Shown in pieces: positions 1 to 64,000 of a DNA stretch of 64,000 bases (positions are counted from its first letter, which is position 1; each line of letters starts with the position of its first letter). Origin of the DNA: Nymphaea colorata. Lineage: Eukaryota; Streptophyta; Magnoliopsida; Nymphaeales; Nymphaeaceae. The DNA lies in assembly GCF_008831285.2 (NCBI RefSeq), contig NC_045149.1:10940417-11004416 (forward strand). The letters are read 5' to 3'. A program made the translations under genes and the position numbers. The notes under the pieces are model-generated. The model worked only from the letters and a program-made list of their open reading frames with translations, had not been told where the DNA came from and ran no database searches.

Positions 1-1245
1 CCATCACGATTGCTGCCCTGGGCCACTATTTTTCCTGTTCTCTTGTCCTTTATAAGGCAACATGAGGAGAAAAATTCAAAACATATGGTGACTCACTAGT
101 TAATTGACCGGCTGAAAGTAAATTTTTCTTTAGTTTTGGAACATATAGAACATGAGAAAGAGGAATGGATGAATTGCCTGTATCAATTTCACTGTTACCA
201 ATATGGGTTATAGAAAGAGACCTGCCATCCCCCAACAATAACATGATCACTCCCATGATAAGTAGAGATTTTAGAAATCTTACCAGGATTTCCAGTTTTG
301 TGAGTTGATGCTTCAGTATCGGCTAACCATTCTGAGTCATTTGTATCATCAATAGTAATGGCGGTGAGTGCTTGTTGTGTATCTCCGGCTTGATAGGCAT
401 GATTAAATCGTTCAAAACACTTGATTGCATAATGATATTTCTTACCACAGATTTGACAAACAACAGGGTTTTTGTTTTTCTTCTCATCACCATTAAAAGA
501 GAGATTGAAATTTTCATGTGGCCGATTTTGATAGTGTCCAAGCCCTCTATAGCCACGTCCACGCCCGCGGCCACGTCCAGATTGTTGGTGTCATGGCCAT
601 GATAGGAGGAGTGGGACCTTTCATTCGAGAGTGAAAACTTTGAAGAAGAGAAACAACCACTTCATAAGGCAATATAGGTGGTCGAAGCATGGATGCAATA
701 AAGGCTTCATATCCTTTTCCAAGTCCTTGAAGCAGCCATTAAACTTGAGCCACTTCATCAATAGATTTTTCAATAGCTGAAAGATCGTCGCATATGTGTT
801 TAAATTTTCCTATATAGGCTTCCACAGAATCATCATTCTTCTTAAGCAAAGTTAGCAAATGCGTGAGATGGAATTCTCTTTCACGTGACTTATGAGAGAA
901 AATATTCATAAGAGCCCTCCAGATATCCTTGGATGTCTCAAGGGCAAAAACTAGACCAAGAGCGCTTTCAGACAACGTGCTGGTTATCCATCGATTAGGC
1001 AATCAGTTTTCCTTCAGGCCGTAAATTGAGGATTGGGCATTTTCTGAGAAGAAGAATCATCAATAAGTTATGGTGGAGCAGTAACTTCACCAATAAAAAA
1101 CCCTTGACGGTCTTGGCTCTCAACTAGTGCCAAAATTTGTGTTTTTCATAAGAGAAAGGTTTTCAGCTCGCAGCTTGAGAGATACAAAAATTGCAACATT
1201 AATAGTATAGGGATAAGGGAAAACAAGAGTGGAAGAAGACGCCAT
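1..1245 (-). pseudogene. Copia retrotransposon gag-protease fragment, runs off left edge
   Basis: Read on the minus strand from an ATG at 1245, the sequence gives the N-terminus of a Copia Gag (MASSSTLVFPYPYTINVA). The central Gag domain follows at about 1000-740, with TSKDIWRALMNIFSHKSRER and a coiled stretch. A CCHC zinc knuckle lies near 460-420 (C-x2-C-x4-H-x4-C, CQICGKKYHYAIKC). After it comes the protease active-site region, where the usual DSGA reads DTEA, and then the pre-integrase strand ending VLYVPKLKKNLLSAGQLT at 250-50. Several frameshifts separate these blocks (for example after the first 35 residues), so this is an inactive copy. Integrase and reverse transcriptase would lie left of the window. 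Family assignment is firm; the lineage within Copia is not assigned. Confidence 0.85.
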
Positions 1246-2000
1246 ATCAATTTATGGTATGAGAACCTGAGTTGATGGAGAAAAAAGAAAAACAATAAAC
1301 AGCGTTGCCTAACAGCAATAACCAGCAACAGGAGAGGCGATCAAAAGATTAATGATTGTAGCTGTCTCCAATCATGAAATATGTCAAGTTTGATACTGTT
1401 GGATGCGTAACATAATGAAGTTTCTTCCCGTGGTGATATCACAGTAAAAAAATCATCAATGAAGAAAACGCCGGTTGCTGAAATAAAGAAGCAGAAAACC
1501 ACTCGCTGCTCTATATGTTCTATTTCACAACCAGCGATGCTTTAAAAACCAAGTGCTACTGCCATGAAGCTTCAAAAAATCTATAAATTTACTGGAAGAA
1601 TCTACACATGTTCAAGAAATGTATGGACTCTTGCTCGACAGCTAGAATGATTGATTTTGACAACGCCAGCATTTGTGGTGAACAGACAGGTAGAAACTCC
1701 TCTCTTCTGCCTCTATTTCTCTCCATTTTCAACAACAAGTGATCTTACAAAAAATCATAGCTCTTTAATGACTGTTCCAAACTTTATGAAAATTCGTAGA
1801 GATGATCTTCAGGTGCAAATGATTCCAAAGAGCCCTTGCTCGACATCTGCCGCCGTCGGAGCTGACAGCCAAAATTTGTGGCCGGGTCCAGGCAGGCGAG
1901 TGCTTTGTTACAGGCGGAACTCCCGATTTTTTGGTGTAAGCTCCAGTTAGCTACAGCCACGGCTTCAACAGTAGAAACGCCTTGGAAAAATATGCAGGTG
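1246..2000 (-). other. Probable 5' leader of the left-edge Copia element
   Basis: This non-coding stretch lies just upstream (minus sense) of the Copia Gag start. It resembles the leader of the 49.5-54.9 kb element in character: short GC-richer patches with CCGCCGTCGGAGCTGACA-like sequence at about 1848-1866 set in AT-rich DNA. I could not find the 5' LTR or a primer-binding site here, so the true end of the element is unknown. Confidence 0.4.
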
Positions 2001-3164
2001 CCTTGGATAATTCTGAACTCCTGCTAGATAACACGGTTGAATAACATAAACTTCCTCGAAATCTATGAATTAATGATGAATATGCCAGTTTCAACCCACT
2101 AGCGACATGTAGTGAGTCTATAACAAGGCTAAAAGAGAAATGAATTATTTCTTACTGACACCTAAATAAAGTTTTTCCTTATATTCAACATTGTCATTTT
2201 AATGTATCTTCTAATTTAAAAATCCATTTTGAAACGACAATATTTTCAGATTTGTTTTTTCGGGGTGGAACGGGACTCCCGTATTTGGTTTTCAAATTCA
2301 GCTGCTTCTAATTGATGATCTTCGATAATATCGCCCACTTAGTTCTGCTCGCTATTCGGTCCTTCATTCAAGATCGAAAACCCGAGTCAGAATTTGGCCG
2401 GTGAAACAAAACATAAAATAAGCAAATTAATGAACGATAATCCATTTTGGCAGTTTTAAATACAAGAAAAAGCCTCAAAGTCAAAATAAGGTAAGCTTTT
2501 GTGAGTTTGATCCCTACAGGTGTTACTCTTCTATGCAAATGGTGAATCCGTTGTACTTTAATTGATGGATGCCCCTTGCAGCTATGGACTCCAAAGCTGA
2601 GAGGAAGGGGGGAGGAGCTTCGGCCTTTTTGAGATACCTCCATATCATAGGAGTTTCTAAGTTAAAAAAAAATGTCTCACATATAATCGCCCACCGATTT
2701 GAGTGTTTGCCGGACATGATTAGAATCTCCAAGGTTACAAAATTATAGGAAAAGAATTACTAATTAAAATCCAATGTCTGAATCATATTTTATAAAGATC
2801 TGAAAATCAAAAGCCTTGGGCTAATTTCCTGACCACAAAGTCCTATTTATACATCCATAAATCACCATTAATCTTTTAACATATTATTTGGACATTTTAA
2901 GAACATTTGTACATCCTATGGGGGTTGGCACAATGGATGAGACAGAGGCTAATGACATCAACTCTCTTGCTGTAAAAAGACATCACCCATATGCAAGTTG
3001 AAGAATAAGAGAGACGACCCCTTGACACCTAAAGCAGCTCTGCACCTTGAGGGGATGGGAGAAGAGAGGACGTATCGGCATCCACTCAGTGTGATTTTCT
3101 TCTGCTCACCCAAAGCATATCTATATAGTTTGAATTTTGAAAAGAACAGTGGAATAGATAGATA

Positions 3165-3219
3165 GTAAACTAGAATATTTAAGCTTCTAATATATATATA
3201 TATATATATTCTAGTTTAC
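3165..3219. repeat. Hairpin around an AT microsatellite
   Basis: A 14-bp arm GTAAACTAGAATAT at 3165-3178 is perfectly complementary to ATATTCTAGTTTAC at 3206-3219. A TA-dinucleotide run lies between the arms. This is a cruciform-prone microsatellite. Confidence 0.8.
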
Positions 3220-3660
3220 CTTGTAAATTGTCAATTGTAATTTTTCCTAAAGAATCAGCGCCAAGAATGAAGTGGATAAGATTTATTTAACTACATGATC
3301 TAGCCTCAGCGAGCCACATTTCCGTAAGAAAAAGTACTTTAATATAATTTATACAGTATTAATGGTGACAGGAGCGGCCACTAATAAGCTTCTTTTACGT
3401 GTTCAAATTGGGCATCAATGTGAATGTTTAGTCTTCGTACTCCCAAGGAGTTTTATGTTTGGGTTCTGATAATTAAGTTTTAAGCTTTCTAAAACTAAAG
3501 CCAGGAAAAAGCAACTTGCATAAATAATTCTTTGCATTGATGGGCAATTGAATAGTATCGTGATCTTTATTTTATTTAAATCGGCATCATTACTTGACTT
3601 GTTAGCAATCCATTGAATAAAGGTTAGTTACTAAATGACGTTATGGCTTGCCTGCGCAAG

Positions 3661-3875
3661 CATCTGATGTAGCTGTACAAAAATATGGACATTTATTCTT
3701 AGAGGGGAAAAAATTCCACGGACTATAAATTGTCAAATGTAATACTCTGTAAGGACATTAGAGTTTACCAGTAATATGGACATTTGATGTAGCTGTACAA
3801 AAATATGGATATTTCTTCCTATCCTCGTTCTTTGTCTTTGCGTAACGGTAGGACATTAGAGTTTAGTCTACCTTT
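3661..3875. repeat. Local tandem duplication
   Basis: The phrase GATGTAGCTGTACAAAAATA occurs at about 3665 and again at about 3785. In each copy it is followed about 70-90 bp later by AGGACATTAGAGTTTA. This is a partial tandem duplication of roughly 100-120 bp. Confidence 0.7.
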
Positions 3876-4499
3876 AGCTTGCGTTAGATAGATACTCATG
3901 TGTACACATCATCGTGTGTACTCATTCTCTCATTTCCTTTAAATGCCACCAGATCAGATTATTTAAAGGCCTGTGCATTTGGTGGTCAAAGATAAAGTTT
4001 TCCATTTCTTTTGTACCGCGGATAGGAAGAGAGAGAGAGACAGAGAGATGATGACGATGATGTTTTCTCAATTTCCTTTTCAGTAAACAAGAAAAACCCA
4101 AGAGACAAACAATCTGTCTTTTCTCAATAATTTAATGCATAAGAAAATTCACCTAGAAGAAGATGTGACGTGTATGAGTATCGTCCTGCCTGAATCGGCC
4201 TATTCAAATGGAATTGGTGTCAAACCGATTTGATTCTCTTGCCGATTCAAGAGCTCCATCTGGCAATACATTTTAGATTTTTGTTCAAATTATTTTCTCT
4301 ACATTTTTCACATTTTTAAAAATAACTTATTTAATATTTTTGGCCTATTCTTCACTGGATCGGGAAGGCTGCCAATTTGGTCATGCCGCCAAAATTACAT
4401 GAAGTTGCAGATAGCATTTGCTAGGAGATTGCATCGAGGAACGACATTCCAAGTCCACCTGATGAAATTAGTACTTGGGTTCTTAAGATTTGATAAAAT

Positions 4500-5690
4500 T
4501 AAAGCAGGATGATGTTACTCTTGAGCTATTTGATAAACCCCAGCATGCTTGCACTTGCTGCGCCTATGACAATTCTCGGCATCAATGGCATGCAGAAAGC
4601 GTCAGTAAACAGCAGCTCTGGCGCTATTTTTGTGCCACTAGGAGTTGAATGCAACTCTAGCTCTTCACATGGCTTCAGATATCAGATGTTAATAGGCCTT
4701 CCTGCTAGACGAATACCCGTTTTCAGCCGAACATCACTTGCTGGCGCTGAGCACCATTTCTCTGGCAATGGTTAGGTTAGCCCCAGTGATTAGAAAAAAA
4801 ACTTTTTATAATAATAGTAATTTGAGATAGACAATTACAACTCTTTCGAACGGCAACAACACAGCATCTCTCCATTTTTTTGCATACAAGAAGCATGACA
4901 TCAATAAATCAAGTAGAAATTTTCTTTCAAATATAAACAACCTCTTGATAAGACGGCACGACCTTCAGTCTGACTTGCGCCCACTCTCCTCGACAAGGAA
5001 ATTAAACTTGGATCCTGCATGTGAACGTTGCCCTTCAGAAACACTGGAACAGTGTAAAATAATTTTTTTTATAAAAACTATAATGTTTTGCATATTTTTC
5101 ACAAATAATAAAAAGTTTACAACCTGCTTAAATTGCAAAAGATAATCCTTGTAGAAATTTTACAGTCATTTAGCATCGCCAATACCTAAGATTATAAGAC
5201 AAGCAGGGGTAACAGTTTCATTACCAACCTTTGCCTGCTAATAAAGATTTTCACTGTTGCTTCAACCATGCCCTTGACAATTTAGGTCCTCTCTCTTCTT
5301 TTCAAAGGTTAACATACATTCACAATTGGGCTACAGTAGATGAACTACTGAAAATTTACATTGTTTTACTAGTCTTATCAATCTCGGCCATTTCAGAATC
5401 TTATTTTCTTTTCCAACGGTTACTTCCTCCCAAAATTTAGAAAAACGTATTACTAGAACTTCTAGAAATTTTCATCTCAATAAGCTGACACATGAAAGTA
5501 CACAGTAAAAAGAAAAGGATGCAGAAATGGGCAATACATATAGCTGTAAAAGAGCAAATGAGAAAAAACTCAAAAGCCACACAATCAAGAAACTTACCGC
5601 TTCACACTCTTGTAGTCCTTTTATGAAGGTCTCTTTTACTACAGATCAGCTGAAGCATTGGTTTTGAACCCAATCTGGCAGAGCAGGTAT
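4500..5690 (-). other. Possible degenerate exons of an unrecognised gene
   Basis: Three minus-strand segments look exon-like. One at about 5700-5595 has an acceptor-like ...TTTACAATGCAG and a donor-like GTAAGTTTC, reading IPALPDWVQNQCFS, a stop, then VVKETFIKGLQECEA. One at about 5050-4930 starts after ...CTGTTCCAG and reads FLKGNVHMQDPSLISLSRRV. One at about 4770-4505 reads PEKWCSAPASDVRLKTGIRL and is open except for one TGA. The in-frame stops suggest a pseudogene. I do not recognise the family, and the linkage of the segments is inference. Confidence 0.25.
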
Positions 5691-6480
5691 TGAACCTGCA
5701 TTGTAAATTAGAAACAGAAAATGGTCAGGAACCATTCACCTCTGGCCAAGCTGCAGCAAAAGTATCTTCGCAAAGGTCCGCTTTGTAGACCTGTGATATT
5801 GATAGACTAAAATTTTGCTAAATGTGCGGCAACTAACGCATGTTGCTCTTAGCATCTTGTTATAGATGTGATTAGCGATAATCTGAAGTAGTGTTCATTA
5901 ACACCTCAAACATCTCGAAGGATAAAAAGAGGAGTGGCAGTAAATCTTGTATATTGGTATCTAAGTTTGCATTTGATCAGTATGTTATGCACGGGAAATC
6001 CAAAGAAGAAGGAAATATGAGATGGATATGGGGATGAAGAAGAAGAAAGAAGGAAAAGAGGTTGAGAAAAACATATATATACGTGTATCTAGAATAATTG
6101 AAATCAGCCGGCCATATACATGACCGGCGTCAACGACCTCACGCATACGCTTATGCATCAGCAAAAACCCTGCCCAAACTAATTCTCTCGATCTCTCTCT
6201 CCCACCCTCCCTCTTCCACGCGAGAGGTTTCCCTTTCCTTCCTTCCCTCCCACGCTAGAACTCTCCGGCGCTGCTTCTCCATCCTTCCCCACCTTCCTTC
6301 CTCCAGTAGCTGAAGACTGTGTCGCCTCGCCGCACGCCATTGAAGCATAGCAGCCCACCATCGCTGCCCTCGCTTGCTGCACGCTATCGCTGCCCACCAT
6401 CATCGTCCACATTAAACAATAGCTGCCCTCCATCGTTGCCCACCAATATCATCGCCATTGAATCTTATAAGGTATGATTT
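5691..6480. other. Intergenic; CT-rich leader-like block at 6180-6310
   Basis: No supported coding region. At 6180-6310 the plus strand is strongly pyrimidine-rich (CTCTCTCTCCCACCCTCCC), resembling a plant 5' leader. It is followed by short repeats of GCTGCCC...CCATCG to 6455 and a donor-like AAGGTATGATTTC near 6470. No downstream coding exon was found. Confidence 0.35.
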
Positions 6481-6746
6481 CATATTATCTCTCTCAATCT
6501 GATACCTACTCTCTCTCTCACCGTCGCAGTTCCTTATTTTCATCACCCCACCCCTTATCTTCCTCACCCCAACACATGATGATAAATAGTTTTTTTTTCA
6601 AACCCTTAATGTGCGTCAGGGCAACGAACGAGGAAAGGGGGCTGCACTGGAGCTTCTCTCTTTGCACACGAAAAAGGGCCAAGCCCCTTTCGGTCTTTTT
6701 TTTTTCTTTATTGCTTTTCATTTCTCTCTCTCTCTCTCTCTCTCTG

Positions 6747-6812
6747 CCCCTTGTGTGCAATAGGACAGTATATAGAGCACCCCTTCTGTGCATTAGGACA
6801 GCGTGTGGAGCA
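6747..6812 (+). repeat. 33-bp tandem dimer, copy A
   Basis: Two adjacent 33-bp units (6747-6779 and 6780-6812) share the frame CCCCTTnTGTGCAnTAGGACAG. They follow a CT microsatellite (6722-6745). The same dimer, in opposite orientation, is at 29918-29983. Read as protein, both loci give a similar peptide containing NRTVY and LLCIRTA, but without other support for coding. Confidence 0.75.
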
Positions 6813-7206
6813 GTCCCTACAAGCTTTATGACACTCAATGGCTGAGGCGTCACGCGCCATTGAAGAGCATCCTTTGCTGGCGTTGGATTTAGAGTGCCAC
6901 TGCGTTTTAATATAATGGCATTGGCTCAACGCCTTTGAACAATTGAAAGGGTTACGGTGTAGCTTGAATGCCACTAAAGGGGCTCTAATCGACGTACGTC
7001 AGATTGCGTAACCATCCGAACCCTCAGGGATTTCACTAAAGAGGCGGTTATCCTCTGCTCTGAATCACCCTAACAACATGCACATTTTCAACAAATTAGT
7101 TGCATCTTTCACAATGTTGGCTGCATCAATGGATTTAAAAAATAAATTGATTTTGGGATAATAGACTAGGAAATTGATTGATTAAAGTTCCATTTTTATT
7201 TCCTTT
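6813..7206. other. Non-coding gap before the 7.2-12.9 kb element
   Basis: A short inverted pair TCAATGGC / GCCATTGA lies at about 6835-6865. Nothing else is recognised. Confidence 0.4.
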
Positions 7207-7598
7207 TGTTGGGTTGTGGCCATGTGTCTGACCTACATCTCATAACGTGACATACATCTCATAACGTATGAGTGGGCCCGCTCATACTACATGGTAATTA
7301 GTTACAACCTTTTTACAATAGTTATCTAAAACTGAAAGGTTGTAGCCCACTTGCTTTGTAGTTGTCTAGGCACACGGGGAATTCAAGGAAGCTTATTTTA
7401 TAAGCCCAGCTATAAGAAGTGATTTTTTTATCGCTACATAGGGTTCCTTGAAGCAAACCTAAAATGCTACACGCACCATGGTTTTTCAGTCTAATCTCTT
7501 TCTCTCTTCCTTTCTCTCCCGTTTTCTAGTTGTGCAGGTTTAAATTGCAGGCTAAGCTGGTTCATAGAGATCATCGGCAAAACATTAAAGTTCCAACA
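7207..7598 (+). repeat. 5' LTR of LARD-like element
   Basis: It begins TGTTGGGTTG and ends TTCCAACA, giving a TGTTGG/CCAACA terminal inverted repeat. It is 392 bp long. A short internal duplication of CATCTCATAACG near 7235-7270 makes it longer than the 3' copy. Confidence 0.8.
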
Positions 7599-7599
7599 G

Positions 7600-7612
7600 T
7601 GGTATCAGAGCC
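7600..7612 (+). other. Primer-binding site (tRNA-iMet)
   Basis: TGGTATCAGAGCC lies one base after the LTR end. This is the standard plant tRNA-iMet PBS for minus-strand DNA priming. Confidence 0.85.
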
Positions 7613-8145
7613 TCATTATACAACCTAAAAAAAAAAATCAAAATGCCCAAACAGTGAGTTAGTTAATATAATGTTTGTGAAACCTGCTATTGTCTTTGTT
7701 TTTGTGTGCTTGATATGCACACCATGTTTGGTGCTATTTTATTGTAGGCTGGCAAGCGTGATACCTAGCATATGCATGTTGTTGAAGACCATTCACCTGT
7801 TCATAGTATGTGTCCGTAAATTAGATAACATGTCAGGTGAGATTTAATATGGTTGCATATTCGGTTGTCTCATGTCTGTACATTTGTGCTTCCATCTAGA
7901 AATATGTCACGCAAGTATTTTGAAAGAGAATAGGTATTGATGATGACGCATTCTAGCATAGATTTTCTGATGCAATGGTTGTTTACCATTTTTTTTGTTT
8001 CTCTGACTATGGTATTACTTGTCACCATGCTATGCTGTCCTTTCCTTTCCTGTGAATTTCACGGTTTTTGAATTCTGTATGTGGAAAAGAAAGGGAAGAA
8101 CAGACAAGAAACAACTAAGGGAGAAACTAAGGGAGAGTGGGAAAG

Positions 8146-8146
<1 letters not shown>

Positions 8147-8202
<56 letters not shown>
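8147..8202. repeat. (TAA)n microsatellite
   Basis: About 18 uninterrupted TAA units lie inside the LARD-like element. Confidence 0.95.
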
Positions 8203-9198
8203 TAGTTGGTAATTTACCATGTGGCTAGAACCTCCTCTCCCTTCTAGGTTGCTGCAGGGATTCCCAACGCTGAAGTTACAGGTATGCTCCGGTTTGTTGT
8301 TCTTTTCCTGAAGCATTTGTATCGTCCAACAGAGAAATTAACATCTTGCTCAGGAGAAAGAAGAACCCCTCAAGACAGAATATGTAACCATGCATTTGCT
8401 GATTCGGCTCTGGCCATCTTCTCGGCCACTAGAAACTGACACCTACGCAGCGGCTACCGTGAGAAAACAAATGAAAAAGAGAGGAAGAAAATAAGAGAAA
8501 TGACCGCTTTACCTATTGCCATGACTTTTGGGGTTTTTTCCGGCACTACTGCAGAATAACGAGAAACGTAAGATGGACGATGAGCAAATCAACATAGTGG
8601 CAGACCACTGCCCAAGAAGAGATCGTCTTCTAGTGACAAAAAAAGGTTCCATACTTGACAGAGGGAAGTCTTGGACGAACGGTTTCTATTTTCTGTTTTC
8701 ACTCAGGAGGAAAATAACCCCTGTGGGCCTGATCTTTGTGTCGGCCTAATCTCATCTCGCTGTGTGGTAAAGAACCTCTGCAGAGGTCAGATTTGATTGA
8801 CACAACTCGACACCCAAAGCGTCCATGCTTGAATCTAGCCCTTTGTCTTCACTGGAGCTAGCCACTGTCCGCCCTTGGCTGTCCGACGTAGTCACCAAAA
8901 AGCGGTGATCTCGCCACTGCTATAGAGAATGGGAGGAAGGAAACCATCAACCTTGAGTTGGATCTGGTTTATGACTTAGCTCAGGAGGAAGACAAACCCT
9001 AAGAGCCTCATCTTCACTTAGCCACTATAGTTTTTGGCTATTCTCTCTTCCAGCAAAGGCGCCAGAAGTCTTTCTTACCAAACTTTTGTCTGCAGCCCAA
9101 GAACATCAACTCTGTGGATGCCGGGAGTGAATGTCCTCCACCATTAACGTCCAACATCGTGGGACCAGCCAGTTGGCCGAAATCGCCACTCTTCTGTG

Positions 9199-10036
9199 CA
9201 GTGGCGGAGCTAGAAAATTTTGGCTAAACTTTCAAACTAAAATATATGTTATTTGAAAAATAAAGCAAATAAAACATATTAATTTGTCCGATTTAAACCA
9301 AGAGAACAATCGGTATTTCATGAAAACAACCTAACAAAATATAACATATTAGACATTAGACCAAAAAAAAAAAAAGAAACGAGGGAGAACTGAGAAGATA
9401 AACCCTACCGGGAGTCCCCCAATGTGGAACAAGACTGTGCATGTGAGAATCGAGATCCGGCCACTGGGCGTTTGCACAAAAATCGGACCAAGAGCATTGA
9501 AACTTGCAAAGGAGGGAAAAATGAAAAAAACCTAACACATTCGAAGAAGAAACGATTCAATCATTCAAGAACACGAAGAAGAATCACCTGGCGCCGCTGC
9601 CTTGCCGGCTGCTGGCTGCTGGCTGCTGCAGGCATGCCGCCCCTGGGCCTTGGCCCTTGCAGCCTTGCCCTTCGCCGTTTCGCGGCTTCAGCACTTCACC
9701 CCTTCGGCCTTTCCCTTTTTGAGTTTCGATGAATTTGAGTGTAATGGGCGGGCTGACTGTTTTAAGTTTCTTGGTGGAGCTAGATCGCTCATCGCAAGGG
9801 TAACTCGGCGTCAATACTGGCGTGACTAGTGAGGCTCCATTTCACATGGTGATTTTGGGCGTGATGGGCAGGCCGGCCGCTACTACTGGACCTGATCCAT
9901 TTCTAGCATGGGTAACCCGGCGTCAACAAGATGATTTGCTTGTTATGTTATGTGAATAAGCAAATCATCACATGGAGCTATCTTGGGCTGGTGTGGGGCA
10001 GGCGCCCATGCCAGCTCCACGCTGGCTCCGCTACTG
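9199..10036. mobile_element. hAT-type MITE / non-autonomous hAT, 838 bp
   Basis: The left end CAGTGGCGGAGCTAG (9199-9213) is the inverted complement of the right end CTGGCTCCGCTACTG (10022-10036), with two mismatches. The element is flanked by 8-bp target duplications CTTCTGTG (9191-9198) and CTTCGGTG (10037-10044), one mismatch. TIRs starting CAGTGGCGGAGC and 8-bp duplications are typical of hAT elements. No transposase is encoded. The interior has a GC-rich block (9590-9720, GCTGCTGGCTGCTGG) and a perfect 12-bp hairpin (9930-9941 with 9958-9969). Confidence 0.8.
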
Positions 10037-12547
10037 CTTCGGTGGAACTTTCAGAAAGGGAGCAGAGTCCCCTGAGAAGAAGACATTGGAAAGAGAGAAA
10101 ATAAAAAGCGATGAAAAAGGAAGTAGAAGGAGAGGTATGTATATCCCAAGTTAGAAATTACTCTGTCATCCATGGTGTTTTATGCATTTTATAAAATAGT
10201 GTTAAACTGTTCCAAATATTCTCAGCGGGTTTATATTTCTATGGAATTACTAAAAGAGGTTCTCCATCCATTTCTTGAAAAAATGCTTGCAGCAAGTTTT
10301 TCAATACTCTTAGACATGGTGAGATCCATATATCATTGTTCTCGGTTTATGATGGATTTAGATCCAGATTAATTTGTTTAGATCATTGGATCCAAATATC
10401 CCAATATATCATCATATTTGCTTTTTGCCTACAGTTGTAAGGTGACATTTTTACACATGATGAAGTCCATATTAACAAAATATTTTGTTATTTGAAGATA
10501 GTTGTACTAAAGCTCTAGTACAAGAAATTTTATTTGCTCTTATAAGAGATGGCTAGCTGGTATGGATTTAGATTTGCGTCATCTTAAAAGTGAGAAAAAG
10601 AAAAAATCTTTGGTGTTGGCTTAAGAGAACTATATTCTTATTTAAGATAAGATATTCGTTCTACTGTTGTGTTTGGATCTATGATGATATGATCTGAATT
10701 TTTAGATTTGAACAGGTGAAATCCACATTACATAAAGTTTAAATCTAGAATTAAATTGACTTGTTTGGATATGTGCGAAAAAATTCATATCCTCTTTACA
10801 TTGAGTAAATATATGTTATCATGTTTGCTTTTGGATCTGATCATATTGTGATATTTGTTGTCATTGTAGATCCAAAATCATTCTAGAGAACTATTGAATA
10901 AATATTTATTTGCTCATTCTTATAAAAATGAATTTGTTTTAACACATGTTCAAGAAATGTAATAAACTAAAATTCATACTGGCAAGAATGTGTTTATTTG
11001 ATGTTTTATAGCATTAAAGTGTTAGAAGGTGATAACTTGATTTTGTCAAAAGAGAGATGAGTTGATATTGATCCAAATATGGTTGTTAAATCATATTGTA
11101 TAATATTTAAATGAGTATAATGTGTTTGAAGTTCATATTAGTTATATAGTGGATATTATTAGTTTGGGTCCATGCTAATATAAACTAGCTATTATGGTAT
11201 TTGTTCATTTGTGGATCCAACTATACTAGTACGATACTAAGTAAGTTCTTATTTAAGAATGAATTTTCTTTACAATATTTGGCTAGAGGTGTAAGATAAC
11301 ACTCATAAATATAATCAAATCCACACAAACTAGATCGATATTAAGATCTTTGGAGATCAAGAATGCATGTCAAATGAATATCTAGAAATGAAAAAATATG
11401 TTTACAAATACATATGTATTTGATACCTAATTAAAAGTAGGGTATATGATGTTTTTATGCATGAGATGGAATTATTCCAATGGTACAAATATGATGATTC
11501 TTTTAATGTTGAAGTTTGATCGATTGGATATATATTAATAAGCAGTCAGACAATGATCCAACTAAGAATTAGTTTGGTAATTAACCGACTGAAGCTTATT
11601 AGTGATCTCAATGATCATCTTGTGAATTTATTTATGAATAACCAATTGAGTCCAACTTCTCTATTCCTTGAAAGAAATGGCAATACTTGAATTGTTGTTC
11701 TATGCATTTGGTAGTGGAATAATGTTTTGACCTTTATGAAATACTTGATAAATCTGACATGGCGATAAGTGATTTATTTGCATGTTATGATTTAAATATT
11801 TGGTCATGAAAATTATTGTATGAATGATAAGTTAAATGAAATTCTGTCTATGAAATGGTATATTGATAAAGACTGTACAAGATGAAAAATACTTGTATGA
11901 TAGTCTCGGATATAATTGTTCATTCTTTTAGATAGTTATAATGAAGATTAGGCATATTGCCAATCAAATAGATGACTATGTGAACAATTGAAAAGTGGGA
12001 GCCTGTTTGAGTACCATTGACATATGATTATGTATTGCATTAATGAGTATTTTGAAATTATTTGGAACTCCTATTGTTGAAGGAGTTGAGTAATTATGTT
12101 TTTTTTGTGAAAAAACAATAAAAGGAAAATATACCATTTGAAGTTACTATTGAGAGAATGTATATTAGTTTGTGTGTTGGACTTGCTACAAGCTTTCTTA
12201 TTTAGCTTGTCATTAAAGATTAAGAAAGTCCAGGTAGGCCTTGTTTAAATGCAGTTAAGTGTTTTTAAATATATGAATGAAACAAAAAATGTATTCATAT
12301 GATCACTAGCATTTTTAACCAAAAAAAAAAAATCTAATGATTTATTTGTAAAACATGTAGTCCATAGGGGACTAAGTATTTTTGTAGTATGTTATAATGA
12401 AAATACCTGTACATGAAAAACCTCGTAATTAATTTCAAATAAATGATTGAGTTACGTTGGAAAGCTAATATAAAGGAAACCACGTAACTGTTGAAAGGAA
12501 GCCCATGATAATGGCAACAAATTTGCGGTCTCATGGCCAAGTGGGAT

Positions 12548-12903
12548 TTTTGGGTTGTGACCATGTGCCTGACCTACATCTCGTAATGTATGAGTGAGCC
12601 CGCTCATACGTTATGGTAATTAGTTACAACATTTTTATAGTAGTTATCTAAAACTGAAAAGGTTGTAACCCACTTGCTTTGTAACTGCCCAGCTGGGCAT
12701 ATGGGGAATCCAAGAAAGCCTATTTTATAAACCCAGCTATAAGGGTGGATTTTGAAGCAAACCCTAGAACGCTACATGCACCATGGTTTTTTAATTTAAT
12801 TTCTTTCTCTCTTCCTTTCTCTCCCGTTTTGTTGTTGTGCATGTTTAAGTTGCCGGCTAAGCATGATCATAGAGATCCTCGGTGGAACATCGAAGTTCCA
12901 ACA
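12548..12903 (+). repeat. 3' LTR of LARD-like element
   Basis: A 356-bp copy of the 7207-7598 LTR. The first dinucleotide is mutated (TT for TG); the end TTCCAACA is kept. Many substitutions and small indels separate it from the 5' copy. Confidence 0.8.
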
Positions 12904-13636
12904 CTTCCCACTATCAATATTGCGCATCCAATCAAAGTGCACGATTCTTTGAACTTTTCTGCAATTTATTTTATACCTGAAGGCTTCATATGAAGTTTAA
13001 CTTCACCAATTACATGTGTTGCTTAAATAAAGAGAGGTAACTGCAATAAAAAAGTTGCAGGGAATCAGGAATGACACTGGTGAGGTGTGGAGAAGAGGAT
13101 CAATCGGTAGAGCCTCTGTCCGATGCAGAGCATATCGGGTATTGGACCGGTCAAGATGTTAGACAAGACATCAAGGTAAGTGATCCATCCGTTAAGCCCA
13201 AGCATTTCAGGAATTTTGCTGGACAGGCGGTTATCATCTTGTCAATCTTTCATATTTACTGTCATGGTCAAATGTGTTTGAGCTATGGTTTCAACATTCA
13301 CCTATGTCGTGGTTTCTCTTTCTTGCCTGCTAGAAGATGGAAACCACTATGGATTTTGAACCTATATAACCTCCCTTGCTCATGATCTTCTGGTTGGAGA
13401 TCGTCCCTGCAGAGATTAAAAGCTTACTATACACATATGTAGATGTAGACACAAGTTGGTTTGTTTGGTACACGTGCACACATGAGAACACATCCATACA
13501 AGTTTTCAATTCCCACCAAATTGGCCAACAACTTAATAAGGATTTGGTGCCTTCTGCTACTAACATTTTACTTCTAAATACATTTAACCAATATATGGAC
13601 ATTTGATTTCACATCAATCCATCTAACAAGAAACAA
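12904..13636. other. Intergenic, nothing recognised
   Basis: Lies between the LARD-like element and a duplicated 330-bp segment. ORFs on both strands lack recognisable domains. Confidence 0.4.
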
Positions 13637-13970
13637 CTACGTGGAAAATTGAGATCCGCTTCACATATGCGAGTCTATCAAGATCGTTCTTCAAAGCTTT
13701 CATGGTAAAAATGGTGTTGTTTCCAAAAGAGACCTTGCAATGATTAGCAACACATCTCATGCAATCACCCCATAATATCAACATAATTAAAACTCTTTAG
13801 AGAAAACTCATAGAACTAAGAAGTCAAACTTACTAGATGTTCACCTAGCTCATTTGCCCTTTGGATTATATACTAAATTATTAACCTTCACAGTTGAAGT
13901 AATCACTGGATTTATCGCAAGTAATGCCTATTTTAGGAAAAAAAAAAGGTGGGGAGAGAGAGGGAGAGGT
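13637..13970. repeat. Duplicated 330-bp segment, copy 1
   Basis: Closely similar, in direct orientation, to 23386-23712. Shared blocks include GAGATCCGCTTCACATA, CAAGATCGTTCTTCAAAGCT and ACATAATTAAAACTCTT, ending in a purine-rich AGGAAAAAAA...GAGAGAG tail. The two copies bracket the NAT pseudogene. I do not recognise what the segment is. Confidence 0.8.
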
Positions 13971-16267
13971 TAGTTGGGCCCAAAACATAAGTGAAGATAT
14001 ACTTATGCATAAGCACATTCTATGATAACATGCTATGAAAATGATCTTCAATTGCCTACATAGTGGACCCAACCTAACTAGGACCCCAAGAAAAAATAGA
14101 ACAAGACAATATTGTAATTATCCATTGCTATACAAATGGGAAATGCATGATAGAGTTTGACAGATTGTAGAAAGAACAAGCATTAGAGTTTCAAATCCAA
14201 CGGAGTAACAAATTAAGACCATGATAGAGTTTTTACACTGACACAGTCTGCCTACCGGTGACCCAAATATTCCATCAAGTAGTATATGTACGCCTGTATA
14301 CAAGAAAAAAGGTGTGTCAATAATGTCCAATTCTCTCATTTGATGCTCAATTTAACGAATTACAACATCGTCATAGGAAAGGGAGGATTCTGACCAGCTA
14401 TCAGAATATAATCAAATCAATATGATAGCCCATGCGAATCACATACTGGTTTTGAGAATTATGTTATGGCTTTGAGAATTATAAGTCAAACCAAGAAAAA
14501 ACATGAAGCTAAATAAAATCATGAAAGGAAAAAAAAAAACCGGTTGAAGTTGAGGGATAGCTGAAGACCAATATCTGATGCTGTATTACCTTGAGAGAAA
14601 CAATGTAATGGCTTTATTTTTATCTTATTCAAGCTCATTTTCTATGGCTAGTATATGCCATCATTAACATCAAATAAATAATGATATAAAAGAGCGTGGT
14701 TAAACTGCACAACAACTGCAGATGAATATCATAAGGGAAAAAAATGTAATGGTTGTTATTTAAGGGAACCAGAATCAAAGTCTCTAAGAAAAGACTTCTT
14801 TGGATGCAATGGTGCACAAGATGTCTAATTTTATTAGTGCGCTGATTTCAGCTTATGAGTGCATGAGGTAGCACAATTGTGCTGATGACAGAATTTTGCT
14901 AGAAACAATATTGGAGAGCATAAAGGGGAAAAATAATCAGAATTTGTGGGTCTGCTATTGAACCTGTAAACCAAAGATTCGACTAAGGACATTTGCTTTG
15001 AGGAGGAGTAGTGCCGGAAAGCCCAGAAGCTGCATAAAATGCACCGGATGACTGCATCAAAGAGGAACTGATAAAAAAATTTTATCTAATGAACGTATGA
15101 TCTTTTATATGGTTCACACATTCTCCTCTGGTGTATCTCCATATTTGAATCAAGTGCAGCACCAATCATCCCAAATACATGACCTACATTGGAAATTGGA
15201 GGTCCCCATTGAAAAGAGTCGGGAAATCTGATCCTGCAATTTTAGTAGCACATGGTAATCACAGCCAAATAGTTGAGAATCAACATTCAAGTGAATTAAT
15301 TACTGGCCAATTTACCATGGAGAAGAGGATCCTAGATGACTTCTATCCACATAACAATGTTGCTTGGTCTCTGCAGGGGCTTTGTTATATGCACCACTAA
15401 TTGTCAGTAGAGCAGCAAATGACCAAACCAGAACACAGAAAAGCAAAGCAAACTTGTCAAGCACGGGGTAAGCTCTCGGATGGATGTGCTTTAAGTGCTG
15501 TAATGAATTAAGAAACAAGAAGATCACTTGAAATACTTCAGATAAAGAGTAAGAAATGCAGGACAGTAAAAAAAAATGTCATGGGTTAACCAATATGATT
15601 GCTTGTTGAACTCCAACTAGTGCAATCAGCATGGGCAAGCCAATTTCCACACGCTTGCCAACCTCAAGAAGCAAAAAGCAAAGTCAAAATGGTCATTCAT
15701 GCATTATAAATACGGTTCTATTTCTAACGCGGCTTGATTAAGTGAACTATTGAATCTAGTTAGAAATGAACATCAGAATCTAGATAGAAATGAACCTGGC
15801 CTGATATGAAAATTCATGGGTAAGTAGTTAGGTCAACTCAACTAAGTGCAATCACATGCACAGAAAGGTTCATCACACCTGACTCAAGGAAAAAATGCAC
15901 CTTCTAGGTTGGACATCTGACGTACAGAAAAATTCAATGGTTTCCTTCATTGAAAAGACTACTAGCATTGTAAGTATTTTGAAAATACAAACATGGTTGG
16001 ACTGTCTCTAGCAATAGCTAATGGCTACGTCAACAAAATGTGGAGTTCAAGGTGATCTGCACATAAAATATACATTGTGCAGAAAATCTAATCCAGTTAC
16101 ATGTGGAAATACTCTTTCAAACAATCCAAGACCAACCACACAAAACAACAGGAATTATCACAACAGCACTGAAGTGCCTGAAAATCATAAACACGATAAA
16201 GTTCAGATTTACAGAGTTGCAGGTTTTACAGTGAAAAAACAGCTCTTTACCTTGTGTAAGCACCCCT

Positions 16268-16745
16268 TGTAGGGATTTATCCCCTCATGGATACACAAAA
16301 CCAAATGTATATGCCCTAAACAAAACAGGATCATGCTCATGATAAATCATTGAATTAAACAAAACCTTAAACTTAAAGCAAAAGCGTACCTAAATCCATT
16401 TGAAGAACTGGACGGTAGATCATGGTAGGATCTTCCAGGGTCTTTACGGCGCACTTGAGGTCTCACTCAGATGGGGAAGAGGAAAACCCTAGAAACCAAT
16501 GTTTCAGGCAACCATTACACGACCCCAGTGACCACTACCATTTTATAAAAAGGACAATTATGGATTCCACCCATCAAAGAGTCCGTAATTACGTACCGGT
16601 ATCTATACATTTCAAAATTACCCCATACCATCTAAAATGACGTAATATCCCAAAATGCAATCACTTAAGCGGATATTTACGTTAAGACAGTCATAATGTC
16701 TGAAATTCTTCATAGACATATGTCGGCCCACCAAATGATCTTACA
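16268..16745 (-). repeat. 3' LTR of Copia 16.3-22.7 kb
   Basis: In minus sense it begins TGTAAGATCATTTGG and ends ATCCCTACA. It pairs with 22214-22691. Confidence 0.95.
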
Positions 16746-17299
16746 ATGTCCCACTTAGGCCAAATATGTCTATATACATTCAGACATTACACAAAACCTT
16801 AGGAGCTCATAATTGCTATCTTATTAAACATCATTTTCACCAATCTCGTCCATGACCATATCAACACAGAACCAAAGCGGCTTTCGCTACATAAAAATTA
16901 GCTAAACCTTCAATGATCACAAATGTTAACATGACATAGATTTGATATGGATGTATAGCATGAGAATTACATGCAATGTGATTACAACATGTCTATTCTC
17001 AACTGGTCCAACTTTAAAACCTTATGGAGATCAAAACATAAACACAGAATGGAACCAAAGAACTTTAAACTTTATTCTGCACAAAAACTGAATATGTGTC
17101 CATACATAAGAGCAAACAAAATACAAACTCCCACTAAACCAGCACATCATCCAAGGATAACACCCCCATACGAACAACATGTTCATGAAAGACCTTATGT
17201 GTTATACCCTTGATAAGCGGATCTACAATCATGGAGTTTGTCCCAATATGCTCTAGACACCTGACCATTCTGTATCCTCTCTTTAACAGCCCAAAAACT

Positions 17300-20200
17300 T
17301 AATGTCGATGTGCTTCGACTTTGACAAACTGTGGCTGTTATTAGAGTACATGACTGCTGAATTATTTTCACACAATAACCTTAGTGGTCTTTCTACACTA
17401 TACATAATGCGCAGCCCCTTGACAAAATTCCGCAATCATAAAACCTGATTGGATGTCATTATCTTGGCACCCAACAAAGTCAGAATCTGAATACCCAATG
17501 ATCTCCCATTGGTCTGGCTTCCTGTATGTGAGCATAAAACCTTTTGTTCTTTGTAAGTCCCTGAATACCCTTTTGGCTGTTTTCTAACGATCCATACCAG
17601 GATCACTTAAGTATCTGCATAACATTCTAACGATAAATGCAATATCCGAATGAGTACAAACCTGAGCATACATAAGGCTTCCCACAACAGACAAATAGGG
17701 AATCCTTTCCATTTTCTTAGATTCGATTTCACTTTTAGGGCACTGTTGGAGACTAAACTTTTCTCATTTAGCAACTGGAGTATCTCCTGGTTTACAATCC
17801 TTCATGTTATATCGCTGAAGCACATTATTAATGTAGTCCTTTTGTGATAATCCAAGAATACCCCGAGAACGATCTCGAAATATTTGGATCCCCAATACAA
17901 AAGATGCACAACCAAGATCCTTCATGTCAAACTTTGTTGACAAAAAATTCTTAGTTTCATGCAATATGCCCACATCATTACTTGCCAACAATATATCATC
18001 GACATATAAAACTAGAAAGATAAATTTACCCTCACTGAACTTTTGGTATACGCATTCATCAACCATATTAGTTTCAAAGCCAAATGAAACTATAACTTGA
18101 TAAAATTTGTAATACCACTGACGGGAAGCTTGCTTTAGACAATAGATGGATTTCTTCAGTTTGCAAACCATTTTCTTTGTATCTCCTAAAGCAAAGTTTT
18201 CTGGTTGCACCATATATATCGTTTCATCAATGTCTCCATTTAGAAACACTGTCTTAACATCCATCTGATGTAGCTCCAAGTCAAAATGAGCTACAAGTGC
18301 CATTATAGTCCTGAAAGAGTCTTTCGACGAAACTGGAGAGAAATTCTCTGTATAATCAATGCCTTCCTTTTGAGTAAAGCCCTTTGCAACAAGACGTGTC
18401 TTATACCTTTCGATGTTACCTAATGAATCCCTCTTAGTTTTAAATATCCATTTACAACCAATGGGTTTCACACCTTCAGGCAAGGAAACAACTTCCCATA
18501 CGTTATTGTCCATCATGAACTTTATTTCCTCATTCATGGCATCTATCCACTTAAGAGATTTAGAACTCTTTATTGCTTGCTAGAGGTTGACAGGATCATC
18601 CTCCATTAAGCCCATATCAACATCATGTTCTTGGAGATAGACAAAATCATTTGAAATTGTATTTCTCCTCTCTCTAGTGGATCTCCTCAATGGCACCTCT
18701 ACTTGATTTTCTTGATGTTGTTGAGTTTGTTCTTCAGTAAGGAGATCGATATCATTGCCTTCTTCTTAATATGTTGATGGAACAATGACATGAATGAATA
18801 CCTGTCTATTGCTTACAACATCTGTATGAGTGGACTTAGGTCCCTCTTCAAAGGCAATGTTTCTAACCTGGTCACCTCCCCCAAACTCAATATCCTCAAA
18901 GAAATGGACATTTCCTGTTTCAAAGAAAGACTTACTGGATGGATTATAAAACTTATAACCCCTTGACCTTTCAGAATACTCAACAAAATAACAGCTGACC
19001 GTCTTAGAGTCCAGTTTCCTTTCGCTTGGCCTATATGGCCTCGCTTCAGCTGGACATCCCCAAATATGAAAATGCCTCATACTAGGCGTTTTGTCTGTCC
19101 ACAATTCATATGGGGTTTTCGGAACTGCTTTTGATGGTACTCTATTTAGAATATAAGTTGCAGTCTTTAATGCCTCTCCCCAGAGGGACTCTGGTAAGGT
19201 AGAATGATTAATCATACTTCTTACCATATCCATAAGAGTCCTGTTTCGTCTCTCAGCAACACCATTCATTCTTGGAGAACCCGACATGGTGTATTGAGGG
19301 ACTATACCGCATTCCTCTAGGTACTTAGCGAAAGGTCCTGGGCGTTGTTCACCTGATCCATCAAATCTACCATAGTATTCACCACCACAATCAGATCTAA
19401 CGGCTTTAATCATTTTGCCTAATTGATTCTCAACTTCGGCTTTAAATGACTTGAAAACGTCTAAGGATTGAGACTTCTCATGAATCAAATACAGGTAACC
19501 ATAACGAGAGTAATCATTATGAACGTGATCAAATATTGTTGTCCATTCCAACAAGCCATAGGGAATGGACCACAAACATCCGTATGAATCAGTTCTAAGA
19601 CGTCTGAAGCTCTACTTGCTCCTGTTTTCTTAATGTTTGTTCGTTTTTCCTTTATACATTCAACGCAAACATTAAAGTCTGCAAAATCAAGGGACACAAG
19701 AATTCCATTTGACATAAGTCTTTTTATTCTTTTTTCAGAGATATGACCTAAGCGCCTATGCCATAATATAGCAGAATTCTCATTGGTTAATTTTCTTTTA
19801 GTACCATTAGACGTAACATGCAAGGTTTCATTATATGAAGCGACCGTATCAAGCAAATAGAGGTTATCGCTACTTGACAAAGAACCAGTGGCAATTAAAT
19901 TCGAATGCAGAAACAACTTAAATCTACTTCCTCCAAATAAACAATAATAACCAAATTTGTCCAATGAGGAAATAGAAACCAAATTCCGTCTAAAAGATGG
20001 TACTACATAAGTTTATGTCAAATTCAAATAACAACCAGTCTTTAACAATAACCAAAAATCTGCTATGGCTTCAACTTTCGCCTTCTTGCCATCGCCCACA
20101 TAGATGAATCTTTCAGCATAATTTGACGTTCGATAATTTGGGCAATCTTGCATAGAAACACTTATGTGAGTAGTAGCACCCGAATCTACCCACCAAGTGT

Positions 20201-20507
20201 GTCTAGGTACTGAAGTTAAATTAACCTCAGAACAAACCAAAGTGAGAAGTGTACCTTTCCCTTCACACCAAGCGTGATACTCAGTACAATCCTTCTTCAT
20301 ATGACCTTCACTCTTGCAAAAGAAGCAGCCTGATCGGCCTTCCTTATGGTTCTTTTGTTTTTTAATGGATGACTGGTCAACTGCAACTTCCTTAATAGTC
20401 TTTCTTTTCTTACTTTCAAAAAACGAATCATTTAACTCAAGAATAGTACTCAAATTTGCAGATATCATGGAAGCAGAACACACTGTACAAAGAACAAAAA
20501 ATACCAA
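17300..20507 (-). pseudogene. Copia Pol (zinc knuckle, protease, integrase, RT), broken
   Basis: In minus-strand order: zinc knuckle CFFCKSEGHMKKDC and protease WWVDSGATTHIS (20507-20013). Next is the pre-integrase HHCC region with LWHRRLGHISEKRIKRLM and the first integrase Asp (HTDVCGPF; 19982-19485). Then the second Asp in [11 protein letters not shown] and Glu in GVAERRNRT (19575-18766). Then the reverse transcriptase with LYVDDILLASND (18537-17764). A degenerate RNase H follows to about 17300. Breaks: a frameshift near 19500-19575, stops at 18766 and between integrase and RT, a stop after the RT at 17764, and further stops in RNase H. All catalytic motifs are otherwise readable. It cannot now produce a full polyprotein. 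Confidence 0.92.
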
Positions 20508-21089
20508 ACATGCTCACAATCAATACATGTACAAAGATGAAATAACAAACATAAATGAATTTAAATACAATGGCCTAAATCCCATCACAAGGTACCGGTG
20601 CAACGTTAATATCCAATCTTTGGATTGAAATACTAACTGCAAGTGGTATTCTTGGTCAACAATGAATATAGATAATTAACCCTCTCAAACAACGAGCCTA
20701 TCTTTGGATTGACTCGCTATTCACATGGAAACATGAAAAATTATCACATATTCATTGCCCTGTATACTTAAGCCTGACCAAACAATAATCCTCCTTTGGG
20801 TTGATCATTGCCCGCATGGATCAAATATACCATTATCTAATGTTCAAAACAGGCAAATTCATACAACAGAGGTCACTTTGGCGACATAAAGTACAAACTT
20901 ACTCATTTCAAACAACAGACATGGCCAAAGATAAAATTCATAATCCAAATATTCATCTAAAGTACATCCACAAATTTAAAACATGCAAAACATGATACAT
21001 GAATTAAAATTTACATAGAAATTTGCCCTACATTAAATCCAATACCAAAATGATTCAATGAAATAGGACCAAAAGAGTCTAAAATTTTA
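20482..21089 (-). other. AT-rich, intron-like segment where Gag is expected
   Basis: Between the leader and the zinc knuckle, the Gag domain typical of Copia is missing. Instead the minus strand carries three spaced copies of CAAYCCAAAGRW (near 20800, 20713 and 20620). It ends with TTTTTTGTTCTTTGTACAG just before 20482, which looks like a plant 3' splice site. It may be a spliced leader intron or filler after loss of Gag. Confidence 0.4.
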
Positions 21090-21425
21090 TGAACCGGTAC
21101 CATAATTGTGCTTAAGAGGGTCAAGAACCATTGAATCGGCCTTAAAACGGCCCGTATCGGTCATTAACCACAACTAAAACACCCACATAGCCCTAAACAG
21201 GACTGAACCGGTCCAAAAATTGGACGAACCGTTCAAAATTAGACCATATCGGTTCAAAAAAACCCACTGAACCGGTTAATAAATGGCTAAAACCGGTTCC
21301 AGAACTGAATGAACCGGTCTGAAATGCCCTGAATCGGTCTGAAAACTAACTGAATCAGTTTGAAAAGGTTCGAATCGGTTTCAAAACTGAATGAACCGGT
21401 TCATTTTTTAAAACAAGGCTGTATG
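21090..21425 (-). repeat. Degenerate GAACCGGTT repeat cluster
   Basis: More than ten copies of (G)AACCGGT/AATCGGT occur in about 330 bp, many forming the palindrome AACCGGTT. Spacing is irregular, often near 20 bp, with the common context CTGAACCGGTT...AAAA. It lies inside the Copia element between the GC-rich leader and the pol part. Confidence 0.8.
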
Positions 21426-21439
21426 GATACGAGTCGGAT

Positions 21440-22198
21440 CCGACAGGACCCGACCCGATCCGGCAAAAACTTAAAAGAGAGGCGCGCAGGCGGCAAAAGA
21501 TTTTTTTTTTCTAAATCCGATGAATCCGGATCGGGTCCTCAAGATTCGACCCGGTCCGCCCGCCCGCTCGACCACGTGAGCGATCGCGGGCGTTGCCTCC
21601 ACCGCTCGCTTGTTGAACGGCAGGCGAGCGGTGAAGCTCCACCGGTAGGCCACCCAACACCGTGGGTGGCCGCCGACGGGTGCCGCCAGCGTCGCCGGAC
21701 GTCGACCGCCACGATGGCAGACCAACGCCCACCAGTAACCGGCCGATTCTGGCCGGTTTCCCCTTCTTTTGCATTTTGCCCCTTTTGGATGGTCGGGCGG
21801 CTGTAACAGCGGCGGGAAAACCACCGGCGGGCGTCCTGAGACGTTGGGTCGGCGACGGCGGATCGCACGAGCCCGTCCGGCGACATCGAGGTAGCCGGTG
21901 GCAGCCCTTCGACGGCCGTCGCACCTTCCTTTCATCGCCCGCCCCTGCCGCTCCTGTTCCTTTCCCTTCATGGCTGCGACAGAAGCAAGGGAGCCACCGG
22001 CGGGTCGCGCCAGGACGGCTGGCAGCCGGCCATCGCCTTCCGGCGACGATTGCCTGCCGAAAAAACCAGCCGTTCATAGCCTCCCTGCACCTTAGGCGAC
22101 TGCAGCGGAAGCCCGACGGGCAGCCGAAGAACAGGGAAGAACCCAACGAGAAGACGCACAAAATCATCCAAAAGATCAACGATTCAACAATGTGCATA
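21440..22198 (-). other. GC- and CpG-rich leader of the Copia element
   Basis: This stretch begins immediately inside the PBS and is far more GC- and CpG-rich than anything around it. Long overlapping ORFs exist in several frames on both strands, as expected from GC bias. None shows a recognisable domain, so I treat it as untranslated leader or captured DNA. Confidence 0.6.
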
Positions 22199-22211
22199 GG
22201 CTCTGATACCA
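22199..22211 (-). other. Primer-binding site (tRNA-iMet)
   Basis: Plus-strand GGCTCTGATACCA is the complement of TGGTATCAGAGCC, two bases inside the 5' LTR. Confidence 0.92.
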
Positions 22212-22213
22212 AT

Positions 22214-22691
22214 TGTAGGGATTTATCCCCTCATGGATACACAAAACCAAATGTATATGCCCTAAACAAAACAGGATCATGCTCATGCTAAATCATTGAA
22301 TTAAACAAAACCTTAAACTTAAAGCAAAAGCGTACCTAAATCCATCTGAAGAACTGGACGGTACCTAGCGGTAGGATCTTCCAGGGTCTTTACGGCGCAC
22401 TTGAGGTCTCTCTCAGATGGGGAAGAGGAAAACCCTAGAAACCAATGTTTCAGGCAACCATTGCACGACCCTAGGGACCAGTACCATTTTATAATAAGGA
22501 CAATTACGGATTCCACCCATCAAAGAGTCCATAATTGCGTACCGGTATCTATACATTTCAAAATTACCCCATACCATCTAAAATGACGTAATATCCCAAA
22601 ATGCAATCACTTAAGCGGATATTTACGTTAAGACAGCGATAATATCTGAAATTCCTCATAGACATATGTCGTCCCACCAAATGATCTTACA
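22214..22691 (-). repeat. 5' LTR of Copia 16.3-22.7 kb
   Basis: 478 bp with TG...CA ends. It matches 16268-16745 with about 21 substitutions. Confidence 0.95.
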
Positions 22692-23385
22692 CCCCTTGCT
22701 CGACTGATAACCAAGCATGATGTTCAAGAAGGAAGTAACGATCAGTGATCCTTGTATGGCTCTTATGGTGTGAAAAGAGCTCTGCAATGTCTCTGTTTCT
22801 CAGTATCATGAAAAGGAAAACTCTCTCAGGTGGCAAAAGGCCCTATGATCCAAAAAAATCAATACAAAGAGCATCTTGGTGGGCTTTCTAGTTAAACTCT
22901 ACCTGTTCAGATGAGAATGAACGAATGTAAGGAGAAGTCAGAGATGCCAGACATGACGGGAATCATAAACCCAAATGATCCACCCATGACAGTAGGGAGA
23001 CATGACTCGACCAGAGTTTGGACCAATGTCAGAATAACTATAGCGTCCCCCTACATTTCCATTGGAAGAAGAAGAAAATGGTTCAAAGATTTTACACGTA
23101 TTTCTGTTTCCTATGAAAGAAGACAGAGTAGAGACGAAACTTACATGGTCTCCAACCATTAGAGGAACTGTGAGGGTGTAGATCATCATTGTGGTTCCTC
23201 GCATAACAATAAGATGTTGAAAACCCAGTATGATCGCTTTAGGTGTAAATTTATAGTACATAGAATTAGTTGCATAAAACAAGAATTTAAGAAGACATTG
23301 CGTCAATGACAGATCAGAGCATCCTTTTTCACAGGCATGAACCCACATACACGCCACTAGACATGCATTATCATGTTCACTACGT

Positions 23386-23712
23386 TACGTGGAATTGAGA
23401 TCCGCTTCACATACACAGGTCTACCAAGATCGTTCTTCAAAGCTCTCATGTTAAAAAATGTTGTCCTGTTTCCAAAGGAAACCTTGCAGTGATTAGAAAC
23501 ATATGTCATGCAATCACTCCATAGTCTCAACATAATTAAAACTCTTCAAAGAAACCTCATAGAACTGAGAGGTCAAACTTACTGGATGTCCACCTATCTC
23601 ATTTTCCCTTTGGAATATGTACAAAACTATTAACCTTCACAATTAAAGTAATCTGTGGATTTATTGCAAGCAAGTCCTATTTTAGGAAAAAAAGGAGAGA
23701 GAGAGAGAGGTC
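23386..23712. repeat. Duplicated 330-bp segment, copy 2
   Basis: Direct copy of 13637-13970. Here it lies 5' (minus sense) of the first detected NAT exon. Confidence 0.8.
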
Positions 23713-24451
23713 AATCGGACACAAGAAAAAATAGAACAAGAAAATATTGTAATTATCCATTACTATATAAAAGGGGAATTCATGACAGCATGAGACATGT
23801 GCTTGTGTTAGTGAATCACTATATGTGACAACAAAAATGAACAACCAAAAAGGCCAATCAGCATTACTATGCAATATTTTCATAGCCATCAACACTGACA
23901 CACCTTTGTTTGTAGAGGAAAAAAAAAAATCTTGTTTGCAATTAGTTCATCAACTGTTGCCACTTGTCGTCTATAGAAAAACAAAATTCTTCTTCCACAA
24001 ATAGCAAAAGTAAATGGATTATTGATAGACTATAGAGCGCCTCTTGTTGAAATGAAATAAATATTGTAAATGATAGCATATTGTTGAAAAATTTTTGGTT
24101 CACAATAATTTCTCAACTATTATTACCTATTATCTTCATAGCAACAAAATTTTTGTACCACAAAAAGGCAAAACTACGACAACTACTAACCAATTATAGA
24201 AGAGCATCCTATTAAAACTAGACAACAAAAAGTGTCATTTATCTTTTCAGAATTTAGCACATGTGTAATAATTATAATTACTTACACATTTCAACCTTGG
24301 ATAGTTTCTCTTATCATTCCTGTCCTTCTACATGCATGACATTGTCTCTGTTTTGCAACCACACCAGCAATCGAAATGTTCATGCACAATCGTTCAATGG
24401 TACAAATAATATGTAATAGGTAAACTGAAATCAGTTAAATAAACAACTTTA
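23713..24451. other. AT-rich gap, nothing recognised
   Basis: Non-coding between the duplicated segment and the FAR1-like pseudogene. No repeat termini or RNA genes were seen. Confidence 0.4.
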
Positions 24452-25245
24452 CTAGGATTTTATATTCAAAAGACATGTTTGGGAATCATGTCCATGTCGA
24501 CCACGTGCAGCACAAGATCTCATCAATTTAGTTTGATGAATGCCTAAAATAATTCCCTTTGCACTTCCTTTAGCACAAACTGATTCACGGTATGTTAAAA
24601 TCACATCATCGTGTTCATTCTCAGTTGTACTGTGCAACACTTTGATTTGTGCACTTTCATTACAATTGTCATTATAGACAGTTTTTGCCTTATTCATCAC
24701 ATTTCCTAAATGCTCGAACAACTTATCAAACCCACACATTGCATCCTCATAACATTCAACAGCTGACAATGCATGATTAATGCACTTGTGAACTTTTAGA
24801 TACAGAATATTCTACTTCATCAACAAAAAATTGTTGCATCTTCCACTGTTTGGGATGTTAAATAATGTTGTTCCACACATGCTTTCTTGAGTCTGATCCA
24901 TGTTTTAAGTACATAAGCTTCTGGTAATTTGAACATCAGTTCTCATTAAATACTGTAAGCATTTGACATCAAACAACACCAGAAGATACTCATAATTTAC
25001 ATTTACAGCTTGACAAAGATCGACTTCTTTCATCATATGAGATTATGTACTCCTTTATATTTGGAGTTGCTTCAAGTGTAACAATGATATCTTCCATCAC
25101 ATGCTTAACAGTACATGATCTCAATCAGCAACAGGTTGGCTGAGCACAACAATGCAAGTCATAGTTTTCAAAAATTTTACTTGAAAGTGCTTTCTAAACA
25201 TCTCAGGAGTAAAAGTAGTTTGCAAGTGAGTCTCCATAGGATGCC

Positions 25246-25435
25246 TATAACAACCCAACCCACTCCCAGGCTTGGGCCCCTGGTTCGATGGATCCCGACC
25301 CGCCTTCTAGCAGTTTCGGTTCCAATCCTAAAAAGGCTAGGAACCAAGACAATCATCTCATTAAAGCCTCCCTTTATAAGCCCTTGGAAATCTCTCACAA
25401 TCTTCGTTACGAGACTAAACTTTTGGGGTGTTACA
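25246..25435 (-). repeat. TRIM 3' LTR
   Basis: 190 bp, direct partner of 25512-25701. Confidence 0.92.
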
Positions 25436-25511
25436 ATCCACCCTCCTTAAGGCACACTTGTCCGCGCGTATGGGACCCCAGGTCCGAGTGTTGAACCGGC
25501 TTTGATACCAC

Positions 25512-25701
25512 TATAACAACCCGACCCACTCTCGGGCTCGGGCCCCTGGTTCGACAAATCCCAACCCACCCCTTAGCAGTTTCGGTTCCAATCCTAAAAA
25601 GGCTAGGAACCAGGACAATCATCTCATTAAAGCCTCCCTTTATAAGCCCTTGAAGATCTCTCACAATCTTCGATACGGGACTAAACTTTTGGGGTGTTAC
25701 A
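25512..25701 (-). repeat. TRIM 5' LTR
   Basis: 190 bp. In minus sense it is followed by one base and the PBS. Confidence 0.92.
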
Positions 25702-27260
25702 ATGCCCATGTTGTGGTGGGTTCTGTCTCATTGTTCATTTTGAAATCTAAACCCTTTTCATGGTATCGTTGTCTACTAATTGCCTCTTTATATTTTACAA
25801 ATAATTCACTCAAGCTTATATGTATATTGACCCAATTATTAAAATAATTGTTCACGTTTTCAGTTTGCTAGGTCGTAGACATTCCCGCCATGAAAGTGTT
25901 ACTACAATATGGTTTCGCCCATGTACTCCTTTCGTTCCATAAGTTGGCCCATTCAATCTCTTGTAGCTTTGGATATAAACTGATTCTTTGTTCAAATTTT
26001 AAAAACCATACATTCCACAATTGTTTAAAGTAAACATTTTGTTTATACAAATCTCCAACATAAATTGGCACTTTTGTAAATATGTGGCAATTACAACAAC
26101 TATTGACCGTATTTGGGAAAATTTCATTCAGCACTGCCTTCATTGGAAGGGTTTGATCAGTTAGAAATGCTGTTGGAGCTTGACACCACATTGCATGCAG
26201 GCATTCTTGAAAGTGCCACTTGAAAGTTTGTCTTCTCATTAAAAGGACTTGCACAACCAAAAATGATACTTTGGGTATGATGATTCACAACTATGAAGGG
26301 AGCAAATGGCATATGATATGTGTTTCTTTTTTATGTGGTATCGAATGACACTAAGTCTCCAAAGCAATAATTTTGACGTGCGATGGCATCTACTATAAAG
26401 CAATTTCCTACTTGTCCATTTTCAACAACTTGAATAGCATAATAAAAATCTGGATTTTCACCTCTTTTCTTCTTGAAGTAATTTAGCATTGTTTGACAAT
26501 CTTTTCCATAATAAGTCTTTGCAACTTTTCGAGCATGCCTATATAGTTGCTCTTTACTAATTGGCACATGTTATATATCTCCAATCTCGTGTGCAAACAA
26601 ATCCACACCTTTGATATTCTCATCGCTGACCCAAGCATTGCATTTACTATATTCTTCTGAGGAGTGTTTAGCTTTTTTGTTGTTAAATATAATTCATCTT
26701 GGAAGGAGAATGGAGATAAAGATTATGTGGATATTGAATATTATGCACACACCATTTTTTTCTTCTTCAAATCGACTTCAATGGTCATCCATGCTTTGCA
26801 ACCACACCTCACACTTGCATAATTCTTCTTCTCGCTGCCTTTCTGTATCTTTTTTCCATTTCTTCTGCAGATAAACTGTTTCCAACAAATAACACCTTGC
26901 TTCCTTTTTTAGTCATATATACATGTATCGAAACTGCCTGTCCTTGCATACATATTATAGAACTCATAAGCTTTATCAACACTGTCAAATTCCATTCCAA
27001 CATATGGTACATATTCGCTGGAAACATTTGGAATTAATTGTTGTTTTAGGTTTGTCTCTTTAGTACAAGCAACTTCATTCTCGACATCTATTTTTTCATT
27101 CACTTCATCCAAATTAATGTTTTCATATTCCATGCATCTTCATTATCCAAAATCATTGTGATTTTATTGACCTCAACCCTTACCATATGTGCACTTGAAC
27201 TTGCATGAACATCTAGCTTTATTATCACAGTTGAACTTATAGGGCTGCAACTTTGATCCA

Positions 27261-28000
27261 TATTTGAAGATCACCTGAAAATATGAACAACAAAAATATT
27301 TCAATTAGTATACTTTTATACATTTATAAGAATGACCTTATGATAAATGCAAATCAACAATACTTCTGTTGTCACACAAAAAGAGCAAAAGTTTGGTTCT
27401 AGCCATAATCATGAAAAAATCATTATTTTTGAAAAAAATGCAAAAAAACATGAGAAAATGAAATGCTGTTTAAAACTAAAGAAAAACACATTTTTTTGAA
27501 AAAAATGTGAAAAACAAAAAAGACGTGCTTTTAACACGTTTTATTGTGTTTTTTTATTTTTTTATTTTTTAATGCCAAACAGTTTTTTTTTTCTATTTTT
27601 CATTTGTTGCAAATCTACTTATCTTTTGATGTTTGTGTTATTATTTTCTCACTTTATTTGTGACTATACTTCTAACATATAGTAACAGAAAACAATTCCA
27701 TGTGGAATATTATGGTATTTTTAAATAATAAAATAGGAAAAATATTTCGAAGAGGAATAAATGAAGATGTCTTGAGTAATTATGCTAGATTGATGCTACA
27801 GTTTAAATTAGAGAAAAAATAGTCTACCACTAACTAAATTGGATTAAACGTTTAAGTCCCGAAAGCTACCATAAAAAGTTTTACATAAGCACTTCGGTTA
27901 TAAGATAAAATTCCTGAACTACAACCAATGACTAATAGGAAACAATGACCAAGATATAATTATTGAAGCTAAAGCTTTTAACTTAAAATCACCTAGCCAT
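27261..28000. other. AT-rich non-coding
   Basis: A/T-rich with homopolymer runs (27420-27600). Nothing recognisable. Confidence 0.4.
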
Positions 28001-28530
28001 GTAGTATTATGTTTTCAATACATAGGGCATCAATATGAATCAAGCGGCACCGTTTGCATGGAACATATTAAAACGTTAATATACAAATGTACACAACAAA
28101 GTTGCGTACATAATCAGGCACCATGCCATTAAAGGATGAAAAAAACCATTTAGTTGAAATGATTGCCATGAGTTAAGCTCAATCTCATCATAAGGACATT
28201 AAAATGCATCCCTAGTGTGAATAACATGATGAACATGTTAATGCATTAAAAAAAAAGTTTGCCCGTGTAATAGAAAATGATAAAATGGCCAACAAAAAAA
28301 GTACTCAATTAATTAACCAAATACTAAAGCAAAAAGGATTATCATAACTATGTTGCATCAAAAACTGAAAAAAAAATATATATAATTACGATAAAATAGC
28401 CAATAAAAAACAATTATTTAATTAACACCAATACATGGCAGCAAAAAAATTTATTGTAACCAAAAACTGAAAAATAAAATTATAACCAATGAGTGTATAT
28501 AGATATAGAGCTGGTGCACATCCATAACTC
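28001..28530. repeat. Direct duplication, unit 1
   Basis: It shares ordered blocks with 29010-29500: ATGCATGGAACATATTAA-type sequence, GATTAAAGGATGAAAA-type sequence, AAGGACATTAAAATGCATC, and ATATAGAGCTGG at the end. A GC-rich MITE lies between the units. Confidence 0.75.
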
Positions 28531-28631
28531 CATTGAGAGTATCATATTATGTTATCGTTATGCTTCTGCAAATCAGATTGCATGTGACATCTAGCTTTAA
28601 TAGTTTTGTACAAATCAACTTTAATAGTTTT

Positions 28632-29006
28632 CAATAGAGCTGGGCATCAGGCCAGCCCAGCCCCATAAGAGCTGGGTCCAGGCTGGCCCGATAAGAGCTG
28701 GGTCTAGGCTGGCCCGATAAGAGCTGGGTCCGAGCCAGCCCAATGTCTAAAACCCAAACCCGGGCCCGGCCCAGCTTGGTTATGATAAAAAAATATTTTT
28801 TTAATATACATAATTTTTTTTAATAATCAAATATATTTTTAATAATAAAATGTATATTAGTAATAAAATAAAAAATAATATCTAAAAGTTATTGGGCCGA
28901 ATCGAGCCCCCTCGGGTTGACCCGGCAGACTCAATACATTGTTGGGCCGGCCCAAGCCAATCGGGTGCCGGGCACCCGTTGGGTACCCAGTCTGATGTCC
29001 AGGTTG
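28632..29006. mobile_element. MITE-like element with GC-rich arms
   Basis: The left end (GAGCTGGGCATCAGGCC) and the complement of the right end (AACCTGGACATCAGACT) form an imperfect terminal inverted repeat. The interior has a tandem repeat of about 26 bp (GCCCGATAAGAGCTGGGTC, three times, 28660-28740), an AT-rich centre and GGGCCGGCCC-rich arms. A shorter element of the same style is at 62302-62440. The superfamily (perhaps hAT-related) is a guess. Confidence 0.6.
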
Positions 29007-29009
29007 CAT

Positions 29010-29500
29010 AAGGCATCTAAATAAATGAAGCAGCAACATATGCATGGAACATATTAATAAAGTTAACATATAATGCACACACTCAAAGTTACATGCATCA
29101 TCAAGCACTATGCGATTAAAGGATGAAAATGAAAACATTTAGATGAAAGGGTTGCCATGGGTCAAACTCAATCACATCCGAAGGACATTAAAATGCATCT
29201 CTAGTGTGCATAACATAATGAACGTGCTAATGCATTAAAAAAAGAAATGCTTGCGCGTCTGCTCAAATATGATAAGATAGCCAGCAAAAAGGTAATTAAT
29301 TAATTAACCAATTACAAAACAAAAACATTTATCGTAATTCTGTTGCATCAAAAACTGGAAAAGAAATTTATAATTATGGTAAAATAGACAACAGAAAAAA
29401 TAACTAACTAATTAACCAATTAAATTAAACAAAACTGAAAAACAAAATTATAACTAATGGAATGTATATATAGAGCTGGTCCACACCAATAATATATAAC
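29010..29500. repeat. Direct duplication, unit 2
   Basis: Second copy of 28001-28530, in the same orientation and about 1 kb downstream. Confidence 0.75.
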
Positions 29501-29917
29501 TTCACAAAAGCCATCAAGTTGCACATTCCTAGAATTAATACTGAAAAAAAACCAAATTAAGGAAAAAAACAGTCAAATATAAGTATAGCAAAAACATTGT
29601 TTTAACACCTTGTTAGCAATTTGTTCATCATATGTCTAAAGCCAGACATAGAAGGGCAAATAACTTGAGTTAACACTCAATCAAAACCTCCATGTACCAC
29701 TTCTAGGTATTGCCCATTGCCTTTGAAACAAGCAACTCCTCGAATACAGCATGACAATGCACGAACATATACTTGAGAAGATCTAGTGCCATGTTTTGCA
29801 CAACAAAGTGGCAGATGCATCAAAGGTTTTTGAACGGAAACATTTGCAGCCCACCAAACAGCAAGGTAACATTAAATAAGAGAGAGACGGGGACAAGTGG
29901 AAAAAAAAAGAAGATAC

Positions 29918-29983
29918 TGCCACATACGCTGTCCTAAGGCACAGAAGGGGTGGTCCATACGCTGTTCTGTTGAACATAAGGGG
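29918..29983 (-). repeat. 33-bp tandem dimer, copy B
   Basis: Units 29918-29950 and 29951-29983. On the minus strand they read CCCCTTATGTTCAACAGAAC... and CCCCTTCTGTGCCTTAGGAC..., matching the dimer at 6747-6812 unit by unit. Confidence 0.75.
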
Positions 29984-30601
29984 CAGAGAGATAGAAACAG
30001 AGATTTTAAAACGAAAAGCAACTACCATATTCAAAGATATATAGCGATTTCAACCCTTGGTTTACCTTTATCATCACCTTATGGCCATTTAAAAAAGCTC
30101 TAGTTATCTCCTCTTTATAGTCACGGGACACTCTTGAATGCACTTAGAGCGTAAGCTAAGTGAAGTAACACCTCAATTTTTCCTCTATTGTCAATAAAAA
30201 TAGGTCCCAAATGTGTTTCTTCTCCTTCTATGCTCATTGAATGTATGCATTGCCTATGTTTTTATGATAATATTTATGTCTAGCTTGTTGATTTTCTGAT
30301 TCTCAGGTGAATTAACTTTGAGAGTTTGGGATGGGATTTCCTTTCTATTGCATTGACTTTGAGGTTCAGACTTGTCCAACCTGGCAAAACCTTACGACTA
30401 TGTGCATGTTGAAATGCATTTTCATGTCATCCTTATGCTTAACATTGACTACCTTATTTTGCTTGATAAATCATTTGTCAATCGCCTGATTACTGATCCC
30501 AAGAGAAGCACTTTTCGTTTTATTTATAATTATTTTCTCTCCCATACCCATATCTCGGAGAGACATGCTTTCTTGTTGTAGATAAGAGCAAATGAAATAC
30601 G

Positions 30602-30603
<2 letters not shown>
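29984..30603. other. Non-coding
   Basis: No recognisable gene. The plus-strand ORF at 30372-30581 has no identifiable domain. Confidence 0.4.

Positions 30604-30691
<88 letters not shown>
30604..30691. repeat. (TA)n(TG)n compound microsatellite
   Basis: A run of about 25 TA units passes directly into about 17 TG units. Confidence 0.95.
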
Positions 30692-30692
<1 letters not shown>

Positions 30693-30936
30693 TGAATCTT
30701 GTTTTTAAAAGAATTTCAAAAGTAAAAACCCTCTCTAAAGAGGCTATGGAGACTTAGCCTAAGCTCTCTCATGAGCCCAAGTCCATCTCCGGCCTACATT
30801 AAAAACTTGAAGTCTAAAATCCTCAAAATTATCTCTTGAATCTTAGTTTCTAGATAACAATAGAACGTTAGTTATTAAAATATCTCATTGTTTGGCAATT
30901 TTATTATCTTGATTCTTTCTCTCCCTCTTATTAATA

Positions 30937-31009
<73 letters not shown>
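30937..31009. repeat. (TC)n(TA)n compound microsatellite
   Basis: TC run to 30961, then a TA run to about 31008. The ORFs across it on both strands are artefacts of the repeat. Confidence 0.95.
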
Positions 31010-31015
<6 letters not shown>

Positions 31016-31059
31016 TATCTTTTGCCATATTTATCTCATTCTCTTTGATTCTCCTTTCA

Positions 31060-31257
31060 AATATTTTTATAAGTTTTCCTATGCTCTCTCTCAATAAAAC
31101 TTCTTTCAGTTTTTCTTAAACTTTAAAATTTGTCTTTCAACAACTTTTCTATTTTATTCTCTCTCTTTCTTAAAACATCTTTTCCTTTTTTTTAAATGCT
31201 TAAAATCCTTCTTTTTATAAGTTTATATATTTTATTTCTTTGTCTCTAAAACTTCTA

Positions 31258-31294
<37 letters not shown>

Positions 31295-31700
31295 TTAACT
31301 TTAAAATCTCTCTTTTATATGTTTTTAATATATATGTGTATATATTTATCTTAAAATTCTATGTTTAATAAGTTTTCCTTTTCTTTTTCTCTTTGACCAT
31401 CTTTATCTCCCTCTCCTTAACTTTAAAATCTCTCCCTTTCTTAGGATTCACTTTTATGGTTTCTATCTTTCCTCAACTTTTTAATTTTCCTTAAATTTTT
31501 TACTATAATTTTTTCTCACTATATCTTTCATTCCCTTAAAATTTCTCACTTAATAAGTTTTTTTTTTGTCTTTCCTTTAATGAAATTTCTGTTGCAGTTA
31601 ACAATCATCTCTTTTCCAATTATTTTTCCTCTACTAAGATCTCTCCCTTTCTTCCAAATGTCTTTTTCCTAAGATCTAAAATTTCAATTTTAATTTATCG
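31060..31700. repeat. Pyrimidine-rich degenerate repeat tract
   Basis: The plus strand is overwhelmingly T/C. It has recurrent AACTTTAAAATCTCTC-like and ATAAGTTTT phrases and a TC microsatellite at 31258-31291. It looks like a decayed minisatellite rather than a gene. Confidence 0.65.
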
Positions 31701-34700
31701 ACTTCAATAAGGCGAAAGGTCAAGTGATGCATCCAACATTGGAACCATGCTTGATGATCCACAATTCTAGTCCATTTTCAAATTCTTTTTTTGAAAAGAG
31801 TATCATGGTAGAATGTTTTTTTAATATAAAACATATACCAAAGGCGTGAAAATATAGATGTATGTGGTGAGAGGAATTCTCCTAGTGAGTCTTATGGTAA
31901 GAATGAATAATTTTTTTTTAGGCATATAGAATCAATGAATTTATGCATTCACAATCACTTATACAATTGACAAATTATCACAAGCATTTCTCTAAAGAAC
32001 TTAAGCAAATGGACATGAAGCTCTAATTAGGGAGTAACCAAATTGAAGGAATATCTTAAACCTACTTATGATTCCAAGTGAACACTAAATTGATTGCAAA
32101 AGAAGTCTTCGAAACATCAACCTTAGCTTCTAAAATTTGAAGGCTAGTTGCAAAAGATTTCTCAATTCTAAAAGATTTTCTAAGTCAATCTTCAAAAGAA
32201 TTTCCTTGCCAAGCACCACACCACATGTAGGATGAAGAAGATATTCAAGTGAATACAAAAATATATCAAGAGTGAATATAGCCCTTAGATTAGCAACCAC
32301 CAGTAAAGGCGCTGGGAATGACCAATCCTCATACTGAAAAGACAAATCACTTTCTCCTTTATAAAATTTATTTTTCTAAAGCATTCCAAAAACGAAAAAA
32401 GAAAATTTGGGGATGCAAATAGATGGCAACCATGATGGGGACTTGTCATCATTGGGCTTTGGCATTGTTCTCATCAACATTGCATCATATGGTTTGGTTG
32501 AGCTATTTGTTTTCTTGTACAGAAAATTACATATTTGAAAAAGGGATTCAAACATTAAAATGAAAAAAATCAGTTTTTCACAATTAACTACCCAAGCATC
32601 CAACTTTATGAATCTATTTGAAGGGGTAACATACTCAGTTTTTGCTGAAAATTTGTTGATAGACTCAGACATAAAAGAGAAACTAAAAAACTACAAAGCA
32701 CTAAAAAATAATAACTACAAAGAAAATAACGCTTGTACAAAATCAAGCAAAAATTCTGTCTTGTGCAGAAAGTTGCAGAGAATAGACCCATGAAAAACAT
32801 CAAATTGAGGGGTCAAATCAACATGAAATTGCACGAAATTGTAGTTTGCAAAACTAAAATTTATAAAATCAAACTTTTGGATTTTATAGAACTTGATTTG
32901 GAGTCATGGATTGAGAGAATCAAGTCAAACAATTTAGAGAAATTTCAAGACTTGGTTCTGTCAAAAATTTGAGACAGAAAACCCAATTTTGGGAACCAGT
33001 CCAACAAAAGAGTCAAATCACATACACAAACTAAATACATATATAAAACTAGGTTTTCTTTACGATTCGTAAAAAGAGTCTTTGGTTTAGGAGATATAGA
33101 TATTTTAAGTTCAGTAAAAATTTGTCTCACGACAGCTAGTTTGATTTGCACTTAAATTTTGACATCTCTTAAACAAGTGTTTAGCCAAAATCCCTAAATA
33201 TAATGAAACTAATCTCATGAATTAATCAATCAAGCACATTGAAATTCAAAAATGAAGCAAATAAACAAAAAGCTAACACCTAAATGCACAAATCAAATTA
33301 GGCAAAAACAAGAAAAATTAAATACGTATGCATATAAAACAACTACGTGCATGTGCATGTGCATTGATGTGTCATATGTTAAAAAAGGGAAGAAAAAAAA
33401 AGCAAGGGTGTGGAAAAAGAGAGAGAGAATGCCTACTTGAAATCCAAGGAGGAAAGAGGGGGACATGGAAATCAAAAAGTGAGAGAGGGACTAGTTTTGC
33501 TTCTCTTCTTCTTTTTTCTCTTTTCTTCTTGTCTTCTCCTTTTGTCCTTCTTCCATGTGGCTCCACATCCAAGCTTCTTGAGTTCACCTTAAAAAACATG
33601 CACAAAGAGGGGGATCACTAGTATAAGCAAAAAATAAACAAAGTAAACAAGAGAGAGAGGAGAGAGCTTAACTTGAAAAACATGCACAAAGAGGGTAATT
33701 GAGGGCTGGCCGGCCCTCAGCCCTATTTATAATGTTTTGGGCTAGGGTTTAGTTGAATCTAGCGAACCATATTTTTAAAAATTGAAAAGCATAGATTGTT
33801 GAGGTGGTAGGAAAATCAAACGCAAAATATGCTTGAAAATCTAATCAAAGGTTGACATTTTTCTCATGATGCAATTTTTTAAAATGATTTTTTCAAGAAA
33901 TTAAGAGTGGTCTAAGCGAGGGGCAGCAACCCAATGTGCCTCTTCTTTTTAAAAGGACAAAACCCTAGCCATCCCTGAGATGGATGGGCACTATCTATTT
34001 TGCTCAAGGTGGGTCAAGTCGGAGCATTGAATATAAGATTTGATGCTTGATATAGATTTTGGTCTGAAATCTGAGTATGGATTTGGTTCTTGGATTTAGT
34101 TTAAATATGTAAATCATGCTCTGGTTTGAAAAGTAGTATTGTCATGAGATTTTAATCCAAAATAATGCAAATTGCGAATCCAGATTATAGATTTGGGTTT
34201 CAAAATCAAGATTTGAGATACAAGCATAGGACCTGGTCTTAGTATGTTCAAGCTTAGTGCTTGGGGCATTGACCTGGGTTTGTTCTATGCCTGGGCTAGG
34301 CTGGACACAGATCTAGACTAGGGTCTGGTCCAATTGAATTCAGTTTAGGTCAAACTGGGTAACTGTGTTTAGGTATGGATCTGAAGTAGGTTCAGAGCAT
34401 GTTCTAACCCTGTCTGAGCCAGGCTGGACTTAGGTCTACCACATAAAGCATGTAACTTATGTTCATGTGGCTTCTAACTTAGGAAAATATAAAAATAATG
34501 CACATTTGACAAATGATGATTCTACCCCCAACGCATAAACCATGTTCTGGGAGCGAGGGTGGGCACTTGACTATGTAGAATCATGGATAATGCCAAAATA
34601 TATGTTCATATGAAGTTTCAAGAAAAAATGACTTGATTCGCCTTGAAAAATCATTGAAAAGTTAAAATGGAAAATAGAAGCTTTTGACCTTTTTTGGAAG

Positions 34701-37200
34701 AAATGAACTCTCTTCAAATGATGTTGAACCCATTGATGAAACCATATTTGAAATTGGAATCCTAGATTGATTAGAATTTATCTCTTAAGCCACAAGTTGT
34801 AGTATCTAGATTTGGACAAGATAGAGTGGTTCAAGAATGTGATGAATTGTATGTTATGCATGTGCACTCTTTGAACTGAAGATGATAATACTCTATTGAA
34901 GTGTGCCTAATCACATTGATGCAAAGATGTCACAAATTTGACTCCTGAATTGTGAGAATTTAAGCTCAGAAGTTTGAACTAACACTAAGTGCTCTGGACA
35001 TTTGGGAGAAGTGAGTAAAAATATAAAATGAGCTAGCATGTTGTTAGCTCAACATTGGATGACTAGCCATAGATTATGAGAATTTCAGCTAGAACACTCA
35101 ATAATAGTAAAGAGAGAGTGACTACGATGTCAGGACAACTCTCTATAACTCAAATTAGGATGAGTGACTGGAAAACAACTTTGAAAATACTCCTCTAGCA
35201 TTGAAAAGACATTAACGCGAGCTCTATGGAGATTGACAAGGTGGCATTGCTGAGAATTTTGCAAATCACTAACTGAATGAGCTAGTTTTAGCTAAAACGA
35301 ATGGGTAATGAGAATTTTTCTTTGAAAATTGGAGGTATCCTCGAAACTGACATTGAAAAAGATTTCAAAGTGAAGTTGGTGTGGTCAACGTATGTTCTAA
35401 TGTGAAGAAGTAGCTGAATGGCAGCATAAATTGATTATTTTAATTTTACCAATTGTAAACTAAAACAATGGGTTGTGGAAGTTCCTGGTGATCTGCAATT
35501 ACAAGTATTTTCCATAATTGGTTGGTACAACATAATTCAAGAATTGCACAATTATTTCATGAAAATTGGACAAACTGTTGGGCAAAATGAGGTGTGATTA
35601 ATGCAAAATGGTCATTTTTTTGGCTGGTAGTAAATAGGGTCATTTGGGTCAGGCTGCCTAACATTTGGATTGTAAAATATATGTCTGCATGCTCTTTAGC
35701 CTTTGTATTTGAAAAATACTTGAGAAAATCAACACAAAATCTCGATTAAAATGAGCAAAATGGTCATTTTGGTCATAAAATTTTTGAGGTGTCTGCAGCC
35801 GAATCTCATCATGAAGTTATCTGTTGGACTCATTTTCCTACAATTTTTTGTGTGTTTTAAATTTCTGCTCTAACATTGGTAGACCATCACTTTTTTATCT
35901 GCGCATGTTTTCAAATTCTATAAAGTGCTTTGATTTTCTTTATGTAGAGAATCTACATACAAATTTTCAAGGTAAACTAATTAATTTGATACTTTGTTTA
36001 CCATTCCAAATATAGTGATGAAGTCATTAATGCAATTCCACTTCTGTGATTTTCTGCATATTTCTACCCTAAGTTTGCAATATCCTAACTCTTTATCCTA
36101 TGCATGTTTTTTTCATTATATAAATTCTTGTTGTTTCACTGTTATGCAAGTGTCTAGCTAGATGATGTGCATAGAGACAACTGAATACAAGATATGCAAG
36201 AGGAGATGAATTATCTGCACCATAGTATGATCTTGTGGATCTACTAAAATGACAGAAAGTGTTGTAGAACATGTGAGTCTTCAAGCTTAAGAAAGAAGGC
36301 CAAACCAAGTTTAGATCCTTCTCTTAAAGCTGGAAGAAGAGCTTGTTAGGTTAGGAAAAAAAAAACCCAAAACCCATTTTTTTCTTTATATAGTAGATTT
36401 TCATGTAAGAAATGGGAGAATCTTTCTTGGTGGGTGTGTAGAGGGAGACCACTAGGGAATGAAGGAGCACAAAAGAAAAAGAAGCAGCATTCTTTCTGTG
36501 GGACAAGGTCACTATGAAATTGAAGAGAAGAATAAGGATGCAATAGGTTGTGCTTTGTGTAGCTACATCAAGAGGAAAAAATGTGGGGAACACATGGGAA
36601 AGAGAAGAGGAGAAGAGAGATAGAGAAGAAGGGGGCAGCCACTTGGAGTCTTTTCTTTCAAGTGCCTTTCTTTCTTGATCTTTTTTTTTTCATTACTCAA
36701 TCTACCAAAACAATGTTGGTTTGCTGGTTTTGGATATATAAGAAAGCAATCTCTGGTGCATTGGTTTACCTTTTCACAGTGAAACCCTTGCGCCCATGGT
36801 TTTTTCTCGTTAAAATTACGTATTCATTTGTTTGTCTTGTTTTCTACATGATTTTGGTTTGTGTATCCTTTGTAAATATAGGTCATAATTCTAAATTTTC
36901 AATTTGCATGTCTCACACCAATTTTGCATGAATCACACAACATTTGCTGCTTGTATCACATGAAGTGTCACACATCATACAAGTTGTTGCATGTTTTGCA
37001 CTATAGATTTGCATGTGATGCACTACTCATGGTGCAACTTGAGGTACACCCAATCCACTTATTTGGAGCATAACAGGTGCAACCTTTCACAATAAAATGG
37101 TATCAAAACATGTGTTATGTAACAAACTGGTATCAGGGTACAATGTGCATATTTACTTCTAGCATTGGTCTTTGTGATAGAAAAGGTACAATATACATAT
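31701..37200. other. Long stretch without a recognisable gene
   Basis: AT-rich DNA, probably old transposon remains. AAAAACATGCACAAAGAGGG occurs twice (about 33590 and 33676). Around 33700-33760 there is a GGCTGGCCGGCCCTCAGCC palindrome followed by CTATTTATAATG. 34000-34440 is rich in repeated GATTTGG/GGTCTG phrases. The bare motif TGGTATC occurs at 37098 and 37128, but I found no LTR pair. No ORF shows a known domain. Confidence 0.4.
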
Positions 37201-37675
37201 TTACTTGAATGTCTTAACATTATATGAACACAACGAACATTTTTAACTTGCAGTCCTCACCATGGAGGATGATCTGCAAGAGAACAAAAAACGAGAGAGA
37301 AGTTCATATTGAGGAAGGAAGAATAAAGAGGTTGCTAGTGAAGAAAATTGGTGTCGAAGTAGAAATGGCAGGAATGTCATCAAAAGGAAACAACGGTGAG
37401 TTCTTAATGATGTCATTGTGCTTGCTTGTTCGTCTCTATTAAATGACAATGGAAATGGCTTCTATAGGGCTTTCTTTTATGGATGGACATTCAAAGGAAT
37501 CGAATGAGAACTTTCGAAGGAACTGAAGGTGAAGGTAGAGCACAAAAAGGAAGAAAATGTCGAGGCAATATGTATGGTGTGTCAAATCTCTATGACCTTT
37601 GCGGTGTTTCATATAATCAATACTATGTAATATAATATGGTCTTCATAGTACACCTAGTTGTTCACTAGCGCACT

Positions 37676-37935
37676 GTCTTATACATGAGATAATGATTGC
37701 ATAAGACAAGCTATGTGAGATCATCGACATAAGATAACGACCGAGTCTTAGTTAATGTCTAAGATGATGTGTATGATATAATGTGTGTGAGATAGTTTGC
37801 ATGAAATAATGTCTCCATGATATAATGTTTGAGGAAATGTGTGTAAAACAATGTACTTGAGATAAAGCGTATGAGACAATGAATGCGTGAGATAAAGTGT
37901 TTGAGTTTATGAATGAGGGAATGTGTATCAGATAA
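37676..37935 (+). repeat. GAGATAATG-type array, block 1
   Basis: Loose repeats of ATGAGATAATG, GTGAGATAAAG and related words, about 20-30 bp apart, just upstream of the FAR1-like pseudogene. Confidence 0.65.
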
Positions 37936-38089
37936 TATTCAATGTTATTCGATATATAGAGTTTATCTACTGCAGATAACACAGTATATGTAATATGGAC
38001 ATCATCAGATGGTGTTAAAGAAGAGAATGAGTCAGGCAGACAGGTTTTATCAGTTGGAGGTGTCACAGCGTACGTCACCTATTCATCAT

Positions 38090-39870
38090 CGGATGGCATG
38101 AAGAAGAGTTCGAGTCCTGTTGAGATGAAATATAATGATGAACATGCTCCAACTGTAAGAAAGTTCTACATTGAATACGAAGCATGTCAAAATTGGTTCA
38201 ATGTAAGAAAGTGTAAGAGTGACAAAAATACACAGAGCGTGGTAGTGAGAAGGTCATATATTTTAAAGTAAGTTGGACGAGATCAGCTCCATGTGCAAAA
38301 AGGCACATGATTGAGACAATGTGTGGTTGTGTGGCCAAATTGGTGATGGCAAGGCTTTCAAATGGAAATATTGCATTTGTGTATTCATGAGTGAACACAA
38401 CCATCCATGGGCACTTCCTCACCTAAGTCACATGTTGAGGTCACATCACAAATTATCAGCATCACATTTTGAAATAAGTGAGTTGGCTGATGATGCAGAT
38501 CTACCGCCGAGGAAGACATACAACCTTTTTATCAAACAAGATGGTGGTCATGAGAATGTCTCATTCACATGCATGGATCATACAAACTACTTGTGAAGAA
38601 AGAGGACAAAATAAATGAAAGAAGGAGAATTTATAACATTGGTTGTTTGCATTCAGAAAAAAATAAGCAAAGACACAAGTTTCTATAGTGCCATTTAGGT
38701 GGACGAGGATGGTTATGCCACAAATGCCTTCTAGTAAAATTCAAGGTCAACGGTAGATTATGGATGCTTCAGTAATCTCTCATTTTTCGTACAACTGTGA
38801 AGATCAATTTCTGTGGATGGCCTTCTCTCTGGTTTGTGGGAGTGAACTATCACTCAAAGAGTTGCATTATGCTTTAATCAGAATACTGAGACATTAGAGT
38901 GATTGTTCAAGGTATTCGCTAGGGCCATGAATAGGAAGCACCCTACAGTTGTACTTACAGATGGTGACAATGTGATAGCAGTTGTAGTGTCTATCGTATG
39001 ACCAGAAACACATCATCAACTGTGCTTGTGGCATATATTCCAAAATGCATCGATGAACATATGGTACACTCTAAATCAAAAGGCCGGCTTCAAAGACAGT
39101 ATTGCAAAATGCACCCTTGAGTGCAAAGTTGGTGAGACATTTGATAATACATAGAAACAAATGATTGAAGACAACCATGAATGATAAGCACACAAAGAGT
39201 ACATAGCATAAATGCAGCACTCACAATGAGAGTGTTCCCTTGGTTACAAATATATCAATTCATAGAACACTATGACATTTTTGGATAGTCATAGGGACTA
39301 TGAGCTCGAAAAAATGTAAAAGCATTTGTATCACAGCCTCAAACTCTGGGAATAAATATCCTAATCTAAGTTGCAGCTATGTAGATACCAATTGCATTTG
39401 AATAGTTTAAGAAAGAGGTCATTCAAACAACTAGTTGCAACATAGAATTACATGCATAGCAATCAAGTGACTGCACATATCAAATAATGTACTAGGGGAG
39501 AGATTCGACTACTATTAATGATGCGTATGTGACCTACCATGTTGAAACTGGTATTGTTGAATGTTCTTGTAAGAAATATGAATTTAAAGGTATTTTGTGT
39601 TGACATGTTTCAAAGACACTCGATTGGGAAAATATTAAAAAATTCTCTGATAGATACATCGTCAGAAGATTGACCAAAAATGCGAAGTTGGATATAATAA
39701 AGAGAAGTCCTGAAATTCCTTATGCTGATGGTCTTAAGTTTAGCAACACATCCCAATACAAGCATCTAAGTGGAACACTAAAGTATGTTGCAAACCTGGC
39801 AACAAGAAACAATCAAACTAATGAATACATGACACAGATAACAAAGGAAGCCTAGAGCATGTTTTGACAC
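38090..39870 (+). pseudogene. FAR1/FRS-like (Mutator-type transposase) pseudogene, plus strand
   Basis: The DNA-binding part (KFYIEYEACQNWFNVRKCKS) lies at about 38160-38230. The linker with the diagnostic EHNH, LRSHHKLSASHF and KQDGGHENVSFT is in 38321-38596. MULE core fragments include GWPSLWFVGVN-like sequence near 38820, a decayed TDGDN region near 38950, and CLWHIFQNASMNIWY near 39025-39070. A SWIM zinc finger (VECSCKKYEFKGILC, stop, H) is at about 39550-39605, followed by YIVRRLTKNAKLDI. A C-terminal open stretch continues to 39855. Several frameshifts and stops make it non-functional. It belongs to the same family as the pseudogene at 24.5-27.3 kb but a different subfamily, with little similarity at DNA level. 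Confidence 0.82.
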
Positions 39871-40559
39871 TATGTTGTGACAGTGATGCAGTCAATAAAA
39901 GCCAGCTCAAAAAAGTAACTCCCATCACCACTCATCCTTTGGAGAAGGGAAGCAATAGTTTTGGTATGAATATAGTGTTCGAAAAGTCAAGGATCAATGT
40001 TTTAAAGTACAATAAAACAACCCATCAATGGTTTGAAGAGGAACACATTACATGATAAGAGTCGATGTAGGGCAAAAAATGTATTGGAAAAACAAGGTAA
40101 AAAAAGGAAGAAAAGGCAACAAAGTGATCCTTAAGGACATGAGTATGTTTTGTTAAAAGTGCTCCAGTTGAGACTTGTATGTTATGCACATCTATGCAAG
40201 AGTTTTATGATCGTAGTGATTTTGAATAACTCTTGGTAAATTTTTATATCATACGTATTTCTTGCCAATTATATGTTTTAACTATAAGCACAATTTGACA
40301 ATCGAAGATGTGCAATTGTTACAAAGTCACATGAATTTAGTTGGTCCTCTTATGCACTATTTTGGACAAGAACTTAGTATCTAATTCTTTCAATGATATT
40401 CGATGCAATGTGGAATATGATATCTATGGCCATGTGTAGGACAGTAAACAAGCATTTGGAATGTACACTGTAATGTTAATTATTGGCTGATACAACTTAA
40501 ATAATTTTCATAAATTAACAAACATTATCCACTACTTCTTTGAGTCAATGAGTGTATGT

Positions 40560-41235
40560 TAGAGATAACCACCATCTGTCAGTAGTGTGAGATAATAAGT
40601 GAATTTTAACATAATGATTAATGGTCTAATGAGGACCGTCTATTGACTGTGTGAGATAATTAGTTTTTGTTAGTGGTGTAAGATAATGAGTGTCTATTAG
40701 ACATATGGAACATCTTTTAATGGTGAGAGTTAAGTAGTGTTGTTAGTGGTGTGAGATAATGATGGTCTGTAAATAGAGTGAGATAAGGAATATTTGTAAA
40801 TGGTATGAGATAATAAGTATTTGTTAGTGACATAACAAGTATCTATAATTGATAACTATCGTCTGTTATGGTGTGAGATAACGAGTGTCTGTTAACAGAA
40901 TGTTTAATGGTTTGAGATAAGGATCGTGTGTAAATAGTGTAAGATAATGAGTATCTATTGGTAGGGTTAGATAGTAAGTGTCTATTAAAGATAACCACCG
41001 TTTTTTAATGGTGTGAGATAATAAATGTCTGTTAGAGATAACCACTGTCTGTTAGTCATGTGAGATAACAAGTATCTATTAACTGAGTAATTAAATAATT
41101 TTAGATAAGGATTATCTATTGATAGTGTGAGAAAATGAGTGTTTGCTACTAGTGTGAGATAACGAGTTTCTATTAGTGGTGTGAGATAATGACCATCTGT
41201 TAGTGGTAAGAGATAACTACTGTCTGTTACAACTT
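40560..41235 (+). repeat. GTGTGAGATAATGAGTGTCTGTTA array, block 2
   Basis: Roughly 25 diverged copies of a unit of about 27 bp (GTGTGAGATAATGAGTGTCT plus GTTAGTG). Other variants carry AACCACCATCTGTTAG. The long minus-strand ORF through it (40985-41308) is a repeat artefact. Confidence 0.85.
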
Positions 41236-44200
41236 TTGAAAATATTTGAGATTGGATAAATACAATCTTAACAAGTGTTCCATATTGCTTTAAAAAGGCT
41301 TTACACATCTATTTTCAAGGCATGCTTTTAAGCGACAAGATGCATGTTTCCAAGTGATTTTCTAATTATCATGTAAACATCAACTAGGGTAAAGTTAGGT
41401 GTTTTCCACTCGTTATCTCATGTATGTATTTCATCATGAACACATTGCAGTCATAATTGTTTGTATGCTATGGATTTTTAATTGGAGTAAGCTTGTAGTC
41501 TCAAAACAATTTGAGGTTGAAGACATCATTCATGCAACAGTACTGGAGAAGACCAAACACATAAGTCATCGTAATCACACTTAAGGTTAAACTGCATACT
41601 GTCGTGATGGCTAAAGGATGTCTCATATATCTATGTTTGTTTTTGCATGTTGTGGATAACATATAGTACCCAATTGTTTTAATTTTTCACACACAAGGAA
41701 GTAAGAGCAGGAACACAAAGGGTGTTACAAAACAGAAAGGGAAAAACAAAGGGAGTAAGGGACAAACAAACCAATCAAGTTAGGGAAAAACAGATTCACT
41801 GACAATCATTTTAACTTCAGCAAGCCTCTTATCTCCAATGCCTGGATCGATCTTAATGTTGTCTAGCGCAGCACTCACATTTGAATGTGTTATTGGATGG
41901 AAAACAATTTTCTATTATTGTTGTCTGTGTGACGTGTATTTTTTGTATATCAATAATATAATGGAACATGTAAAATGAAAGATAAGTACCATAAAAGATG
42001 ATTTTGTAGAAAACCTTTCATGGTAGTTGTTCGTACTATGCTCTAAAGGTTCAACAAAATAATCGATACTAATATTGCTGATTTGTTGGCAACGGCAAAA
42101 ATCCTCCATGTAGACAACAAATAGATTGTTGTTAAGTCGTCGAATACAACACCTTGTTATAGTCACCATTGTAGAACTAGAACTCACAGTGATGTTATAT
42201 ACAACAGATAAGGCAGATATTTTAAATGGACAAGTTAGCCATATTACCTATTCTCAAGCCAGTTGGAATTGCTGGTTTCTTCATGACCAGCGACTTTTTT
42301 TGTGGAACGTGTCGTTTTCATTGGGCTGACTGATATTTTGCCATGGTCAAGGGTTTTCTTCTACCTAGCCATTGATTATCTATTTGGGTGATGGATTTTT
42401 CTCGATGGGCTTGTTACCAAAGACGGTCATTCTTACTGGAGTCAGTCAATACTTCTCTAATAAGATTGGCATAAATAGATTTTTTGGTATCCTACCCCTT
42501 TTAAGAGGAAACCCCCTTTTTCATATCTCGTCAGTTTTGAAAGAAAATAGACCAGCCGCCTTTTTTTCTTGTATGTCCTTTTCAAAGTAAACTTTTGAAA
42601 TTCAAATATATTTACACATGTTTGTTATCTCATAACATTATTGAAGATTAATTTGATTACGAAACATATAACTTGGTATTGCCTACGTAATTGTTATGTT
42701 GTTTGTCATTGATCATCATCTAAATCTTATATGTGGATATTATATTTAAACAAATGTAAGCTAATGAAGATTGACTCGATTAAGTTGATTACAGACATAT
42801 AACTTGGTATGTTCATATAATTATTGTGTTGATGTTATTTATCATCAATCGTTGTCTAAGTATTACATATAGAGGTTATATTTAAACACCTACATTAATG
42901 AAGATTGATTATATTGATTTGATTTCCAATGTATAACTTACTATTGTCTATGTAACTGCCATAACAAAGAAACCTTATGTAAGCACAACATAGAACATTC
43001 TTAGCGTTATATTGTGTACACCACTACAACACAATTTGCAAAGTACAATGAAACAATGTCATTCGGCTGCATTTAATGGAGTCATTGATTACTTCAACTA
43101 CATAGAATTAAAGTTGTCAGTAACTACAAAAACAATTTGCTCATTAGTATTCATTGTACTATCACATGTGTACTCTTGCCATGTAAATGTCAAGGTACCA
43201 TTACAATAAATGTTGTACTGTCATGTACTCCAACTATAGCAATGCGGTCATGAATCAGTGTACTATCGCATGTAGATGTTGGCGGGTGCATTAAGTATGC
43301 CATGGTAGGAAGAATTTGGACTATATTCATAAATAAATGACTATGTAGCATGCTATCGTGTTTGACAAGGTGAAAGCAATGAAGAAGGTGAAATGAAAGC
43401 TGTTAGTGATGGGATACATCCGATTGTCCATGAGCTCTGCCTAGATAAATGGATAAGTAATATTATAGGTACTCTATAGCCTCATATCATAAGGAAATAC
43501 AATAGTGGATCATTTCATCCTTTGTCTTCTCCTCACAGGTTTTGCACAATGCAATAGAGTTAATGCAACAAAGAGTAATGAATGAAAAGTACTAAATTCT
43601 CAGTCTTTATGTCATGTCACATTCTGCAATACATTTACTCCTTACTTGTTATTGATACATTATTTATGGCCTTGTGTGACGTTGTTCAAAGCGTAGTCCA
43701 CTAGATGCCCTTCAATTCTGGTTTTGTGCATGCTAGAATAATGTTTTCATACCCCCAACTGTTCTGATCATTTGAAGTTGCATGTATTCAATAGATTACC
43801 AACAGATACATCAGATATTCTCACACACCTCATTTATACTCATATCTCACATTTTATACTACATGTCATGATTCCTGCATTGTGGGAAGAGTGCCATCAT
43901 TGGGTACACTATGTGCTTGACATGCATAAGATTGTTTTCTTATAATACAATTCATTAGAAATATATAGATCAGTACATCTTGATTTGATGTTCATGAAAG
44001 ATTTTTAAAGAGCGAATTTGAATCAACATGTCTTAGCGGCACTTTTTTCATAGGAGGAAAGCTCGCCACTCGAACAATGGATATGAATGTGATGTATTTG
44101 TCACCAGATACATGAAAGCAATTTGTAATGACATCAAATTAGTTTTTGATTGTGTATGTAGCAGATAGACATCACATATTTCATTCAGGGTGTTATTTTC

Positions 44201-44464
44201 TTATTTACAAACAGGTTATTTTTTCTTCACAAAATGATATACCACATCAAAAACAAAAAAAGCCGTGACGACTTGGTGAACTCCATCATGTCGATGACAG
44301 CAAATAGAAAAAACACAAAGAAGAAAAAAATAGAAAGCAACATGAATAATATATTTTGTGTCTAGAAAAATGAAGAAGAAAATAAAAAGAAATGACATAG
44401 TGTATTTTGCATCAAACAAAGTGGTTGTTACTATTGAAAAACAATCATTATCTTAGACAATTAA
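41236..44464. other. 3.2 kb between inverted arrays, no recognised gene
   Basis: AT-rich. Small ORFs (for example 42372-42590 and 43012-43209) have no recognisable domain. The stretch is bounded by array block 2 (plus sense) and block 3 (complementary sense). Confidence 0.4.
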
Positions 44465-44870
44465 CATACAAGTGTCACACCATTAATAGACACTCGTTAT
44501 GTAATACCATTAGCAAATACTCGTTATGTAATACCATTATCTCACACCATTAATAGATACCCCTTATGTAATACGATTAATAGACACTCGTTATGTAATA
44601 TCATTAAAAAATACTCATTATGTCATAGTATTATCTCACCATTAATAGACACTCATTATATAATACCATTATCTCATACTATTTTTAAACAATCGTGAAA
44701 TCATCTCAAACCATTAATAGACATTTGTTATCTTACATCATAGACATGTGGTCATTATCATTCTTAAACAATTATCATCTCATCTCACACCATTAACAGA
44801 CATTCGTTGTCTCACACCATGAGACATTCGTTGTCTCAAACCATGAGACATTCGTTGTCTCACACCACGG
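44465..44870 (-). repeat. Array block 3 (complementary orientation)
   Basis: Repeats of CTCACACCATTAATAGACAC plus TCGTTATGTAATACCATT, the reverse complement of the block 2 unit. Confidence 0.85.
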
Positions 44871-44889
44871 GCAAACCATCCTTGACATT

Positions 44890-45200
44890 TTTAAACAGTC
44901 GTTACATGAGATAACAATAGGAGTACAAATAACATGTCCTATAGTCTCTGAAATAACAACAAGGGCATGACCTAGTGAAACAGATAGCTGCTGAGCTATT
45001 GACAAAGGCATGAAATAATGAAACAGATCTTATAGTGTCTAAGTTAATGACAGGGGCACCTATTAACAAAACAGGTCCTTTGGCATTTGAGATAACGAAA
45101 TGAGTCTGACATAACAAAAAGGGTGAGACCAAATAACATGTCATATAGCTTCTGAGATAACGAAAGGGGTATAAGATAACGAAATGTGCAAGACCAGAAA
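44890..45200 (+). repeat. Array block 4 (plus orientation variant)
   Basis: Repeats of GAGATAACGAAANGGGT with TCCTATAG and AACATGTC phrases. This is the same variant as in block 6. Confidence 0.8.
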
Positions 45201-45239
45201 ACACATTATCTCCCCATGGACAAACGGTCCTTACTTTTA

Positions 45240-45590
45240 AGCAGTTGTGTCTCACACCATTAATAGACATTCTTGATCGCACACCATTGACAAATGGTTC
45301 TTATTATTTTGAAACAATCATGATCTCATCTCACACCATTAATAGACATTCTTCATCGCACACCATTGACAACTGGTCCTTATTATTTTGGAACAATCAT
45401 GATCTCATCTCATACCATTAATAGACATTTGTTATCTCACACCATGGACATACACCCCTTTATTATTTTTAAATAGTCTCGTTATCTCATCTAATAATAT
45501 TCATAAACATCTATTATCTCACACAATGCCCAAACGGTCTTTATCTCACACCATAGATAGACATTATAAAGCACACCAATAAACACAATT
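45240..45590 (-). repeat. Array block 5 (complementary orientation)
   Basis: CTCACACCATTAATAGACATT and CAAACGGTCCTTAT repeats, complementary to the block 2 type. Confidence 0.8.
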
Positions 45591-46734
45591 AATATTAGTA
45601 ATATATGTTTATTATCGATCATCTTGTTTATGGCATTTTGTTTTTGATAGATTCTGATTCAATGTGCTGATTTTGTGAGTCAAAAGGGCAATTGTCTAAT
45701 CAATGTGTTTATAACTAATAACAATATGACTTGCCCATCAAGGATAGGATGCTGGCATGCAGTCTCCACATGCTTCTGTGCTTGTTTGCTGTGGATCTTC
45801 CTAACAAAATGCTCATAGGATTGTTTTCTACGGATCTCCCTCTGACCTTGCTTCTACATCATTGTTGATGTTGATGATGGAGTTGATTATGATGATGAGA
45901 CATGATATGCATCTGTGGATTATGATCGATGCAAGTAAGTTTCTCCATATGCAAATGGTGATCGAGATGGAAAATTTATTGTTGTTGTGAATGGTGAATG
46001 ACGAGGGGGCCACTCAATCAATTGGGGTACTTGAGGATGCACTACATCTCAATACTGCTCATTATACCATGGTGTAAACCTGCAGAGCAACTTGACATGA
46101 TTGCATGATAGCTCAAGCACTTTTACAATATTCCAATTAGTCTTTTTTCTAATGTTGTATGGTGTAAACCACACCTACATACAAATGGAACATTTTGTAA
46201 GTATTCCAATATTCTTATCAAGCAAACTATTAAGTACTATTTGGTAAATAGACCTATTCATTTGAAGATTCAATATGATTGATCTGGATGCACTTAACAT
46301 GGCAAACTCTAGGACTGATATCTCTCCACTGTGTGTGTAATGGTCGTGCCTCTGGAAATGAATGGTCTACAATGATATAATAGAAAGTATGTACTCCCAC
46401 ATTTAGAACTGCAGTGCAAGTCAAGACATTACAAGATATGCGAGTGTTTTTTCCAATAAATTAACTTGATGAACACACTATCAGTGCCTACATCAAGAAC
46501 CAAAATCCTCTCACAGACGCAACAATGTTCTTCAATTGCTTCAGTTAGCTACACAAATGCATAAACATAGCTGCCCCAAAGCATAACTATGCATCAAGTC
46601 AAAATCTTCCAAGAATTGGTTGTCTCGCCAGCTTATTATCGAGCCCGAGTTGTCACTAAATAGACAAATGGAAAATAAATAAAGAATAAAAGAACTCAAT
46701 GCTTGGTCTGCTTCATGTGATGGTGCATCCTGAT
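45591..46734. other. No recognised gene; possible downstream part of PMD pseudogene
   Basis: AT-rich. It lies 3' (minus sense) of the plant-mobile-domain fragment. I could not align it to the family. Confidence 0.35.
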
Positions 46735-47130
46735 TTACATGGTCATGTTGATTGACATCCCCTCAAATCTAACAACATTCTCAAACTCATAATCTGTCAA
46801 CTCCAGGAGATTGTTTCTCTTCCCACTCAAAGTGTGGTTGGATGTCCAAAACACAGGTTTTTTGTGAATTCTCATATCAAACATCCTATCAACATCTTTT
46901 AGGGTAATCATCATCTCAAATTCATTGAACATGAATGTGTGTGTTCGAGTATCTTACTTTTGAGTTAAAGTGTACAAGGGACTCCATTGGATTTCCACAA
47001 AGCCATGGGCCAACAGCCCATTGAATTTCATTTTCTTCAGTCTCTTCTTCCAGAAGTTTGAGATCATCTCGTACAATTTGACAATAAAATGCCACTGGTA
47101 GTGCCCTTATTTCTGTGACACCATACTAAT
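46735..47130 (-). pseudogene. Plant mobile domain (PMD) protein fragment
   Basis: The minus-strand reading frame near 47100-46970 gives YEMISNFWKKRLKKMKF and a hydrophobic stretch. After a frameshift, 46932-46735 gives FNEFEMMITLKDVDRMFDMR with IHKKP. The pattern of a TFxFxxxEMTITLxDV strand followed by a G/D-hR-hxGxP turn is the hallmark of the aminotransferase-like/plant mobile domain, known in MAIN/MAIL proteins and many transposon-borne relatives. Only the N-terminal half is recognisable. It points toward the FAR1-like gene (convergent). Confidence 0.6.
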
Positions 47131-47334
47131 GTCAAATGCATTATCAAACACAGAAACTTTAGTCACAAATAGTTGAATAAACATTCATTATCAAACAAGG
47201 GAAACGTCATAGATTACTTACAATGACATCACACATTCGCCTCCTTTTAGACTTTTTTGTTTTTCTTTGCCTAGTACTTCTAATTTTTGTGCAGCTTCCT
47301 TCTGGACAACTATTCCATGTTGCTCTCTCACAAT

Positions 47335-47556
47335 CTATTCACCATCTACTTCCTCTCTCCTAAAGGGGTTGGTCAAGGGAATGAAGATATCCTCTACCCT
47401 ATCCACTATCAGCTCCACAAATGCTTCCTCTACTTCCTCCAACATTTGATTTTCCTCCCCGATCTCAAGTTTCAATTCCTCCATGCTGGTCTTTCTCATT
47501 GCTTCTACGACTTTTGCCTCCTCAATTGGATTTTTCCCTTCATTTTCTTTCTCCAT
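47335..47556 (-). other. Glutamate-rich ORF upstream of the PMD fragment
   Basis: 73 codons, strongly acidic (EEAKVVEAMRKTSMEELKLE). It could be a 5' exon or linker of the PMD pseudogene or chance; no family is recognised. Confidence 0.3.
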
Positions 47557-47749
47557 CTATACCACAACAGTAGCTTTAGCTGTCCTACCCTCTGCTGGTT
47601 CTACCGACTCATTATTCACAACTACCAATCCATCTTTTACCAAGTTCTTTATATTTGGTCATGTTCAACTTCACACCAATAGACCACGTACAACGGAAGG
47701 TCAATGTGATACTCTTCCATATGGATTGAATAAATAGACAAAGTCGATC

Positions 47750-48600
47750 TGCAAGAGGCAAATGAATCATGAGATAATGTCTTACTATCTTTGTTATATA
47801 ACAAAAGGGGCATGACTAAATAATGTGTCCTATAGCATCTATGATAACAGAATGGGTGGAACATCCTAAAATGTTTGTGGTCATGAAAAGGGTATGAGAT
47901 AACAAAACGGGCGAGGCAAAAAAATTGTGACATATAATGTATGACATAATGAAAGAAGTATGAGATAACAAAAGAAGTGGAATCAAATATTATGTCCTAT
48001 AATTTCTGAGATAACGAAATAGGTTATATAGCATCTGAAATAACAACAAATATATGAGATATGAAATAGGTTCTATAACATCTAAGATAATGATAGGGGT
48101 ATGAGATAACGAAATGGGTCCTACAATATCTGAGATAATGAAACAAGTATGAGATAACGTGCCTCATAGCTTTTGAGGTAACAATAGGGGTACAAATAAT
48201 GTGTCATAGTGTTTGAGATAACAACATGGGTATGAGATAACGAAACAGGTCCTATAGCATATGAGATAATAGCAGAAGCATGAGCTAACAAAACAAGTTC
48301 TATAGTGTATGAAATAACGAAATGGTCTAAAAGAGACAGTGCCAATCAATGCATCCTATGGCATATGAGAACCATAACCAAATAACACATGTTATAGCAT
48401 CTAAGATAACAAAAGAGGTATAAGATAATGAAATTGGGGGGATAAAAAAATGCATCCTATAACATATGAAATAAGGAAATGCACAGGACCAGAAAATGCA
48501 TCCTATAGCATCCAAGAGAATGAAAAGAATCTGAGATAACAAAAAGGATGGAACCAAATAACATAACTAATAACATCTGAGATAACAAAACAGGCATGTC
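47750..48600 (+). repeat. GAGATAACGAAAnGGGT array, block 6
   Basis: About 25-30 diverged copies of TATGAGATAACGAAATGGGT with TCCTATAGCATCT spacers. ORFs through it are repeat artefacts. Confidence 0.85.
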
Positions 48601-48644
48601 CAACCTCGATGAAACCACCTAAATCTATCATTGTCAATGCTTTC

Positions 48645-48830
48645 TCATATGGGTGGACTCTGCTTGATCTGCTTTGATAGATGACCTTTACCAGCTCTAT
48701 TCCCTATTCCTTGTTGAAACTGTTTGCTCTGCTCCGACTGACAACCTTTACTGTCTCCACTCTCTCTTCCTTGATGATTCTGCTCACTTTGCTTCGACAG
48801 CTGACGTCTATTTGCTCGATTCTTCAACTA
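48645..48830 (-). repeat. Tandem repeat of about 60 bp with Gln/Ser-rich reading frame
   Basis: Three imperfect units. On the minus strand they encode KQSEQNHQGRESGDSKGCQ, SEQSKQFQQGIGNRAGKG and a partial third. It may be a fragment of a low-complexity coding region; origin unknown. Confidence 0.6.
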
Positions 48831-49501
48831 ATGGCTTTCCAATGACTGTTTTAAAAATGAAGACACTTCCTTGCTGCTCGGGAGTGTATGTTAGCTATAA
48901 TGACTTACATATATGGACTGACACAATAATCCCTGCCTTTCACATAAGGTCATTCTTTCTAACAACTACAACTGTTGATTCTGCTTCTCAATGATGGACC
49001 TAGTTTCAGGTTCCTATTAGACACATGGAAGATAGATAGTTGACGTGCATGAAAGTTTCTTAAACTGAGGTGTACATAACCCGCTTCGATACATATAACT
49101 ACTACAGATTCAATTGGCCACATATATCTCAACATTGCAACACATCAAATTGATGCTGGAAATTGGAAACATGTTTCACACATTATATATGTTAAAATAT
49201 CCTTGCAAGGCTAGCCTTCATCTTGCACATCATACACAAAGTGATCCATGTATAACTGCTCTTACCCTAGAAGAAAATAAGTTTGGCTCTTAAGACATGT
49301 TTACTTCGTAGGTGTTTCTTTGGGTCAAACTAGTCTTTTTCTCATCTTAAGTGGTCTTTAATACATAATTAGCTGACATTGTTGCAAGCTATGTTAAGAG
49401 AGACTTTTCCAAATCTAACATAAGGGGATGTTGAAAATACTCTCTCGTGAAATATATTGGTTGGAAATTGTTTTATGGATCGATCATGAATTTTTAATTT
49501 T
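48831..49501. other. Intergenic, left flank of Copia 49.5-54.9 kb
   Basis: No gene recognised. Confidence 0.4.
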
Positions 49502-49739
49502 TGAAAAACCTCAAGAGTATCGTGAGAGAGAGAGAAAGAGAGGACACGAGAAAATACTAGAATCTCTTCTACATTGTATATGATTGAGAAAATAGCAAAT
49601 ATATAGAGTAGATGGGAGGTTAGAACACAATATGGCAAGATATAAAATCGTATCAGATCCACAATTATAGGGTATTGACGTTGCCAATTAGATCCACAAT
49701 TATATGCTCCTCAATCATTATCCAAAACCTTCCTTAACA
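49502..49739 (-). repeat. 3' LTR, 238 bp
   Basis: Shorter than its partner because it lacks a 29-bp and a 5-bp internal duplication. Confidence 0.92.
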
Positions 49740-52700
49740 ATCTCCCGCAATCTGAACGGTGGTTCTACGACGTTGAGATTGTTTCTGAAAGTTTTGAACA
49801 TCATTCCTCCAAGAGCCTTTGTCATCCCATGTGCAGGTTGCTCTTTGGTTCGAATGAAGTTCACTTATATCTCTCCCTTATTGATATGATCTCTAACGAA
49901 GTGAAAATCAATTTCAACATGTTTGGTATGAGCATGAAAGACTGGATTTGTTGCTAGGTATAAAGCACCTATATTATCGCACCATAGGACTGGTGTATCT
50001 TGTGAGGAGATCTTCAAATCCTTGAGAAGCAATTTTAACCATAGTATTTCTACAGCAGCACAGGCTAGAGATTTGTATTCAGCTTCAGTGCTGGATCGAG
50101 CTACAGTCCTTTGTTTTCTGGAGGCCCATGAGATAACATTATTTCCTAAGAGAGCAACAAAACCACCAGTCGACTTTCGGTCTTCCGGACTTCCAGCCCA
50201 GTTTGCGTCTGTATAGATGCTTAATTGCAATGAAGGCGATTGAGTCAAGCGAAGAACATAATGGCTGATGCCTTTTAAATACCGAAGTATTCTTTTAACC
50301 ATTGTCCAATGAGCCACTTTGGGAGAGTGCATGAACTGACAGACACGATTTACCACAAAAGTAATATTAGGTCATGTCAGTGTAACATACTGTAATGCAT
50401 CTATCACACTCCTATATAGTGTGGGATCCAAAAAGGAGGATTCTTCAGCAATTGTGACATTTTTGGTAGTCACCATGGGAGACGTTGTGGGTTTGGCATT
50501 ATCCATTTTAGCTTTGTGAAGAATGCTATTAATGTAATTTTCTTGGCACATGTATATCTCCCCGAGTTGTCGCTTGACTTCAATGCCTAGAAAATACGTG
50601 AGAGGGCCAAGATCTTTAACCAAAAAAGTGGAACCAAGCTGGGCAATGATACGAGAAATGAGGGCTGGTGTAGATCCGATAGTTATCAAATCATCAACGT
50701 AAACAAGCAGATAAAGTTGATGCCCATCACGAGAGTAAATAAACAAGGATGCATCAGATTGAGACACAACAAAACCAAGATCAGTAAGAAAGCAACTCAG
50801 GCGATGATACCATGCGCGTGGAGCCTGCTTGAGCCCATAGAATGCTTTACCTAATTTGCAGACATAATGAGGAAAGGTGCTATCTTGAAAACCCTCAGGT
50901 TGAGCCATATATACATCTTCGGAAAGATACCCATTAAGAAACTCATTGTCAAAATCAAGTTGTCGTAAAGACCAACCAAAGTGGGCAGCTAGAGATAGTA
51001 ACACTCTGATAGTGGTGGGTTTGACAGTCAGACTAAAAGTTTCTTGATAGTCAATGCCAGCCGTTTGAAGAAAACCCCGAGCGACAAGTCAAGCTTTATG
51101 TCGTGCAATAGAACCATCAGGGTGACATTTGATTTTGTAAACCTATTTGGAACTAATGACATGGAGATTCGGTTGTGGGGTACAAGATGCCAGGTTTTGT
51201 TTTTTTGCAATGCTGAGAACTCATTTTGCATAGCATTACGCCAGCACAATGATTGAATGGCTTCTTTAAAATTCCCTGGTTCCTCTTGTGCTGTGATGGC
51301 TGAAAAAATTTTTGGTTTTGAAGAACCTATCATAGAACGGGTTAGCATTGGATAAGATCAAGACTGGTGGTGGCAGCATCAACAGTCAAATCAGAATAGT
51401 TGGTGTATCCAGAACAGATGGTGTCTCTGATGTAGGACTTTCAGTCTCATTGAGCGATAGACCGAGGTGCTCACGAGGTGAAGTCGTGGCAGAGGTTGTA
51501 GCCATAGGAAGAGGTAACAAAGTATAAGTGGAGGCTGTTGTTGACTGTGTTGGATCACACATTGGATCAACTGGACTAGAAGGAGAGTCGTCAGACATAT
51601 TTGGTAGCCAACGAGAAACGAGTTAATCTATGAAATCTGTAGAACAATCAGATCCATGTGTATGAGTTTCATCAAAGACAACATGTTGAGATATAAGAAT
51701 GCAAAGATGTCACTTGTCATAGCATAAATATCCTTTATGATGACTAGGATAACCCAAGAAAATACATGAAGTAGTATTGGGCTGAAATTTGGAATCATTC
51801 ATAGGCGTCAATAGTGGATAGCATGTGGTTCCAAAAACCCTCAAATGTGCATATTCTGGATCCTTGTGAAACAACATATAAAAGGGCGATTTGCGCTGCA
51901 ACTTCAAAGTTGGTAAACGATTGATGATATAAATGGTAGTGCGAAAAGCGTCAACCCAAAAACTATATGATAATCCAGCATCATAAAGCATACTTAATCC
52001 CGTTTCGACGGTATGACGATTTTTTCGTTCAACAATTGTTCGGGAGTATAAGGGCAAGAAAATTGATGCATAATCCCATGTTCATCACAGAATGAGGCTA
52101 AGTCAGAGTTTACAAATTCTTTGCCATTGTCAGAATGAATGGAGCATATATGTTAATTTAACTGCTTTTCAATCAAGATCTTAAAATTCTTGAAACATAG
52201 AACAACTTCAGACTTAGCTTTGAGAGGAAACAACCATGAAAATCTAGAATAATCATCAATGATGAGTAGAAAGAACCTGAATCCCTCTCGAGAGGTGATG
52301 GGGGCAGGTCCCCATACATCCATGTGAAGCATTTCAAGAGATTGTGAGGCTTGAAAATCAGAAGTTGGAAAGGATTGCTTATGTGCCTTTCCCAAAAGAC
52401 AAGACTTACATACTCCTTTTGGAATAGGAGAATTTATTGATATGAATCTACTGGAATTTAAAATACCAACGATCTTCTTGTTGGCATGACCAAGACGCCG
52501 ATGCCATAGTTCGAATGGTGCTGAAATTTTATTGACGTCTACTGGAAACCAACAACTAAATGCTTCTCCCTTGGTTGAAGATGAATCTATGTTTGACCTC
52601 GTCGCCTTAATGGGATGGAGTCCGTTATGCATCTTTGGTCCTTGAAGTAGAACCTTGCCCATCTGTTGATCCTTAATAACAAAATCATGTGGTGAAAATT

Positions 52701-53912
52701 GAAAAATACAATCATTTTCAGATGTAAATTTTCCCACCGATAAAAGATTGTGAGCCATTTTGGGCACATGCAGGGCATTGTTAAGATGAAACGAAGATAC
52801 TGCAGTATTAACTAATAAATTATATATGTGCTTAATAGAGAGACTTGAACCATTACCAATCATGATATTGTCCAATCCATCATATGCCGTCTTGTTGTGC
52901 ATCATCTCATCGTTGTTGACAATATGCTTGGTTGCTCCCGAGTCGGGATACCAATATTCACCAGTGGATTCTTGTAAACTCATGGCAGAGAATGCACGTG
53001 GAATATCATAACATGTCCTTGCCGAGTGACCTTTCTGTCCACAATATTGACATGTGATGATGGAGCGAGGATGACTTCCATTTCCTGCATTGTTCTTGGA
53101 GTCTCCATTTTGTGGTGGTTGAGTTTGAACATGTGGTCGATTTCCTCTTCCTTGGAATCGACCTCCTTGCCGACCTCTGAAGCCACCTCGTCCTCTTCCG
53201 CACCCTCGAAAAGTGTTGAAAGTAATCTGGTTTTCAACCTATGGTAATGCTTGGATAGATTTGTGAGGATCGACCCTAGCTGACTTGAACATATTAAGTC
53301 TCTTCTCTTGCGTGAACAAAAGATCAAACAGCTCAGAAAACGTAATCGAGGCATTTGAAGAATTAGCACTAATGAGAGTCACAAAACTTTCATATTCAAT
53401 AGGCAAACCATTCATTGTGATCTGTACAAGATCACCATCCGTTGTATCTAATCCGGCCGCGGATAGTGTATCAGCAAAAAATTTGATTCGCTCCAAGTAA
53501 GTTTGCATATCCATATTGCCTTTTGAATGAAATGTAACTCCTTTCGCAACAACATTATTCTCAAAGGTGATTGAGAACTAAATGACTTTTTCAGCGTATT
53601 CCATGCCTCAAACGCTGATTTACTAGTCACGATTTTTCTGAGAACTGGTTCGGAGACGGTGGCCTTGATCCAACTTAGTGCTAGTCGATCAGACCTCTTC
53701 CAAACAGCAAACTCTGGATTTACTTCAATCTTGCTGTCCTTGACAATGGTTTCTGAAGGAGTGGGGAAAGTCCCATCTATGAACTGTATAAGTTCTTGGG
53801 ACTCCATGACCGATTCCAACTGGGAGCTCCATAGTAAATAGTTGCCTCGGTTAAGCTTAACAAAGATAAGTGCAGCGATAGCATTCCATTGAGTTGACGA
53901 TGGAGTTGCCAT
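49740..53912 (-). pseudogene. Copia Gag-Pol polyprotein, broken
   Basis: Minus-strand order: Gag from ATG at 53912 (MATPSSTQWNAIAALIFVKL), frameshifted near 53515 and continuing to about 53240. An RG-rich stretch and zinc knuckle CQYCGQKGHSARTC follow (about 53050-53010). Protease WYPDSGATKHIV is near 52950. The HHCC region (LWHRRLGHANKK) and first integrase Asp (HMDVWGPAP) run up to a stop near 52153. Frameshifted integrase with VERKNRH (52057-51710) is next, then a variable linker. The RT contains LLVYVDDLITIGS (51004-50372) and ends at a TGA that looks like a CGA-to-TGA change. RNase H (TDANWAGSPEDRKSTGGF; 50356-49865) ends in a TAA, after which the frame stays open to the polypurine tract. 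Inactive. Confidence 0.92.
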
Positions 53913-54648
53913 AATACTTCTACAGAGAGAAAGAATATGATGGTTACAGTAAAAGACAAAGGACGTTACCCTGTTAGTAGATCCAGGGACCTTCGTTTCT
54001 TGAAAAATCAGCAACTCCTAACTGGATTGTCCAAAAATTCTGAATTTCGGAAACAGTAGACTCACAACGGAATCCAACGCCACCAAATTCGTTTTCAGAT
54101 CCGAACCACAACAAAATCGCGCCTAAGATGAAGTGACGCCACCAAATTTGTTTTCAGCTTCAATACAGCTACAGGGAGCTCTTCAGACCAGCCTATGGTT
54201 AAAAATTCATAGCGCCCTGGTGTCAACTCCAAAATGTCTGAAATTTGGTGTGGAGATAGACAAAAGGAAGACGATTCCATCGGGTCCTTGCTCAATGCAA
54301 ACGGTGGCCGGAGCTGACAACGCCGATGATCGGAATTTCAGCAAAATCTCGGGTTACAGCAGGCGGCCAGAACTGACAACGGTTGGAAAATCTGCGATTC
54401 CAGCCGGCTCAGGTGTCGGATTCAGTCGATCTTGGGCTCGTTGGAACCGGAACGAATGGAGGGTGCTAATTGTATAGTGTGGAGGCCAAAGGTTGCCGAC
54501 GCTGGCGGTGGTGCTCTGATGAACAGGAACGCAGGACAGTTGCTGAACAGAGGGCTCAGCAGAATTGGGGAACAAGGATCTTTGCAATATTTTGCTGCAA
54601 AGAAATCTCTGCAATTGATCCATGGAAAATCAAGGTGGAGCAGAGGCT

Positions 54649-54661
54649 GGCTCTGTTACCA
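54649..54661 (-). other. Primer-binding site
   Basis: The complement reads TGGTAACAGAGCC, directly adjoining the 5' LTR. Confidence 0.85.
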
Positions 54662-54933
54662 TGAAAAACCTCAAGAGTATTGTGAGAGAGAGAGAAAGAG
54701 AGGACACCAGCAAATACTAGAATCTCTTCTACATTGTATATGCTTGAGAAAATAGCAAATATATAGAGTACAGTAGATGGGAGGTTACAACACAATATGG
54801 TAAGATATAAAATCGTATCAGATCCACAATTATAGGGGATTGAGATCAGATCCACAATTATAGGGGATTGACGTTACCAGTTAGATCTACAATTATATGT
54901 TCGTCAATCATTATCCAAAACCTTCCTTAACAA
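54662..54933 (-). repeat. 5' LTR, 272 bp
   Basis: It contains a tandem duplication of a 29-bp segment (ATCCACAATTATAGGGGATT twice, 54827-54880) absent from the 3' LTR. Confidence 0.92.
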
Positions 54934-55059
54934 TTTTCCTTCAAGAAAGTCCTTCAAAAAGCTTTTCAGATGGGAAGGGTGCACCAACCTTTCTCAAAAT
55001 TATATTGCATTCTTTTTTCTTTTTCTTTTTTGGACAGCTATTTTTGTCTTGCCATAAAA

Positions 55060-55125
55060 CTTTAACATAGCTGGTTGGGCAGGCTGTGTGTTGAAGACAC
55101 ATCAACGGTTCAATTCCTATGATGC
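55060..55125 (+). ncRNA. tRNA-like / SINE-head-like sequence
   Basis: It contains an A-box-like TAGCTGGTTGGGCAGG (55069-55084) and a B-box-like GGTTCAATTCC (55109-55119). Between them is a hairpin with GTGTG and CACAT stems and a 7-base loop TTGAAGA (GAA at the anticodon position). The acceptor stem and T-stem do not pair, so it is not a functional tRNA. It may be a tRNA pseudogene or the head of a tRNA-derived SINE. Confidence 0.35.
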
Positions 55126-56775
55126 TATTCTCTTTGGGAACAGGGGTACTGCATTCCATCCAAGTCTAGATACAGCTCAGGTCCCCAAGAATAGAGAGAA
55201 TAGGGGGTTTTGGGCCTCTTTATGGACAATGAGTTGTTAACCCTTTACTCACTCGTAAAGATGAAATATTCTTCTTACACTTTGGTAAGTATCCAATGTA
55301 AACCAGAGTTTTGAGATTAGAAACCTGTATAAGCATAGAACTGTGACGTCGTTGGTAATACCAATGCATAAACATCATTTATATTTATTATTTTTTTTAG
55401 TGTTTTGATATTACGAATCCGTGTTTGTTCTGTCTTTGGAATTATCTTGACTAACCTAATTTAATTTATCCATGTAATTATCTTTGAATTTTTTTAAGTT
55501 TGTATTTTTAAATTTCAAATAATTAATTAAAATTTTATTGTGCGATTTAAGAAATCCAAGTACAATCCGATCGATTTGGCCAATTTTCAGAATTTTGTTC
55601 GGACTGTTTCGCCCGAAAGATTCAAGTATAATCGGATTTGGCTGACTAGAATTTCGTTACAAGTGTTGCATCTGACATTACCATGAAACTTAGGCAGACC
55701 CATAACAGCTGAAGATACGGATACTGATATTCGACCGCGAGCTGAGTTCTTTCTACTTGGAGATGAGGTGTGTTCATAACAAAAAAAAAAAAAAAAAAAA
55801 ACGTTAAAAACAAGTCAGCTAAAAATTAGAAAAAAAAATGTTTTCTTTTAAAAACACTAATGAGGGAAAAAAATGAACTTTTCAATTTTCTGTTTTTTCA
55901 TTTTTTCATGTTTTCATATTCTCTATAGCTTCTAAATATTTATTTTCACTTTCTTGCATTTTATTTTTAAGGAATGATCATCTTTCTCTTTCTGTTTAAA
56001 GATTAATTGTTTTAAAATTTATCCAATTTTTTTCCTTTTTTGTTTGGAAAAAGAATTTCATTATTGAAATTAAAAAGAACCTAACAACTGAAATTGAAAA
56101 CTATATTCATGGATACGGTTAAAACTCTTCTCAGCAAACGTTGACAAAGCTCTAGCCAATAAGAATTGTGATTGTCTGCGTTCGCAAGGTTCAGCAAACG
56201 ATCGGAAACCCCTATGAAAATAATTTAAGGCTCGGATGTCGAAATCAGAAAAGAATATGCCCATCCACCGCCCCTGCCGAGCTTCTTGTCTCAAATTCTA
56301 CCCGCAATCCGTACCGTGCCTTTCTGCAGCGATGAGGGCCCCTCACTGTTCGTGCGGGGAGTCTTATATGACGTCACCGACGCACGCCGATCCGCTGTTC
56401 TGGCAGAGTTACTGGTCCGGCCGGTCCGAGATCACCGGCAAGCAATCGAGAGGCCCAGACGATGGTGCTTGGCCAGAAGGGTTGAGTGAAGAGAAGGGGA
56501 AAGAAGCCCTGCCTCTTCCTCACTTGCGGAGGCAACGTCGTTGATCGAGGCTTTCTCGAACGGCGTGAGAGATTGTGATGGGAGATGAGGAGACAGAAAG
56601 CGAGAGGACGAGCAGAAGGAAAAAAAGAAAGGGAAAGTAGGGCTTCGATCTTTTAGTTAATTCTTTCGAGATCGAAGTCAAACGCGAAACGTGAGGGACA
56701 CGCGGCGGCCTCATATAAGACCTCCGTCTCCATCCCGAGGTTCTCTGGCGAGATGACAACCCAGAGCGTAGCGTG
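55126..56775 (+). promoter_or_regulatory. Upstream region of PHT1
   Basis: No gene is recognised between the Copia element and PHT1. There is an A-run at 55780-55802 and AT-rich DNA to 56050, then GC-richer sequence from 56230. A TATA-like TATAA is at 56714-56718, about 260 bp before the ATG. The ORFs at 56236-56759 have no recognisable domain. Confidence 0.45.
56253..56260. promoter_or_regulatory. P1BS-type motif (distal)
   Basis: GAATATGC fits GNATATNC, the binding site of PHR1-type phosphate-starvation regulators, about 720 bp upstream of the PHT1 ATG. The 8-bp motif is expected by chance now and then. Confidence 0.4.
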
Positions 56776-56795
56776 TTGACTCTGTGCCAAATTCA

Positions 56796-56803
56796 GAATA
56801 TTC
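56796..56803. promoter_or_regulatory. P1BS-type motif (proximal)
   Basis: GAATATTC fits GNATATNC, 173 bp upstream of the ATG. If the TATAA at 56714 is used, the motif would fall in the 5' leader. Confidence 0.5.
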
Positions 56804-56975
56804 GCAGTTCACATTCCATCGAGAGGGAGAGATAGAGATGAGGAGGAAGGCTTCCTTCTCATCTGATCGCGATGATCTTCTTCTACTCGGGAGTTCGCTT
56901 ACAGCAATCGGACCCCAACAAAAGCAGTCTGCCTTGTGGTCTGTTCTGTTCTGAGGTTCACCTACTCAAGCCGCC

Positions 56976-58664
56976 ATGGATGTACAGCTGCGAGAAAGGG
57001 AGTCGGTGAGGGTGTTAAGCTTTCTTGATTCGGCCAAGGTCCAGTGGTACCATTTCACCGCCATTATTGTTGCTGGGATGGGCTTCTTCACCGACGCCTA
57101 TGATCTCTTCTGCATCTCACTCATCACCAAGCTTCTCGGTCGCATCTATTACTATGAGGCCAACCCTGAGCGTCCTGGATCTCTTCCCCCCAATGTCGCC
57201 TCCGCCGTCAACGGGGTGGCCCTCTGCGGCACCCTCTTCGGCCAGCTCTTCTTCGGCTGGCTTGGTGACAAGATGGGGAGGAAGAGGGTGTATGGTCTCA
57301 CCCTCATCCTCATGTTCGTCTGCTCTATTGCCTCTGGTCTGTCGTTCACCACAAACCCCAAGGGCGTGATGACCACCCTCTGCTTCTTTCGTTTCTGGCT
57401 GGGATTCGGCATCGGCGGCGACTACCCTCTGTCTGCTACCATCATGTCTGAGTATGCCAATAAGGCTACCAGAGGGGCGTTCATCGCTGCTGTCTTTGCG
57501 ATGCAGGGATTCGGCATCCTTGCCGGAGGGATCATCTCCATCATCGTCTCCGCAGGGTTTATGAACAAGTATCCTGCACCCTCCTACAAAGAAGATATGA
57601 AGGGGTCGACTGTGGAAGAGGCGGATTATGTGTGGAGGATCATCCTCATGTTTGGAGCGCTACCTGCGGCTCTTACGTACTACTGGCGAATGAAGATGCC
57701 GGAGACGGCCAGGTTTACAGCTCTGGTGGAACTGAATGAAACTAAAGCTGAAGAAGACATGAAGAAAGTTTTGCATCTGTCGTTTATCGTCCCCAGAGAG
57801 GATTTGGAGCGAAATCAGGACAAGGCAAGGCAGGTCCGGACAATGGAGAGATTCGGCCTCTTTAGCCGAGAGTTCGCCTGGCGCTACGGCAAGTGCCTCC
57901 TCGGCACCACTTCCACCTGGTTCTTCCTCGATATTGGCTTCTACAGCCAAAACCTCTTCCAGAAGGACATATTATCCGCCATCGGCTGGATACCTGCTGC
58001 CAAGACCATGAACGCTATCGAGGAGGTGTTCAAGATTTCACGAGCTCAGACACTCATTGCCCTCTGCTCCACCGTTCCCGGCTACTGGTTAACGGTGTTG
58101 CTTATCGATGTCATCGGCCGTGTGGCCATACAACTGATCGGTTTCTTCTTCATGACGGTAGGCATGTTCGTCCTCGCCGTCCCTTACGACATGTGGACGA
58201 CGAAGTCACACCGCATCGGTTTTGTGGTCATGTACGCTTTCACCTTCTTCTTTGCCAACTTTGGCCCTAACACGACCACCTTCGTTGTTCCCGCTGAGAT
58301 CTTCCCGGCGAGGCTGAGGACAACCTGCCACGGCATCTCGGCGGCTGCCGGTAAAGCGGGCGCCATCATCGGCGCGTTCGGGTTTCTCTACGCTGCTCAG
58401 AGCAAGGACCCGGCCCAGACGGATCCTGGATATCCACCGGGCATAGGAGTGAGGAACGCTCTGCTTGTGCTGGGAGTGACTAATGCTGTTGGCTTCTTTT
58501 GTACCTTCCTGATTGAAGAGTCCAACGGCAAGTCCCTCGAGGAGATGTCGGGGGAGGTCGGGGAGGGTGCCGATTCTGCTGAGAGCTATCGCCTTGATCA
58601 ACCGGTTTTCAACGATTCTGCAGCTTCTGCTGACAGCTATCGCCTTGATCAGCCGGTTTTCTAG
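56976..58664 (+). CDS. PHT1: High-affinity inorganic phosphate transporter, PHT1 family
   Basis: A 562-codon intronless ORF whose ATG lies in a strong context (AGCCGCCATGG). It encodes a major-facilitator H+/Pi symporter of the plasma membrane, in the root phosphate-uptake family. MFS motif [11 protein letters not shown] is at residues 94-104. The PHT1 signature [13 protein letters not shown] is at 147-159. Candidate phosphate-site residues by analogy with fungal PiPT are Y150, Q177, W315, D319, Y323 and N432. There are six hydrophobic segments, a central hydrophilic loop (about 245-300), then six more. The family is usually 520-550 aa; this one is longer because the tail SYRLDQPVF occurs twice (residues 537-545 and 554-562). 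No internal defect is seen. P1BS-like motifs upstream suggest control by phosphate starvation. The exact paralogue cannot be named. Confidence 0.96.
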
Positions 58665-58704
<40 letters not shown>

Positions 58705-58895
58705 GTTTGATCGACTGCAAATTTGTGGTCTGATGTCACAACTTGTGTATGTGTGCATACTAGTTTGGTTGGACTTGCTTTTTACCTTTACTGGCTTGCT
58801 TCGTACTCTTTGATTTATTTTGTTTCTACAAAGCATTGTTGGTTGATGCGTGACAATTAATAAATGGGCTTTGCAACGAGTAGAGCTGTACGAGG
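58665..58895 (+). other. PHT1 3' UTR with TA microsatellite and polyadenylation signal
   Basis: A TA repeat (58666-58700) begins two bases after the stop codon. An AATAAA lies at 58859-58864, about 195 bp downstream, and could direct polyadenylation. Confidence 0.6.
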
Positions 58896-58957
58896 CATGG
58901 ACGTCCATCTCTTCAGCTGCTTCTAATTAAGCTGCTGTTCTGGACATGGACGTCCAT
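58896..58957. repeat. Repeated 12-bp palindrome
   Basis: CATGGACGTCCAT, containing the perfect palindrome ATGGACGTCCAT, occurs at 58896-58908 and 58945-58957. An imperfect inverted repeat (CAGCTGCTTCTAATTAAGCTGCTG) lies between. Confidence 0.75.
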
Positions 58958-61900
58958 CTGGCAAAGGAAACAGTTTAGTGCTGGAACAGTTTACTACTGT
59001 TTGATGAATATGTGAATAACACAATGTTTCATGAATTTGTCCTAGAGATTAGGATATATTCATGGAATGATAAAAAATTAGGCGTTAGGTAACTGTTGGC
59101 CTCTCCAGTAAGTGTAGATAGACATGCTCATTTGACAAAGAGAACAGTCACTTGTATGGAAGTAGTTCAATAAAATACTTAGATAAGTGATCCATGAACC
59201 TATCCCAATTATTGTGGCATATTCATAAACAATTACCATTGTCGAACAGCTCCAATGAAATGAAATACTGCTAAAGATCAATAATCTGAAATCTGAAAAA
59301 CACAGTACAAAGGAGTGTTCCTTTTACCAAACCTTGTAAGGTAAAGGGAGAAGGGGAGTATAGTTGGCTGGTGGCCGATCACTACTAGTCTCTATGGCTT
59401 CCATCTAATGTAGAAAGCAAAGAGGAACACTAGTTCGTTGCTCCAGTCACTAGATTCACTGCACAGTCCACCAAACCATCTAATGTTTTAATATACATGA
59501 AATATTCGAATACGTACGCTGTATACGAGTGAAAATGATCATTTCAATAGGAGGTATTCGTTTTGTTTATTATTGGGAAAACAAAAACTCTCCGTTCTTC
59601 CATTCTTAGGGTTTTAAGCGTTGCCAGAAATAGCATTATCAGGTTCTTAATGGTGAGATTTGTATAAAGTACTCTTTGGTAAAGTTGTTTTTGTTGAAAA
59701 AAAAAGAGTGACCAAAATTTCCAAAAACATAAAAATCTTATAAAGCGTAGGAAAATGAAAATAAATCAAAAACTGACAAAAAGATCAAAAAACCTAAACA
59801 AAATGAAGAAAATAATTTCTTCGATGATAAAAAATTATGATAAATAATTTAATTTGGTTTTAAGTTTAGATTAAAATTCATGATGATACTAATGTAAAAA
59901 ATAAAAAGAAAAACCAAAAAATTGAAGAAAAATGCCAAATGTCTTCATTTTTTTTTCATTTTATTCAGTACTCTAGTAACATTTTTGAAAAATACGACGA
60001 TTTCTGTGAGACTGGTCTTAAGAATGAGCTCAAATGCCTTGCCCGTCTGGGGATGCTGTTTTCCTCGATGGGCGACACAACGTGAAAAGTAAATATCAAA
60101 TTACGCTTCGCAAAAGGAGAAGAGTCATATTTTGCCTGTTCTGGAAACAGCATTATAGGAGATTCAATTCCCCCTCTTTTAAAAGCAGCTAAAAGGGCAT
60201 CCTTTTCATTGCCTGTTATAACCAACAGGATGAACAGGACTTCATCTTCCCCACACCACTGTCTTGTTCCAGTAGACAATGGAGTGAACTGTCTGCCGTT
60301 TGATGAGGTTTAGGAACAGCAACATGACTGCTAAACTATTCGGCATTCCATTCGTGCAGGCCGGTTTGTCCAATTTTCGATGTTCCAAGATAAGCTGAAC
60401 CGCACAATATATCCCGGAACTTATAGATCATGTAAACAATATAATTATACAGAAATTATGTGCATTCAAAATGTATACAATTAAACAAACTGATATCATT
60501 GACCAAACTCAAGAACATGAGGCAGAAAGAGAGAGAATTAAAAGCAAAAAGACAGCCATGGATAAAGCCCAACCACTCATTCGAATGTTATGCACTCGGG
60601 AAGGTTAAGATCCACAACTTTTAAATGATCAGCCTAATGAGGCATTTCATCGAACAGTTTATCTCCAGTTGAATGAAGCGCTACTACAAGGTCGTGGCAT
60701 TACTCTGGCTTCAGACTGACATCAGAACGATATGGGAACCACTATCACCGGATTCATCCGTGACGAATTCTCAAATCCACCGTCCTCTTCCTCGTCTCCC
60801 CATGTGCCGGCGACCAGTCTCAAAGTCCTTCATAGTTACTCCGCAGGTGGGGCTCTCAGTTTGCCGGAGGGCCCCCTCTCGGTTCGCAGTATCTAAAAAG
60901 GGAAGGATTGGCACCGACATTGATGCCGATGGATCGGCGGATGATATAGAGCTCTTCTGCCTCCAGCAGGAGCTCGCATAAGCTCAATCGTGTGTCTTGA
61001 AGCTCTCTCGATGGGAGGATCATTGCATCGGGATTATTGCTTCCGTAGAATGCACATCAGACACACAAAAACCAGTTCACTTGGCCTTTATAATGGCAAT
61101 CCTAATTCCAAAATAAACAACCAAGATTAACATTCTTTAATACCCATCAACATAACACCCTCTAAAATTTAAACTAATAACGTTGTTATCACACGCCACC
61201 AAACCCAGTCATGCTACCCATCACTTGGTAAGAGAGAGAGAGAAAGATCACATGGTAAGAAAGAGAGGAAGAAAAAGAGTGGCTGAGAGTCGAGCTCTTT
61301 CATGCTATTCTATGTAAAACTACCAAACGGCCCGCTGGTTCCTTTTCCGGTGGTTGGGCGGGATTTGTCTAAACAGAACACGCCCGTTCCGTTCCAGGAC
61401 TAGGGATGCAAATCAAATGTCCTCCTAAGCGCCACACTGGATCTATCGTCCCTCCAATGAGTATTGCCTGTGCAGCATCTAAGTGTAAAATGTGCATACT
61501 TAATGTGGCGACGTTGAAAAGGGTTGTAGACTTTGGGAGCGAGACAAGCACAAAAAAATTAAGTCTGGCCTGAGATTGCTTTCCCATTGGTACGGCAAGC
61601 TAGGCGGAGGTTCCTTTTCACATGCATCATCTACTTATAATAATTTTCCATGCTGACACCACATCCGTGGATTCCACTCCCACATTCCTCGCAGAAAATT
61701 ATTTTTATTTATTTGAACTTGTCATAGGTGTGCATCCGATGATTGAATCTATACGTGGTTACATGACTAATACTTTTAAAAGCTCTTCCATTGGTTTCTT
61801 ACTTTGACAACTACAACAAGATTTTCAGCTTGTTAGCGTTTCCAAATCTCATCCAAAAAGTCTCCCTTTAACATAAAGTCACCAACTCTCGCTACAAAAA

Positions 61901-62301
61901 GTCAGATCTTCAAGAGAAAAAAACTACACATCAGTAAAGGTGCATTAGTTTATCGATAAATATTAGACAAGTTTGGTCTTAAATGTGGTTCCCCTCCCAT
62001 TGTCAGTTAATTATGGGCTTCAGTGGCCATACCGAACATAACATCAATTAAGGTTGGATATTTACCAACGCCAAGGACAAACGGCAGAACATTGTTTATT
62101 CACTGGATGTTAGGCATGCCATCATCGTATATCTCAAAATTAATAAATGAGGGGTTTCAAAATTTTACTGATATTGTGAGTACGTCAAAAACATCCTTTT
62201 ATTGACGATTAGGTGGACTGAGTAAACCTTCATGGTCACAGTCGTTTCTCCTCTAACCATTAGTGAAACTCAAGCTTTTGCCATTTTTTTATTATAATCT
62301 T
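58958..62301. other. Intergenic, mostly unrecognised
   Basis: The minus-strand ORF at 60279-59965 (104 codons) and the plus-strand ORF at 61622-61807 have no recognisable domain. A GC-richer patch is described separately at 60700-61010. GA-rich DNA is at 61228-61280. Confidence 0.4.
60700..61010 (-). other. GC-richer, coding-like fragment, unrecognised
   Basis: One minus-strand frame is open for about 75 codons, with SSISSADPSASMSVPILPFL and CGVTMKDFETGRRHMGRRGR, before stops. Composition differs from the AT-rich surroundings. It may be an exon fragment of a lost gene; I do not recognise it. Confidence 0.2.
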
Positions 62302-62440
62302 ATAGACTAAGGGTGGGTATCGGGCCGGGTCGGTCAGCCCGGCCTGATAGCCCGGGTCTCGGCCTGGCACAGCCCGTTTAAAAATAAAAAATAATTTTTT
62401 CCCGGCCCGGACCCGGGCCCGACGCCCAGGCATATTATCG
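62302..62440. mobile_element. Short GC-arm MITE-like element
   Basis: The left arm GGGTGGGTATCGGGCCGGG and the complement of the right arm (GCCTGGGCGTCGGGCCCGG) form an imperfect inverted repeat around an AAAAATAAAAAATAA centre. Same style as 28632-29006. Confidence 0.6.
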
Positions 62441-62931
62441 ACAATGGAGTCAATGAAGCTCACACATTTAATGACGTGTTACACCTAGATGCTAGTGATC
62501 ACTAAGTCGACATTATTAATGTTTTTCTCAATGTTCGGAAGAGGTTTCCGCTAGGCCGAACAAACAAGATGTCATGTCTACCACACCACTACTCTTTCCT
62601 CCTATCATTGATGTTCTCTATTCATTGTTTGATGGTTTTAGAAACAAAACACCATGTGAAACTGTAACAGCTTACCAGCAAGATTTACCAACAATCATGC
62701 TAAAGATTGCATCGATTACAGTCAAGGAAGACGCCCCAAAGAATCCAGCTACAGTTACAAATAAAGGCAATAATCAAGGAAGGAACAAATTTAACAAGAA
62801 ATCAGAGGATGAACCGGCCAGGGTGCAGATTGCGTCCAAAGATGATAAGGGCAATTAAACTACAGTTAAAGGAGGATAATGACAAACACAAATAAAAAAC
62901 CATCAGCTACAGAATTAATCATGATAAGAAT
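62441..62931. other. Unrecognised, left flank of right-edge Copia element
   Basis: A 94-codon plus-strand ORF (62574-62858, Lys/Asn-rich end) has no family I can name. It could be the tail of another element. Confidence 0.35.
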
Positions 62932-63096
62932 GTAACCTCTCCTAAAATAAAGGAGAGACTTGAGGTGTACTGATATAAATTCTGAAAGGAACCTTCCCAC
63001 CAGGTGTGTGGAAGAAACCCTCGTGGATGTACGTGCTTTCTCACTGAACCACATAAATTGGTCACTCTCTCTGTCAATAACTTCCGGTTTCTCACA
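62932..63096 (+). repeat. Candidate 5' LTR of right-edge Copia element
   Basis: The right end is fixed by CTCACA immediately before a PBS. The left end (TGTAACCTC at 62932) is a guess, because the partner LTR lies outside the window. Confidence 0.45.
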
Positions 63097-63109
63097 TGGC
63101 ATCAGAGCC
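63097..63109 (+). other. Primer-binding site (tRNA-iMet)
   Basis: TGGCATCAGAGCC has one mismatch to the consensus. It lies 44 bp before the Gag ATG. Confidence 0.8.
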
Positions 63110-63152
63110 TTAGGTCTTGAGCTGTGAAGTTCTTCAAGGTCAGCTTTCATCT

Positions 63153-64000
63153 ATGGCTGCTTCCATCACCTCCTATCCTTACCTGTATCCTTACAACTTA
63201 AATGTCGCTAACTTTGTGGCCATTAAGTTGAATCAAACCAATTTTCTGATACGGAATACTCAGCTGCTTGGATTCATTGAGAGCCAAGACATTACTGAGT
63301 TCATTGAAGGAGAGATGGCTGCACCTGAACCCACAATCAAGCATGTCAAGGAAGGTGGCATGGTTGAGGAACGTGTGAATCCAAACTATCAAGCAACGCG
63401 AAAATCAGATAGTCTATTGCGTGGATGGAACACCGACACTCTCGCAGAAGAGGTGGGCACAATAATCAGGCTTCAGACATCTAAAGAGGTATGGAACACC
63501 CTTATGACACACTTCTCTCATAAATGTCAAGAGAGGAAACATTTGCTTATGCAAAAACTCTGAACGTATAAGAAAAGAAACCTAGCCATTTTAGATTATA
63601 TCTATGGTTTCAAGAAAATATGTGATGAGCTTGCAGCTATAGGCAAAACAATTGAGGATCAGTCGAAATTTTTTGGCTCCTTAGTGGATTGGGACAGGAA
63701 TATGAATCATTTACCACCACTATGATGAAACCTCCAACACCGTCTTATATGGATGTCGTAGTTACTTCAGAGTCATGAAACTATGCGAAGTATGTATCAT
63801 GATGATACTAGTCAACATGCTGCCTTTTATAGCAAAAGATACACAAATCCCAAGTTTAAAGCAAACAAAAATGAGTTTTTTAATTCCAAGGGCCAAAAGT
63901 TCACATAGGTGGCACAAACTAGAGGACAATTTCCACCAAATCAAACCAAGAATGGTGGACAAAATAGAAAACCAAAGCAAGGACAAAGGAGTTCGTTGTC
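63153..64000 (+). pseudogene. Copia Gag, runs off right edge
   Basis: Starts MAASITSYPYLYPYNLNVA, then LLGFIESQDITEFIEGEM, and TSKEVWNTLMTHFSHKCQER. The frame stops at 63563. The following sequence continues the Gag in shifted frames (YGFKKICDELAAIGKTIEDQ; TSQHAAFYSKRYTNPKFK), so this copy is already broken. It is the same Gag type as the left-edge element (shared ESQD, TSK-x-W, FSHK). Confidence 0.85.

Follow-up and report, generated by a model that had tools for sequence, protein, structure and literature searches.

A Copia-type retrotransposon in a split exon of a probable NAT pseudogene in Nymphaea colorata

When a retrotransposon lies inside an exon and the empty site can still be read, was its arrival the event that inactivated the gene? 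The question is raised by a locus in Nymphaea colorata, contained in a 64,000 bp stretch of contig NC_045149.1 (GCF_008831285.2; positions 10,940,417 to 11,004,416), here called the window and used for all coordinates. An earlier note on this DNA had described a Copia element sitting in a coding exon of a NAT (nucleobase-ascorbate transporter, NCS2/SLC23-like) gene, and had proposed that the exon sequence, the target duplication and a pair of near-identical LTRs together date the disruption relative to the gene. Our preferred reading, to which we assign a probability of about 0.85, is that a Copia retrotransposon integrated into an exon of a minus-strand NAT copy that is a pseudogene with independent lesions and was probably already non-functional, and that the element has decayed since. 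Ordinary integrase-mediated insertion would have left the 5 bp duplication, and the frameshifts and altered splice sites of the NAT copy would have arisen independently of it.

The features of the element and its host are listed in Table 1. In the plus orientation the element has the ends TG...CA, bordered on both sides by the 5 bp duplication CCCCT, and paired LTRs with a short target duplication are as found in Ty1/Copia elements. The duplication thus lies at the break, as had been claimed, and the flanks can be joined, and the empty site read, from the LTR and target-duplication anatomy. A Pfam search of the element returned a Copia-type reverse transcriptase (RVT_2, PF07727; E = 1.2e-73), SH3_retrovirus (7.9e-20), gag_pre-integrs (5.3e-16) and zf-CCHC (3.6e-5), in Copia order. 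On the minus strand, gag_pre-integrs (within 19485–19982) is followed by SH3_retrovirus (18766–19575) and then RVT_2 (17764–18537), which puts the integrase region before the reverse transcriptase in the element sense; the integrase core itself (rve) scored below the Pfam cut-off. The complete minus-strand layout is primer site, GC-rich leader, AT-rich stretch with short repeats, zinc knuckle, GAG-pre-integrase, integrase-associated domain and RVT_2.

Table 1. Coordinates of the Copia-type element and of the NAT exons that surround it, in order along the minus strand
Feature	Position	Strand	Evidence and remarks
NAT exon, ~residues 55–86	23145..23243	-	tblastn E 4.4e-10 combined with next exon; donor CAT/GTAAGT
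NAT exon, ~residues 93–145	22903..23044	-	start of coding stretch partly missing; possible frameshift 22921–22924
NAT exon, upstream half	22692..22781	-	tblastn E 2.5e-5; probable extra base relative to NAT frame at 22703–22706
Target site duplication CCCCT, right copy	22692..22696	.	
Copia-type LTR retrotransposon, whole, 6,424 bp	16268..22691	-	same sense as host NAT gene; LTR pair and Pfam domains
5' LTR (element sense), 478 bp	22214..22691	-	LTR alignment; TGGTATCAGAGC, which we take to be a tRNA-Met-type primer site, adjoins on minus strand
3' LTR (element sense), 478 bp	16268..16745	-	purine-rich GGCCTAAGTGGGA just upstream on minus strand
Target site duplication CCCCT, left copy	16263..16267	.	
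NAT exon, downstream half	16251..16262	-	donor CAAG/GTAAAG
NAT exon	16101..16177	-	1-base frameshift at 16140–16143
NAT exon (VGKRVEIGLPMLIALVGVQQ)	15603..15662	-	donor GC
NAT exon, ~residues 226–287	15316..15497	-	tblastn E 3.4e-24 with linked exons
NAT exon, ~residues 287–319	15137..15233	-	donor lost (AT)
NAT exon, ~residues 320–348	14964..15051	-	frameshift 14997–15000
Last recognisable NAT remnant, ~residues 349–370	14190..14294	-	tblastn E 0.25 only; placed by colinearity; homology fades

The zinc knuckle, in 20013–20507, is the sole gag-side match. Four minus-strand ORFs within 20440–22212 matched no gag family in Pfam, in a search that covered minus-strand frames of 51 residues or fewer in 20575–21470 only in part. 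As the pol features are present, the missing gag core points to decay or to a non-autonomous copy. The pol reading is interrupted by stops and at least three frame changes, counted by eye, and this copy is therefore defective. It belongs perhaps to the TNT1/Tork lineage. The leader (21440–22160) has 60–67% G+C in 400 bp windows within an otherwise AT-rich element, and both strands contain long open frames; three of its minus-strand ORFs matched no Pfam family below E = 0.01.

When plant NAT proteins were used as tblastn queries, colinear exon matches were returned on the minus strand from about 23243 down to 14229. The best E values were 3e-24, 4e-10 and 2e-5, compared with 0.012 at best for shuffled proteins (40 rounds, three proteins in each). 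The reference proteins, whose sequences may be inexact, all come from one distant plant; one of them was checked, and is a PF00860 permease (5.4e-68) that matches SLC23A1 structures (3.8e-83). The homology spans residues ~56 to 355–370 of a protein of roughly 550 residues, and the window copy is identical to the reference NAT protein, presumably AtNAT3-like, at 149 of 273 aligned residues. Six exon pieces searched separately, all short (24–62 residues each), did not match the NAT family in Pfam (PF00860) or NCBIfam (0/6). Of two short pieces compared with the PDB, one gave three unrelated rows (E 0.63–1.5) and the other none, and the 43-residue joined peptide, again a short query, gave no NAT match. 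Together, the LTR pair, Copia Pfam domains, TG...CA ends, CCCCT duplication and tblastn exon matches uphold the placement of a Copia element inside a NAT-type exon.

The right flank of the element encodes HTIRAIQGSLIVTSFLNIMLGY on the minus strand (22781–22692), and the left flank ends at a splice donor, CAAG/GTAAAG, with 16251 as the last exon base; both halves are as first described. Only about four codons lie left of the break. The donor at 16251 is a consensus one in phase 2, and it fits the first codon of the next exon, which begins HFSAVVIIPVV after a CAG ending at 16178, beyond a 73 bp intron. In all three reference NATs, G-Y/F and the R that precedes F/L-S-P delimit a stretch of 11 residues. 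A one-base shift at 22703–22706 yields GYSRARGAYTR, which has the NAT frame, the 11-residue spacing and a phase 2 donor after 16251, and a frameshift-aware gene model run on the joined flanks with a frameshift cost of 9 found this shift unaided. With a cost of 12, no shift was placed there and a donor at the break, GGG/GTGCTT, was preferred; a model with the other reference NAT (cost 9) likewise set the donor at or near the break. Most likely, the split exon carries a one-base frameshift of its own 12–15 bp from the element, a reading that depends on the penalty chosen, and the peptide read straight across the break is then probably not in the NAT frame. Insertion within coding sequence of the exon is retained, but the frame originally read across the junction (GYQSSKGCLHK) is doubtful because it is the other frame that agrees with the conserved NAT spacing.

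The alignment score at the true join was 142.5, and joins offset by -8 to +8 bases scored 140.0–145.5, with the best at -1 and +6. Sliding the join in this way was dropped as a test of the exon, as the aligner absorbs the shifts. Because the score is insensitive to the offset, the exon claim leans on the LTR and target-duplication anatomy and on the spacing. The whole left flank, next exon included, adds real similarity, scoring 142.5 where the highest of 200 shuffles of that flank reached 123.0. It is very improbable that the flanks are not two halves of one exon and that the left flank beside the element is intronic. The shortness of the left half, the slightly higher scores of some wrong offsets and the donor chosen at the break, both under the stiffer penalty and with the other reference NAT, are all in keeping with an intronic flank. 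However, a donor at the break would cut by four the 11-residue spacing of the reference NATs, and the donor at 16251 suits the next exon.

Apart from the element, the host copy bears several lesions. Both frameshift-aware models contain frameshifts at 16140–16143 and 14997–15000 and a less certain one, close to an exon end, at 22921–22924, and both have GC in the donor position after 15603 and AT after 15137. GC donors can work. In the stiffer-penalty model, parts of residues 87–104 are absent. When the 64 kb, with the element masked, was searched with three reference queries, residues before 56 or after 370 had no tblastn match below E = 0.1, and the best chance-like matches were at E 0.14–0.15. 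The open reading frame and intact splice sites of a functional gene were thus not found. As the frameshifts, altered splice sites and unrecognisable ends are none of them due to the insertion, the host is on this reading a degraded, truncated NAT pseudogene whatever the element did, and the description of a NAT gene broken by the insertion is overstated. The lesions are those obtained with the best-scoring reference NAT (733.5 compared with 531.5); the other NAT places several of them elsewhere. Placements of exons and frameshifts that lacked tblastn support were excluded, namely those beyond residue ~355 (14159, 14128, 14066, 13929, 13691 and 13546), a weak stretch for residues 42–52 (24075–24041) in the cost 9 model and, in the stiffer-penalty model, two frameshifts before residue 56 (23454 and 23359).

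The LTRs proved less alike than near-identical, as they differ at 21 of 478 positions in a gap-free alignment (11 transitions and 10 transversions; 95.6% identity; K2P 0.045). With 4.4% of sites different, the insertion is not fresh. Five of the 21 differences are clustered in six bases, 16418–16423, and without this block K2P is 0.035. If 1.3e-8 or 7e-9 substitutions per site per year are assumed, rates that may not be those of the host, the insertion dates to ~1.7–3.2 million years ago, or 1.3–2.5 million years with the block excluded; at the slower rates 5e-9 and 2e-9, the LTR divergence corresponds to 4.5 and 11.3 million years.

Evidence on the order of events comes from lesion density and from conserved sites. 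Three frameshifts were found in 0.88 kb of NAT exon compared with three, counted by eye, in 3.35 kb of pol (one-sided P = 0.11); adding the one at 22921–22924 gives four against three (P = 0.04), all of these being small counts. At positions common to two functional reference NATs, the window copy is changed at 32–42% and the third functional NAT at 16–29% (66 vs 46 of 158, 44 vs 22 of 134 and 49 vs 42 of 154), as counted on the stiffer-penalty alignment, in which the split exon is free of frameshifts. A simple binomial test of the conserved sites (35/112 changed) gave a tiny P but was left unused, as many of these sites vary among functional NATs too. From the frameshift density, the conserved-site changes and the absence of any indel between the LTRs, we conclude that the gene copy was likely, though this is unproven, non-functional before the element landed.

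The converse, that the insertion was the first inactivating event in a NAT gene functional until then, with the other lesions acquired later, we consider rather unlikely. It is consistent with the absence of in-frame stops from the 273 NAT codons, for which the expected number of stops is 0.6 at the LTR distance and 2.5 at a distance of 0.1 substitutions per site; a young pseudogene would account for this absence no less well than an old one. A few frameshifts and splice changes could have accumulated over the 0.023 substitutions per site that the LTRs imply for each lineage, and some Copia elements prefer coding exons, among them ONSEN of Arabidopsis, for which PMC8501995 gives coding exons as 65% of insertion loci among 237 novel insertions. 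However, the somewhat higher frameshift density in the NAT exons than in pol, the excess of changes at conserved sites, the terminal NAT exons not found in the window and the lack of an indel between the LTRs all speak for a copy that had died earlier. The order cannot be fixed from the window alone; lesion density and conserved-site changes point to earlier gene death, the lack of in-frame stops does not, and the proposal that exon, duplication and LTRs date the disruption relative to the gene is not sustained. Somewhat less probable again is a NAT gene alive until the insertion, for which close relatives would still have the empty site in an intact allele or orthologue and the knock-out would be datable from the LTRs.

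The NAT piece might also be a gene fragment that was captured or transposed, or have arisen by unequal exchange between tandem copies, with the Copia element landing in it later. This is unlikely, although neither gene end is recognisable and direct repeats (13638–14160 and 23386–23797; 84–90% identical, one with ~100 bp extra) lie on both sides of the remnant. A MULE transposase remnant is also nearby (25871–26284, minus strand; E 6.5e-6, 26.9 bits, just under the curated cut-off of 27.6). However, the flanking repeats are direct, and Pack-MULEs have inverted ones; by eye the repeats have no LTR-type ends or primer site and may represent an unrelated repeat that is present twice, and the NAT piece has retained its introns.

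The window element resembles ONSEN-type exon insertions, as described in PMC8501995, in its Copia pol domains, TG...CA LTRs, 5 bp duplication and exon target. It differs in being old and decayed, without a recognisable gag core and with an apparent pseudogene as its target. Similarly, the host copy is like plant NAT/NCS2 (SLC23-like) genes, of which the maize NCS2 family is treated in PMC6031955, in its colinear exons and over residues ~56–355/370, and unlike them in that both ends are truncated, the frame is shifted, splice sites are altered and a 6.4 kb insertion is present. As the NAT gene has several breaks of its own, the locus appears to reflect ordinary decay of the genome rather than a clean knock-out that can be dated. 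On a small scale it illustrates layered decay, made up of a truncated gene copy, frameshifts, a retrotransposon and the decay of that retrotransposon. Even where the empty site can be read and a target duplication is present, it does not follow that the insertion killed the gene; the remainder of the gene must also be read.

Several other features were seen in the window. A direct repeat pair (7248–7598 and 12570–12903; 79% identical, 5.3 kb apart) perhaps represents the terminal repeats of an old element; ORFs 9394–9729 and 12685–12990, between the repeats or at the right one, had no Pfam match. The MULE remnant adjoins a 193 bp direct repeat pair (25245–25437 and 25511–25703; 91% identity). 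Loosely related tandem arrays with many ~27 bp units, partly in opposite orientations, extend over 8 kb (40541–41229, 44475–45554 and 47939–48594). A second, different Copia-type element at 49502–54934 has terminal repeats that are ~83.5% identical, a gag remnant and, by eye, minus-strand pol ORFs. Finally, an intact 562 aa ORF on the plus strand (56976–58664) encodes a major facilitator transporter (Pfam Sugar_tr, E = 9.7e-46), which we take from its sequence to be a PHT1-type phosphate transporter.
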